Assembly: GCA_033816765.1 (NCBI GenBank)
Contig: CM066297.1
Coordinates: forward strand, 1,978,573-2,042,572
Direction of reading: 5' to 3'
Origin: Nothopassalora personata
Lineage: Eukaryota; Ascomycota; Dothideomycetes; Mycosphaerellales; Mycosphaerellaceae
Length of the DNA: 64,000 bases
The notes under the pieces were generated by a model, which was not told the origin of the DNA, ran no database searches, and worked only from the letters and a program-made list of their open reading frames with translations. Below are positions 1 through 64,000 of the stretch, one piece after another. Position 1 is the stretch's first letter; each line of letters starts with the position of its first letter. The translations under genes were made by a program, and so were the position numbers.

Positions 1-512
1 GTCGGAGCTGGCTTGCGCTGGGAAGTGCTGAGTTCGGTAAACGCGTTCCTCTCGCTGCTAGTGGGTAGCTCATATTCATCAAAGTCCTCAATTGGATCGT
101 CTGCTACCTCCTCCGCGGGCACCTCAGCATTAGAATCCGGAGTCGGCGGTGCCCGTCGTCGCCGCTTGAACGCAGGCTCTCCCTTCATCATTGCAGGCGT
201 CCTCACCGGCTTCGGCGGCACCTTGAACGCCTCACTTGTGTATAAGAAGAGCTCCACCGCTGTCTCCCCCGAGCCGAACAGACTTTCAATCTTGTCGCTG
301 GCGAACATTTCGGCGCCATGCTTGTCTGCGAGAGCATCGAAGCGCAGCTCCTTCTGCATGGGACCTGATATAGCTTCGAAGCGTGACTGAGCGCCTCGTA
401 ATAGATCGGCAAAGGTCTTTCCGCCCTCGATGGGCACTGGTACGGTTCGTATCGCATTTTCTGAGTTGCGCTGCCGTTGCGCCGGCGGCAGTATGTGGAC
501 GGCGAAGTACAT
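1..512 (-). CDS. Unrecognised protein, 5' part of gene (3' end outside window)
   Basis: The minus-strand frame is open without a stop from base 605 to base 1, and its composition is that of a normal gene, with no RIP-type stops. The first in-frame ATG is at 512 and gives a product beginning MYFAVHILPPAQRQRN. About 30 coding-like residues lie upstream of it (EILAGRKTIKLSTTFPIDTK), so the true start probably lies in an upstream exon. The visible part has a globular region, then a basic patch (KRRRR, about residue 125) and an acidic, Pro-rich stretch (EEVADDPIEDFDEYE), which suggests a nuclear protein. I do not recognise the family. The inverted-repeat edge of the transposon island is only about 90-180 bp upstream, so the promoter or a first exon may have been displaced. 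The frame is well supported; start and function are not. Confidence 0.6.
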   Translation of the reverse strand, partial: MYFAVHILPPAQRQRNSENAIRTVPVPIEGGKTFADLLRGAQSRFEAISGPMQKELRFDALADKHGAEMFASDKIESLFGSGETAVELFLYTSEAFKVPPKPVRTPAMMKGEPAFKRRRRAPPTPDSNAEVPAEEVADDPIEDFDEYELPTSSERNAFTELSTSQRKPAP

Positions 513-693
513 ATTGTGCGGTTTTGTGTCTATGGGGAAGGTCGTCGAAAGCTTTATGGTCTTGCGACCGGCCAGTATCTCGACATTTGAGTGAGGTTGG
601 TTGCTTTACGCGTGAAGGGCATGAAAGACGATTCCATCAATCTGACAGCTTCGTGGGACTAGTGGGGAAGGCGCTCGCGCTAATGGCATTGGG

Positions 694-741
694 CGGTGGC
701 CTAGGCTTACAAAACCGGCAAATACGCGTATTCGAAATCCT
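694..741 (+). repeat. Left terminal inverted repeat of the DNA transposon
   Basis: Bases 696-725 are identical to the reverse complement of 27055-27084. Beyond that the arms still resemble each other (CGTATTC against CGCATTC, then a shared ATCCTCA). Mismatches in the outer bases are mostly G to A or C to T, as RIP would leave. Confidence 0.85.
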
Positions 742-783
742 CACTCGCTGCACTCGCTCTTCCTTAACAACCATCAACAATAC

Positions 784-876
784 TGCTGCGACTCGCTAAC
801 TGCTGCGACTCGCCATTGTCGCACAACAATACTGCTACGACTCGCTATTGTCGCCTACAATCGTAGCGAGTCGCGG
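784..876. repeat. Subterminal GACTCGC repeats
   Basis: TGCTGCGACTCGC occurs at 784-796 and 801-813, TGCTACGACTCGC at 833-845, and an inverted copy (GTAGCGAGTCGC) at about 863-874. At the other end, GACAAATAGC(G/A)AGTCTATA occurs twice near 26976-27015. Short motifs clustered just inside both ends are what a transposase binding region looks like. The assignment is inference, because the GCGAGT motif is also common in the coding part of this element. Confidence 0.5.
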
Positions 877-1087
877 CGGTATTGTCGCTTCCTCCTACTA
901 CGCAGGTGAGTTAGGCTCCTTAATAATAGTAGACAGTAAGTATTAAGGAGCTTACCTTACTTGCTATTGTTACATTATAGCGGCGGGTATATTAACTTCT
1001 ACTACTATTACTATTTCTTCGACTCTACACTTATCGACATGTATAAATCTAACTATAGACAACTTACTTAGCGATATTAGCCTTAGA

Positions 1088-1599
1088 ACAACGACAACGA
1101 CAGCGACAGCGACAGCGATAGTACACCTAATCCGCGCTTACCCTTATAAACGCGGTTATTACTATAGCTTACGATAGCGTAAGTACGATTCCGACTCGTT
1201 AGGCGTACGTAGGTAGACTAATGTTTAAACCTATAGTGTATACCGCCGCCCTCGTACCGCCGATACCGACGATTTCTACTACGTAAGCGAGTCGACATAG
1301 GCACAATAGCTAGGAGACTCGTAGAAGATAGATAAGGGCAGTATAAAGGTTACGAAGAATAATTTACGTAAGTTCGACTAGGCTAGCCGTATTATAGAGA
1401 CTAAAGAGGGTATATGTCTTATAGTAGACTCGCTATACTATATATACTAACTCGTATTAATAGGTAAGCCGGCTTAGACGGACTACGATACGTGTAAGAG
1501 AGCTAGTGTACGCTATATAGTCTTTACTACTAATGCCGACAAGACTTGCGCGTATTGTAAGCGTTACGCGAAGGCTCGCTATAACTCTCGTAAGTTGGT
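1088..1599 (+). pseudogene. Transposon ORF with Zn2Cys6-like cysteine array, 5' part
   Basis: One plus-strand frame remains coding-like here (for example RKYDSDSLGVRR, ASRIIETKEGICLIVDSL), interrupted by TAG and TAA stops where CAG or CAA would be expected. Near 1484-1580 it reads YDTCKRASVRY, about ten residues, then CAYCKRYAKARY. If the tyrosines were cysteines before RIP (TGC to TAC), this is a C-x2-C-x6-C..C-x2-C-x7-C array, close to a fungal Zn2Cys6 cluster. The Copia element interrupts the frame. When that element and one copy of its TAAGG duplication are removed, the frame continues without a shift into 15904. It is an accessory ORF of the DNA transposon; function unknown. Confidence 0.55.
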
Positions 1600-1604
1600 T
1601 AAGG

Positions 1605-1810
1605 TATCACGTTATAAGTGGTTAGAAGTTATGAAATAGGCTTATAAAGGTGTTTTAAAAGTAGATAGTAGATTGCATATGTCTAAGCTAGAATTGAAGG
1701 GGCTGCTTATAAAAAGGCTATAGGTAACTAATTAATGTCACCTAATTCTTAGCGGCTACTACCTTAGGTTTAATTAGGCTATAGCGCCGGTGCACGCTTA
1801 GATCGTAACA
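1605..1810 (-). repeat. Copia LTR, left (3' LTR of the element)
   Basis: About 200 bases match 15693-15898 with only scattered C/T and G/A differences. Preceded by target duplication TAAGG at 1600-1604. Confidence 0.85.
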
Positions 1811-2002
1811 CACCCCCTTAGCTCGTGCGGCTTATAGGTAAATAAGCTAATCGCATGTGATCGCGTGTACCCCATCTATTACCCATTACCCTACCTACCC
1901 ACCTTATGACGTTAGGCTTCGTTACTACGTGCTTATTAGAGCTCTATTATAAGCTACATAGTAGGGCGCTAAGTTAGCGTTTTAGGTAAGGCTATTGTCC
2001 TA

Positions 2003-2411
2003 TGTTATTGTCTCGTTCCAGGGCTAGTCTCAAAAGAGAGATAAGTCAAGTCACGTGGCGGTATTATTCTTTGGAGAGGCTGAAGCAAGCTGAGCGAAGA
2101 TGAATGATAGGAATAAGAGTTGTATTCCAATCAGTGAGATAGTAACATGAGTTGAACGCATCAGAACCATAAGGGTTTCTAGCGTTCCTAAATACAAAGG
2201 AGATAGAGCGTTTGCTCTCCGTGCTCTCCATGCTCTCCATGCTCTCTCGAGATCACCGAGATCAACGAGATCAAGGAGATCACTTCAGTTGCTCTCTCGG
2301 TTCCTTGGTTTTATTCCTGCGGGTGAGAGAGCACTTCTCGGGCGGAAGCGCCCACCAATTGTGGAGGTCTGATTGGTTAGCTTCCTTCAGCCCCAGATCA
2401 GAACCGTAACA
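2003..2411 (-). mobile_element. Solo LTR of a Gypsy family, not RIP-mutated
   Basis: 409 bp, beginning TGTTACGG and ending ..CAATAACA on the minus strand, with a perfect 5-bp duplication TCCTA on both sides (1998-2002 and 2412-2416). Its R-U5 half (about 210 bp) is almost identical to the solo LTR at 24418-24804; I see one C/T difference. Its U3 half is unrelated to that copy and contains short tandem repeats (GCTCTCCAT units and GAGATCA units near 2212-2285). CpA and TpG are abundant, in contrast to the surrounding Copia sequence, so it arrived later or escaped RIP. Confidence 0.85.
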
Positions 2412-2585
2412 TCCTAGCCTTACATCCCTATTCACAATCTTACTAAGTCCCTCATACTATAGTTAACCTACATAATAGGTTCTAAACGATGTGAATCTTG
2501 TCCGGTAGGGTGGCTAAGCTATTCTTATAGTACTAAACGGTAAGGCGTGCTATCTCCCTACATTTTAACGGACATGTAAGGTTGT

Positions 2586-2782
2586 TATTAAGGGGATGTC
2601 GTAATGTATAGCACGCCCACGACCTGCTAGTCGTAGATGAACTAATTCTTACCTTTTGTTCAAGACGCATCGCGCGTCGCAAGGTGTACTCATGCGTGTC
2701 ACGTGCGGCTTAGTAGCCGGTCGCGACCGCATGTCACATGTAAGGCTACATGTAGGGGTTAGCTACTAGGCTGCCCCTTACA
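2586..2782 (-). repeat. Gypsy-1 LTR, left (3' LTR)
   Basis: 197 bp. It matches 9082-9278 over its whole length and is less RIP-mutated than the right copy (for example CATGTCACATGT here, TATGTTATATAT there). Preceded by GTTGT. Confidence 0.9.
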
Positions 2783-3083
2783 ATTGCCTCCCCTCCCGTG
2801 CGAGCTGTCCTTAGCTCGCTAGTTGCTACGTAGAGGCTCCTATATACTTCTAGAACCATAGTTGCTATGCGGCCTATATACGGGTTACGTGCGTGTCGTT
2901 ATGTAGGTGTAGGTGAGTGAGGCTTAGTTACTATGCCGACGTAGCTAGTTAGGGGCATAAAACTCTAGCCTAACCTAGCTCTTTCTTAGCACGCTCCCTA
3001 GCTTATTACCTTCGCTACACTACCACTACGCACCCGTACCGTACTATTATCGTAAGCGCCTCGCTAGTATCATTATTATTATT

Positions 3084-4060
3084 ATGTCTACCGTGCCCTC
3101 CTCGCCGCCATTCTCTAGCCGCTCCGCCTCCTCTAGTAGCACTAGTAGCGACAGTACTACTAGCGCCGTAGAAGACGAGCGCCGCTAGGCGGCTCTAGTA
3201 CGCGACGCCCCTAGAACGCCTAGTGGTCGCAAGCGACTAGCATCACCCTCGTAGCTACTAACGCCCTCGCTAGCTACTAAGCTCTCGTAGAGAATCAATA
3301 TATGTATACGGTGCCTCCCGTACTTCGTTAGGGGTAAGTCTCTACGCGCGTCGCCTACGATTCGTATGCTAACTACTTGCTAGACGAGGCCGATGACTAT
3401 AATAGTGTTACTACCGGTGAGCTCCTAAAGAAGTGTAGCCGCTGTAGGCGTAGTAAACATAGCTACGTGCCTAATACTAGCTACGCTATCGCCTCGCTAG
3501 TAAGCCGCCTACGCGCCGCGCGGTCCTAGCGCGACTTCCTTACGGCTATAATAGGCTAGGCGCCTACAGACCTCTAGCAGTAGGAGCTAGTAGAGTAGAT
3601 CCGCCTATGTGCCTAGCTAGGTAACGACATTAAGGAGGTAAGTCGCTACTTCGCTCGTGCGAGTCGACTACTACTCGCGGGGGAGGACTCTAGTACGTCC
3701 CCTATGCTTCGGCTAACCCTTCCTATAGGCTATTAGGTAGTTTAATGCCTATAAGCATAAGCGTGCCGGGGAGACCCGTATACGTGCCTCCGCCGCCGCC
3801 GCTACTACTACCGCCGCCCCCGCCGCCGAAGCCCTCGCGCTCTAGTAGGAGCAGAACCGCGCCCTTAATAGGCTATTTGAACTTGGCCGCGCCGTAAGTC
3901 GTATGTTCCTCGCCTACGTGTACCCTACTAACCGTAGTCCTAGTTCCTATAGGCGTAGAACATCGATACTACCGCCGCCGACTAGGCATTCTTACCTAAG
4001 TCACTACGTGACGACAACTAAGGCGCTCGCCTTACACGCTGCTCGCGGGCTCCTCGCCTA
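3084..4060 (+). pseudogene. Antisense accessory ORF of Gypsy-1
   Basis: Between the chromodomain and the 3' LTR there is 1.3 kb with no sense coding. On the plus strand an ATG at 3084 opens a Ser-rich start (MSTVPSSPPFSS), later ALVRDAPRTPSGRKRLASPS. After a frame change it continues LLDEADDYNSVTTGELLKK, then CSRCRRSKHSYVPNTSYAIA. In-frame TAGs sit where CAG is expected. Composition and frame persistence look like a RIP-killed gene transcribed opposite to gag-pol. Antisense ORFs at this position are known in some Ty3/Gypsy lineages; the product here is not recognised. Confidence 0.5.
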
Positions 4061-4224
4061 CTACTACTCTACGTAGCCCCTAGTAGGCGCGCTACTCTTT
4101 AGCTTTTATTTTATTTATAGTTAAGAAAAGTTTTGTTTATACTCTAGTGCTAGTCTCATTTGCTTCTCCTTAACGCCTTATAGTCGGCTACTATGCGATC
4201 CGTATTCGCGAGGCCCTCCGCCGG

Positions 4225-4345
4225 TTCCTAGCTATTGTACTCCTCTAGCTAGTCCTTCTACTAGACTAGATACTATAGCTTACCCTTACGCTTACGCCTA
4301 TCTAGTACTGCCTCTACCTTATACTCTCCGTCCTTATTAGCTAGA
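4225..4345 (-). pseudogene. Gypsy-1 chromodomain remnant
   Basis: Minus-strand translation reads DGEYKVEAVLDRRKRKGKL, stop, YLV, then stops where WK and similar residues are expected, then LEEYNS and EP. This is the chromodomain pattern (V-E-x-I-L-D .. Y-L-V-x-W .. N-S/T-W-E-P) at the C-terminus of a chromovirus integrase. Confidence 0.7.
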
Positions 4346-4986
4346 GGGGGTACGGGTCTATCCTTATCGCTACCGATATACGGCTCGAGGAGAGAGACAT
4401 AGAAGACGTTATAGAGCCTTAAGTCGGCTAGTAGCGCTAGGCGGTACGCCTACGAACCGATAGCGTCCGTAATGCGGTATAGGCCGATAAACTTCGGACC
4501 TATCTTCTTCTTTAGTACTGCTAACTTAAGGTTCTTCGTTAACAATAGGACTAAGTTACCTACGCGGTAGGTCTTAGCTTAGTAGGTCTTATTATAGTAG
4601 CGAGCCTAGCTTTCTACTATAGCCTTCTATCGCTCCTCGAGTGTAGCGCGTAGTTTTCGCATACGACTCGTAGCTATTACCGCTGCTAGTACTTCCCCCC
4701 CCTAGGTCTCGTCTCGAGATCTAGTTAGTATAGGGGCAATCTTAGGTCGCTAACCGTGCGCTATTTCGAACGGACTTATCCGTAGTGTTAGGTAGATGCT
4801 ATTATTAGCTACGAATTTAGCAACTATAAGCTACTTAGCCCACTTAGTTTAATTGTCACTATAGTAATAACGAAGGTATTGTTCGAGGGTTTAGTTTGCC
4901 CTCTTAGTTTAGCCGTTAGTCTAAGGGTGAAAGGCCGTAGATAGCTTACGCTTTACACGCGCCTCGAAGTAGAAGTTACTCTAAAA

Positions 4987-5208
4987 CTAACTAGTGAAGA
5001 CCGGACCTCGGTCGCTTACTATGCCTAACGGGACACTATAGTATCGCACGACTTCGTCTCGTAGGAGCCTCGTAAGCTCTACGGCTATGCAAGTCTTCGT
5101 CGTCGGGATGTATAAGCTCATTTTTAAGTAGCGATCGACTATTACTAGGATCGCATTATATACGTAACCGGCTCGCGTACTTAGAGGTAGGTCCGTAATA
5201 AAATCCAT
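4987..5208 (-). pseudogene. Gypsy-1 integrase core fragment
   Basis: The open stretch begins MDFITDLPLSTRAGYVYNAI and continues VDRYLKMSLYIP and GIVSDRGPVFTS. These hold the first two acidic residues of the D,D-35-E integrase core. Frames are broken on both sides. Confidence 0.9.
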
Positions 5209-6639
5209 AGTAATTTCCTACTACGGTCGCTCCGGTCTAGGAAGCGGTTGTAGCTCGCCGTAGGGTCGATGGCGCCTCGCCTTCGAACCCTAGTAGGTTC
5301 TATAGGCTTAGACGTATTGTTTTACGTCCGTACTAAGTAAGTCCTACTAATAATTACGTCGTAATAGCTCTTTAGTCTTAGTCCTTCTAAAGTAACCCGC
5401 GAGGACGTCGTCGTAGTACATGCGAATTAGATGTGACCTAATTGCGTAATCCCTAGGTACTACGATCGCGTCTCCGCAGTACATAAGGTTATCCTTTATA
5501 TGCTATCCCTTAGCGTCCCTCGCGCTTAGCGCCTACGCTAAGCATACAACACACTAGTTGTCTTACTACTACGCGATCTTTATTAAGAGTAGGATTAACT
5601 CACCCGTCGAGCTATAAGCTTAACCCTATATCACTGCAGCGCATACTACTACTAGTAAAGACGGCTTATCTTAATGGGGAAGGTCACCTCTCCGTACTAC
5701 TATCGCCGCGCCTATGTCGCCCTATATCGCCTCGTAGGTAGTAAGCACGCGCTTCACCGTCGGCTCGCTTGTCCCTTCTAGAGACTCCTTCTAGAAAGAC
5801 AGCTTACTTTATAAGGTAGGCAGTAAGTTCAAAGTTTATTACGTTATAGCTACGTAGTTACTACGTCTCGAAGGCGCGTCGGCTAGGTTAGTCTTACCCG
5901 GCCGATGCTCTACTATAAAATTAAAAGACTATAGGAACGTAGCCTATCGAGCTTACCGCCTATTTAGCTACTTTACTGTTATAAAGCCCTGTAGGTTAGC
6001 GTAGTCGACTAGTACTCGCACCGCATACGTAGCGCCCTCTAAGTATAGCCTCTAATGCTTAAAAGCCTTAACTACTGTAAGTAGCTCCTAATCGTGCGTC
6101 TCGTAGTTGCACTTAGCTAGTATTATCTTACGTAAATAGAACGCGATAGGATGCTACTTAGCACTAAACAATTAGGATATAATACCTACGATCGCGAAAC
6201 CTAAGGCATCCGTCTCGACTCGCGTACGTAGCGTAGGATCGAAGTGCCTAAGTATTAGTACACCTAAGAATCCGGCCTTAAGCTATCAAAACGCCTACTC
6301 TTCGCTTAAGGTCTACGTAAGAGGGCCGTGCTTCTTACCGTCCTTAAATCCCTTTAGTAGGTCCGTTAGGGGCTTGTAGACCCTTAAGTATCCTTCTATA
6401 AAACGCCGGTAGAAGTTGCAAAACCTAAGGAAGGACTAGACCTTATAAAAGGTCGTAGGTGTAGGCTATTCCTCGATAGCGGCTACCCTACTCCTATCTA
6501 TCGACACGCCTACGGCGCTTACGACAAACCTAAGGAACTCTACACTCTCCTAGAAGAAGTGACACTTCTTAGGGTTTACGAACAGGACAAACTTTCGTAG
6601 CCTCTCTAGCACCGCGCGTACGGCTCGCACGTGTGCCTT

Positions 6640-7002
6640 ACGCGTCTCGCTATAGATGAGGATATTATCTAGGTAGACTACGTAAATGTTATTAACTAAG
6701 CCGGTTAGCGCCTTATTAATATACCCTTAAAAGGTTGCCGGTGCGTTAGTTAACCCGAACGGCATTACTAGGTACTCGTAGTGTCCGTATCGCGTGCGAA
6801 ATGTAGTCTTCCACTTATCGCCTCGCTTAATAGGGATACGATAGTAGGCGTCCTTCAAATCGATTATAGTGAAGAACCTAGAACCTAATAGCCTATCTAG
6901 CGTCTCGCTAATTAGGGGTAGGGGGTATCGGTTCTTTACTATAATCTTATTTAGGCCTCTATAATTAATATAGAGCCTAAGAGTACTATTCTTCTTTAGC
7001 AC
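6640..7002 (-). pseudogene. Gypsy-1 reverse transcriptase fragment
   Basis: A stop-free stretch reads [20 protein letters not shown], then [11 protein letters not shown] and [13 protein letters not shown], all hallmark blocks of Ty3/Gypsy reverse transcriptase. The catalytic box follows near 6655-6690 as VVYLDNILIYS: the second aspartate codon of YLDD has become asparagine by G to A. Confidence 0.9.
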
Positions 7003-7989
7003 GAATAGGATAGGCGCACCCGCCTCGCTTACGGACCGCCTAATCTACCCCTTCTCTATTACTTGCGTAAGGTACTCCTTTAAGGCCTCTAACTCAGTTA
7101 AGGACTAGTAGTATAGCGGCTTAAAAGGGGGTTTCTTTCCTTTAACGAGATTAATCGCATGCTTAACCCCGTCGGGCATCTTGCGCTTCGCCTACTTATT
7201 AGGTACGTATACATCTCGGAAGTCTACAAATTCTTTAGGCTACGAGGGGCCCTCTCCTTTAGGTACTACTATAGCAATAGCCCGAACACTTATCGCATAA
7301 ACCTACTTTAAGCTCTCAAGATCCTTAAGGAACTCGCGTGCGTTACGCTACTAAACCGTAGGCGTCTCTATACCGTAGTACTACTAGTTATCCTTATCGG
7401 CCTTTACTATCCGATTACGATGCCGCTAGGGTCTACCTAAAATTACTAATAGCCTACCTATAGGCACCGCGTAGTAGATAGCGTCACTTACGCGCTCTAC
7501 TCCCGCGTTATTAGCGAGTCGCAGCCGAACCGCAAAGGCGCCGTAGTAATACCCTAGGTTATACGTATACGACTCTAACTTCGGCAGCCTTGCCCTATTA
7601 ATAGGTTGCATTTAATGTCAGAGTATATACTTATACGACACTAGGCTAAGATCCGTACAGTTATCTAGGAGAAACGTAGCCTCGCGAAAGCCCTTACGAG
7701 TCTCGACTGCGCCTCGCAAGTAACGCGCTAGACACGCATCTACTCGCCTTAAGGGGTCGACTTTAGGAAAACTCGGACTTAGGAGCGACCTACTTATAGT
7801 CCTCTACCTTTTCCCTAGTCGCTGCAATAGACACATATCTACTCGCCTTAAGGGGTCGACTTTAGGAAAACTCGGACTTAGGAGCGACCTACTTCTAGTC
7901 CTCTACCTTTTCCCTAGTCGCTACCCTTCTTAGTTAGAGCCTTCGTAGCGTCTACCCTACGAACCGCTTACGCGCTACGGTCCTTCTAT

Positions 7990-8060
7990 AGGTGCCTATT
8001 CGGGCAATCCGTCTTAATATAACCCTTCTTATAGCATCTATAGCACTCCGCTTTAGTCCT
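7990..8060 (-). pseudogene. Gypsy-1 gag zinc knuckle
   Basis: Minus-strand translation reads ECYRCYKKGYIKTDCPNR, a CCHC knuckle (C-x2-C-x4-H-x4-C) in which the histidine codon now reads tyrosine (CAC to TAC), a RIP-type change. Confidence 0.75.
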
Positions 8061-9081
8061 ATCGAAGGTTATAGACGATCCGCCGGCGTCCCGCTAGTAA
8101 CTCGCACCCGGGTCGCGCGACGCCTAACTATGCTTCTACTACTTCGAGCTACGATCGCTTCGCCCTTAGTCGCCCTTAGTCTCTCGCCTACGGCGACTAT
8201 GCTGCCCGCGGTCGTGCCCTCCGCTACTACGCTCCGTGCTTTTAATGCGCGAAGCTAGGATTACTAGTTCCTCTCTAGTTATTAGGATATGGTAAAACTT
8301 AACGATTGCGGACCGTAGGCTAGGCGTAAGCTTAGCGAGTATATGTCGCACGCGTTACGCCTCCGTATAGTCCCCTAACTAATCCTCTATAACATCTAGC
8401 TTAGTCGTAAACTAACGCACTATCTAGTTGTTCTTCTATTTTACCGCCTTATACTCTAACATTACGTTAAGCACGCGGTTTATAGGATTACCGTATGCGT
8501 CTCGATAGAACTCCTTAAAGTCCTAGTATATATACCCTTTAATGTTAAGGACGCTATAGTTAGCGTGCTATCGCTTACTTGCCTCTCCGCTTAGGTAGAT
8601 AACCCTATATAGGACCTTTAACTCGTTCGTCGTATACGTGCCGCCTAAGAGGGTAAAGATAAGAGAGAGCTCCCTTAGGAATACCCGTGCTTTCTTAATC
8701 GAGTCCCCTCTAAAAGGCGTAGGTTCTTTAAGACGTAAACGTGTCGCATACGATGCGACCGCGCCTCGAGCTACGATATCATCGTTAGTTACTATAGATA
8801 GAGGAGGGGGAGGGGGAGTAGGGGATAGTTCTCCGCCGGATTCGCCCTAAGGGTCCGCCGGCGGCACGCTTACGTCCCGTAAGATCTCTAAATGTTTAAT
8901 CTCCCTCTATATCTCCTTCTCCTTAACCTCTACCCGAAGGGCATCCCTCCTTACGACTAAGGCTGCACGCCTCGCTTATTGCTAGGCCCTAGGGCTTAGG
9001 GGAGCCGTAGGCGTAGCGCTACTGTCGTCGCGTTCGGACTCTATAGCGTGTATGGATTGTAACGAAGAGAAGAATTAGAAC

Positions 9082-9278
9082 TATTAAGGGGATGTCGCAA
9101 TGTATAGCACGCCTACGACCTGCTAGTCGTAGATGAACTAATTCTTGCCTTTTGTTTAAGACGTATCGCGCGTCGTAAGGTATACTTATGCGTGTTACGT
9201 GCGGCTTAGTAGCCGGTCGCGACCGTATGTTATATATAAGGCTATATGTAGGGGTTAGCCACTAGGCTGCCCCTTACA
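9082..9278 (-). repeat. Gypsy-1 LTR, right (5' LTR)
   Basis: 197 bp, ending CCCCTTACA at 9278, followed by the duplication GTTGT. On the minus strand the primer-binding region begins directly inside it (GTTCTAATTCTTC..); I could not assign a tRNA. Confidence 0.9.
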
Positions 9279-11329
9279 GTTGTAGGTTCGAGTCCTAGGG
9301 GTTATTATATCTACTAAATTTATTGCTTAGCCTATCGTCCGCTTTAATGTCCGCTCTATTATTCTTAATCAAAATCCTAGGTGTTATAGTACGCTGTTAC
9401 TTCGGCAATTAGGGTGCCTTACTACTATCTAATGACCGCGTACATATGACTTCGGTTACGGTCTTAGAGAACTCCGCTTCCTACCTTAGGTAGAGATTAC
9501 TATTTAGCTACGTCCTAGTAGGAACTCTTTTACCTAATAAAAGGTCTTTATAGCTTATGAAGGCCTTATCTTTTTGCTTAGGGTAAGGGTAATCCTAGCG
9601 ACGGTAGTGCTATAGGTGCTACACGCCTAGCGGGTAGAGATGCTGTCTCTAAGTAAGGTGAGGACGATAATAGAGGCATCGATAATGTCATAACGATCGT
9701 TATAATATAGTAACGGAGGTAGTAATAGTAATGCTACTAGTAGCGAGGTTAATAGTGTTTCGGCGCCTATAATTAGCTACGCCGTTATAGGTGCTTATGC
9801 GCTACACCGCTACTAGTAATAGGGGCGTTTCCGGTCCTTTTACTATAGGCCAATAGGAGTCCGAGAAACACCTAGTAATAATAGTACTAGGGTAGCGCCG
9901 GTGAATAGTGGACGCTTACTCTAGCGGTAGCGGCGCTAGCGGCGCTAGGCGGTAGTACGGAGCCGGTAGAGGAGATAGTAGTACCGAACATACTATACAG
10001 CCTCTACCGGTCTATATTAGTTAAAGAAAGAGGAAGGGTTTAGAACTAAAGAGGTGTTTTTATGCAGTCCTGCTACTAGTTCCTTCCTGTTTTAGCATAA
10101 AAAGGATAAAAGGGAAGTCGCATCTATCCGAATGCGGAAGGAGAGGTATAATGGAAGCAGCGCTTAGTAGTAGCTAATTACTATGTCGTATATGCTATAA
10201 TGCGCCGAGAAGAGGAGTCCTATAGTTAAAGCCTAGTGCTAGTAACTATCGAGAAGAGCTACTAGTGTAGTAGGCCTACGCATCTTAAGCGTTATTATTA
10301 CCTCCTAAGGTGATACGGCTAGTGTTAGTATCTACAGTAGGCGCTAAGGAGCGTAGATCTACGCCTTCCTTAGCTATATTAAGTAGCTTCACGAAGTGCT
10401 TATGGTTTTATAGTAGTAGTAGCTTAGTCAGCCTATCTATAGGCATATCGTTAGTGTTAAGATACCGAATCTCGATATCTCCTCGTTAGTCTCTCTAGCG
10501 GAGCTAATAGTAATGGATATTAACATAGCGTAGCTTAGTATTAAGCTTTTACCCTTACTAGTTAATAAGTCGAATAGTCTAGGTGTTGTTATAGTATAGG
10601 TGTGTGCACTAGTTAAACTCGAGATGGATCTCGGCGAAGATGCGTTCCTACTAGATTAGCTCTAATGCCGCTTATAATAGGCTAAGGAGTTCGGCTTCGG
10701 TTAAGGACTTAGTAATAGTAATCTACTTAGAGGCTTTATAATCGACTAGTCCGCCGAACAGCATAAAGATCCATCCGCTAGAGCTAGTCCTATCGACGTT
10801 TATGCCGTAGGAGGCATCTAACACGCTAAAGAATTCATAGTTCTTGCCGAGATGTTTAGGCTAACTATATAGGCTAGTAATATGCTTACTAGCGCTATAT
10901 ATAAGGTAGAGGTTCTTAGTCTCTAGGAGGTAGCGTAAGCACTAATCCGCAAGCTTTAGATATGTGTCCGTTAGCTTAGTTAGGTACTGCGAGAGCATAG
11001 ATAGGGAAAAGGCGATGTCTAGGCGTATATACGTTACTACGAAGTTTAGAGACCTAATGCGTTATTAGTACGTAAGGATCTTTATAGCGTCTACGACGTA
11101 ACCCTCGGGTACCGTCTAGTCGAGGTGTTAATCCACTAGCATATTAGTCTTACGTGCGCTAGTAGATATGCTAAACTTAGCGGCGAGCTTCTCTATATAG
11201 TCCTCTTATAAGAGCTATAGTAGTCTCTTTTACCGGTCTCGTATTACCTTAATTCCTAAGAACTAGGTTAGATCTCCGAGCTCGTGCATCTCGTATACGT
11301 TAAGAAGCTATTGCTTAATATGTGCCGCA

Positions 11330-11400
11330 TAGGCCTTATTCTTGCGATAGTAGAGCATAACCAGGTCGTCTACGTAGAAGAAGAACATAACCTTATCGTT
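11330..11400 (-). pseudogene. Copia reverse transcriptase core (YVDDLV)
   Basis: Minus-strand translation gives FFFYVDDLVMLYYRK, the catalytic YVDD box of Copia-type reverse transcriptases. The surrounding sequence is coding-like but carries stops. Further downstream, near 10650-10830, the RNase H segment reads SVLDASYG, SGWIFMLFGGLVDYKAS and ITKSLTEAELLSL, typical of Copia RNase H. This fixes family and orientation. Confidence 0.85.
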
Positions 11401-14400
11401 ATAATAGATGCACTTAGAGTCTAATAGGGGAACTAGGCCTAAAGAGGAGAGCGTTGTAGTAAGGGAGTTGTACTAAAGGAGAGGGGATTCCTTAAGTCCG
11501 TAGAGAGCCTTAACTAGTTTAAGAGCATAGCTAGATCCATCCGATAGTCGGTCGATTCTAGGAGGTAGTTGTAGGTACATAGTATACGGTAGGTCCGAAT
11601 TTAGAAAGGCATTTACAATATTAAACTGTTTAGCTTCTAGGTCGAAGCTCGCGGCTATAGTACAGTAGAGGCGGAATATGCTTACTAGCAGTGTAGCGGC
11701 GTATATATCTAAGTGTGTGCCCTATAGATCGCCTCTTACGCATAGCCGGGCCTTAAAGCTCTTTAGCATACTATGCTTATCTAGCTTATACTTGTACACC
11801 CACTTTAGCGGCAGTAGTAGCTAAAGTCCTTTCTCTTCTTACTAAGCATTATAATCCTTCTCTTACTAAGTTGCCTATTTAAATGTGCTAGTAGAGATTG
11901 CCTTAGTAAACTCCTTAGCTATAGCTTCACGCTATTATTAGGCGAAGCGGTACTTCATAGCGGCACGGTAGTTTAGAGGTTTGGGCGGAAGGTTATCGCG
12001 GTACATCGACGTAATAGTGTTAACACGGCGTAGAGGAGAGAAGTCGCGTGTACGTTCGGATCGAAGGACATCGTAGTACTTACGGCCTAGATAACGAGGT
12101 CTCTAGCGGATGCCCGCTATCTAGCTAATAATAACGTTAGCAACTATGATATTATGTAGAGCATAGTGGAAGTAGGCCGTTCTAAGTCTCTTACCGGATC
12201 CGGTAAGGGCGTAATTAGTGTTAGCGGAAAAGTTATCTATTTAGCTAAGTTCTTCGAAGGGGATTGTAGGCGGAGCGGCAGCGACATTTGAAGTCGTCGA
12301 AGTATCTACTATAAGCTCCTTACGATCTTCCTCTATAAGGGCATCTATTAACTACTATTACAGTGTGTTGATGTACTGTTGTTTAGACGCGTTACTATTA
12401 TTTACCGCGTTATTGTTATAGTTAGAGTTCTCTATACTCTCATTAGTCGTTAGTTTGACCCCGGATTTAACCTAGTCTCGCAAAAGTGTAGGGGTTATAT
12501 CGTCATTTGTTAATGGCCAATCAAGTAGCTAGAAACTGCTATCACCTTTAGGTTAGTTGAATGTTGCTAGCGCTCGGTGTTGTAGCTAGTGTAGTTTATG
12601 CCTAAGCAGTAATTGTTAATAGGCGTGTTAACGAGGGTTTTAATAGAGCGGCTACTATTAAGCCTATTCTTCCACCCCCTCGGCCTATGCTATGTCCTGC
12701 TCATAGTAAGCCACATATAGGTCGTAGTACTATTTACGCTCTTTAGCCGGTTCTACTGTTACGATGTTCTTAATAGGGGTTGAGTAACTAGTAGTAAGAA
12801 TTGATAGGTCGTAGAACGTAGTCTTATTAAAGAGGACGTCCTTTACCTGTATAACCCTATCTTTCGATAGGTCCTACACCCTATAGATGTTAGTAGAGTC
12901 GTAGCCTACAAGGTATCCGATAAGTGCTCGTTCTTTAAGCTTCTTAGTCTTACCTAGTTAAGTAGTGCCATAAATATACACGTAGGCTAGGCAGCCGTAC
13001 ACTACTATATAGCCTACATTTAGTACCCTACCTATTGCCAATTCGAAGGGAGTCTTCTAGCCTTTTAATTGGATTAGTGACCGCTAGAGAATGTAGACGG
13101 CAGCTACTATGCATTCATTCTAGAGCTTTTTAGGCAGGCGAGCATAAATACGGATTGTGCGAGACATCGTAATAATAACGCCGCCCGCTCGTTCTACTAG
13201 GTCCTAGTTAGACGCGTAGTTAGCGGTGTTGTGCTACTCAATTTGATTGTTATTAATAGTTGAGCGGAAGGCTATACTAATAGCTGCTTCATTATCGCTA
13301 TAGAAGCAAACAAACCTACGCCTAATGAAATTAATGAAGCTAAGTAGGCTGTTAAAGCAAGCTAATACTAATGGTTAGTCCCTATTCTTAATAGTGAATT
13401 AAAATTGCCTATAGGTATCTAAATCGTAGAAATGAACTAGGTAACGATTACTATTGTATACTAGTATGAACTTAGCTAAATCTATAGCTACGTGCCTATA
13501 GGGAGTTATTGCCCTAATTGGCTTAGTCCTATTAAACACTTTATGTACCTTAGCTAGGCTACATGCTCTATAATGTGCAGTAAGGGGTGCCTTAGGTGTA
13601 TTAGGGTTGATGACTACCCCCTCAACTCTAAACAGAAGCTAGTTAATGCGTTTAGCGCCAATATGGCCGAAGATTTAGTGCTACTAGCGGCCTAAGAGCT
13701 TACGGTGTTTAATAGGGGTCCTACTAGACGTTACTATACCTTTAGTGCCCCCTATGCTGTTCATTACTGCCATAACGGTACGGTCGCCGTTAGAGTCCTA
13801 AATAGGCGGTGTTTAGATAGTATTACCCTTACCAATTGTGCTAATAAAGTGCGCTATGCGCTACTTCTTAGTAATCTTTAGTAGGATGCTCCCATTATTA
13901 CTCGATGGCCATTTATAGACCATCTCTAACTAAGGCGGTGTAACTACCTTAAAGAAGGGGATTGTACTAGTAGGGCGGTGTAGGTCTATCAATTTCTTGT
14001 CATTATAATAGACTAAATTGGTGCGTCCGTGCCACTAAAGTCTAGCTGTCTCTATGCGTAAGTAGGAGATAACGTTCACATAAAAGCCTAGGTAATAGGC
14101 TACATCTAATAGGGTAAATAGTATCCCCTCTATCTTTATACGAACCTTGCCTAATGCGGCAATAGGGAATGTCGTAGTTCCGGCTTAGATTAATAATGTA
14201 GTTAGGCGCTCTATAATGAATTCTACGCCCTACTAGTCATAGTGATTAATAATATAGGTGTCCGAGCAGTTATCGTATACCTAGCAATCCCTAAAGTTAA
14301 AGCTTAATTAGCTTATCGAGCTCGAAAGGATAGTAAGACTAGTAAAGCCGTGCGGTGCGGCCTTACCCTTAGCAATTGCCTCATCTCGTTCCTTATCCGT

Positions 14401-15692
14401 GCGCCTATTACGGTTCAATACGCCTAGTAAGCGTTTACTATTATCGCCTAAGTAGTAATTAATAAAGTGCTTCTAGCACTTCTTCTACTACTTAGAGCGC
14501 TAATCCTTTAATAGACGCTTCTTAGGGTTAACTACATCGCATAAATAGAGGTTCTTATAATAACTCTCCTTAGGCTCGCCGGTAATGTTCTAGTAGCCGC
14601 TTAGCTTATTACTACTCTTATTATCCTTATTGCCACGGTTACGGCTCTTGTCGCCGCGGCTGCGGCTACGCGTGTTATTATTGTTCCTACCCCCTATGCC
14701 TACTATAGGTGCTAGGGTCGGTAGGACTTCTAGAGGATCGTGTTCGGCTAATAGCTCGCCTACGAAGGTTATAAAGACTAATCGACCGCTGTTAGTAACT
14801 AGGGTAGTATCGCGTATCTATTCGAGGTATCGCTTAGTAAGTTTACTAAGAGAGAGCTTATTACGCTTCTACTCGTTATACAGTAATGCTCTATAGGTAG
14901 GAGCTTACTTCTACTATATTGCGAGCAAGAAGTGTCGTACTAGGTCTCCTTACTTAGCGTAGTTGCAATCTAGCATCTTAGTCTATAATACTAGCTAGTC
15001 TAAGCACTAGTCGTTAATCCTTCGGGCTTAGCTCTTCTAAAGCCTATTTAGCTCTAGTGTAAGTTGTCGCTTACGCAGTATGTCGTCTAGTCTATACTAT
15101 GTCTTTAGAGCCTAGTACTTGCCTCTAAGAGTGCGTTTCCTATGCATAAGCTCTTAGCCTAGCTCCGTAGTAGTACGGATTAGGTAGGTAACTAGTTTAG
15201 ACCTTACTGCGGTAAAGATGTTATATATCCGCTACCTACGCTTAGCGTCCGACTAACGGAGCTTAATAAGCTCTTTGTCTGCCGCCGTAGCGTCTTTAGC
15301 AGTGTATGCTAATTGGATCTATTCGAACGTTAAGAACACCGGCTCTACTAGCTCGGCGATAGTGTCGTTCGGATCTACATACTTCTAGATGTTTAGAGAC
15401 TTAGCGTAGAGCTCTAACTAACGGTTAAACTTATCCTATTAGTTATAACTCTTAAGAACGATAGTAGCGTGCGGCAAAGTACCGGTACTACCGGGTGTCT
15501 CGGTAGTCGCTATAACGGTGTTAATAGGCCTAATGAAAGTTCCTATAGGTCCACTAGGGTTACTACACTGCTATGTAATGGTTATTAATGGGATAATGAT
15601 AGATCCTACTGGTTTTTAATAACGATGCAAAATCTGCTCTAGGGCTTCGTTTTATGTAGCGAACGTTAGTAAGCGCCTATCGGGCTTATAAC

Positions 15693-15898
15693 TATTACGT
15701 TATAAGTGGTTAGAAGTCATAAAATAGGCTTATAAAGGTGTTTTAAAAGCAGATAGTAGATTGCATGTGTCTAAGCTAGAATTGAAGGGGCTGCTTATAA
15801 AAAGGCTGTAGGTGACTAATTAATGTTACCTAATTCTTAGCGGCTACTACCTTAGGTTTAATTAGGCTACAGCGCCGGTGCACGCTTAGATCGTGACA
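15693..15898 (-). repeat. Copia LTR, right (5' LTR of the element)
   Basis: Same length and sequence class as 1605-1810. It ends in CGTGACA and is followed by TAAGG at 15899-15903. The mature transcript would run leftwards from here. Confidence 0.85.
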
Positions 15899-15903
15899 TA
15901 AGG

Positions 15904-16140
15904 AGCCTAGCGAGTCTAACGAGTCTAGCAATAGTTTATTTAAGGCTGTCGAGGGTGTTTTAACTACTTCTAGCGAGGCTAGCGAGTCTAGTACTCGCCC
16001 TACTAATAATATATTAACTCGCTTAGCCGCGGCGGAGGATCGTATTTAGTAATTAGAGGGTACTATTAGCCGCTTAATTGAATTTATTAGCGGTCTACTA
16101 GGTAGCGAGTTAGTTACTAAATTTCGCTCTTAGTAATAAT
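15904..16140 (+). pseudogene. Transposon ORF with Zn2Cys6-like cysteine array, 3' part
   Basis: Continuation of the 1088-1599 frame beyond the Copia insertion. It reads GAG CCT AGC GAG.. (EPSESNESSNSLFK), then a Ser/Thr-rich linker and a leucine-rich helix-like stretch (NILTRLAAAEDRI, LEGTISRLIEFISG). It ends in several stops around 16130. The helix following a zinc-cluster-like array recalls the linker and dimerisation helix of fungal binuclear-cluster proteins, but that is inference. Confidence 0.5.
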
Positions 16141-16299
16141 ATAATATTAAGTAGTCTACCTCCTATCTATATACTACGAGTCTATACTTCCCTCTACTTT
16201 TTCGGTCTTAGCTACCTCGTAGATAGCTTAATAACAAGCCTATTTCTCGGTGCCTTTATACGCTAGTTATCGTTAGGTAGACTCTAAAGTAATAGCTAC

Positions 16300-17755
16300 G
16301 AGTCTAGCTACGAGTCTAGCTATGTAATTATCGAAGCACTAGTTGCTACTATAGACTCGCTTAAGGCACTAGTTACTACTATAGTCTTACTTAAGGACTC
16401 CTTCTTAATCTCTCTAATTTGACTCGTAGCTAGACTCGTACGCTCTTCCTTTACCTTCTTAACCGATACTTCGCTAGCTAACGTACTTACTAGCTTATTG
16501 CCTAAACCTTTCCCTATAAACACTAAATTCTACTATCGAGAGGGGGCTCTAAACCCCGTTAGCTACGGAGACGAAGACGAAGAGGATTAAGGGCTACTAG
16601 CTATAAGATTAATATACTCTAGAGACTCGGCGATTAGAGTTACAGTATGTCGATACGGTAAGCTACGACTCGCTAGACGCTTCTCGCTCTAGCTTACTAC
16701 ACTCGCTAAACGAGAAGTAGCCTAACTCGCTATAGTAGCCTAGCGAGCAATGCCCTAATCCGCTAGACGTACTATAGTACTCGCTACTATACTCGCTCGC
16801 TAGTCCTTAAGCTTACGCTCGCGTCGGCGGTCTACGTCCTTTATAAGTTCGCTAAGACTAGCTAAGGACTCGTTACTACTCGAGTCCTCTACTACTCCTC
16901 GTCTATATAGATTGTTTAAGGCTCCGCGACCTTAGTTAACCTAATACGTGACGTTAACTAGTACTTCTCGCCTATCCTTCGCGTTCTAGACACCCTTAGT
17001 ATACGGTATTAATATGTCCTCGAGATCTCGCTCTCGTAGGCTTAATTTGCTTAGAAGAATAGGTGCATTATCTTTAGTAGCCTTTACGAAGAGGAAGGGC
17101 GGTATAGTATAAGGACGTGTAAGCTATAGGCCTAGCTTATCCGCGCCTTCTTAAAAGACGAGGTTATAAAGCTAGGTTATTGTATCTACTACTTTAGCTA
17201 AAGACGACTCGTAGCGAGTCTATCGTCCGGTAATTTGCTACGCGCTAAGGAGCTTATGCGGCTAATACTCCTATGTCTTAAGGTCCCCCTTACGTTTAAT
17301 AGTAAACGGCACCTTATATAGCTTAACGGATATTATTAGGCTAGGTCCCCTAGGCGGTTAAGATAGCTTTTTAGCTTTGCCCTAGACTAACGAGATAGGA
17401 ATACTTGTACTACGAGCCTTAATAACACTAGTCCGTAGCCCTAAGTAGCGCTCGACAACGGGTTAATTCTAGCATTACTAAGCTAGCGAATATAAGTCTA
17501 CTTATTGCGAGCGAGTATCTTATTAGCCCGACTATAGCTACTCGCTACGAGTAATGTATAAAGACCGTATCTAGTAGTGCCGTTTAGTTTCGAAGGGGTC
17601 TCGGTACTAGGAATCGGTAATAAGGGTAAAGGCGGACTCGTTACGGACTCGCTAGGCTCGATAAAGGCTAGTTTAGGTATACTACATTTACTACACCTTA
17701 GTAGATAGCCGTAGACCTCGCTATAAACTAGAGAAGTCTTTACTGACTTATACAT
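16300..17755 (-). pseudogene. Unrecognised minus-strand ORF remnant of the DNA transposon
   Basis: Minus-strand open pieces persist: residues such as MYKSVKTSLVYSEVYGYLL with LLRCSKCSIPKLAF at 17498-17755, then VPFTIKRKGDLKT, GADKLGL and KATKDNAPILLSKLSLRERD further left, and a Ser/Lys-rich stretch at 16320-16523. Stops are mostly TAG. It may be the C-terminal continuation of the transposase or a separate accessory gene. No family recognised. Confidence 0.4.
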
Positions 17756-17759
17756 GTAA

Positions 17760-18175
17760 AGATCGTCCTAAGTTAGAGCTAATATAATGTTAGAAGTAGT
17801 AGGAAAAGACTCGTAGGAAAAAGGACGTAGGACGTAGACTCGTTACTATATAACCTATAATAGCTTACCGGCTTAAGCAAACAAGTCTATTGTTCGTTCC
17901 GTTAGCTCTAATCCGTTAAGGCGAGTAGGCGGTGTGTACTTAGCGAGTCCCCCTCTATCTCGGAGATATTACGTAGTCTCGTTTCGTAGATACTAATAGG
18001 CGTAGACATACAATTTCCTAGGGCCTAGGCTAGGGCCGGCCTCGCTACCGTCTATTGTTAATAGATAGCTAGTAGTAGCAAGCTTCTTATTAACCTACTC
18101 TAGCGTTAGAGGCGGTAAGTATATAGTAAGGTCTATAAGGTATTAGCTATAGGATTTGTAGACTCGGTTAAGTAG
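17760..18175 (-). pseudogene. Transposase, C-terminal part (left of the Gypsy-2 insertion)
   Basis: When Gypsy-2 and one copy of AAGTA are removed, the minus-strand frame coming from 25504 continues without a shift into 18175. There it reads LNRVYKSYS, YLIDLTIYLPPLTLE, VNKKLATTSYLLTIDG and SEAGPSLGPRKLYVYAY, with TAG stops where Gln would stand. I infer that it is the C-terminal domain of the integrase-like transposase. Confidence 0.6.
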
Positions 18176-18180
18176 AAGTA

Positions 18181-18615
18181 TGTTACGGTTCGGTCCAAAC
18201 GGCAGCCCCGACTAGACACACGAAACACTAATCACTTAGAAACACGTGATACTAATTATCTAGACGCACGTGACACTAATCACTTAGAAACACGTGATAC
18301 TAATTATCTAGACGCACGTAACACTAATCACTTCACGGACTAATCAGTGTGATTAGTATACTCAGTAGGACTAATTAAGGTAATTATACTAAGCTATAGG
18401 CTCTACGCCGCGAATCTCCTTTGTATTTAGGAACGCTAGAAACCCTTATAGTTCTAATGCGTTCAACTTATGTTACTATCTCACTAATTGGAATACAACT
18501 CTTATTCCTATTATTCATCTTCGCTTAGCTTACTTTAGCCTCTCTAAAGAATAATACCGCTACGTGACTTAACTTATCTCTCTTTTAAGACTAGCCCTAG
18601 AACGAGACAATAACA
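18181..18615 (+). repeat. Gypsy-2 5' LTR with 48-bp tandem duplication
   Basis: 435 bp against 386-387 bp in the other copies. The extra length is one additional 48-bp unit in U3: 18225-18272 and 18273-18320 are near-identical units beginning ACACTAATCACTTAG. RIP-type changes relative to the unmutated copy at 24418 (CTGATCA to CTAATCA or CTAATTA) run throughout. Confidence 0.9.
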
Positions 18616-18789
18616 CTTTAAACGCCCTTAGGATAAGCGCTACTTAAGCAGCTAGTAGGGGAACACCCGCCCCTAGCGAAGTAGGAAGCATCCGCCGTGC
18701 GCTACTATAATAGACCACTACGAAGGACGATAAGTCTAATGACGATAACGAGCCTACTCTAAGGAAGAACGACGTTAAGGCTACTAAGC

Positions 18790-19565
18790 TAGACCTCTTC
18801 TATAGAGACAGGGCTAAGTTCGACGACTAGATCAATTAGATAGATATGTATCTTATGTTCAACCTAGTCGATGCCGATAAAAGAACTATATTCGCTATTA
18901 CGTACCTTCGCGGAAGTGCGTAGAACTAGATTAAACCTTACCTTAAGGAATACCTTAAAGGTATAGGACGATTAGACCCTACTAGAATGTTTAGGAGCTA
19001 CACTCTCTTTAAAGATAAGATGAAATCAATCTTTAGAACCTCGAACGAAGTCTAACAGGCTATACGAATCATTCAACACCTAAAGTAGAAGACGTCTACT
19101 TTAGAGTATGCAGCCAAATTCGAAGAATACGGACAAATTACCGGATAGGACCAGACGGCGTTAATAACTATATTCCGACGTGGACTTAAAGACTCCGTTA
19201 AGGACGAGTTAATAAGATACGGGGGACGGATTACTAACCTCAAAGAGCTAATAAAGGCGTCGATTAACATCGATAACTAGCTCTAGGAACGACACTAGGA
19301 GAAGAGATACGACTCTAAAGTAGGAGGAATAGTAGGATACGCTCCGGACCGTAGACCCTTAGGAGGATACGTTGCGAAGGGAGAATTCTTACAACAAAGC
19401 CAGCCCTACTATAGACCACAGCTAATAGAACTAGACGTTTCCTAACGAGGACGGAAGATCGACAAGAGTAGGGGCCACGGAAAGCCCTTTAAAGGAAAAG
19501 GAAAACTTACATACTATGCCTATAGTAAGGAAGGCCACATAGCGCGGGATTGCCGCGGTAAAAAT
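18790..19565 (+). pseudogene. Gypsy-2 gag with zinc knuckle
   Basis: The translation reads IDMYLMFNLVDADKRTIFAI, then a retrotransposon-gag-like stretch (MFRSYTLFKDKMKSIF, LEYAAKFEEYGQITG, IFRRGLKDSVKDELIR). At 19512 a knuckle reads YYAYSKEGHIARDCRGK, with two Cys codons changed to Tyr (TGC/TGT to TAC/TAT). Confidence 0.8.
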
Positions 19566-20739
19566 ATAGTGCGCCGCGAGCAATTTAATATAATACAACC
19601 CCGAACTAGTAAATCTAAGAGCAGCGTTGGATCTCGAGGAGATACCGACTATACTCGGAGAGTAGAGGAGAGAGCTAACAACAGAAGCACGACGCCTCTC
19701 CTAGACCCCTTAGAAGGACGAGGAGGATACTATAGGCAGCAAATAGTGGTTATTCTATTTAATACGAAGAACTAACTACGACAGTTTAACATAATGACAC
19801 GAAGAGTCGACTACGAGACCGAATCCGAGTCTCGAAATAGTTATAGAAGCCTTTATTAGCGATTCTATTACTAAGACTCGTGTCAAATCTACTACGCCGC
19901 GAAATCGGGCGTAGGGTATTAGCCTTAGCAACTACGAGGAACCCTAGGAGCGACGCATAGGCAAAACGCTACGCTTAGAGAAGTGGACATCGATAAATCC
20001 TACTTTAACGAAGATAGAAGCGATAAAGAAAATCAGGACCTAGGATAGAACGGATCATGGTCACTAGAACCATAGGAAGAAAGTTAAGAAACTACCGGGC
20101 TAGATACTATCGAGGAAGAACAGGATCCGGAAGAATTAAGCGAAGAAGATTCCTCCGAAGGAGAAGAGAGCGACACTAACGACGACAACGAACAACTTAC
20201 CTTCACGGTAGATGCACCTAAGAAACTATACGACATAATCATCTACCTATAAAGAAGGCACGAGGAATTCCTACCTAAGATAGGTAGACGAAGGAAGCTA
20301 CATTCCATTAAGTTTAATAAGACACTCGACACCCTACGAGGCATAGCCTAGGGATACCTACTTATGGAAACAACCGAGAATCTAGCAAATACCGTTATAG
20401 AACGACTACCGATAGGAAGCCGAATAATAGGAACCGGATATCTTACACCGTTAGGAACATTTATATCGAATGAATTACGCAATATAGTACAACACGCACG
20501 CGTACTCTACTTAGAAACGTAGAAGATCTAGGAACGTAATAGACTATAAGTATAGACATAGGGCAACGGGCTATAGGTTCTAGCCGAAGCCTCTAGGCAC
20601 GAAGCATAGCGAACTACATACTATTCGGGAAAAGGATTAGCTCCCTAGGAATAAGCGACCGGAGGGAGTTATGCAATACTTAGGCTTATGTATCGACATT
20701 AAACACAGTTTTCTAGACATAAGCAATCGTTAACGGACA

Positions 20740-22640
20740 CAAGACTAGTGTTATAATCGACTTAGGAGTAGCGGGGAATTTTATCTCCGAGTCTTTCATA
20801 AGAAGAAACAGGTTAGCTACCCTAAAGAAGAAATAGGGTTACGAGTTAATCGCGGTAAACGGATTATCGTTACCTAGCGTAGAATAGGAGACGATACCAT
20901 TGCCACTAGCTATCCAATAGCACTACGAGAATATTACCTTAGATGTTACTAATATAGACAGTTATAACATAGTATTAGGTATGCCTTAGTTAAGAAAGCA
21001 CAATCTAGTAATCAACTAGAGAAGAGGAGTACTTACATTTAGGGAATGCGATTGCGTTGTCGACATTTAGCCTACGTAGTAGTAGCGTTCACTAGTAGAT
21101 AAGGTAAGGAAATAGCTAAACGAGATATAGCTTACGCCGACTAGAAGGATAAAAGAACTACCTTCGACCGGGATAGACACTAGCGTGGGGCCGCCGGGTT
21201 ACGAAGTCACTAGAAGTAATAGAAGTAACGCACCATCGAAGAATACTAACATCTTAGAGTTAAGTATTCCTAAGGAGTATCGTAAGTGGTCGCGACTCTT
21301 TAAAGAGGAGAGAGGTAAAACCGCCTTACCTAAGCACCGCCTATAGGATTACAAGATTAACATTTAGCTAGGGAAAGAGCCTCTATAGAGACCCCTATAT
21401 TAAATGTCTAAGAAAGAGCTATAGACCCTACGAGAATAGCTAAAGGAGAAGCTAGCTAAAGGATAGATAAGAAGATCTACCTTAAGTGCAGGAACTCTAT
21501 ACATGTTCGTTCTAAAAGCAAACGGGAAGTTACGACTCGTATAAGACTATAGGAAGTTAAACGAGATCACGATTAAGAACCGATACCCGCTACCTAACAT
21601 CGAAGAAGCATAGGACAGATTAACCGGATCGGACTAGTACACGAAGATTGACCTACGAGATGCCTTCTATGCTATACGAATAGTAGAAGGAGAAGAATGG
21701 AAAACCGCTTTTAGAATAAGATACGGACTCTACGAATTCTTAGTTATGCTAATAGGATTAACTAACGCACCCGCATCCTACTAGGACCTTGTAAACGAAA
21801 CACTTAGAGACCTACTCGACGTATGCGTTATCGCCTATATAGACGACATACTAGTCTACATAAAAGGATCCCTATAGGAACACATAAAACAAGTCTAGAA
21901 CGTCTTCGAACGACTTACGCAATTAGGATTCAAGACGGCACCCGAGAAATGCGAATTCCATAAGAAAGAAGTCAAATTCTTAGGCTTTATTATTAGCACT
22001 ACAGGGATAACGATCGACCCTACGAAGACACAGTCAATTAGAGAGTAGCTAGAACTAAAAACAGTTAAGGACGTACAATTATTCCTTAGACTAGCGAACT
22101 ACAACCGGAAATTCATTAAGGACTACGCGAAAATAGCAGCACTAATAACGATGCTTACGAGAAAGGACGTTACTTAGAAATAGGGAAAGGAATAGACTAA
22201 AGCATTTAAGAAACTTAAGGAACAATGCGCTTTAGCCCCTACGCTTCGATTATTCGATAGTAGTAAGGAAGTCTATATCGAGACCGATGCGTCTAATATA
22301 GCAATAGGCGCGTGTCTAACGTAGACACACGATAGGTAGAGACACCTAGTAGCCTATTACTCCCGGAAAATGACTACAGCGGAATAGAACTACGACATCT
22401 ATAACAAAGAGCTTCTAGCTATTGTTGCTACTATGCAACATTAGAGAGTATATGTCGAGGGCCTACCGAAGTTAACGATTCTTTCTAACTACAAGAATCT
22501 TACGTACTTTACGACGACGAAAGAACTTACTCGAAGGCAAGCCCGCTGGTCGGAGCTGCTGGGACAGTATAAGTTCGAAATTAAATATACTCCAGGACGA
22601 GAGAATGGCCGCGCCGACGCGCTAAGCCAAAGAAGCGACT
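20740..22640 (+). pseudogene. Gypsy-2 protease, reverse transcriptase and RNase H
   Basis: The protease box reads TSVIIDLGVAGNFIS, so the D-S/T-G motif is now D-L-G. Reverse transcriptase blocks are [44 protein letters not shown] and VIAYIDDILVYI. RNase H reads VYIETDASNIAIGACLTQ, then LVAYYSRKM and YDIYNKELLAIV, ending GRENGRADALSQRSDY. TAG stops interrupt every domain. Confidence 0.9.
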
Positions 22641-22779
22641 ATATAGAAGAAAAAGAACCAGTGCAACATAAGATATTAAAGACAAACCCCGACGGAAGTC
22701 TTAGTGCCAACATAAGAGAATTCAATAACATCGTACGGATATTAGGCGATAGGGACGAACAATTCCCTATATCGCAAGG

Positions 22780-24030
22780 AAAATACTAAGTACCTAAGCA
22801 TCGAGAAGAAGAATACATACGACAACATTACGACGGATTAACTTATAGACACCCTAGAACTTTAAAAACAATGGACCTAATATAGCGCAGCTTCTTATTC
22901 CTACAAATGAGACTTAAGGTATTACGCTACATTAAACAATGCGTACACTACTAACGAAACAAGGCTACGAGACATGCAAAATACGGTTACCTACAGTTTA
23001 GGACACTACCGACGAAACCATAGGACGAAGTTACAATAGACTTTATTACGAAACTCCTACCGTTAAGAGATTAAGTTACGAAACAACTATACGATATAAT
23101 ACTAGTCATAGTTAATAGACTTACGAAATACGCACACTTCATTCCTGCATTAGAAACGTACAATGTAGAGCAGCTCGGATACCTCGTACTAGATAGACTT
23201 ATCCGATACTACGGATTCCCTTAAGCGTTTATAACGGATAGAGATAAGCTATTTACATTAAACTACTAGAAGACGCTTATAGGAACGATCGGAATCAAAT
23301 ACAAGCTGTTAATAGCATATTATCCGGAAACAGACGGACAAACCGAAAGGATAAATTAAACGCTAGAACAATACCTACGACACTACATCAATTATACATA
23401 AGACAACTAGGTCTTATTACTGCCAATAGCGCAGATTGCACTAAACAACTACAAATTAGAGACAACTTTAACGACACCATTTTATACGAACTTTAGTAAA
23501 GATCCTAACCTATTTAGAACACCTAGATCCTACCTATAAGCCGAAAGAGTAATCGTGACGACGGATACTCTTAAGGAAGTGCATAAAGAAACACGTAAGG
23601 CGATCGAAGATATATAATAAAAACTGTCTCGACAACGGTAGGACACGAGAAAAATAGCACCTCTACTAAAAGAGGGGGATAAGGTCTATCTCCTTACAAA
23701 AAACTTAAGAACAAGAAGACAGACCAAGAAACTAGATTACGTTAAGGTCGGACCATTTTTTATCGACAAAGTCATAGGACTAGTTAACTACTGCCTACGA
23801 CTACTACTAGACGCAAGAATCCACCTAGTCTTCTATATCTCTAAGTTAGAACCCGTAGACGCCGAAACACCCTGCTAGGAGAGCTTCTATTTCGAACCGG
23901 AAGCAGAAAACGAATTCGAAGTCGAAAGAATCCTAGACAAGAAAGGTTAGCGATACCTTGTTAAATAGAAAGGATACGACGAATCAGAAAATACCTAGGA
24001 ACTAGAAAAGAACCTACAAAACTATTAACA
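22780..24030 (+). pseudogene. Gypsy-2 integrase and chromodomain
   Basis: Integrase blocks: DEVTIDFITKLLPLRD, VNRLTKYAHFIP, AFITDRDKLF and YYPETDGQTERIN. After the linker a chromodomain reads EFEVERILDKKG, stop, RYLVK, stop, KGYDESENT, stop, ELEKNLQN near 23906-24010. The stops replace Gln or Trp codons. Confidence 0.9.
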
Positions 24031-24417
24031 AAAGATCCGAGAATATTATAAGAAAAACAAAGACCTATAAGTCAACTAGTAGGGAGTAGTTCGGGTACCT
24101 CCTAGAACTCGTTACCGAGACCCTTAATAGCACCCTATGTGCCTAGTAACAAGTTGAGAACTAGACCCTTACAAGGGATATCCGAAGGAAGTAAAGAAGC
24201 CTCTTCTATCTCCTACTCCTCGATCTCCCTTTCCTTAACGGAAATCGCCTCCTCGGCACAACGATCTACTAGATCTATCTACTAACGTAAGCGCTCCTCG
24301 CGCGCGCGAGCAATCTTTAGATCCTCGAGAGCCTTCTTATAAACCCGCATCGCCTCCTCCTAAGCGGACCGAGACTCCTGGATTTTCTAACGAAGACGAG
24401 CCTTCTCCTCTACTAAC

Positions 24418-24804
24418 TGTTACGGTTCGGTCCAAACGGCAGCCCCGACCAGACACACGAAACACTGATCACTTGGAAACACGTGATACTGATCATCCAG
24501 ACGCACGTGACACTGATCACTTCACGGACTGATCAGTGTGATCAGTATGCTCAGTGGGACTGATCAAGGTGATCATACTGAGCCATAGGCTCTACGCCGC
24601 GAATCTCCTTTGTATTTAGGAACGCTAGAAACCCTTATGGTTCTGATGCGTTCAACTCATGTTACTATCTCACTGATTGGAATACAACTCTTATTCCTAT
24701 CATTTATCTTCGCTCAGCTTGCTTCAGCCTCTCCAAAGAATAATACCGCCACGTGACTTGACTTATCTCTCTTTTGAGACTAGCCCTGGAACGAGACAAT
24801 AACA
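24418..24804 (+). mobile_element. Solo LTR of the Gypsy-2 family, not RIP-mutated
   Basis: 387 bp, TGTTACGG..CAATAACA, flanked by its own perfect duplication CTAAC (24413-24417 and 24805-24809), so it is an independent insertion into the 3' part of Gypsy-2 and not that element's 3' LTR. It retains CTGATCA, CCAGAC and CAGCTTGC motifs that are CTAATTA, CTAGAC and TAGCTTAC in the LTRs around it. It is thus the unmutated reference for this family. Confidence 0.9.
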
Positions 24805-25112
24805 CTAACCTCTTAAACTCCGACTAAGTTACTCTTACATCGCACCTTTAGCCGCGACAAAGACACTTACTACACTTCCCGGAACGAATGTGCACCTTGT
24901 ATACGCGACTATGCTTTTCATACGTTAAGCATTTCTTAACTATAACTTCTCCCGCGGATTTAACGAACTCGTAGAGACGGCGGCGACGGATAGTGCTAGA
25001 AGGGCGTTAGTAGATAGGCATCGTAAAGGGAAGAAGCTATACGCGAATACATAGAGGATACCGTTCGTTATAAGTAAGCTCAAGGGACTAAGCTAGGCTA
25101 GAAGGGGGATAG

Positions 25113-25498
25113 TGTTACAGTTCGGTCTAAACGGTAGCCCAACTAGACATACAAAACACTAATTACTTAGAAACACGTAATACTAATTATCTAGACGCAC
25201 GTAACACTAATCACTTCACGGACTGATTAGTGTGATTAGTATGCTTAGTAGGACTGATTAAGGTGATTATACTAAGCTATAGGCTCTACGCCGCGAATCT
25301 CCTTTATATTTAGGAACGCTAGAAACCCTTATAGTTCTAATGCGTTCAACTTATGTTACTATCTCACTAATTGGAATACAACTCTTATTCCTATCATTTA
25401 TCTTCGCTTAGCTTACTTTAGCCTCTCTAAAGAATAATACCACTACGTAACTTAACTTATCTCTCTTTTAAGACTAGCCCTAGAACGAGACAATAACA
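25113..25498 (+). repeat. Gypsy-2 3' LTR
   Basis: 386 bp, TGTTACAG..CAATAACA, strongly RIP-mutated, followed by AAGTA. The 300 bases between the solo LTR and this LTR are the remaining internal region of Gypsy-2. Confidence 0.9.
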
Positions 25499-25503
25499 AA
25501 GTA

Positions 25504-26700
25504 GTAGCGAGTCCGCACTTAAGCTATAGCGAGTCCGTACTTAAGCTATAGCGAGTCCTCCCTTAGCTAAGCTAGGACTCGTAGCTATAGTAGCGCTAGA
25601 CTCGCTACTATAGACACCCCGGATTAACGTACCGTACTAATCGACTCGCTCCTTCTACTAGCGAAGCTCCTCGTCCTTAGGGTTAAGTAGATACCTACAT
25701 AGTCGTACTCCTTTTAACTCTAGGTAGTTATATAGGATATCCGGTATGCCGTTTATATGCGATTCTAGGTTATAATGACGGATACGATAGCGGTTCTACT
25801 CGTTAACGAACGATAATACAACACTTCGAAGGATTAGAATATAGATAGTAGCGAATGCTATCCTATCTACGGCTAATGCTTCCTTAAAGAGTCCTATTGT
25901 AATATACTAATTAAAGAGGTCTCTCTAGCGATTGAATATAGCCTTAGTACCCTCGCCCTACTAGTGTTCGATAGTTTAATTGCCCTTACTTAAGGTGTAC
26001 TAGAAGGCCTTATCGAACGTAAGTAGATTACTAGCGAGTCGCTCTCGGACTCGTAGATAGGCATCGGCTAGCATAGGCGTCTTAACGCCCTAATTAGATC
26101 GTACGCGATTTAGCACCCTACTACCGTAATGTATTACTCTAACGTATTAAGTAAATATAGAGAACTTCGTCTTCGCTATAGGCCCTATGTAGTACTAGAT
26201 AACCCGCCGAGAGTAGACGTTAATATAAGCGTAGATCTATATCTTAAAGCGCTCGTATTTTAGAAAGGCATCGATTAACTAGACGTCGTTAGGACCTTCT
26301 ACTTTTAGCCTCGTATACCGCGGTGTTATAGGGTCTCGCATTATAGGATTGTAAGAGACAAAAGGGACAGGGTTAATCGTACGAGCGAGTGTCCTAATAC
26401 GGTCGCTAATAAAGTTAGCAAGTCTAGTCTACGAGTCTATAGACACCGAGTCTATCCTACCGTCTAATAATATAATGACTCTTACGTAGCTCTCTTACTA
26501 GCTTACGATAGCCCTAGTCTTGCTAATAGCTACTGCTTATAACTTCCTAAAGGACTCGCTATATCTTAGGCTCTATAGCTAGAGCTTATTCTTTACTAAG
26601 ACTACGCTTTAATCTAATACCTCTTCGTAGCTCTTAATACTAGCGAAGGGTAAGGTCGAATCTATCGAGGCGGAGGATAGCATAAGACTCGCTATCGTCG
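25504..26700 (-). pseudogene. Integrase-like (rve, DDE) transposase of the DNA transposon
   Basis: One minus-strand frame reads YTRLKVEGPNDV, LIDAFLKYERFKI, IYAYINVYSRRVI, YYIGP, then TIEH near 25966-25977, then IAFATIYILILRSVVLSFV, NRYRIRHYNLESHINGIPDI and LNPKDEELR. This matches the fungal integrase-core family (W-x-x-D..I-D-x-Y-S-R..T-I-E-x-W-W-G..N-x-H-R-I-R). The catalytic residues are D near 26271, the second D mutated to N near 26224 (GAC to AAC, TpG to TpA), and E in TIEH. Many TAG and TAA stops. The gene is interrupted by Gypsy-2. Confidence 0.75.
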
Positions 26701-27040
26701 AGGCTATATTTCTAGAATAGTTCCTCGACTCGCTAGCGTAGCTCGGCCTAGCGAGCCTAATTATAAGCCTAATTATCCTCGCGAGTCCCTCGCTACTCTA
26801 CGAGTCGCTAGCGGAGGGTCCGTTCGCTAATTTGAACACCGTAGAGATTAAAGAGGTTGTCTCAAATAGCTGCCTATATAAATTCAGCGGTAGTCTATAG
26901 CTCGATATCGATGCGAAAGGGCTCTAGATCGATCGCTAGACGTAGCATTGTATAAAGCAATATAGCGAGTGTGCTGTTAGACAAATAGCAAGTCTATAAG
27001 ACAAATAGCGAGTCTATAATAATGAGGATTGAGGATTGCG

Positions 27041-27086
27041 AATTTTGAATGCGGGTATTTGCCGGTTTTGTAAGCCTAGGCCACTG
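27041..27086 (-). repeat. Right terminal inverted repeat of the DNA transposon
   Basis: Partner of the left arm, in reverse orientation, ending in ..GGCCACTG at 27086. Directly beyond it lies TCATTGAG, which resembles the left flank GCATTGGG. Unmutated host sequence resumes within a few bases. Confidence 0.85.
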
Positions 27087-27094
27087 TCATTGAG

Positions 27095-27539
27095 CCGGCG
27101 CCAGAAATTTGCTCGGGCAACCATATCCTTGCACTTCATGTGCACCTCGACATCGACTTCCATCATTCACTGACACCGACGGAATAGTCTACAAGTGCAT
27201 CTAGAACGCGATTCATCTCGTTCAGAAATGCTGTCAACGGAGCGCCGCACCTCTATGAACGCTTCGAGGATTCTGCCGTTGGGAGACATCCGAAAGATGT
27301 CCTTACATCCATTTTCCCTCACCAACAGAGTCTTCCGAATAGCATAAGGCTGCTTTCATGAAATGCCATGATGGTTGGAGCTGTGATGTCGATACCATGG
27401 ACCCCAAGCCGGACCCGGCCCAGGAATGGCGTTCTTTGCTTTGTCCTCTATTCTTTGTTTGCCACCTGATGAGCATGATCTCAGCATACTCATCACCACT
27501 TCCTTCCCATCACTTCAACACGCCTCTCCACGGCATATC
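27095..27539. other. Intergenic, promoter side of the RRM gene
   Basis: Host-type sequence without RIP signature. It contains the upstream region of the two-RRM gene. Overlapping short ORFs here have no recognisable product. Nothing else seen. Confidence 0.6.
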
Positions 27540-28398
27540 ATGGCCGACAGTACCCGACTCTACGTCGGCAGCCTCCCCTACCAAGCTCAACTAACCGACG
27601 TGGAACATCTGTTCGCCACCCACAAAATCGCAGTGTATGACCTGCTCCTTCCACTATGAGAGCTCAACTCACCCTTACAACAGGCAAAAAATTGACATCT
27701 CCATCGATCCCTTCACAGGCCGCAACCCCGGCTACTGCTTCGTGGATTTTCACAACCGAGATGATGCTGGCGATGCTTTGAGGGCACTGCCAGGGAGCCT
27801 GGTCCGTGGCCGCCCAATCAAAATCAACCTCAACACTCGCAAGCGTCGCCACAACCCATCAAGACCATCCCGTGGTCCACCCACTATCATCTACTCCCAT
27901 GGTCGCAAAGTCGATGCTGTTCCTACTCGTGAGGTATACGATGAAGACTACGTCTTCGACCGCTGGGATAGAGTCAAATCCGAGGCCAGTGCCCAAGCAC
28001 ACTGGACCGCGCCAACAGAGGAGGGAAGACGATTGTACGTCGGCGGCCTCCCACGGATTCCGAACCAGCGCGCTGTCAATGCGGATATGATGGACCTCTT
28101 CCAGGGCTATGATCTCCAGGCTGTGAGTAAGATCATCTCTCCGCACGTCTCAACATATTCGGAGCCTGGGTCGCATTACTACTGTTTCGTCGATCTGGCA
28201 GATTCAAGGCAGGCTGCTGAGGCGGCGAGACAGCTCGATGGGAGTTTCACGCCATATGGCGGTCTTTTCAGAATTTCAGTGTCGCAAAAATCGCATCGAC
28301 CGACGAAGGTGGAGAGAGAGCAGCTTGGAATGGTGGACGAGACGGTCGAGCAGCATCCTGTTCGGAACCTCAATGGGAATTGGAGACGTGCGGAGTGA
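27540..28398 (+). CDS. Two-RRM RNA-binding protein
   Basis: Two exons, 27540-27634 and 27684-28398, joined over a 49-bp intron (GTATGACC..AACAG). The phase fits: GT plus G makes the valine of ATHKIAVQKIDI. The 269-residue product has RRM1 at about 5-85 (RNP2 LYVGSLP, RNP1-like GYCFVDF) and RRM2 at about 150-235 (RNP2 LYVGGLP, RNP1-like YYCFVDL). A basic linker (NTRKRRHNPSRPSRG) lies between them. Two spaced RRMs in a short protein are typical of pre-mRNA or mRNA-binding factors; I cannot name an orthologue. The gene is convergent with the LRR gene, whose stop is 63 bp away, and is the first host gene right of the transposon island. Confidence 0.85.
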
Positions 28399-28461
28399 GG
28401 GCCTAAAGGAAGCCGCGTCTTGGCTCTGTACAAGACTATCTACATATCAGCATGAACATCA

Positions 28462-30069
28462 TCAACATCTGAACTCGCCTGGCCCACTGGGGACAGAGCA
28501 ACCCCAGCTACAAGCTGTTCGTTTGAAGGGCAAAATCGCCTCTTGCGTCAGCTCCGCCTGTGATGGGAGTCCATTGTGCCAGTACTCCACCCACTCTGCT
28601 CGTGGGACAATGAAGCTTCGATTGCAAGTCGAGCAGGACCTATTTCCAGCTTGCAGGCCTACTGCGGCACGTTCCAAAGCTGCCTTCACAGCCGCGGGCA
28701 TGCTCGATGGTAAATTGTCCAAGTAGTAGACCTTCTGGACAGTCCGCAGCGCAGTCTCAAAGAGTGAGGGTGTCGTTGATGCTGCTCCCGGCGGTGGCGG
28801 CCGGCTGGCGTTATCATCTACAACGGCAGGAAACATCTCCTCTTCTCTGCCGAACCCGCGCATCGGTGTCCCGTCGACATTGAAGTAGTGCACCCTCGAG
28901 GATGCGAGATATGTCAACTCCTCGCGGCAGACATTCACTTCCTTGCCTGCTCGCGAGGGCTCTTGCAAGTATTGTATCCTCAACGCTCGGCCGAGTTTCA
29001 ACCGCAGCTCCAGCTCTGAACGTATGCTTAATGGTCCTTCTTGTAGGTGTGCTTCTCGCAGGTCTTGGAAGTATGTTCTCGTGTCGCCGTATCGACTGAG
29101 CTCTCCGTACGACACTGCTGGCTTCGGCAATGCTGCTAGTGGAGATGGACCGATTATGGTAGTAGGCTCCAGTAATGGATTCGGTCGGGTTGTAATCTGA
29201 TTGTGGTTCCCATTGCAGTGGAAGAGGCGGAAGAGCTCCCAGGGTAGGTATTGAATGTTGTTTCCACCGATGTTCAGCTCCCTTAACTTATGCAGCCGAC
29301 CGATGCATGGAGGTAGCTCATTGAGCTCGTTGTTGCGAAGACTCAGGACTGTGATGTTCTCAAGGTGGAATAGCTCAGATGGTAGCGAAGTGAGCGCATT
29401 GCGCGCTAGAAATAACTTGATCGCAGGTGTCAAGGCACTAAACTCGTCCTCGGACGGGGGTTCCGTAAGATTGATATGCGAAGGCCGAATGAGCTGATGC
29501 AGAGGCTTGAGAGTTGCAGCTGAAATGTCGCGAAGTCCAAGTTCTGAAAGATCAACAGTTTCCTTTCCTGCTTCTACACATGCCTGTACAATGTCGTTCG
29601 CCATCTGTTCTGCTCCTCCCAGTACGACCTCTTTCTCCTCGAGAGCAGCCACGCCCTCTTGCGCTGCCAGCTTTCGAATCCTGTTCTGACTTGACAGGAT
29701 GCTGTCGATGCTCTCGTCAGACTGATCGCTCCCCATCCACACTCCACTGTCCACATTCCTAAACGCATCTTTGGCCATACTCTGCCTCAATCCACTCTGC
29801 GAACCCTTCTTGCCAACGCTATACCAAGGCCCTCTAACCATGCGTTTCCGCTTCGGTCGATCATAACTCGCGAGATCCTCAGCTTCAGAAGGATCTTCAG
29901 AGAACAGAGGATCGCTCGACAGGCTGTCTTCGTGCTCGGTCCAATGGCGTTTCCTGCTGGGAAGCTCGCGTGTGATCGGAAGAATGGAACTCGTCGGCAA
30001 AGGTGGAGGCGACGAAGGAATATCCTCCATGACCTCTGAAAGAAGCGGCGGCGATGAAGGCAGAGCCAT
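28462..30069 (-). CDS. Leucine-rich-repeat protein with C-terminal cysteine pairs
   Basis: The single open frame extends to 30321, but the first part reads as a Leu/Phe-rich translated leader. The likely start is the ATG at 30069 (MALPSSPPLLSEVMEDIPSS), giving 535 residues. The N-terminal third is acidic, Ser/Pro-rich and disordered, with a basic RPKRKR patch. The middle has several LRRs (LFHLENITVLSLRNNELNEL, LHKLRELNIGGNNIQYLP), about residues 175-280. The C-terminus has C-S-T-C and, about 40 residues later, C-S-W-G-C, a possible small zinc site. LRRs of this kind mediate protein binding; the partner is unknown. A pyrimidine-rich stretch precedes the start on the coding strand. Confidence 0.8.
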   Translation of the reverse strand: MALPSSPPLLSEVMEDIPSSPPPLPTSSILPITRELPSRKRHWTEHEDSLSSDPLFSEDPSEAEDLASYDRPKRKRMVRGPWYSVGKKGSQSGLRQSMAKDAFRNVDSGVWMGSDQSDESIDSILSSQNRIRKLAAQEGVAALEEKEVVLGGAEQMANDIVQACVEAGKETVDLSELGLRDISAATLKPLHQLIRPSHINLTEPPSEDEFSALTPAIKLFLARNALTSLPSELFHLENITVLSLRNNELNELPPCIGRLHKLRELNIGGNNIQYLPWELFRLFHCNGNHNQITTRPNPLLEPTTIIGPSPLAALPKPAVSYGELSRYGDTRTYFQDLREAHLQEGPLSIRSELELRLKLGRALRIQYLQEPSRAGKEVNVCREELTYLASSRVHYFNVDGTPMRGFGREEEMFPAVVDDNASRPPPPGAASTTPSLFETALRTVQKVYYLDNLPSSMPAAVKAALERAAVGLQAGNRSCSTCNRSFIVPRAEWVEYWHNGLPSQAELTQEAILPFKRTACSWGCSVPSGPGEFRC

Positions 30070-30552
30070 CACGAGTTTGAGGTGCTCGGATGCTCGCCTG
30101 TCGCGAGGAAAAAGGAGCAAGAGAAGGAAAAAGAAGAAGAGATGGTGCGATAAGAGACGCGTAGGACATGCGACGCGACTGCTCCACAAGTACAACGAAC
30201 CATGACGCTGATCGCCGGTTGTGCCGAGCCGAGCTGAGCCACTATTGCCGCCACGATGTTTCGATGTTAGTAGTCGTGTGGCACAGGAGACGGAGTATTG
30301 GCAGCGATGTGAGCACAGCATCGATACCTGCTACTCATACTTCAACGAGCTTCATCAGTAGCTACAGGTGAGGGCTCGGTGCTCGAGACGGCAACCGAAG
30401 AGTCGCTTGGTGACATGCCGGTCTGCATGCATGCCGTATAACCCGATGTATAGTACAGTGCCAGTGTTCCTCTTCGTCCCGGCGTGCTCGTGGCTTCATC
30501 TCCATCCATCGGTCTCGTGCCGGGCTGTGTTCCCCGCCGTGAACCTTCTCAT
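30070..30552. other. Intergenic between the LRR gene start and the Pre4 stop
   Basis: Leader and promoter of the LRR gene and 3' region of the proteasome gene, both read on the minus strand. It has a CT-rich tract near 30095-30145 (coding strand), a common fungal core-promoter feature. No further gene seen. Confidence 0.6.
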
Positions 30553-31438
30553 CTATACGGTCTGAGTACCGTACCCTCTAATCTTATCCGCAAAGTCCCA
30601 GCTCTGGTTCTCGAGCTTCTCATCCTCCTTCAGCTCCACACCCTTCTCGTCGATCACCGCAATGCTGTACTCATTCATGCTTCGCGCATCTCTGTAGAAC
30701 AGCACCTTCATGCAGTCCTTCACCGTCTGCACCGCCTGCTCTCGGCTCAGTTTCTGACTTGCCTCCTCATCTGGGACCGCTCGTCGCAGGATGGGCTGAG
30801 CCAAGTGTGCACCGAATCCAGTCGCCATAGTCGGTGCGCTGAAGGTCGTGCCGAGCAGATCTGCCGATGCGATGAACGGCTTGTTCTTCTCATCCAGACC
30901 CGCCACCAGCAGAGCGTTCCACAGAGGATTGAAGTCTGTCCGCCTCTTGTACATGACCTTAGCGAGGTATGTGTGCAAGTTCTTCGCGCTCATCATCGCT
31001 GGATCGGCAGCTTCCTCTTCTGCGGTGTGCGATCCTGATGAATAGTTCTCCTCCACGTCGAGCGACTTGAGCAGACGGTCAATGTACTGCATGTCCGAGA
31101 CATCACCTCCGATACCGACCACCGACTTGCAGTTGAAGAGTTTGAGACGATGGACGTCAGTGAATCGTGCGAGTGAGCCGTACGATGCGAGGTTGTCTGC
31201 GGCGATCACGACGCCGGTGCTGAACTTCAGGGCGATGACTGAGGTCCCGGTCACGATGGGTGATTGTGTGTGGGAAATGGGTTGCTGTGTGCCGCCGTGT
31301 GACTGTGGAAGGTAGGATGGGTTGTATGCGCCGTAGATGTCGTCTCTGGGCTGAACAGTATGTTAATATGTTTGAGCATGTGATGATGGGCTGTGGACAT
31401 GCACGTACTCTGCCCCAGCCGTGAGGAAGGTGGTTCAT
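30553..31438 (-). CDS. PRE4: 20S proteasome subunit beta-7 (Pre4/PSMB4-like)
   Basis: Two exons: 31409-31438 (MNHLPHGWGR) and 30553-31350, with a 58-bp intron (GTACGTGC..GTTCAG). The product has 275 residues. It starts like yeast Pre4 (MNHDPFSWGRP), has a short N-terminal extension (DDIYGAYNPSY) and then TGTSVIALKFSTGVVIAADN, with SYGSLARFTDVHRL and GIGGDVSDMQYIDRLLKSL, and later FNPLWNALLVAG and ATGFGAHLAQPILR. It ends DKIRGYGTQ. Beta7 is a structural, non-proteolytic subunit of the 20S core. The presence of TG at the processed end, but not the usual catalytic lysine context, agrees with this. Length and motifs are standard. Confidence 0.95.
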
Positions 31439-31698
31439 GTTGGTGGATGTCTTGAGATCGGTAAAGGCGCGGCGGTGTGAGACGGAGGTTGATGGAGAGT
31501 GTGTGGTGCTTTGTGTGTCGCGGATGAGTTGTGATGTATGATGTTTCGAGATGGTCGTTGCTGCTTAAGCAGCAGGCAGCTCGACCGCGTCAAGCTCGAT
31601 GGCCCCGAACGTTTGCCGAGATATGATCTTGCATCTTCATGTGCTCTCAACCGCCATCTTCCAAACCACGAAGCACTTCCTTCGCTACTGTCGCAACC

Positions 31699-32616
31699 AT
31701 GAACTCGCTCATTGGCTATGGTAGTAGTGACGAGGAAGACGGCATCCAGCCAGAGAAGCCGGCAAAGGTAGGCAGCTGCTAAACAGGTTCAACTGAAAAG
31801 CTATGGATACCTACTAACGTTCGAGACTGTCAGATAGCGAAGACTACCGCTAATGCACCCCCTGAGAAGTCACAGGCGACGAAGCGTGCGTAGCCTCCAA
31901 CCGGTATGAAGCAGCAGAAGGACTCACGCTTCAAAGCTATACTAGAAACCGCACCGAAGATCAATACACAAGCCAGTGCGCCTCAACCTCAGGCAGAAGT
32001 GCCATTACATACCGACAACACTTTGTATATCGACAACACTTCGTCAGCACCAGGCCCCTCCGCAGGTCCACCTCCAGCAGCAGCGGCACCTCAACAAGAA
32101 GACAACGACGCAGGATCGTTCTCCCCCTACACCTTCGAACGCCAACGCCTGCGCGAACTCACCATGCCCACTGTTCCCAATTTCGAAATCCCCAACTCAC
32201 CTCCTCCTCCCTCACGCAACAGCGAAGAAGCAGCCGCTCTCGCCGCAACAACTAAGAAGTTCGAGCGTTTCCTCGAGCTCAAGAAGCAGGGCGTACACTT
32301 CAACGAGCGGCTTCAGAACTCGTCGTCACTACGGAATCCGAGCTTGCTACCCAAGCTGATGGAGTTTGCGGGGATAAGTCAGGAGGACAGCTACAGGAGC
32401 AGTCTGCCAGAGGAGGTTGCAGTGGCTGTGAAGTGGCCGGAGGAGTGTTATGTGGAGGGATTGCTGAGGCAGAATGAGAAGAGAGAGAAGAAGAGGGTTG
32501 CGGAGAGGGATAAGGTGGATTTTGTGCCCGCGATCAAGGCTGCTGGGTCGAGTAAGGAGGGCACGCCACCGGGCGGTGGTGGCGGTGAGCGGAGGAGCAG
32601 GTTTGATAAGAAGTAG
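31699..32616 (+). pseudogene. HCNGP/SAP30BP-like nuclear protein gene with an in-frame TAG
   Basis: Exon 1 is 31699-31767 (MNSLIGYGSSDEEDGIQPEK). The intron 31768-31833 has a GTAGGC donor, a CTAAC branch site and an acceptor GTCAG. Exon 2 starts at 31834 in the same frame but meets TAG at 31891-31893. The frame then continues uninterrupted to 32616. The downstream part has the HCNGP family signature: LRELTMPTVPNFEIP, KKFERFLELKKQGVHFNERL, NPSLLPKLMEFAGI and KWPEECYVEGLLR. The TAG lies in GCG TAG CCT; a single C to T at CpA from CAG would create it. No plausible intron removes it. The gene may be a nonsense allele, may start at the ATG at 31906 (236 residues), or may contain a sequence error. 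Confidence 0.7.
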
Positions 32617-33017
32617 ATGGCGCACAAAGGAGTGAAGTGCTCTGTTCGTTCTAAATGGACCAGTCGTGAGGTCTAGACCACGTTATGAAAGCTGGAATTG
32701 CGCTCACGCTCAGTCTGCAGCTACGACTCGCGTACTTTGGTCGGGCTGAGCACTGAAGTACTGATGTGAACCCTTCTTGCTATGCAAGCACTCGCGGTCT
32801 TCGCATATTACTCACGTGCGAAGCTCAGCATTGAGTGAAGTAGATCTGATGAGATGGGGGGGGACTACGCGTTGATCTGATTGCCACTCGTTCTCTGCTT
32901 GTCCAGCAATGGCTGCCTAGCCGGCCTGAGCGCGATCTCCCATATTCTCCTCTTTGATCGCAGACGGAACGACTGCACATCAAGCACGACACGCCATCAA
33001 TAGCGCTACGAAACAAC
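32617..33017. other. Intergenic, 400 bp
   Basis: 3' region of the HCNGP-like gene and upstream region of the decayed F-box-like gene. It holds a run of G at about 32856-32864. Nothing else seen. Confidence 0.5.
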
Positions 33018-33943
33018 ATGGCACGCGACGAGAAGCAGCAGCAGGAGGAGAAGCCTGTGTACCAACTCGCACCAACAACATCTCGGACACCACCTTCAGA
33101 TGGCCGCTGCTTCTGTGATAAGCTCCCTGCCGAGCTCAAAGACATTATCTTGGAGATGGCGTACGTCCCAATCAAGTCCAGGAAGCCAGTATCAGAGGCA
33201 TTGTGGACTTGGCGAGAGGCACACTCGCGCCAGAAGCTCAGCAAAGACTTTTGGATGGGTTGCTTGAGGCCGTAGGGAAGCGTACACCTGACCAAGTTTA
33301 GCCAGGACGCTTCTTCACCGTCGTCGAGCAGCGGTTTCTCGTAAGCCGGGAATGTCGCTCGGCGGCTCTCAAGGTCTTCTACAAATACGCCGAATTCTAT
33401 CTAGAGGACGACGAAATCCTGTACCACTTCTTGGCTGGTGGAAGCAACGATGGATGGCCTCATCCATACGCAGAACGCATCATCCCCTCCATTGTGGTAT
33501 AGATCGGCGTCGACCCAGACGAAGACTCCGGCTGGGTTGGGAACCCTGCCGCAGATGTCACACACGGTGCGCTGCTTGGTCAGAGTTGTCAACGCATGCC
33601 CAGCCTTAACACGACTGAAGATCCGATGCACATGCGACCGATTTCGAGAAGACCTGATGAGCTCTACGAAGTAAATGCACTTACCGAGTTGTACGGCATC
33701 TCCCACCAGACCGTCGAACCGATCATACAAGAGGAGATTGATTGCCCCGATTCTTGCAGTGGAGCCTGGCGCGGTAAAGAATGCAGAAAGCGTCCGTACG
33801 TGGAAGGTACGAATGAAGGTGTCAAGAAGTCATTCAGGATGATTGAGGATCTGCTTCGTCCCAAGGTAGCTCGAACACCTCCGGACACCGCTACTGACGA
33901 AGAAATTGGGCTACCGGACGAGGTCAATACTGAGCTGAGCTAA
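33018..33943 (+). pseudogene. Decayed F-box/2EXR-like gene
   Basis: Starts MARDEKQQQEEKPVYQLAPT. It contains LPAELKDIILEMAYVPI, the N-terminal helix seen in F-box and 2EXR-type proteins that are expanded in Dothideomycetes. The first frame stops at 33273. One base away the sequence continues coding-like as LLDGLLEAVGKRTPDQV, TAG, PGRFFTVVEQRFLVSRE, CRSAALKVFYKYAEFYL, then a second TAG after IIPSIVV. After another frame change it resumes as CLVRVVNACPALTRLKIRC and reaches 33943. That makes at least two frameshifts and two TAG stops, both explicable as CAG to TAG. Confidence 0.65.
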
Positions 33944-34243
33944 GAAGAAGATACTATCCAGGAAGATCACAACAGCGGCACGAGGCTGTACTGATATACT
34001 GCTGTTGTGCGACATGATAAAGAAAAAGGTCGCCAAGCGTTTACTGTGGTGATGTGACATACGAAAAGGGGCTAGAGTGACCGCTCACTGCCAAATCCTT
34101 GCATTCCGCCTCGAGACTCATGTTCTGAGAGAGCGCGTCGTTGGAGGGATCTAAATGTTCATACTGTGTGCTGGTAGCCTCGGTACAAAGACTCTCGCTC
34201 GCTTTTGATCTGCCGAAAAAACTCATGCCATGGTGGACTCGAC
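33944..34243. other. Intergenic, 300 bp
   Basis: 3' ends of two convergent genes. No further feature seen. Confidence 0.5.
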
Positions 34244-36793
34244 TCAACCTTCCACCATCTTCAAATCCTCCTCCTCCAACTCCACGTAACTCATCTCGCC
34301 CAAACCACCATCGCCTCCACCTCCGACGACAAAGCTGTCCTTCCGAACCTTGTGGCCCTCATCAACTCCGCCTTCACTCAAGTCGGCCTCGGCGCCAGCT
34401 TCATCCTTATCCTCACACCGACCCTCAACCTTCTCGCCCTGTTTGATCCCGTCGATGCCCTCTCCACCTTCCCTGATCTTCGGAACTGGTCTATCGCAAG
34501 GATCCGGCAAGAAACCTTTCTCGACGCCTGGGAACTCTCGGGGATGCTCGTTGATGATCACCCACGCCGTCTCCGCTTCCATCATGCTGGCATACTCAAA
34601 GACCATGATGCCGTCTTTGTCGTAACCCGCCGTGAGAGGACGCCGGACGGCCGGGTAGATGCATTGGATCTTGTTGATGATATCGTTCGCCTCCTTGAGC
34701 TTGGGTGGCAGGTTGTGCAGGTAGAGGGTTCGAGTCAGACCGTGTGGGATGGCTTGATAAAGAAGACGGTCTGGGATGGGACGGGTCGGTGTTTGGAGGA
34801 GAGTCACCTCTGCGACGGTTGGGGAGTCGAGGAGGGAGGTTGCGAATGTGATGGGATGGATCTGGGTGTAGGCGACGAATTCGGAGGCTCCGATACTTTT
34901 GAGGAAGATGACGGTCACCGTGTTGGTGGCGACTGGTGGAGCGGTCCGAAAGTTAGCTGTCTCGTGGTAGGTCGAGGAGATGATTCGACCGCCCAGAACT
35001 GTATCGAGGACGTGAGCGAGCGTGACTGCCGCCGGGATGTTGCTGATGACAACGGTTCGGAGCGCGTTCGGATCGTCTGGACGTGGCTTGTAGAAGATGT
35101 CGTTGAGGTTCATCGGGTAGTACCCACGAGAGAAGCCGCAGCGAGTTGGAGGTGACTCCTGGCGCGGTGGTCTGCTCCCCGTCTCTGTCGAAGGTGCGAT
35201 GCTGCCGAATGCTAGGGTCGGCGGTGCTACGACATTCTCCTCTTCGGGGCCGTGGACTCGTGGTCGAGCTTTTTGGCCTCCAGGCGTGGCCGTTGCCGCA
35301 AATGCCTTCGACTCTTCCATGCTGTCCTTGTACGCGGGTCCGAGAGACCACGGGTTGACCGGACGAGCGATCGATTCGGGAGGGTCCTCGAGCGCGATAG
35401 CGGCATTGCTACGCTTGGTGCTTGCGAGAGGCTCACGCTCAGGGAGCGTCGCGACCGGATCTGCGTGCATCGATAAGGATAGCTGATTGAACGCTGGCGC
35501 AGCTGTGGGTGTCGGTCGAAGTTTGCTCTCTCTATCTTGTGTAGAAGCTGCGCTCATGGAGTCATGTTGTGCCTCAGAAACTGGGTCCAGCTCGTTAGTA
35601 GCCGCGTCTTCGACTTGCGCCACTGCAACGCCTCCACTGGCCGACGAAGTAGTGTTGAAAGATGGGCTGACATGAGCTTCCTCTTCGTCGTCAAGCAGGA
35701 TCTCGTCATGATTGGTGGTGGCTGAGGTGAAAGATGTCTCCGGCAGTGGCTCCAGCTCGATTTCATGCTTCTGGGTTGCTTCTTGATTTAACGCTTCTTG
35801 CTCCGCCTCCTCTTCCTCTGCCTTTGGGCTCTGCTTGGCGAGGTACGCCGGGCGAACTGTGTCGTAGTAGTATTTCTTGTACTCATGCGTGCTGTGCCGT
35901 GGGAAATTCTTGGCCTGCAGTCGCCAGACCTCCTCTTTTTCATCTTCGTCCATGTCTTCGATGAAGGTAGCCGCACCCATGAGACGCTTGTGCTCGAAGT
36001 CGGCGAAGGGCGCTAGGCCGCTGCGCTGGTACCTGTTGTTCTGAGGCTCCTGAGCAGGGCTGTCGAATCTGGGCGACGGCACCTTAAACCATGTGCGATT
36101 TCCATCGCTGTCGTAGACGAAGAAGCCAGACTTGGGAGTCGTAGCACAAGGGCCGGTTGGGATGTTACCATGCGCTTCGGCAGCGCCACTCTCCAGAGCG
36201 TTGAAAGAGTCCGTGCCAGTGATACCCAGACCGAGGGAGATGTTGGCAGCCTTCTCGCGTCGAATTGGTCGTCCCACAGCCTCCGGAATATCCGAGAAGT
36301 GTGCAACCTCATATTCGCTGCTGCCAAGCGGTGGTGTCGGCTCGCGAGTGGTTGTGTACGCTGGTGTAGCGGTGACGGTCGGTGAGGACTCGTCCTCCAA
36401 GTCGAGCAGGTTTCCCGGCTCAGAAGCTGCACTTTCGGTGGCTTGGCTGGAAGTGAATGATGGAGCGTGATCATGACCGGAGCGAAGTGTTCTACGTACA
36501 CCATAGGATGTTCTTGACCCTATCCGCTTGGAGGTGGGAACGCGGTCTTCGCAAGTGACGCCAAGGATAGCCTTGAGGTGAGCGTTTTCGCGGATCATGT
36601 ACTCGTGCTCTTTTTGGAGCCGCTTGAGCTCATGATTGACTGTGCGTGGTGTCTCCGCAACACTCATACGTCCGAGCAGATAGGTGGTGGATTTGTGTGC
36701 CTGATCAAGCTGCTCCTTGACGAGACGCAGCTCCACTTTGAGCTCTGCATTGTGGCGCAGCAATTGGTTGGTGTCGTCCATGTTGGTAGGCAT
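34244..36793 (-). CDS. Coiled-coil protein with RRM-like C-terminal region
   Basis: The open frame extends upstream to 36973, but that part reads as leader sequence. The likely start is MPTNMDDTNQLLRHNAELKV at 36793 (849 residues), with MDDTNQ at 36781 as an alternative. Residues about 5-90 form a coiled coil (ELKVELRLVKEQLDQA, NHELKRLQKEHEYM, RENAHLKAIL). A long disordered middle follows, with FVYDSDGNRTWFKVPSPRFD and an acidic YEVWRLQAKNFPRHSTHEYK-type stretch. Near residues 570-750 two alpha-beta modules resemble RRMs (LRTVVISNIPAAVTLAHVLD, TRTLYLHNLPPKLKEANDII). The C-terminus is Gly/Glu-rich. I infer RNA binding; no orthologue recognised. Confidence 0.75.
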   Translation of the reverse strand: MPTNMDDTNQLLRHNAELKVELRLVKEQLDQAHKSTTYLLGRMSVAETPRTVNHELKRLQKEHEYMIRENAHLKAILGVTCEDRVPTSKRIGSRTSYGVRRTLRSGHDHAPSFTSSQATESAASEPGNLLDLEDESSPTVTATPAYTTTREPTPPLGSSEYEVAHFSDIPEAVGRPIRREKAANISLGLGITGTDSFNALESGAAEAHGNIPTGPCATTPKSGFFVYDSDGNRTWFKVPSPRFDSPAQEPQNNRYQRSGLAPFADFEHKRLMGAATFIEDMDEDEKEEVWRLQAKNFPRHSTHEYKKYYYDTVRPAYLAKQSPKAEEEEAEQEALNQEATQKHEIELEPLPETSFTSATTNHDEILLDDEEEAHVSPSFNTTSSASGGVAVAQVEDAATNELDPVSEAQHDSMSAASTQDRESKLRPTPTAAPAFNQLSLSMHADPVATLPEREPLASTKRSNAAIALEDPPESIARPVNPWSLGPAYKDSMEESKAFAATATPGGQKARPRVHGPEEENVVAPPTLAFGSIAPSTETGSRPPRQESPPTRCGFSRGYYPMNLNDIFYKPRPDDPNALRTVVISNIPAAVTLAHVLDTVLGGRIISSTYHETANFRTAPPVATNTVTVIFLKSIGASEFVAYTQIHPITFATSLLDSPTVAEVTLLQTPTRPIPDRLLYQAIPHGLTRTLYLHNLPPKLKEANDIINKIQCIYPAVRRPLTAGYDKDGIMVFEYASMMEAETAWVIINEHPREFPGVEKGFLPDPCDRPVPKIREGGEGIDGIKQGEKVEGRCEDKDEAGAEADLSEGGVDEGHKVRKDSFVVGGGGDGGLGEMSYVELEEEDLKMVEG

Positions 36794-38723
36794 GTTGGTG
36801 GGGGGATTGGAAGTATTGTCGTTGACGTTGTTTGGTGCGTGATGTGAGTTGCACAGACAGATCGAGAGGTGTAGAAGTAGTCGCCGTCTTGTGGAGAGTG
36901 GGTCCGGCAATGGCTTGTGAGATGACCGCCGCGAGGCTGTGGTGAACGACTCACAGGCTCTGAAATGAAGCAATGAACGGGCTCTTGCAGGGCTTCTAAC
37001 GAGTTCCGACCATACTTCGCCAGGACAGCAGAGTCCCTTTTTACGATTCTGCCTATCTCACACGCAAGCGTCGTGAGTGATCTCAATTACAGCACCGATA
37101 TTTGAGCACCTCCATTGCTGTTCATAAGCTTGGCTGTCAAGGGAAATGTGATGAGATCTTGTAGCCTACCACGCCAGACCATTAAGTGCTGCGTCGCTGG
37201 CTGTGCAGGCCAAACTCCCGTGCTTACTGTACCGTCACACCAGCAAATCCTTCGAGACCTCACATCATTGTCTCAGAAGCCGTCATTGTGCGTGGAGAGC
37301 GCGCGTGTGTGTGGCGTACATCACTCCGCACCTCCAGTGTCCAGAACCATGGCGATCCAGATCCACGAAGTACGAACCCCTAGTCCAGAGCTCCCCGTCG
37401 AAAGATCACGGCGTATATGGTTGGGCTTCAGTCACAATGTGGCACGCCCTGGCCTATGGCAAGTGTGCACTCTGGGCTTTGGGAGATGGAACCCATGCAC
37501 TGAGCCTAGTTGATGGCGCAATCATTTACAGCCATTTCCATAGTCGTGCAGCGTGGAACTTCGGCGTTGTGTACCTTGGGAAGTACGTAGAGGGCATATC
37601 CAGCAGCATTGTCATCTCGCGTTTCATGGTGAAGCTGAAGTCCCTTCAACGCTTGGCTGGTCTCGACCAAGAGTCCGAATGGTATTGTGTATGATATGTG
37701 TCTTCCAGCAGGATGATATGGTACACGTCATGGACTACATCAAGTGGACGCGTCGCTATCGCTGCAACATGCAACACGCCCTGGACTAGGCCAAGTGGAC
37801 GTTTTGCTTCCACGGTTCGCAGGGCTAACGATCTCGACGTTCCAAGAGCTGCCAGCGCTGAAGGTCTGTCGAACGCAGCGGATCGCACGTCTTCCGATGA
37901 AGTTTGAGAGTTTCCGGCATTATCGAACATCGTAAGCTCATCGAGATAGAAACTTTAAATGCGCACCTAAAAGACGCCGTCTTCCACATAGCTGAAAGGT
38001 AGCACGTGAAGAAACTACTGCTGACTCGAATTACTAGGTGGTACTTTCGTGACTGGCTACGTCGAGGAGCGTAAACGTAAATGCAAGAGCGAACTAGCCG
38101 AGAGGGCAGGGTACAATAATACGAGGTGTTCGCCGCTCCGCCCTCTTCAATGAATGCAAGTTGTCTGCCCTGCTGACCTGCAGATTCTGTGTACCGGGTC
38201 AGTGTTACGATGAAGCGATGACATCAAGAAGAGCGAGACTTACTGCACTTTAGTGGCGACATCAGGCTACTGCAAGTGGTCAGCATTGTCTGCGAAATAA
38301 ATAATCACCACTTCCTGAACAGATCCAACCACACCTTGCGTTTGGACTGGGGCCACTTTTGCTCCAGTCTGTCTGGATGACACTATGGTTTCTATGTCAG
38401 TCAGAAGTATCCAAATTTCCGATTTGAGTTCGAGGACGTGAGGGTGTGTGTGAGAAGTCACGTCGCTAATGCTGTAAACGACAAGAAGGAAACATTTACG
38501 GCACAACAATTGTCGGCTGTCTAGCACTATCGGTGAGTCAACATACAGACCAGAAGCGCCGAGACGGCGGTTCGATGAAAAAGATATCGTACAAGTCTCT
38601 ATGTGTGCATGTCATACAATACGGTATCCTATTGAAAGTCAGTGATTGACTACACCTCGACGAGCAAACGGAACACAAAATGATACATACCTCCATGATG
38701 AAACCGCAACCACCGCTTCACGT
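36794..38723. other. Intergenic, about 1.9 kb
   Basis: 5' leader and promoter of the coiled-coil/RRM-like gene, then sequence with only short overlapping ORFs and no recognisable domain. A roughly 25-bp motif CACGCCCTGG..CAAGTG occurs near 37441-37468 and again near 37772-37796. No RIP signature. Confidence 0.5.
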
Positions 38724-39742
38724 CTAAGCCGTAGGAGCCGGTGTGGCAGATGACTTCAGCGTAGTAGGAATTACCGTAATGCCACCGAGCGGCACAGATG
38801 TCGAGTCTGCTTGAGCTGCCGAGTTCACGCTGCTGGTTCTGGTCCCAGCATCTGTTGTGCTTGAAATGGTAGCCGCTGCATCGGTGATAGCTGATGAACG
38901 TTATCAACAGTCTTCAGAATGTGCTGAAAGAGCTACTAACTGTCGGTCGCCGTGGGGTCGATAAAGATCGTGGTTGAGCTTGTTGACCGTGTGATGCTCG
39001 GTGGATCCACAGTGATCACTTTCACACTAGTGACAGTTCCTCGGGTGGCGGATGCTGTTGTGAGCTCGAGACCGGCTAGAATGCCTGCAATGTCTGAAGC
39101 TGCCTGCGCGGCGCCTGAAGAAGTCGTGGAAGAAGTAGTCGAGCTTGGTTCCGTGCTGGCCGAAGTTGAGGTCACACTTGTGGAGGTGCTCAAGCTGCTG
39201 GACGAGGTTGATGTTGTCGAAGGAGTGATGGTAACTGGTTCCGAGAGAGGCAGCCCAGCTTGTGGCATGACGAAGTTGGGCGCGATGTTGACAGCCGGCT
39301 GCTGGGGGCCACAGTTGCACGCCGCGGCCACAGCTCCACCCTGACCAGCCCAAGGAAAGAGCTTGGCAGGAGCGTTGTTGTAGAGACCGATGACCGTGTA
39401 CGCGAAGAGGATGGTGCTCTCCAGAAAGAGGATGGCTGCGAACACGATGAAGAGCGGCATCGGAAGGAAGACGCCGGACTTCTTCTGTGGTGCAGAATAG
39501 TACTCTCGGATGTACTCTCGCTGTGGTGGCGGAGGTGATGGAGGGGCAGCAAAGAGTGTCGAGAAACGTGGCGGACACGCGTTCTTCTCGTGGGCCTTCT
39601 CATCGGTTGGGTAGCTGGGAGACGGGAGACCCTTCTTCATGGCCATGTCTGCATCTTCGACCTGTGGAGGTGCGCGACCAGGCTGACCGTCGTCTTGCAT
39701 GTCGTCGTTGACGTTGCGCTCGAAGCTCTTCCTGAACGACAT
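38724..39742 (-). CDS. Single-pass membrane protein with Ser/Thr-rich ectodomain
   Basis: Two exons, 38941-39742 and 38724-38890, with a 50-bp intron (GTTAGTAG..CATCAG). The phase joins A with CT to give Thr, and the frame then stops at TAG, 322 residues in total. The start MSFRKSFERNVNDD at 39742 is preferred over a longer frame to 39856. There is no N-terminal signal. One hydrophobic segment at about 92-120 (VFLPMPLFIVFAAILFLEST onward) follows a basic PQKKSG, so a signal-anchor with cytosolic N-terminus is likely. After it come CNCGPQQP and a long Ser/Thr-rich, probably O-glycosylated, tail (about 170-320). It is probably a cell-surface protein, perhaps a wall stress sensor type, but no specific family domain is visible. 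Confidence 0.8.
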
Positions 39743-40510
39743 ATCGCTGATGGGTGGGTGAGATTTCGTTGTTGCTCGAATCGTGATGATGGTCGTTTGC
39801 AATCGCCAGCGATTACTTGCAGTAGTGATGTGCGCGAAAGATGCGAGCAAACGCAAGATGGAAGAAAGTTAGACGCGGAGGGCGATAATATGCATTAAAG
39901 GTGGCGGTGACAAAGGCGTTATGGAACAAAGAGGGAGCTTCACCGGCAAAGCATGAAGAGAAAGGGATTGTGTGAATGTACAAAGAGAAACGACGGTACA
40001 CTTCTTTGTCGTGAGGCAACGCGTGGGAGGTGAGGTTGATGGTGGTGATGAAGGAAGGCAGAGAAGTGTCTGCGTGGTGGAAGTGTTGTCCGCATGTCAG
40101 ACCGGGAAGATGCCTCGACTACAGTGTTGGTGAGAGGTGGTCCAGTGCACAGGCGCATAGCCCGCGTCAAAAGGTGAAGAGTCGACGGCAGCGCTTCGCT
40201 GAGGAGCGTCGGCCGAGGTCAATTCGTGTTTCAGGATAGAATATTTTGAGAGACGTGTTTCACGTGGAACATCGACCTCACCCGGTGGTATCCCGACAAC
40301 AATACACATTGACGCGTTGCAGAATGTCAGAAAAACCATGTCGGCGCGTGCGATGGTTCATGTTGTTGTGAGACGTCAGTCGCGTCTCAAATGCTTCAAC
40401 ACGTGGTCGTTACTGAGAGCGGGAATATCACGCGGATGGTGATACAGGTCTACATGTCAGTATGTATTGCTATGTACACACAACCCTCTCAATGCATTTG
40501 ATATTGTCGC
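39743..40510. other. Intergenic, about 770 bp
   Basis: Upstream region of the membrane-protein gene and 3' region of the Hel2 gene. No additional gene recognised. Confidence 0.5.
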
Positions 40511-42943
40511 TTATCCCCAGTTGAACAGAACCTGCTTCTTCCCCTTCTTCCCCTTCCCCTTCCCTGCGCTGTCATCCTCAGACTGAGCGACAGGAGTGCT
40601 CGTGCCATTGCTAGCACTCGCACCTCCACCCCAGGCGTTAGCACCTGCGTAGTTGGAGTCACTTCTAATGACTCCTCTACCAGTGTATCCGGGTGTGAAG
40701 ACGGTGCTCGTGGGCTTCTTCGCGGCAGGTAAGGATGGGAAGGCGCTCTTGTTGGATAAGTTCGCCGACGGGGCGTTCCCGCTTGGCTGTGGCGAAGGTC
40801 GAGCCGATGAGGAGGCCGATCCTGCAGGACGCAGAGCAAGCCAATTTGGCGTGGACGCAGGCGGTACTTGGCCTCGTGCTGTGGATGGGCCACCTTTGGT
40901 GGGCGGTAACGATGGGAAAGGATTGGATCGTGTTGTGCCAGAGGCGGTGCCCCATGACGCTTGTCGGCCGACGGAGGAGCGTGAGCTTTGTGCGGTTGAG
41001 CTTTTTAGCTTCAGCACTCGTGATGCACCGACGCCTTGTCCGAGTATGCCAGCTGCCGTGGTATTGGCGCCAGCAGGACCAGGGAGGGAAGGGTAGTCTT
41101 CATTGATTGCTTTCCAGTCCGACCATGCTTTCAAGAGACCATCACGCTTTGACGTGAGCTCAAAGATGTCAGCGAGCTCTTTGACGAGCTTGCCGAGCTG
41201 GTCCGAAGGAGTGTCGAAGAGTGCGAAGAAAGCATCGATCAAATCGCCAGCGCTAATTCTATCATTTCGATACGACGAGATACGTGCTCGGAACTCGTCA
41301 AGCTTGACTTTGTCGTTGCGCAGAAGATTACCAGCACGTTCTATCACCGCAGCATGTCGCAGAGCTCTTGCTTGTTCTTGTGGAGTTTGTGCTTGCGCCG
41401 GTCGAGGCGAGACGGGCTGTACCGCAGGCGCTGCTAGCTGAGCGTTATTGACCTGAGGACTTGCGGGCGCTCTCGACTGCGCAGGGCCTCTCGCTTGCGC
41501 TGGGCTTGGATCCGGTGCACTGAGCTGACCACCAAATGATCGACTGCTCACAGACTGTGCGCTGTGGATTTCTCTTTCTCTCTGATGCGCAAGTTCAGCA
41601 CGGCTCATGTGGCCAGCAGAGGCTGCGGGAATGGCCTCGGCGTTTGGATCACGACCTCTGCCGGGTCTTCGGCCTCCTCGTCGTGGCTCTTGGTATTGTG
41701 GTCGATAGTCAAAGGATGAGATGTCAACACGTCTGGCATCTCGCCGTGCGTCCTTCGAAAGTCCATTGGGGTGCTCCTGCAGCTGATGCGCCTTGAGGTC
41801 CATCTCCGAGTCAAAAACCACGAACTTCTTGTCTTGACACTCTTGGTCCAGACACGGGAAGTGATCCTTGTTGAAATGCGCCTCCAGAGCATCGTAGTTC
41901 TGGAAGTATTGCGGACTGTTTGGATTTCTCCTCTCGCAGAGATGGCACTTCTCGTGACGTTCTCTGCAATGCGCGAAAAGCTCGTCTTCGCCGTAGAAGC
42001 GCTGTCGACAAAAGCCGCACTCAGGGTGTCCCTTGAAGCCACTCTGATCGACTGCACCAGGGTTGTCATCGCCGGACTTCTCGTGCTTGCGTAGCTCTTG
42101 GTGGGTGAAGAGTTCATGCTCATGCGTAAAGACCTTCTTGTTCCTCGTGCACAGATCACACATGACTTTCTGGTGGACGCTCCTGACATGACGATGCAAG
42201 TCCGGCCAACCAAGACATGCGACGTCGCAATCGCCATCGGGGCAATTGTATCTCAGCAGAAGCACAGTGTCCTCCCAGACTTCCTGCTTCTCGTAGCTAA
42301 TGCCCAAGTTTGCATCGTCCCTGAAGAAGTCCTCCACCTTGAAGTCCTCATACCTCTTCTCAGCATCGTCCGTGAAGATGACATTCGCAGCCTCCGTTCT
42401 ACAGTGCGCACAAGCCTTGTTCTTGTATAGCGCACGCATGCGGAGGGAGCAAATGTGACAGGTGCGGTGATTGCATGGAGCAACACAGTTATGCGAGACT
42501 GGTGATGCGCAGATGAAGCACACCTCAGCCTCTACATCGTCTCCTGCAGTATGCGCACCCTCGTTCTCGCCTTTGGGATTTCCGTTGGCGTCTTTGGTAA
42601 GGCGAGCACCAAAGACGCCAGTTCCGCCGGGCTGAGGAGGTATTTGTGCTTGTGTTGAGTCTTGTTCGCTAGCTTGTGCAGTGGACTGGCTGTTTCCGTG
42701 ACCTCTATTGCCTCTCCCACGTCCTCCGCCGCTGCCTCTGGCTCTTCCTCTCCCACGAGATCTCCCTCCACCATCCCCTCTTGAGGAGTCGCTTCCGTTG
42801 AATGATGCGCCGCCACCAAAACCTCCGTCTCCTCTTGAACCTCCCCTTCCTCTGCCGCGACCTCTATGTCCTCCTCTGTTCTGCGGTGCTGCCGATCCTG
42901 CGTTGCTGTCTGCCGCTGGAGCTGAAGGTGCTGCGGCCGCCAT
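40511..42943 (-). CDS. HEL2: RING/C2H2 E3 ubiquitin ligase of the Hel2/ZNF598 family
   Basis: 810 residues, one exon, start MAAAAPSAPAADSNAG. Residues about 20-85 are an RGG-rich low-complexity segment. The RING lies at about 142-181 with C-x2-C, CNHRTCHIC and C-x2-C (ACAHC). Then come the family blocks VFTHEHELFTHQELRKHEK and four or five C2H2-like fingers at about 230-400 (CGFCRQRFYGEDELFAHCRE, CHLCERRNP). The C-terminal half is disordered, with a short conserved helix region (FRARISSYRNDRISAGDLID). Hel2/ZNF598 binds collided ribosomes, ubiquitinates small-subunit proteins and triggers ribosome-associated quality control. Domain order and length fit well. Confidence 0.93.
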   Translation of the reverse strand: MAAAAPSAPAADSNAGSAAPQNRGGHRGRGRGRGGSRGDGGFGGGASFNGSDSSRGDGGGRSRGRGRARGSGGGRGRGNRGHGNSQSTAQASEQDSTQAQIPPQPGGTGVFGARLTKDANGNPKGENEGAHTAGDDVEAEVCFICASPVSHNCVAPCNHRTCHICSLRMRALYKNKACAHCRTEAANVIFTDDAEKRYEDFKVEDFFRDDANLGISYEKQEVWEDTVLLLRYNCPDGDCDVACLGWPDLHRHVRSVHQKVMCDLCTRNKKVFTHEHELFTHQELRKHEKSGDDNPGAVDQSGFKGHPECGFCRQRFYGEDELFAHCRERHEKCHLCERRNPNSPQYFQNYDALEAHFNKDHFPCLDQECQDKKFVVFDSEMDLKAHQLQEHPNGLSKDARRDARRVDISSFDYRPQYQEPRRGGRRPGRGRDPNAEAIPAASAGHMSRAELAHQREREIHSAQSVSSRSFGGQLSAPDPSPAQARGPAQSRAPASPQVNNAQLAAPAVQPVSPRPAQAQTPQEQARALRHAAVIERAGNLLRNDKVKLDEFRARISSYRNDRISAGDLIDAFFALFDTPSDQLGKLVKELADIFELTSKRDGLLKAWSDWKAINEDYPSLPGPAGANTTAAGILGQGVGASRVLKLKSSTAQSSRSSVGRQASWGTASGTTRSNPFPSLPPTKGGPSTARGQVPPASTPNWLALRPAGSASSSARPSPQPSGNAPSANLSNKSAFPSLPAAKKPTSTVFTPGYTGRGVIRSDSNYAGANAWGGGASASNGTSTPVAQSEDDSAGKGKGKKGKKQVLFNWG

Positions 42944-43393
42944 TGCTGGGTATATCCTGGTCGGTCTTTGCCAAGTAATTTATGGTATGGACTGGGATGG
43001 ACGACGATCCAAGTTTCCTCTGGTGAAGCGCTTTTCTGCGCCAAGTCAAGCGAGTCACAGGCAAAATTGTCCTCAGAGCGAATTCGTATGAAGATTGTGG
43101 AAGATTGATGACGATCGTGCCTGCCCCACGATCTCGACGCCAAGCAATTTGTCAGCTTGCCTTTTCTTGTTCGAGACACGGACGCTTGCAACTTCACCAT
43201 CAAGGAGCACCTGCAACCAATATGCTAAACATACGGGCTCGCCGCCACCTGAAGACACGAGAGCAGCAGCTGCACAGGTAGGTCGTGGTACCTCGCTCGC
43301 TAATCCTCTCCTGAAACATATCTATCTTCATTCGTCACGTAGTCATGTCATCATGACCCATACGAACTCACATTATCTAGTAAACAAGGGAGA
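42944..43393. other. Divergent intergenic region, 450 bp
   Basis: Lies between the starts of the Hel2 gene (minus) and the F-box gene (plus), so both promoters lie here. Nothing else seen. Confidence 0.5.
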
Positions 43394-44153
43394 ATGGACA
43401 CTACAGACAACTCGATGGCCGAATTGCCCACCGAGTTACTGGAGAACACTTTGCGGTACCTCCCATTTGAGGATCTACTGCGTGCGACAATAGTATGCCA
43501 ACGATGGCGTCAATTGTGTAATCGCAGCCAAGTTCTCCAAAAGCGTCTCTGCCTCATGCCTGAAGAGCAAGATTTTGGGTACAGATGCACGATCTTCCGA
43601 GATCACCGCAGGTGGATCGGTGCACGCATCAAAAGAGTCTCCTTTCGAGACAAGAAGAAGTATTCCATGAAATGGGTTGATCTCGGACGCACCCAAAATT
43701 ACCCTCGGTGACTTCGCATGAGATCATCCGCGCTCTCGGCTACAAGAACCCGCTATTGCTCTCACGTCCAAATCTTTACATCCGCGACATCTGGTATGAT
43801 TTGGAGTCTAGCGCGGGCTCACGGTTTCACACCTCCAATCCTATTACAGAAGATGTCCCGGCACAAATCAGACGCATGCAACTTTGCCATCCTCCAATCA
43901 CTACCGTGGAATACTTTCTTAATGTAAGGCCGATCAACCGTAGCACCAGGTACCGTACGAGACCGGGAGCCAGCGCTAGGTCTTTGCCCTTGAAGCTCGT
44001 GTACGGGGGTTGAGAGCGAGTCCGAGGCTGTGGTGGAATGGGATACATCCAATTTCCACTGCCTTCACATTTTCAGTCCAGGACCGGAACGGCGGCAATT
44101 GATCACTGAAGTAGGAGGTGCGCAGGGAGCTTCAATGTCGATGAGTATGTGAG
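43394..44153 (+). pseudogene. F-box gene with frameshifts
   Basis: MDTTDNSMAELPTELLENTL continues LRYLPFEDLLRATIVCQRW, a clear F-box. The first frame ends at 43711 just after NYPR. The adjacent frame carries on as TSHEIIRALGYKNPLLL, NLYIRDIWYDLESS and VEYFLNVRPI up to VYGG and a stop at about 44013. A third frame then continues ESESEAVVEWDTSNFHCLHI to about 44153. The second break lies in a G run, so sequencing error is possible there; the first lies near a C triplet. F-box proteins bring substrates to SCF ubiquitin ligases, and this lineage has many short-lived copies. Confidence 0.7.
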
Positions 44154-44729
44154 GAAGAAGGCCGCTAGCTAGGTTGAAAGCTATAGCGTGGAGCATCTTC
44201 GCTCGGCAGTACATTGTGGTATGCGTAGAATGTGCCGTTTGACAGACAATCTGACACAAGGTCTATTGGGAGTTTACAGACACTTTATCTAGTTGGGCAT
44301 AGCAGGTCCACCTCAACCGTCGCTATCTTCCCCAGAGGAATACAGAAATTCAAGCGGCGATCCATCGACATCAGGTGATGGCCGCTTCATCGCATCCTTC
44401 AGCTCGAACCTTAGCGCCAAGAAGCAACTGCAACACACATGCATATCCACCCGATGAATGAATCTCCCATAGACTGGAGGACGGCTCACCCTAGCTCCTC
44501 TTTATGCTTTACCACTCCGGGTATGCAGTAGCTTGCCGCTTCGGCTAACAATGCTGCACCGCGACGCACAGGGATCATGAGGTTGGCTGACTGTGGCGAG
44601 CCCTGCACCGGACATATGCGCACGCGGGCGCAACAGGATGCGATCAGTGTATCCATACAGCCACTACGCAATCGGCGGACTCTTGCTTCAACGACCTGAG
44701 TCGACGCGTGGAGACACCCTTCCGCCTCG
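44154..44729. other. Intergenic, about 575 bp
   Basis: Upstream region of the O-methyltransferase gene. Short overlapping ORFs only; no further feature seen. Confidence 0.5.
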
Positions 44730-46000
44730 ATGAATTTTGCTGCACAGTTGGAGCATCTCCGCGTGGTCGGCACTGAGCTGGCAAAGACTGCAGCGAAAGA
44801 TGACACAACCCGGGATGCTATACTGCAGGAGATACACAATCTGATGCAGCAGATCGAGACTCCGATGCATACAATTCTAAGGATCACGGTACTGAATGTA
44901 GGTACACATTGTCGCACGTCTCATGATTGCCTGAAGAACGTTTAGCTAGTCATAAGCAGATCTGGGAAGCCATTGCTATCCGCATCGCTATCAACATGGG
45001 CCTGCTTCGTATCGTCGCTGAGGCCGAGGAGCCACTATCGGCACACCAGATCTTAGAACGCTGCAACGCGGAACTGCTCTTCACCCAGCGGCTTCTACGA
45101 ACCCTGGCCTCCTTTGGCGTCCTGGAGCGATCGACAAAGAATGGAGAAGCGACCTACTTCCCCACCTGTGTCTGCCACACCTTCACCCATGAGACCGGCG
45201 CTGCATCGATGCGATGCTGGTTCGACTTCTTCTCGCCGGGCATGATGCTCATGCCACCGCAGCTCAAAAGCAACGGCCACAAGTCCTTCAACAACTCCGA
45301 AGAGAATGTCTACAGTAGAGCTCACGGCCAGCCTGGAAAAAGCACCTGGGATGTCCTCGCGGAGTCGCCACACCAAAAAGACTGGTCTGACTGGGCCACG
45401 TTAGTGGCGCAGTATACCCAAAACCACAAAGATTGGTTGGACTTCTATCCCACCGAAGAAAATCTCATCCGCGGCGTCCGTCCGGATCATGAAGCGATCC
45501 TCATGGTCGACGTAGGAGGTTGCACGGGCTCTCAAGCCCTCGCCTTTCGGCAGCGATTCCCCAAAGCCCCTGGCCGAACCATTGTCCTCGACCTACCGGA
45601 CGTCCTCCCACCTCCCGCCTCCCAAGTTCGCTCCTTTTCCTACGTTTCCCACGACTTCTTCACGCCCCTTCCCAGCCATGTCCACGGTGCACGCTTCTAC
45701 TACCTCCGCTACATTGGGCACGACTGGCCGCAAGACCGTTGGACCAGCATCCTACAGAACGTCAGAACGGCGATGACACCAGGATATAGCATGCTAATCA
45801 TTCATGATCTCATCCTGCCAGGAAAGCCCAGCCAGATCGGCGCCGTACAAGACCTCGTATTAATGGGACATGGCGGTGGCGAGGAGAGTGTGGAGCAGAG
45901 GCATAGGGAGGCTATCGTGGCCGCAGGCTTGAAAGTGTGTGGGATTTGGGATCCGAAGGATGGTGTCAGTAAGGGCATTGGTGAACACGCCCTGTACTGA
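44730..46000 (+). CDS. SAM-dependent O-methyltransferase, COMT type
   Basis: Exon 1 is 44730-44901 and exon 2 is 44946-46000. The 44-bp intron (GTACACATT..TTTAG) restores the frame as RITVLNVASHKQIWEAIA. The product has 408 residues. The N-terminal dimerisation and winged-helix part includes IRIAINMGLLRIVAEAEEPL and TQRLLRTLASFGVLER. SAM motif I reads MVDVGGCTGSQALAF. The post-I and catalytic region reads ARFYYLRYIGHDWPQDRW, with the catalytic His-Asp-Trp, then MLIIHDLILP. This is the fungal secondary-metabolite O-methyltransferase family; the substrate cannot be told. No PKS or NRPS is nearby. The only other oxidoreductase is the decayed SDR downstream. Confidence 0.88.
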
Positions 46001-46446
46001 TCTTGCGTTAGGCTGGAGTAATGTGAAAGTTGTAGGGTGATAAAGATCTGGCGCGATTTCTTATCGAGTCGTGATCTGGAGCGATGCTCTCAAGCTACTT
46101 ACCGTAGTGCATGGGAGTGATGGTCTAATGTGAGGCGACGCGCTGTTTGAACGGCTGAGGAGGCGTGGATACATTGTGGTTGCTATCGTGCCTTGAAGAA
46201 AGTGTTGACTTCGACTTAGATCATTAGTTAGGCGTCTGATCCTTGAACAGCCTCTGGTATCCATTTTTGAGTCCTTTCTCTCTGCATCCTCTTGTTTTGG
46301 ACTGTGTCTCAACGAAAGCTCGCCCAGAAGACGCTTCGGCGTTCAGTGGCTCCTAACTCCAGCTCAGCTCTGCTCACGCTGACCAAGGGCATTCCTCCGT
46401 GACGTGACATTACCAAGCTAATCACATAACGAACAGGCCTCGATCC
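46001..46446. other. Intergenic, 446 bp
   Basis: 3' region of the methyltransferase gene and upstream region of the decayed SDR. Nothing else seen. Confidence 0.5.
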
Positions 46447-47336
46447 GGTAGCAACTGGACATGACCACTCACATGTCAGCAGACAGCACAATCGTCCTCA
46501 AACTGGCGCCAACACCGACATCGGCTACGAAGCGGTCAAAGCTCTCCTTCGCTCTGAATGGAAGTACCTAACTTCTCCTTGGTGGCCGCGACATCTCCAA
46601 AGCAAGAGGCAGCAGCAAAGACGGCACAAGATGAAGTGAAATCTTCAGCAGACAGCACCGTCTCGCCTTTCCAGATCGACGTGACAGACGACAGCTCCAT
46701 GACCACCGCCTTCGAAACCGTAAAGGCCAAGCATGAACACAACGACATCCTGATCAATAACGAAGGCGCTTCCTTCGACTCGGAATCTTGTCCGAAGAAC
46801 TCACAGTCCGCGAAGCATGGAACAAGGCCTGGGACACGAACGTCACGGGAGTGCATATCATGACTGAGACGTTCTTGCCGCTGTAATTGGAGTCTGCTGC
46901 GCCGAGACTGCTCTTCGATACCTCTGGCCTTCCGTCCTTGCAGGAAGCCTCGAATACGAAGAATCCATTGTATAAGGAGGCACCTGCGGGTTTACCGATA
47001 CCGTTTAATCCAGTTGCGTATCAGTGTAGTAAGACGGGGTTGAATATGTTAATCGTGAACCGGACGAGATTGACGAAGAAGGATGGGCTCAAGGTGTTTG
47101 GTGTGGCGCCTGGTAAGGTCTGAATTGTGCTATGGCTGTAATTTGTCAGCCTGTCTAACAAAAACTCAGGCTTCCTGGCGACAGGATTAGGTGGCAACCC
47201 TGAGATGCTGAATAAAGCCGGCGCTGGAGAACCCAGCAAAGGAGGTGCGGCTCTGGTCGCAGTGGTTGAAGGCATGCATGATGACAATGCTGGAAGAGTC
47301 GTGAGGGAATATGGCGATACCTCGGTGCAGAACTGA
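46447..47336 (+). pseudogene. Decayed short-chain dehydrogenase (SDR)
   Basis: The start MTTHMSADSTIVL is followed, one base out of frame, by TGANTDIGYEAVKALLRS, the glycine-rich NAD(P) site. Next come VSPFQIDVTDDSSMTTAFET, then DILINNEGASFD (NNAG changed to NNEG), then in another frame WDTNVTGVHIMTETFLPL and an in-frame stop. After that comes NPVAYQCSKTGLNML, the Y-x3-K catalytic pair, and KVFGVAPG, an intron (GTAAGGTC..ACTCAG) and GFLATGLGG to VREYGDTSVQN. Two or more frameshifts and one stop make it non-functional. It has the domain order of a classical SDR of about 240-250 residues. Confidence 0.8.
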
Positions 47337-49796
47337 TGAATGGTCAGCTGCGGATGTATCTTTGCTGTTGCCTGCATCGATCATGACTTTCTGCCTGCGG
47401 CACTCATTATGAGCATTCCGACGTCATGATCTCCTTGCTGTTCTGAGTTGTCCAACTCTTAAGATCACAACTGCGTCGTCCAGCGATTCCTCGTGTCAAT
47501 GTCGACTTCGCATCAGCAAAGCCATAGATGATCAATTGCTGTCGGCATGGCAAGCCGACACAGCCATCAGCAGTCGACGTCGGCCTGCACACGTTTCCTT
47601 AGCTCGAACGTCTGTTATAAACCGCACCACGCTCCAACCATAAGATCGACCTGTTTCATGTTATCATGGGTCGCTCACGCGCACGCGACAACGACGGGGC
47701 GCCACGATAGTCGTCATCACGCGTAGGGTACCTGCGTAGCGGCCGCGGACACGACGGTGGCCAACCACGACATCGGTGATCAAGCTGCCACAGCTGATTT
47801 GGGAGCAGCGTGACGTACAATTCTGGAAGAGTGCCTCGAGAGTTGCCTTGTTGGGCCGCGGCAAATGCCAAGGCCGTTGGTAAGTCAGGTTAGCTCAGCC
47901 CTCCGGAAAGTTGACGATGCGTGCGCCACGAAGTAAAACTTTTGTTATGCTGGGCGCTCTGCAGATGAGCCGCAGAACAATATGGCAGAGTTCCTTGGCA
48001 GGTTGTGAGCAATAAAGCTTGTCGAGGAACAGTCTTGTCAGCGCGCTCTTTGCCGTCGCGGACCGACCATTTGTCCGCCTGCAGTTCTGAGGTCTCTCAC
48101 GCGGTCCACGTGCACGCTTGTTGGGCTAAGAGGTGGTGCGCAGCGGATGATCCTTGCTGCGAGCGAGGAACAGGCGCAGAAGCAGGTCTGCAGAAAATGC
48201 TGCTGCAGGGCTTTCTAGGGTCATGCCCACCAGAAGTTGGACGATAGCCACGACATCGATCGATCAATGTCCGGGACTGTCAAGCTGTTGGAGAAGTGAT
48301 GTTGGCATGCCTGTACTGTAGATGTCACGCTAGAGCTCGGGTATTTGAGCTTTGAAGCCGGTTTTATGCGAGGAAGCATGACGCTGATCTCATCCGAGCT
48401 AGCAAGCGAAGCAGTGAAAGCATCCCAGCATCTCATTTACCGAACAGATCGGATGTCGCTCTGCTCAAGATGATCTCTGAGATCGGTGTGACGAGATGCC
48501 ATTGGTTCTGCCGTATGTTGAAATCGTTGTCGTTGTGCCGGTAGAAATTCGGTACACCGAGATCGGAGGAGGCTCGTGTACGGTAGTTCCATAGCAGGCG
48601 CCGGGGACAGTTCTTGTCCACCATAGCTGTAGCCACAGTGTGTAGCTGACGTATACGGTACGCTTGGCGAGGATTGGTAACCGGGCGCCACAGAGCCGAA
48701 CAGATGCGGAGGACAGCCAATTGAGCTGCAGGATTACCGCAATGGCACGGGTACACATCGAAGTATGAAAGTGGTGTGAAAGGCCAAGCGGATGCACACC
48801 AGCTGAAGACACGATCGATGGAGCGTACAGTATGAAAGTGCCAGACGTGAACAGCTGAAGTGAACGACTGGCGCTGCGGATCAACAACAGCCGTCCGTGG
48901 AGTAGAGTAGACCCTCTCATCAGCTGTTCGGAAAGGCAGTGCCTGCACAGCTGGAGCCAGCCTCGAATGCCAATCATGACGTGAAAGTGCTCGGCTGTCG
49001 TGTGGCGTATAACGGGTAGACGTGCACCCTCGAGCGGGAGCCTCACCCCAGAGCTTCGCATGGTGCGCTGAGCCTCGAGGATCGTGACTGCTACTGTAGT
49101 TCTAGGTCTGAATCATTTCCACTGCGGAGCACACCGGGCGACTCGGGATTTGCGAGACGCCACTCCAAGGCTTACCACGAGAAGCTGTGCTAGCAGGTAA
49201 CTAACGGCCGTTTGAATATCTGCACACCAGCAGCCGCCGCTGCTCTGTGGCTGCGCTGCGCGGTGACTGCGCGGTGACTTGCTACAACGACAGCAGAGGC
49301 CGCAACATTCTTGCTCTGCTTCCTTCTTTCCGCCTTGCAGCCATCGATTGCATCGGCCGTAGTGGGGGACATAATTCGGCTCTGCGACACATCCAGAAGA
49401 ACCCGCCACAACGCGACACAACCGCTCCGCAGTGATCGGATCTCACCATTTGTGAAATGCGCTCGAGGGCCCTGGAGTTGCATTGGAGTATCACGCTTGG
49501 GGCGCATCTTGGGCATTTGCTGGTGATCTAGGCTTTGGTGCGTCACATCTGCTTTTATAGTGCTTCGTGCTGCGACCCACCCGCGCGCTCAACATTCACT
49601 CGCCCTGCTGTGCGCCACGTCTGTGGATCTTGCTTTCTGCAGAGCCGCATGGTCTTTGCGATCACATGCACGTAGGGCTGGTGTTGACTGGGAGCCGTTG
49701 AAGCACGCGTTGGAACATGGCGACCGCGTACTGACCAGTGCGCTCAGACATCTCGAACCGTAATCTGTTAGAGCATTGTGATATCGCCTGAGCCTC
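47337..49796. other. Long intergenic region upstream of the C2H2 regulator, about 2.5 kb
   Basis: No domain recognised on either strand. Three minus-strand frames stay open together around 48433-49061, which reflects few stop codons by composition and not a gene. The region may hold a long leader or regulatory sequence for the transcription factor at 49797. Confidence 0.5.
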
Positions 49797-51830
49797 ATGG
49801 CAGCGACCACGCAAGCGACCACGCCCTCCTACCCTGCTGAGCCCTTCGCCTCCCTCGAGGGTGCGCCGCGTACACCGACATCTCTATCGTCAACCGCCGG
49901 GCCGACCTCGACGAGTGCAGGACAGGATAACCCCAACCTGCTACGCGCACAATCACAGCAACCGACAGATCCGACGAGGCTCAGCTTGTCGCCAAAGTCG
50001 TTGGAGAAGACGCGCCTGTCGCCGGGCAGGCTCGCGGCTTTACCACTGACCGGCGCTGCGGCGATGGCGGAGATGAAGCGAAGGAAACAGCAGGCGCAGG
50101 CACAGGCACAGGCACAACAGCAAGCAGAGCAGACCTCGCGACAAACGAGTCCCAATCCTGCAGCACAAGCGTTGCATTCATTAATGGGCGCTGGAGGAAT
50201 GAGCCGAGCAGCAGATGCGCCTGCGCCAGCCAAGCTCAGCGAGCCTTTGCGAACAGTGGCCGAGCACATTCATTTACCTGATAATAATGCGCAAAGCGAC
50301 ACCGACAACCAAATCAGTCCTGTCAGTCTGGGCAGTGTTGGCACCTTGAACAGTTCGGCAGGCGCAGCGGCGGGCAGTAACAACGCCGCCCTGACAGCCA
50401 CAGCGAACGACCAGAATGCTGCCTCAGGCCAGCAGTTTGTGGCTGAGCCCGACGAAATGAACGATGCAAACCACTACCAGGAAAATAACGGCAATCTCGC
50501 GGTGCCCGATCAACAAGGCGACAAAGCAATATCGTTTTCCTATCCAGGTCCGCCGCCACAACAGGATGATGACCAGCAGGGAGGACCATCGCGCGGCATG
50601 AGCCTTCCAGGATACGGTCAAGGAAGTCCAAAGTCACCCGCCTCAAACAAGCGACACAAATGCCCTTACTGCTCCACGGACTTTACTCGCCACCATAACC
50701 TCAAAAGCCACTTGCTGACCCATAGTCAAGAAAAGCCGTATGTTTGTCAGACCTGCCAAGCGCGGTTTCGCCGACTGCACGACCTCAAGCGCCACACGAA
50801 ACTTCACACAGGCGAACGGCCACACACGTGCGACAAGTGCGGTCGGCGTTTTGCGCGTGGAGACGCGCTCGCCAGACATAATAAAGGGCCTGGTGGATGT
50901 GCTGGGCGACGTTCGAGCTTTGGCGGCGAGGACGACTTTGGTGACGACGGCGGCATGGAAGGAATAGAGTATGACGACGACGAAGGAACCGACGAACATG
51001 GTCGACGCGTAAGCGAACCGAATCGGAAACGCCAGCACCTTGAAACGCCTCGAGACCCGAACAGGCAAATCTACCGCCAACACTCAAGGACGTACCCGCC
51101 AGCGCCTACGCAAGCCATGCGCGGGAGCATGGGTCCTCCGCAGGTTGTCCATCCAGGCTCCAGCAGTGCCACATCGCCGCGAGAGATGTCCGGCCAGCCA
51201 AGTCCTGCTGGAGGCTCGTCCGTTGGTTCCTACTATGGCTCGGGACAAGTGTTCGCAGAGCCAGGCGTGATGACACAGTCGCCGAAGCCTCTTTCACCTG
51301 GTCAACCACCTGATCAACAGCATCTTAGCGTTGGTGAACAAGGCGGGTTGCGCAATCGGTCTACAAGCTTAACCACGCACTTTCAACAAGCTCATTTTGG
51401 CCGTCAACCAGGTAGTGGCGGTGGTAGAACTCCGCCTATGCCAAATGCTCAATTCCCACCAGGTCACGCAACACCTTCCAACATCCTACCTCCACTAGGT
51501 GCTGGCAATCCGGCACGGCAGCCATCATCCATGCCCGGCGCGCCTAACATGCACGGACATCAGCAGGCCCCTACTGCTATCGTCAATTCCAATCCCGGGA
51601 GTCATTCCAGCCATGGTCGATCTTCGGGGAGCAGCATGCGCGACATCGCACAGAATCCCGAAGACATTTGGACCTATGTTCGGCAGCTCGAGTCGCGCTT
51701 TAGTAGAATGCAAGACGAGTACGAGCTACGGATCAGCCGCATGCAGGACGAACTGATCTCGCTTAAGGGGCAAGTCAGTCAAATGTCTAACGCCGGAAGC
51801 TATACCAGCAACATGGACCGCCCTTATTGA
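49797..51830 (+). CDS. C2H2 zinc-finger transcription factor with C-terminal coiled coil
   Basis: 677 residues, one exon, start MAATTQATTPSYPAEPFASL. The N-terminal third is Gln/Ser/Pro-rich with an (AQ)n run at about 99-107. Three fingers lie at about 286-375: KCPYCSTDFTRHHNLKSH, VCQTCQARFRRLHDLKRH and TCDKCGRRFARGDALARH, followed by NKGPGGCAGRRSS. An acidic patch follows (EGIEYDDDEG). A basic, disordered stretch ends in a helix at about 623-665 (VRQLESRFSRMQDEYELRIS), probably a dimerisation coiled coil. The finger linkers (TGERPH, SQEKPY) are standard. It is a sequence-specific nuclear regulator; I do not assign an orthologue, although Crz1-like or stress regulators have similar finger sets. 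Confidence 0.85.
   Translation: MAATTQATTPSYPAEPFASLEGAPRTPTSLSSTAGPTSTSAGQDNPNLLRAQSQQPTDPTRLSLSPKSLEKTRLSPGRLAALPLTGAAAMAEMKRRKQQAQAQAQAQQQAEQTSRQTSPNPAAQALHSLMGAGGMSRAADAPAPAKLSEPLRTVAEHIHLPDNNAQSDTDNQISPVSLGSVGTLNSSAGAAAGSNNAALTATANDQNAASGQQFVAEPDEMNDANHYQENNGNLAVPDQQGDKAISFSYPGPPPQQDDDQQGGPSRGMSLPGYGQGSPKSPASNKRHKCPYCSTDFTRHHNLKSHLLTHSQEKPYVCQTCQARFRRLHDLKRHTKLHTGERPHTCDKCGRRFARGDALARHNKGPGGCAGRRSSFGGEDDFGDDGGMEGIEYDDDEGTDEHGRRVSEPNRKRQHLETPRDPNRQIYRQHSRTYPPAPTQAMRGSMGPPQVVHPGSSSATSPREMSGQPSPAGGSSVGSYYGSGQVFAEPGVMTQSPKPLSPGQPPDQQHLSVGEQGGLRNRSTSLTTHFQQAHFGRQPGSGGGRTPPMPNAQFPPGHATPSNILPPLGAGNPARQPSSMPGAPNMHGHQQAPTAIVNSNPGSHSSHGRSSGSSMRDIAQNPEDIWTYVRQLESRFSRMQDEYELRISRMQDELISLKGQVSQMSNAGSYTSNMDRPY
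50090..50130 (+). repeat. Short GGCACA microsatellite within the transcription factor gene
   Basis: A short hexamer-type repeat (GCGCAGGCACAGGCACAGGC and on) encodes the Ala-Gln run. Confidence 0.6.
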
Positions 51831-52434
51831 CTGGAAGGCTGCTGGCCGTCTGTAATTGTATATTATCCTCGCCATGACTTACCACTCATGCAGCCCTTGC
51901 CCTACGGTCCAGCAACATTCATGGATTCGGCCAGGGCAGCATGAGTTTGCATTATAATGGTTGCTACGTGAAGGATACCCTGAAGATTCATCGAAGTCAT
52001 GACCCGGAGTTTTGATTGTTTACAGTGGGCAAATTTAGGAGGGAAAGACGCGCATTCAGAAGGCCGAAAGCTTCTGTGTACTACTACCTCTGTTTTCGGA
52101 TTCAAAACGTTGGAGACTAATAGAGATTGGAAGGCATGTAAGGACTTGTTGCTTGCATGTAAGATACGCTTCCATTCGATTTGTCACAATAAACTTCCCC
52201 ATGTAGCTCGATGAAAGAGTGTGCATACTGTCCTTTTACAGGCATGGCATTGGCATTCACCATCTCGTGCGTGTATGAGACGGCACTATGCGGTTTATCC
52301 TATTCACATGCAACATGTGCTACGGGCTTCCCAACGACTAGCTGCTTCCATTACTTGTCTCGCAACGACGGCGTACCACTACAGACACATTCAGCATACT
52401 ACCAACAAGATTTCAGTAGCACAACAACCTCGCC
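51831..52434. other. Intergenic, about 600 bp
   Basis: 3' region of the C2H2 factor gene and promoter of the secreted-type gene. A longer frame from 52211 runs out of phase with the gene and has no recognisable content. Confidence 0.5.
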
Positions 52435-53472
52435 ATGCCCACCTACAGTCTCCACCGCGTGGTCCTGGTTGTCACCATTCTATCAGGACTACTGGTTATT
52501 GTCATCTCCGCTCTCACATGTGGTTTCCACCAGCCTCCCCGGAAAACTTTCGTTCTCGCCAGAGACACCTCCTCCCAACTTAGTGAGCCTGACTTCTTCG
52601 ACAACTGCACGTCCACGTTCGAAGAACTTCATCCCGTCGCCGCGAAGCCCATCTGGACTCCCTGGGGCAAATCTACCTATAACGTCTACTACGGCAAAGG
52701 CTGCAAGCTCTGGGCCATGCTCCAAGATGGGACAGCTCCGCCAGCAAGATTCAATGCTGTGCAGGATCTGAGTGATTGGGGTTGGAAGAATAACATGGAC
52801 TGGAAGGAAGAGACGATGGTGAAGTTGGTTGGGAGCATCCAGGCCCCGCTCGACGATCAGGGTGTCAGTCTTCCAGGTGGACTGAATGTCAATGTTGAAT
52901 CAGACCATTCTGAGACTTACGGTGATGAGGATAGAGGCAAGCCGACGAAGGGGAAGTACTACGAAGTCTACAACCCTTCGCAGGGGGCCATCGTAGCGTA
53001 TCGAAATTATGGGCCTTCGTATGTCGTCCAGAACAACGCCGCCTGGCGTGAGGCTCCGCTTCCCACGCTCAGAAATTGGTCCGACGTCGTCTTCCTCACG
53101 TGGCTCGCGCTCACAGCTGGAAATCATGACCAGCGGCAACAGCTTCGTCTCATCGTCAGGTTGAACGTCATGAACGAAGACACGCGCGACGTGATCGAGG
53201 AGGCACTGAGGAAGGGAGGCATTGCGTCTGGAAATGCGCCGAGGTGGCCTGGACATGTCTTCACGCCGGAGGTGAATGGGGAAATCTCGAGGCCTTTCCA
53301 GGCAGTCCTGGGGACCCCGAATGTTGGTGGTGTCGTGTGGTTGCTGGCTCAGCATACGGCTGAGCTCGGGGAGAAGACGATAACGGGGATAAGGGTTTGG
53401 GATAAGAGTGGACTGGATAATCAGGATGCTGGAGTATTGCCGAGTATTATGGTGCATATTGGCCCAAAGTAG
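52435..53472 (+). CDS. Signal-anchored or secreted hypothetical protein, paralogue of the 54403-56049 gene
   Basis: 345 residues, one exon. Residues 9-28 are strongly hydrophobic (VVLVVTILSGLLVIVISALT), preceded by one Arg: a signal peptide or signal anchor. I see no known domain. Three blocks recur in the minus-strand gene at 54403-56049: about 90-120 (CKLWAMLQDG..PPARF..DW), about 175-187 (YYEVYNPSQGAIV, there YVGMYSPSQRAVV), and about 269-343 (WPGHVFTP, then PNVGGVVWLLAQH, ITGIRVWDKSG and SIMVHIGPK; there WPNHITFP, PDIKSVVYFLLNH, VSSITVWNDG and AFLVHVSKK). The two genes are convergent and 930 bp apart, so local duplication is likely. Confidence 0.75.
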   Translation: MPTYSLHRVVLVVTILSGLLVIVISALTCGFHQPPRKTFVLARDTSSQLSEPDFFDNCTSTFEELHPVAAKPIWTPWGKSTYNVYYGKGCKLWAMLQDGTAPPARFNAVQDLSDWGWKNNMDWKEETMVKLVGSIQAPLDDQGVSLPGGLNVNVESDHSETYGDEDRGKPTKGKYYEVYNPSQGAIVAYRNYGPSYVVQNNAAWREAPLPTLRNWSDVVFLTWLALTAGNHDQRQQLRLIVRLNVMNEDTRDVIEEALRKGGIASGNAPRWPGHVFTPEVNGEISRPFQAVLGTPNVGGVVWLLAQHTAELGEKTITGIRVWDKSGLDNQDAGVLPSIMVHIGPK

Positions 53473-54402
53473 GCATGCCTGACAAGAACACTTGATCCGC
53501 CAGGCGCTAGTTCTGCGAACATTTCGTAGCTGCGACACGTCAGAGACCAATCATTACGATTCCAAGGACGGTACATACTTCATGAGGCGTCGTTCGTGGA
53601 ATCTGGAGACGTTCGATGGTCGTTAACGTCGCGGCACATGTGAACTGAGGAGCCAATCACCGTGCAATCCGCGAGGCAGCAGTCTAGACTAGGGGTCTGC
53701 ATGAGCTGTACTACAAGTGGATGCTCATGGACTTTGGACACCATATCAACTGGCCCCTGTATAAATCTGCACCACCAATGTATTGGCCATCGTTGAGACC
53801 GCCGTGCGTCGACTTGAACTAGCTGCCATACACGATTAGGCCATAGAACGTTCCCATCTGGCGCCATATTTACAGACAATCGATCATTCAGTGCTAGCGC
53901 TCGACTTCACGATGCCAGCACATACTTCAATGGTCGAGCGTGAATCTGTGGAGGTGTTGGCGCAGTCAGTCTCGTTCATGCTACAGAAGATGTCACGCGT
54001 GTACAGTTGAAGTATTCTGGGTGCTTTTCTTGAACTTTTCCTCACCAAAGGTTTCCCCCATTTCCGCCCAAAATCACGCAGATCGCCTCAAGAATTACAG
54101 AGACAATCGGCATGTTGGTGGTCTGCCATCGATTCTGCGCATCGAACCAGAATGACCCAGATTGAAAACAAATACATGTCGCTCTTCAAACTTCCTGTGG
54201 CGTTCAAGTCGTTCCACTCCGACTCGCCTTTGCAGAGGAACCATGCTCGCAAAATAACAAATTGGAGATCCTCCATCAGTCTGCCGCGTTGTGGTAGTAT
54301 CGATCTGAACCCAAATTGTCGTCAGACGAAGAAGTCCAAGCATCTCGAGCCAAATATCATTTCTCATGCCATTGAAGGTCCACGCAGCTATATGAGACCA
54401 GT
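53473..54402. other. Intergenic between two convergent genes, 930 bp
   Basis: No coding or repeat feature recognised. It holds the 3' regions of the paralogous pair. Confidence 0.5.
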
Positions 54403-56049
54403 CTAATCGTACAAACCATCGCTGTCGCTATCGTCACTTGGCGCTGGTGCTTGACCAGTGGGTGGCTGAGGAGGAACAGCTTGGCCAACGTCTCCTTGTG
54501 CTGGGGCAGGGTTGACGAGTTGCCCAAAGGCATTAGGGTAAGGGCCCATTGGTTGCGGCACGTATTGTACCTGTGGCTGAGCCTGTTGCTGCCCCTGTGG
54601 TTGGGCCTGTGGTCGCGGTGCTATGGCTACCAATGGCCACGTTGGCGTATATGGGCGCAATGGGTATGGCCAGTAGGGCCCAGACTTGGCGGGGAAAGGC
54701 TGTGGGTTGGTTTTGCTGTAGGGCAGATACCCTCGTCCAAAGTTCAGCTCGTATTCGGTGTTCTTCTGCAGTGCCCTCTCGAGTTTGTCAGTCTTCTTGG
54801 AGACGTGCACCAGGAAGGCGGGCTTATTTGGGGTTAGTGGCTTTGGACCATCGTTCCAGACCGTGATTGATGATACGACCAGCCGTTCATCCCAAGTGCT
54901 TCGGTGATTCAACAGGAAGTATACGACGCTTTTGATGTCTGGTGCAGCCAGCAGCATCTGGTAGCATACTGATCCGATCGGGAACGTGATATGGTTCGGC
55001 CAAGCGGGAAAGTCACTGATGGCTTGCATGTCTAACACTGTGCTCACAGCATGCAGAGTCTCCGTATTTGGGAAGTCTTTGTTGATGTGGAACCATTTCG
55101 GAGGCATGTCTTTGACAAATTTGAGGGCCTCGATGTCGGTATCATGTCTGACAGGTCGAATGTTATGAAAAGATTGAAGATACTCCACCGGAGCTATGTC
55201 GTGCCAGTCTCGAGGGTCAGGGACCTGAGGCCTCGCTCCAGACGCCGAGAGGATAGGTTGGGCAGGATTTGGCTCGAACTGCGCCCAGGGAGCACCGTCA
55301 TCAGTCCAGACAACGGCACGCTGCGAAGGACTGTACATCCCTACGTATTCTGCGCAGGTTGGGTTGACGGGATCCTTGTGCCAGGTCCGCTTATGTACCC
55401 ATTCCGAAGGAGCTACTGATAAAGGTGTGTCGCCCTTCCAAGTACAAGCCAGCCCGAGTGTGGCGCACTGATTGCAGGTGTGATGTACTTCGTTACACTT
55501 CTTCTTCCGCTTGACGCAAGTCTTACAGCCGCCCTTCGAGTAGAGCCTTCCCTTCGTGGTTGGGACTGGCTCGAGATCATCTTCCAGACCTTCAACAGTG
55601 GTCAGACCTGCCATGAACTGGATCTTGGGAAGGCCGTGACTGACCGGGAGTATTGTGTTTGTCCACTTTGCAGCCACAGCACGCGCTTTATCAATGCCGC
55701 GCGTAGCTGGGCGTGCCGGGACAGGATTACCTGCACCATCCGCATCTCGAGCCAGCATCCACATCGTCATCTTAGCCCCGTCGCTCCTCAACTGCTGGAC
55801 TTTTTGTGCTTCTTTAGGAGTGCCCGTAAAGCCGGGAATGTGGAAGCGCTTCGACAGCTTCGTTGTATCCCCCTGATCATCAAAAGCTGTGCCATTGACG
55901 TAGGCGATGGCGGATTTGAGGTTTGGGGCGAGCTGCTGGGTCGACGACCCGCTCTCTAGGGAGCTGTTCACAGGCACTGCAATAGCAGTGACCAATCCCA
56001 CAAGCGGCAGTGGGATGAAGTAGATGAAGCGCATCTTGTGGTATGTCAA
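54403..56049 (-). CDS. Secreted-family protein with an internal Zn2Cys6 motif
   Basis: 548 residues, one exon, start MTYHKMRFIYF at 56049 (the next Met is residue 6). Residues 6-25 look like a signal peptide with an AIA-type cleavage site, and a Kex2-like KR lies at 67-68. Residues 175-202 are C-x2-C-x6-C-x6-C-x2-C-x6-C with KRKKK between the second and third cysteines, a canonical fungal binuclear zinc cluster. Blocks shared with the gene at 52435 lie on both sides of the cluster (about 93-133 and 235-417). Thus the cluster sits inside the family fold and does not mark a mis-called start. The C-terminus is Gln/Pro-rich (QPQGQQQAQPQVQYV) and ends acidic. An alternative start at Met146 (55614) would give an ordinary N-terminal zinc-cluster factor of 403 residues. 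Confidence 0.75.
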   Translation of the reverse strand: MTYHKMRFIYFIPLPLVGLVTAIAVPVNSSLESGSSTQQLAPNLKSAIAYVNGTAFDDQGDTTKLSKRFHIPGFTGTPKEAQKVQQLRSDGAKMTMWMLARDADGAGNPVPARPATRGIDKARAVAAKWTNTILPVSHGLPKIQFMAGLTTVEGLEDDLEPVPTTKGRLYSKGGCKTCVKRKKKCNEVHHTCNQCATLGLACTWKGDTPLSVAPSEWVHKRTWHKDPVNPTCAEYVGMYSPSQRAVVWTDDGAPWAQFEPNPAQPILSASGARPQVPDPRDWHDIAPVEYLQSFHNIRPVRHDTDIEALKFVKDMPPKWFHINKDFPNTETLHAVSTVLDMQAISDFPAWPNHITFPIGSVCYQMLLAAPDIKSVVYFLLNHRSTWDERLVVSSITVWNDGPKPLTPNKPAFLVHVSKKTDKLERALQKNTEYELNFGRGYLPYSKTNPQPFPAKSGPYWPYPLRPYTPTWPLVAIAPRPQAQPQGQQQAQPQVQYVPQPMGPYPNAFGQLVNPAPAQGDVGQAVPPQPPTGQAPAPSDDSDSDGLYD

Positions 56050-56756
56050 GCGCTTCGTGGATCGGTAGGTGTGACTAGGGTGAGGGGTTGGATAGGCTTG
56101 GTGGATGGGAAATAACTTGGATCAGTGCAGGAAGAACCTTTTCTCGAAGCGGATACTGTTTCTGAATGCTGGATGTGGAGGATAGAAGAGCAGGTTTCAA
56201 GCTGGAGAGAAGAAATAGTTGATCTTGCCAACAGCAAATCAGCCCCTGAGTATGTGAGCATGCCATTGCCATTGAAGCAATGCGTTTGAAGGCGTGACTA
56301 AGTGACTGCTGTGTTGTGAGGGTATCAGCCATTGCGTGACGTGGTTGCCTATTGGTGGAAACGCACCAAGTATGATCGTGGCAAGCAAACAATCATACCG
56401 TGGACGCAAACACGTACAATAGGACTGGAAGTCACGCGGTCAGAGGCCGTCTTCGCTGCTGATGCTGCTGCATTGAAAGCTCATTGGGATCAAGCAGTGC
56501 GCTGTCGACGCGCTACCTCTAAAGATTGCCCCAACCACATGGCTGCTCAGCTCATAAGGGATGGAATCTGAATGACAGGTCGGACGTTTCTTCCAATTTG
56601 AGGATCATGTGCGTAAAATTTGAAGCTCGGGCCTTAACCACGAAGCTAGTCAGTGAATTTCCTCAGACCTCTCTGGCATTTAATAGCCACTTGAAGTTCA
56701 CGCCATTGGCTTCTTTATCCCATCAGACTCAATAACATAGAACATACACTCACATC
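56050..56756. other. Divergent intergenic region, about 700 bp
   Basis: Lies between the starts of the Zn2Cys6-bearing gene (minus) and the small hypothetical gene (plus). Nothing further recognised. Confidence 0.5.
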
Positions 56757-57422
56757 ATGACCAAGAGCGAGTTGCCTCTACGGCTCTCCGCCGCACCAGT
56801 CACTCCAGAAAGCCCAAGTGGTAGAGACATTGACTTGTCAGAGCTTGAGCAGAGCACCAGCCACTCCAACTCGAAGCAACAGCCAGCACCAGCGCGCGGT
56901 ATACCACAAGAGTCGCGCGAACTGCAAGAGGCCACAGCGCACCTCAACGCCACTCTCGACCCCTCGAACAACAAGATGCAGAAGATTATCGATAAGTCCA
57001 GAGCGCAGCTCCCCGAACAAGCCAGACTTCCCGCCGTTCCGCAGCTGCAACATTGGAAGATACCAGCGCCGCCGGGCGACTGCGGCTACGAGGATGAACT
57101 GTACACTTCCGATGGATGCCGGTGTTATAACATGGCAAAGAGCGAGATCGCCAATCTCAGGGCCACCCTGAATCGAGGCCTAAAGCGGAGGGAGTCAGGC
57201 CGAGAGACAACAGCGCTCGACGACATAGCGGAAGTAGATGTGATACGGAATGGGGCCGATGAAGAGCTGAGATCGCCTCTGACCGGTGGCGGACCTGGCA
57301 GTCGATCGCGAAGACATCCGAATGGGGGTGTTGCGACGACACCCGGATCTGTCCCAGGGAAGGAGACAGATCATGCCGCTGCCATCGGGGAGATATCAGC
57401 AGCAAACCGAGGCAGAGGATGA
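56757..57422 (+). CDS. Small hypothetical protein, polar and disordered
   Basis: 221 residues, start MTKSELPLRLSAAPVTPESP. Pro/Ser-rich N-terminus, a helical stretch (SRELQEATAHLNATLD), and a short cysteine-containing centre at about 105-125 (GDCGYEDELYTSDGCRCYNM). A basic, Gly-rich tail follows. No signal peptide or known domain. The coding case rests on length and composition only. Confidence 0.5.
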   Translation: MTKSELPLRLSAAPVTPESPSGRDIDLSELEQSTSHSNSKQQPAPARGIPQESRELQEATAHLNATLDPSNNKMQKIIDKSRAQLPEQARLPAVPQLQHWKIPAPPGDCGYEDELYTSDGCRCYNMAKSEIANLRATLNRGLKRRESGRETTALDDIAEVDVIRNGADEELRSPLTGGGPGSRSRRHPNGGVATTPGSVPGKETDHAAAIGEISAANRGRG

Positions 57423-57463
57423 GATGAAGCAAAGAATGTTGAAACGGCATCCGGATGATGTGT

Positions 57464-58350
57464 CTAAGGGCAAGTGATAGATCGTACTAATGCCGACGAA
57501 GAAAGAGCAGCAGGCCAATGCAGAGGAGCAGACGTAGGAGATGAGGGGTATCCGCGACGGACAAGGGCAAGCAGGTTCGAGAACGGTTTGCGCTGGTCGC
57601 GATCGTCATCGCCTCGGTCGGGCAGTACGCCATGAATACCGACATCATGAATGTCCAGTGATGTGTCGCTAGCATTGTCACTCAGCTCGAGATAGTCCCG
57701 AAAGTTCGCATAACTAGTCATGACGGCGGAACCATCCGCCGACCGCATGATGCAGCACCAGTGCAGTTGCTCAAAAGCCTCTTTGCTGCCTGCCAACCAC
57801 TCCATGGCCAGCAATATCAGCTTCTCTTGCTTAGCGTCGGCCTTCGCGTACATCTCGTGATATGCGTTTCGGCATTGCTCCACCAATTGCGAGTGTATCA
57901 GCCAAATGTTGTCACGATCGAGTGTAGCGCCTTCTAGCACGCGATCGAAAGTTGGCAGAGCTCCATCCCAGTCGAATCCGCCATTGGATTGACTGTTTCG
58001 CTCTTTTCAATAGAACGTGGCTAACCGTTGTAGGTCGCATGCGGGTTGCAGAAGATCCATTGGCAGCTGAAAGTACTCTTGATCGTCTCATTGGATCTTT
58101 GCAATAGGATGAAGCGCAGCTTCAGGGAACTAGCCGTTATTGATACCAGATTCGCCTATGCCGAACCCATTCGTGATCATTAGGAACTCCTTGTAATCAT
58201 TGGAGAGTACGACTTCCAAACGATGGCCAAGAGCTTCGAGCTCTTCATTAGAAGTCCGTCCCTTGAAGAATGTCCCGTCCCTCTCTAGATGGCGATCTTC
58301 TGCCATACCGTCGATATTGTTCATCCCTGCGCATTCGAGAAACTCCTACA
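57464..58350 (-). pseudogene. Decayed SMI1/KNR4 (SUKH) domain gene
   Basis: One minus-strand frame runs from about 58350 to 57464 with three internal stops. The first part has EELEALGHRLEVVLSNDYKE followed by FLMITNGFGIGESGINNG, the SUKH-domain core (L-P-x-D-Y-K-x-F-L..x-N-G). It then has TAG, FPEAALHPIAKIQ, TGA, DDQEYFQLPMDLLQPACDLQ, TGA, SNGGFDWDGALPTFDRVLEG and IRSADGSAVMTS-like content with HWCCIMRSADGSAV. All stops are in the same frame and each can arise by one transition. SUKH proteins act in cell-wall/stress regulation in fungi and in immunity modules elsewhere; this copy is dead. Confidence 0.65.
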
Positions 58351-58654
58351 TCGGCTTAACCGCTAGCATCGATGACACAAAGCCATGGCTGAGTCGACTC
58401 CTGAATGACCCTTGGCTTGCAGTCCATCAGCATCTGGGTTTCAAGCATCCGCAAATGAGCCCCTGAGATAGTATGGCCATAGACGCTCGGCTTGTGACAG
58501 GTACCAAGTTTGAGAGTTTGCTTTCCATCGATTAGAGATCATACCAACAATCTCACCGCTCTAAGTATCCAGGTCTGCGATCTCAGGAATGATCCAGGCG
58601 CGACAGTAGAGCTGGACATCGGCGGCGGATTGGCGTAAGAGTCTGACTGCGACG
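58351..58654. other. Intergenic, about 300 bp
   Basis: Possible further N-terminal remnants of the SUKH gene; no firm feature. Confidence 0.4.
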
Positions 58655-59104
58655 CTATCCTCGTGGACCGCCGTATACCTGCATCTGCGTCAACGTGCCG
58701 CCAGGACAGCAGAGCTTTAAGGAGAAATCTAGCGCCTGGACCAGTCGCACGCCTTTGGCCATGCTTGAGCTGCCAGTGGTGCTATCAGCTCTATAGACAT
58801 CTTTTACTTCGAGGCAAGACTTGACTCCGGATTTCTCATAGGTGTTGCCTCCCTTGGGAAAGCCATGCAAGTTGTGTCTTGTACAGCACTGGCGGAGCTT
58901 GTCCAGAGCGGTTTGCGACTTCGCCGCCTCGAGAGTCCCTCCTGGCCATTCATCTGTTCCCCGCCATGCGAAGATGAGTCCATTCTGACACAGGTTGATT
59001 GTCTCTGCCGTCCCGGATGTGAGAAGGCTGATCAGATAACTTGCTGAGTTGACTTCACCCAGTACAGCACAATTCGGGGGCAGTCTACGGGTACGCCTCT
59101 TCAA
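58655..59104 (-). CDS. Hypothetical protein, possibly frameshifted at its 3' end
   Basis: 149 residues, MKRRTRRLPPNCAVLGEVNS to MQVYGGPRG. It has several cysteines (LRQCCTRHNLHGFPKGGNT, SCLEVKDVYRA) but no recognised domain. Right after the stop another frame reads VHEDSVAVRLLRQSAADVQL, then CRAWIIPEIADLDT, down to about 58565, which looks like a continuation after a frameshift. It could be a small broken gene. Low confidence. Confidence 0.35.
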   Translation of the reverse strand: MKRRTRRLPPNCAVLGEVNSASYLISLLTSGTAETINLCQNGLIFAWRGTDEWPGGTLEAAKSQTALDKLRQCCTRHNLHGFPKGGNTYEKSGVKSCLEVKDVYRADSTTGSSSMAKGVRLVQALDFSLKLCCPGGTLTQMQVYGGPRG

Positions 59105-59973
59105 TTGTCATGTCGCGTCCCTGTCTAACGCACTCTGGTGTTATTTCGAGGGTCATGGCGAGATATATGATAAATCAAGTGGAGTCTGTCTGCGGATTAG
59201 CTCGTTCCTCTGTGGTGTTCTACGGCCTGGCTGCCTGGACGAAGGATGCAGCCGCCTTGCCACGCATTAATAGTGCCGTGATCTGACATTACCGTGCGCT
59301 CACAATGCATAGTGCACTAGAATTTTTGCGTAGAGAGCGGGATAGAGGGGACAATGGCCAGTGGTGATGGAATTGAGGAAGATCCGAAAACGGTATGGAA
59401 AGCACGAAAAGAGGCGAGATGTGCACGGACGCCACCCGGTCTGCCTCGGTATCCTTGGGGATTGACAACACTTCCTGCTTTACAGCCTTTCCACACATTC
59501 TGGGCGAATGTATAGGCAAGGGCAGACCTCAATTCAGATTTGGTATAGCAGCTGCCTTGTCCATGATGAATCGACACAGTCAAGCAGACCGTGATATCTA
59601 CCTTCCTGAGGCAAGGATGCGCTACATCAACCCAAGATTATGGCACGCTCCATACAGCTTGACGACGAACACCATGCTAACGATGACCATACCAAGAAGG
59701 TCGTGAGCATACCCACAGCCGAGCCACCAGCAAAACACAGCCACCGCTCGTCATCGTAAAGCGGCCACAGCTCTGTCCCCAAACCATCCCAACCAAAATC
59801 TGAGGACATTCTTCTGCCAACGCCAGTCATGAGTCCTCAAAACCACATATCCATAAATCACCACCACATACCCCGTTCTTTCCCTCCCTCTCCATATCAT
59901 CAATGAATCCAACAATCTTCCTCCCAGACCTCACCAAACCTGACCGCACCAAACCACCCAACGCCCAAGAACC
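59105..59973. other. Intergenic, about 870 bp
   Basis: Only short ORFs on both strands. One minus-strand ORF at 59627-59830 has a hydrophobic segment but no support as a gene. Promoter of the gene at 59974. Confidence 0.5.
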
Positions 59974-60666
59974 ATGGTCCTCACGCAGCACGCCCTCCAA
60001 ATCCTGTGCCACCAAGCCCAGGCACTCCGTCATCGCTGCCCATTGCCAAAATCTCCAGAACTACATCTCGCATTGCAGACAAAATCTTTCAGCTTCTATC
60101 AAGCATGGTGCAAGCCGCCAGCACAGGCACAGGCCGTGGTGAAGGGGGAGGGGGATGAGTTGCTGACGTTTGAACCATTTTTGAAGGCTGCTAGTAGATC
60201 GCCGCAGAGGAAGTTCCTGGCAGAACCAGCAAGCCATCGCCCCAGAGATTTCGGGATGGAGGAACCGGTCGTGAGAGCTTCGAAACGGAGGGTTGTGGAT
60301 GGAAAGGGGAAGGCGGAAGTGTCTAGGGGCACTGCTGGAGATGTCAAGTCGGGAGTCCAAGGTGTTGCATCGTCTGGAAGACCGAGGGCGGAACTGTTCG
60401 CAATCATGCGTGAGGGTTTTGCTGCTATGAAGGACGAGTTGAGCAATAAGGGAGCTGTCTCTTTTGACGATAGAATCGAGAGGTGGATTGGAGGGGTGGA
60501 CAGCGCCATGCAGGAACCCTTCAGCGAGAATGGAGAGGGTGTGGAAATTGATCAGCTTGAGGCGAAGCTGGTCGAAGAGATACTGGTCCTCGGGGAGGCG
60601 AAGGACAAAGTCGCTCACCACCAGGTTGTCAAGACGTGCGACGACGTTGTGCTTCCAATGGTGTAG
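59974..60666 (+). CDS. Hypothetical protein, 230 residues
   Basis: Start MVLTQHALQILCHQAQALRH. An N-terminal helix region is followed by a basic, Ser/Lys-rich middle (RASKRRVVDGKGKAEVSRGT). The C-terminal half is predicted helical (FAIMREGFAAMKDELSNKG, IERWIGGVDSAMQEPF, EIDQLEAKLVEEILVLGEAK). No signal peptide, membrane segment or known domain. It ends 66 bp before the 3' end of the cyclophilin gene, convergent with it. Confidence 0.6.
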   Translation: MVLTQHALQILCHQAQALRHRCPLPKSPELHLALQTKSFSFYQAWCKPPAQAQAVVKGEGDELLTFEPFLKAASRSPQRKFLAEPASHRPRDFGMEEPVVRASKRRVVDGKGKAEVSRGTAGDVKSGVQGVASSGRPRAELFAIMREGFAAMKDELSNKGAVSFDDRIERWIGGVDSAMQEPFSENGEGVEIDQLEAKLVEEILVLGEAKDKVAHHQVVKTCDDVVLPMV

Positions 60667-60732
60667 GCATGGTCTCTTAGAAGAGCCCTGATACACCAAT
60701 AATATGCATTCCACACTAAATCATCTCTTTGT

Positions 60733-61843
60733 CTATGCTAAACTGTTCTCATAAGCACCGTGTCGTCCTGCAGTCGTACTTCGTGCGCCGCCTCGTTTCT
60801 GGTTGGTAGCCTTGACGAACATAAAGCAAGCCGCAGCGATACACGCAATCAAGAAGACCTTCATCGTCCAGCTGGGGCCCTCAGACTTGGGGAAAGCAAG
60901 AGTCGAGCCAGTCGCATAAAGGGTGTTCTTGGCGGTGCCTGCGGACTCTTTGATCGTGTCCTTGGTCGTATCGATGACTTCGTCAGGATGGGGCGTGGAG
61001 GCGAATTCGGCGGAGCCAGTGTAGCCTGAGGGGAGGTGTGTCAGCGATGGGGGAAGAGAATGGCTAGACAGCACGGCCCATCCGACTGGGACGAGAATGG
61101 ACGTACTGGCCTAGAGCTCTGCTCTGATACCTTCTTCTGGAACTTCAAGCTCGCCGGACTTGGCAATCTTGACGGTTGCCTTGGGCTTGTCTCCGGTGTT
61201 CTTTCAAAGTGTCAGTATAATGTCACTGTTCCTGTCTGGAATCGGTCTCACCTTGGGTGTGTTCTCAATCTTCTCCACAACGTCGTAGCCCTCGAGGACC
61301 TCACCAAAGACAACATGGCGTCCATCGAGCCAAGAAGTGATGGCGGTGGTGATGAAAAACTGGGAACCGTTGGTGTCTTTGCCGGAGTTGGCCTGTTCCC
61401 GTCAATCAGTATGCCACTTCAGACCCAAGCTCAACACGTCAACCGACCATAGAAAGTTGTCCCTTCTTGCTGTGCTTCAACTTGAAGTTCTCATCCGGGA
61501 ACTTGTCCCCATAAATGCTCTTCCCGCCGGTGCCATCGCCTTTCGTAAAGTCACCGCCCTGGCACATAAAGTCCTTGATCACACGGTGGAAGGTCGAGCC
61601 CTCATATCCAAAGCCCTTCTCACCAGTCGCGAGAGCGCGGAAGTTCTCAGCGGTCTTGGGGACGGTCTTGCCGTAGAGACCCATCACAATGCGGCCGGCA
61701 TCTTCATCGCCAATCTTGATGTCGAAGAAGACCTTGTGGGTGATCTTGGGGCCTTTGTGCGCTTCGGCCGTCTGGGCGAGGAAGAGGAAGGAGATGGCGC
61801 ACACGACCAGCAGGCTGGCGAGGAGGCGCTGCAGGGAGAGCAT
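60733..61843 (-). CDS. Secretory-pathway cyclophilin (peptidyl-prolyl isomerase), with alternative 3' end
   Basis: Exons 61448-61843, 61252-61392, then 61131-61200 and 60733-61025, giving 299 residues. If the last intron (61026-61130, GTATCAG..CCTCAG) is retained, the third exon runs to a stop at 61111 and gives 208 residues. Signal peptide 1-28 ([18 protein letters not shown]), then the cyclophilin fold: [40 protein letters not shown] with the catalytic Arg, [28 protein letters not shown] and [15 protein letters not shown]. The short form ends [11 protein letters not shown], like ER-type cyclophilin B; the long form has a C-terminal membrane segment ([16 protein letters not shown]). It catalyses proline isomerisation during ER folding. 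Confidence 0.88.
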
Positions 61844-62107
61844 TTTCGTTGTTGAGTGTCACCGAGGGAGATAAGATGGTGATTGTCGTTGACAGGTAGT
61901 AGTCTAATGGCCGCCAAGTTGCCAGATGTGCTGTTCGGCCTCGGCAGCTGCAAGGTCCAGGGACCCCCGCAGTACTTCTAATCGTGGATCTCGTGCAAGG
62001 GTCCAGTTTCGCTGCACGTGCTTTCGCGATACAGACTTTCATCGAGTTCCATCACGATCATCAATCCATTGCGCCCATCCACCTCCACCATCGAATACGC
62101 CTTCACC
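61844..62107. promoter_or_regulatory. Bidirectional promoter region, 264 bp
   Basis: The starts of the cyclophilin gene (minus) and the mitochondrial uS13 gene (plus) are 264 bp apart and divergent, so both promoters must lie here. No individual site is identified. Confidence 0.6.
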
Positions 62108-62522
62108 ATGGTCTTAATCTTCGGCAGCAACTTCCCAGAACTCACGCTCGTCTCCCGCTCTCTCCAAAGCTTCTACGGCATCGGCCCAAAAGTATGCTCG
62201 CAACTCATGGCCAGATTTCACATTCACAAGACCGCTCGCGTTGGAGCATTGAAAGAAACACAAATCGATAACCTGGCGGAAGAGCTATCAACAATGGTGT
62301 TGGAGAACGAACTGCGGCGGCAGTTGGTGGATAACATCACGAGATTGCGGGATATGGGTGCTTACAGGGGAAAACGGCATGCCATGAGTCTGCCTGTGAG
62401 GGGACAGAAGACGAGGACTCAGGTAGGTTGCAATTTTGCGGAGATAGTGAACTGGTGACTAACAGGATGATGTGCAGATCATGACGGCGAAGAGGTTGAA
62501 TAGGGCGGAGAGGAGAGGATAA
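62108..62522 (+). CDS. SWS2: Mitochondrial small-subunit ribosomal protein uS13m
   Basis: Exons 62108-62422 and 62478-62522, with a 55-bp intron (GTAGGTTG..TGTGCAG), 119 residues. Start MVLIFGSNFPELTLVSRSLQ. It has the uS13 core: FYGIGPKVCSQLMARFHIH (helix-hairpin region), ELRRQLVDNITRLRDMGAYR, GKRHAMSLPVRGQKTRTQ, and the basic tail IMTAKRLNRAERRG. uS13 sits in the head of the small subunit and contacts the P-site tRNA and the large subunit. The short length and lack of cytosolic uS13 features fit the mitochondrial form. The symbol is that of the yeast orthologue. Confidence 0.9.
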
Positions 62523-63421
62523 ATCCTACTGCTGTGAATCATCTCAACGGCGCAGAGAAGGCTCCACGGGGAAGACGCATGACACAGAACGCAAGCTGAA
62601 GCTGGCCATGATGCCGGTCGCGATGAAGACAGTCATCGAAGACCGCGGCAATCGACTGTTGCGATTGCATGGGTGACACAACGATTGCCTGAATGGCCAG
62701 CACCTCGCATAAGAGCATAGTGGCCCATTGGTGTGGACATTATGCAGGATGTTTTATTAGCAACATTGTCTCGCGCTCCTGCACAGGCGATTGCAAAGGC
62801 CACAAAGCACGCGGCGGGCGATGAGCTGACCGCAAGGCTCCATGTACAGATAGACTTTTGACGATGGGGAACGAGAGCATGCACAGCTATAGGTACAGCC
62901 GAAAGTAACACTTCGATTAAGGTCCCTTTGCAGGGGCATTTGAGTCCGTCATGGAACGACGGAAGACAAGCAGCCAGCAGCAGCTGAGTGCAGGGGCATT
63001 TGATTCCGTTGTGGAACGACGGAAGACAAGCAGCCAGCATCATCTCAGCTGCTGCTCGAACCTGGTAAGATTACGATTGGGAGCGAAAATCGTAGTCCTC
63101 CTCGCCTCCGAAAAGTTGTGGCGTGATATCTGTGCGGATGGCTTGCAGCTATCGTGCTTGGCAACAGGGCGGCATCGAAGCTCGAACTTGCGACACCACC
63201 ACTCTGTATTACGCTGCCAGGCCATGACAGCCCGGGGCAGGCGGACCGATACCATTGATAAGCGAAGTTGCTGCTTGATGCTGTGGTCCAAGTTTGAATA
63301 GCAACCTTCCGGCACGGGCACGCATGGACATGTAAAGCGATCGCCGGAGCCCACGAGCAGAAGTTTACCCACCCATCCATATCTTGACTTCTGTAAACCA
63401 GATACTACAGGCTGTTCTCTC
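62523..63421. other. Intergenic, about 900 bp, with a tandem repeat
   Basis: 3' region of the uS13m gene and promoter of the HET gene. Contains a two-copy 60-bp tandem repeat (annotated separately). No gene recognised. Confidence 0.5.
62931..63050 (+). repeat. Tandem 60-bp duplication
   Basis: Units 62931-62990 and 62991-63050 both begin CAGGGGCATTTGA and share GGAACGACGGAAGACAAGCA, with a handful of differences (mostly in TCCGTCATGG against TCCGTTGTGG and at the 3' ends). Confidence 0.9.
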
Positions 63422-64000
63422 ATGGCGACTTATCAAGATGAGTGGGCGAACATGTCCGGCTCGGAACCACCATATGTCAGCTTGGCGGCTGGCTACAATA
63501 TTCGTCTTGTGCAGTTGCTGCCTGGCAACGATGAAGATGTGTGCATACGGCTCTGGATTCACGGACTTGGCCATGCTCCTCCGTATGAAGCCATATCCTA
63601 CGTATGGGGAAATCCCGATGACACAGTTCTCATCAAATGCAACGGCAAGCAACTTCCAATCACAAGGAACCTTGACGCTGCTCTACGTCGCATGAGAAAT
63701 CAAGACAGGTCCCGGATGCTTTGGGCCGATGCGATTTGTATTGACCAAGATCCCAAACCCGAGAATAAGGAGAAGGCTCACCACGTCAGTTTTATGGACA
63801 AGGTCTACCGCCGCGCTGATAGAGTCTTGGTCCACATGCCAACAGGTGCCAATACAAGGACTCATGAGGTAAGTATGCTTATCACAGAGCACAATGACCG
63901 CATAGAAGGCCGGCGCTTGCAAGACATGCCTCCTATCGCCGACGATGATCCCATCCTACAAGATGAGCGCTGGTCGTCGATTCGGGATCTATTGAAGTCA
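63422..64000 (+). CDS. HET-domain (heterokaryon incompatibility) protein, 3' end outside window
   Basis: Start MATYQDEWANMSGSEPPYVS. The HET domain begins at about residue 58 with the family blocks YEAISYVWGNPDD, then NLDAALRRMR and LWADAICIDQ, then VYRRADRVLVHMP. The frame is open to the window end at 193 residues. A GTAAGT near 63869 could be a donor, but the frame stays open through it. HET proteins trigger cell death or growth arrest on fusion of incompatible hyphae; many are fast-evolving. Only the N-terminal part is visible, so any C-terminal domain is unknown. Confidence 0.88.
   Translation, partial: MATYQDEWANMSGSEPPYVSLAAGYNIRLVQLLPGNDEDVCIRLWIHGLGHAPPYEAISYVWGNPDDTVLIKCNGKQLPITRNLDAALRRMRNQDRSRMLWADAICIDQDPKPENKEKAHHVSFMDKVYRRADRVLVHMPTGANTRTHEVSMLITEHNDRIEGRRLQDMPPIADDDPILQDERWSSIRDLLKS

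Follow-up and report, generated by a model that had tools for sequence, protein, structure and literature searches.

How does a Zn2Cys6 cluster come to sit inside a protein that begins like a secretory one, and does that beginning belong to the same protein? These questions are raised by P0001, a gene on the minus strand (54403..56034) of the window, by which we mean the whole 64,000-nucleotide stretch of Nothopassalora personata DNA analysed here. The gene was delineated from the ORF list, its translation and a full-length match to the Fulvia fulva protein P0003: within a minus-strand ORF that is uninterrupted from 54403 to 56121, a single exon codes for 543 amino acids at 56034-54406, followed by a TAG stop at 54405-54403. 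The initial annotation had placed the start at 56049; the frame is indeed open there, but the ATG, which encodes the sole methionine ahead of the hydrophobic stretch, lies five codons downstream, at 56034. The six cysteines it listed at 175, 178, 185, 192, 195 and 202 do have the spacing of a binuclear cluster, but each number is five too high, and its Met146 is Met141 (codon 55614-55612). In the corrected numbering, the cysteines of P0001 are residues 170, 173, 180, 187, 190 and 197, which form the cluster, together with 227 and 357. Structure prediction gave poor models (mean pLDDT 42.5 and 57.4), too weak to help.

The N-terminus, MRFIYFIPLPLVGLVTAIA, is of signal type: residues 1-19 (55978..56034, minus strand) contain a Kyte-Doolittle maximum of 2.27 over 13 residues and an A-x-A motif before the likely cleavage point, and are followed by a Kex2-type dibasic site, Lys62-Arg63 (55846..55851, minus strand). 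Both elements, already pointed out in the initial annotation, align with P0003, the one match returned by a protein search with P0001, in which the best 7995 candidates by common words were scored and further relatives may have been missed. P0003 is the hypothetical protein CLAFUW4_10244 of Fulvia fulva (Mycosphaerellaceae), 511 residues long, and covers 99% of the query at 32% identity (E = 9.7e-64). It starts with MRFIYFVPMPLVGLVAAVA, a sequence of the same type, so the hydrophobic start is conserved, and its Lys-Arg pair, within SKR, stands at the identical residue number; ELSKR also occurs in the paralogue L159.

The similarity between the two proteins runs from end to end and covers the start, the SKR site, the C-side block and the tail, by which we assign them to one family. 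Searched against the source genome, P0003 found as its two best matches the two halves of the P0001 gene (2.0e-36 and 1.2e-26): its residues 1-155 match at 40% identity, a block (E = 1.2e-26) that includes the N-side block of P0001 (residues 64-155; 55570..55845, minus strand), and its residues 182-510 match at 39%, a block that includes the C-side family block (residues 215-420; 54775..55392, minus strand). The cluster region is left unmatched between them, and the Pro/Gln-rich tail of P0001 with its acidic end (residues 421-543; 54406..54774, minus strand) is aligned to that of P0003. CLAFUW4_10244 is thus like P0001 in its signal-type start, SKR site, both blocks, proline-rich acidic tail and similar length, but has a short Gly/Ser/Pro-rich linker in place of the Zn2Cys6 module. 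The distance between two anchors common to both proteins is 91 residues in P0001 and 58 in P0003, a difference of 33 residues or 99 nt, with the proviso that this is one orthologue, seen as protein sequence alone, and that the cluster-coding stretch may have been spliced out of the Fulvia gene model. Since this cluster-less relative keeps the signal-type start, that N-terminus would belong to the same protein as the cluster, and P0003 is the strongest available argument that it does: it unites the signal-bearing part and the C-part in one protein, with no division of cluster and signal part into two genes. The earlier view that the start has not been mis-called is therefore borne out. From the look of its sequence and the conservation of its start, we infer that P0001 is of secretory type.

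The initial annotation had argued this point from the neighbouring paralogue P0002 (52435..53472, plus strand; 345 residues), which lacks the cluster and has a strongly hydrophobic N-terminus, stating that blocks common to the two flank the cluster on both sides. On the C side such a block is found (E = 2e-9), but on the N side no match was detected, even of profile against profile; the argument is carried by P0003 instead, because its two blocks match on either side of the cluster. With four queries, further family matches were found on C1 (two), C2, C8, C9, C11 and C12, all of them outside the cluster region, those on C2 (E 0.044) and C8 (E 0.024) being weak by themselves. Several of these paralogue frames have, by eye, hydrophobic starts of signal or signal-anchor type, and the member on C9 also has an SKR site. 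In a six-frame search, the cluster motif appeared in none of nine family stretches (eight from elsewhere and that of the neighbour). Since the neighbour and the paralogues are without it, a gain of the cluster in the P0001 lineage would be simpler than its repeated loss.

Among the family members, a 1536-residue frame on C12 (L022:351-4958, about 1062850-1067457) has a signal-type start and four tandem C-side family domains, with KR/RR sites in the stretches between them, an arrangement resembling that of a multi-domain precursor processed by Kex2, and is followed by further family-like fragments in other frames (L022:4974-6072). In the window itself, a C2H2 zinc-finger protein (49782-51827) lies directly upstream of the P0002/P0001 pair, and a frame with a HET (heterokaryon incompatibility) domain (63302-64000) is cut by the window end. 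Positions 10000-26000 have a GC content of 0.39-0.43, compared with 0.52-0.57 beyond 28 kb, and there are no frames of 200 or more residues between 605 and 27595; the former stretch has the appearance of an island rich in repeats and possibly affected by RIP.

The module itself comprises residues 166-199 (55438..55539, minus strand), has the spacing C-x2-C-x6-C-x6-C-x2-C-x6-C and is absent from P0003. We took as a Zn2Cys6 cluster six cysteines spaced C-x2-C-x6-C-x5-12-C-x2-C-x6-9-C with a score above the Pfam cut-off for Zn_clus (PF00172), and the match over residues 169-199 scores 24 bits, the cut-off being 21 (E = 4.3e-5), in agreement with the earlier reading of the six cysteines as a binuclear cluster. 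A scan of the genome with the same family, in which 150 of 169 candidates were scored and at least 112 places found, recovered P0001 at the same place (E = 1.1e-4), among the weaker entries of the list. Because of these two matches, a chance cysteine motif is unlikely.

For comparison we turned to the 111 other Zn_clus places, of which 100 stretches were fetched and 87 yielded a cluster by regular expression, leaving out the 13 fetched stretches without one and 11 further places. Between Cys2 and Cys3, P0001 reads VKRKKK, and positions C2+3, C2+4 and C3-1, which we take to be DNA contacts in Gal4-type structures, are basic. A frame on C7 at 494 kb (L003/L106) is like it in cysteine spacing, basic residues before Cys3 and the LGLAC end. 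P0001 departs from the set in three respects: Cys2 is followed by a non-basic residue (basic in 69 of the 87), Asn replaces Asp after Cys3 (Asp in 54), and the loop, NEVHHT, is without the proline that, usually and not universally, precedes Cys4 (at -1 or -2 in 79 of the 87). These three changes would lower the odds of ordinary DNA binding. A Pfam scan up to E = 1 returned Zn_clus and a sub-threshold Opy2 match only, hence no Fungal_trans (PF04082), and no dimerisation helix was seen by eye after the cluster; the missing proline and the failure to find Fungal_trans make the case against a standard DNA-binding role. P0001 thus differs from most fungal Zn2Cys6 proteins in its loop, in the lack of a detected Fungal_trans domain and in having a signal-type start ahead of its cluster, the first cysteine of which is residue 170. 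The forward position alone is no difference, as module position varies among the frames viewed and L004 likewise has its module around residue 175 of the open frame. Whether the module would be loaded with metal in the oxidising ER is uncertain. Two further frames of the scan contain paired clusters: a 255-residue frame on C10 at about 481 kb (L025:2017-2781) has two about 60 residues apart, with a frame downstream that resembles, by eye, the middle region of transcription factors, and a 437-residue frame on C5 at about 3.90 Mb (L026:2373-3683) has two together with what appear by eye to be two C2H2-type fingers.

The borders of the module offer a hint as to how it may have arrived. Two exact copies of an 8-bp sequence (coding strand: GAAGGGCG) flank the cluster as a direct repeat, the left one immediately ahead of the codon for the first cysteine (55530..55537, minus strand) and the right one immediately behind that for the last (55431..55438, minus strand); they are spaced 99 nt apart, precisely the difference in anchor distance from P0003. 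Across the coding sequences of P0001 and its neighbour, scanned at every third lag from 60 to 150 nt, repeats of at least 8 bp were found in 12 of 9238 windows, 3 of which are the observed repeat itself, and such repeats flank 2 of the 88 clusters compared, that of P0001 and one, L152, with 10 bp. For a short repeat noticed post hoc, this is moderate statistical support. The left copy, which encodes S-K-x-G before the first cysteine, may simply be part of the module, because other Zn2Cys6 modules begin in the same way ([ST][KR]x[GA] fits 14 of the 87). We read the arrangement as a putative short in-frame insertion with a target-site duplication or a microhomology junction. No near-identical donor is present among the 87 other clusters, the nearest, that of L003/L106 on C7, being 57% identical over 28 residues, compared with a median nearest-neighbour identity of 55% among the clusters of the genome, and the 151-nt cluster stretch, searched against the assembly DNA, matches itself alone. 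On these grounds, either the donor may be lost, foreign or among the Zn_clus places outside our comparison, or the event may be old. If it is old, the six intact cysteines and the open frame would suggest some constraint, which a single sequence can suggest but not prove to be selection. The recent exon fusion considered in the initial annotation is not supported in the strict sense, as the added residues are encoded within a single open frame, with no convincing introns on either side.

The cluster might still be removed from most of the protein made, if it lay in a stop-free stretch with a length divisible by three that the main, secreted isoform loses by splicing and a minor isoform keeps. 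An in-frame candidate of 111 nt, GTAAGA...TATCAG (55416..55526, minus strand), covers the cluster, and its donor and two acceptors (at 111 and 114 nt) would allow in-frame removal. In the closely examined part of one report on two isolates of Cladosporium (Fulvia) fulvum, intron retention predominates among alternatively spliced genes, and the presence of Zn_clus varies between isoforms in 78 and 74 of them (PMC11694984). But the 111 nt contain neither a CTRAY nor a CTNAN branch-point motif, whereas the best intron candidates of the paralogues L158 and L024 have GTRAGT and CTRAY, in a control that is small and biased, the candidates having been ranked partly by CTRAY (L160, L161 and L159 gave poorer candidates and L157 none). 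Splicing would also remove 37 residues, not the 33 by which P0003 is shorter between the anchors, and we hold this explanation to be decidedly unlikely. The candidate of L158, on C1 (L158:2158-2209), is a clean one (GTAAGT, CTRAY at -16, CAG) and lies in the linker, near the place of the P0001 cluster but not at it. Very unlikely, in our view, is a regulator of the fungus itself, started at Met141: such a protein would have 403 residues, with Met141 lying 29 residues ahead of the first cysteine and the Pro/Gln-rich tail with its acidic end serving as an activation region. In many zinc-cluster factors the cluster is near the N-terminus. However, Met141 has no counterpart in P0003 (LQVLQGLT against IQFMAGLT) and has T at -3, where Met1 has A, and since residues 1-140 are conserved with Fulvia, the long form would be the old one, for which the signal-type start argues against a nuclear location. 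That the arrangement is an assembly artefact or a chimaeric read is barely credible: a single genome was available, but neither border disturbs the reading frame, and with no second place for the 151-nt stretch in the assembly, no source of a mis-join was seen.

A more far-reaching proposal is that the mature protein enters host cells, where the basic Zn2Cys6 module would lead it to DNA. It is favoured by the union of a secretory-type start with a DNA-binding-type module, by the basic run KRKKK inside the cluster, and by relatives as few (1 and 2 matches) as in a fast-evolving family. There is a precedent in the rice-blast effectors MoHTR1 and MoHTR2 of Magnaporthe oryzae, which, in the part of the report considered here, were identified by a secretion signal and a DNA-binding domain, among 20 such proteins of which at least one is labelled a Zn2Cys6 transcription factor (IPR007219; PMC7672089). 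The statement that P0001 has no described counterpart was accordingly too strong, and the idea of joining a signal to a DNA-binding domain is not new, going by the same part of that source. MoHTR1 and MoHTR2 are like P0001 in carrying a secretion signal and a zinc DNA-binding domain in one protein, but theirs are C2H2 fingers, and experiments have demonstrated both the delivery of these effectors to nuclei and their DNA targets (PMC7672089, same part). Against a nuclear effector speak the missing loop proline, Zn_clus as the sole Pfam family above cut-off, the lack of a visible dimerisation helix, and a parent family in which nothing seen hints at nuclear function. We take IPR007219 to be the middle homology domain and not the Zn2Cys6 cluster itself. 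Neither an effector aimed at host nuclei nor a membrane-released regulator, both raised in the initial annotation, drew positive evidence from the sequence analysis, and we regard the effector as unlikely.

On balance, the in-frame insertion of a 33-residue Zn2Cys6 module into a fast-evolving secretory-family gene is the probable explanation, held with some but not high confidence. By this account, a module of 99 nt, starting with SKGGCKTC and ending with LGLAC, would have entered in frame the variable linker that joins the N-side block to the C-side block, in a family with Kex2 sites. One polypeptide would be read from the conserved start, enter the ER, lose its signal sequence and be cut after Lys62-Arg63, and the mature protein would be exported with an added finger, basic and metal-binding, set between the two original halves. 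The direction of change (gain, not loss) is inferred here, as are the secretion and cleavage of the protein, its zinc loading and any binding to nucleic acids. We consider P0001 best described as a putative lineage-specific insertion of a Zn2Cys6 module into a secretory-family gene, an unusual arrangement in which the module would most likely be an exported metal- or nucleic-acid-binding add-on, or a passenger that the protein tolerates; a role in regulating genes of the fungus itself is less likely.

It is doubtful that a gene of an established secretory family has here acquired, through a single small insertion in frame, the DNA-binding Zn2Cys6 module and thereby made its product an exported regulator acting on DNA, in host nuclei or outside the cell; were it true, a fungal transcription-factor domain would have been turned naturally into a part of the secretome. 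If the cluster is spliced out or an internal start is used, P0001 would be a secretory gene carrying a second, nuclear product. If it is translated and exported, P0001 would represent a domain gained in one step, with a cluster-less homologue at hand for comparison, and could show whether a nuclear DNA-binding module works, or takes on a metal-binding role, in the secretory pathway.
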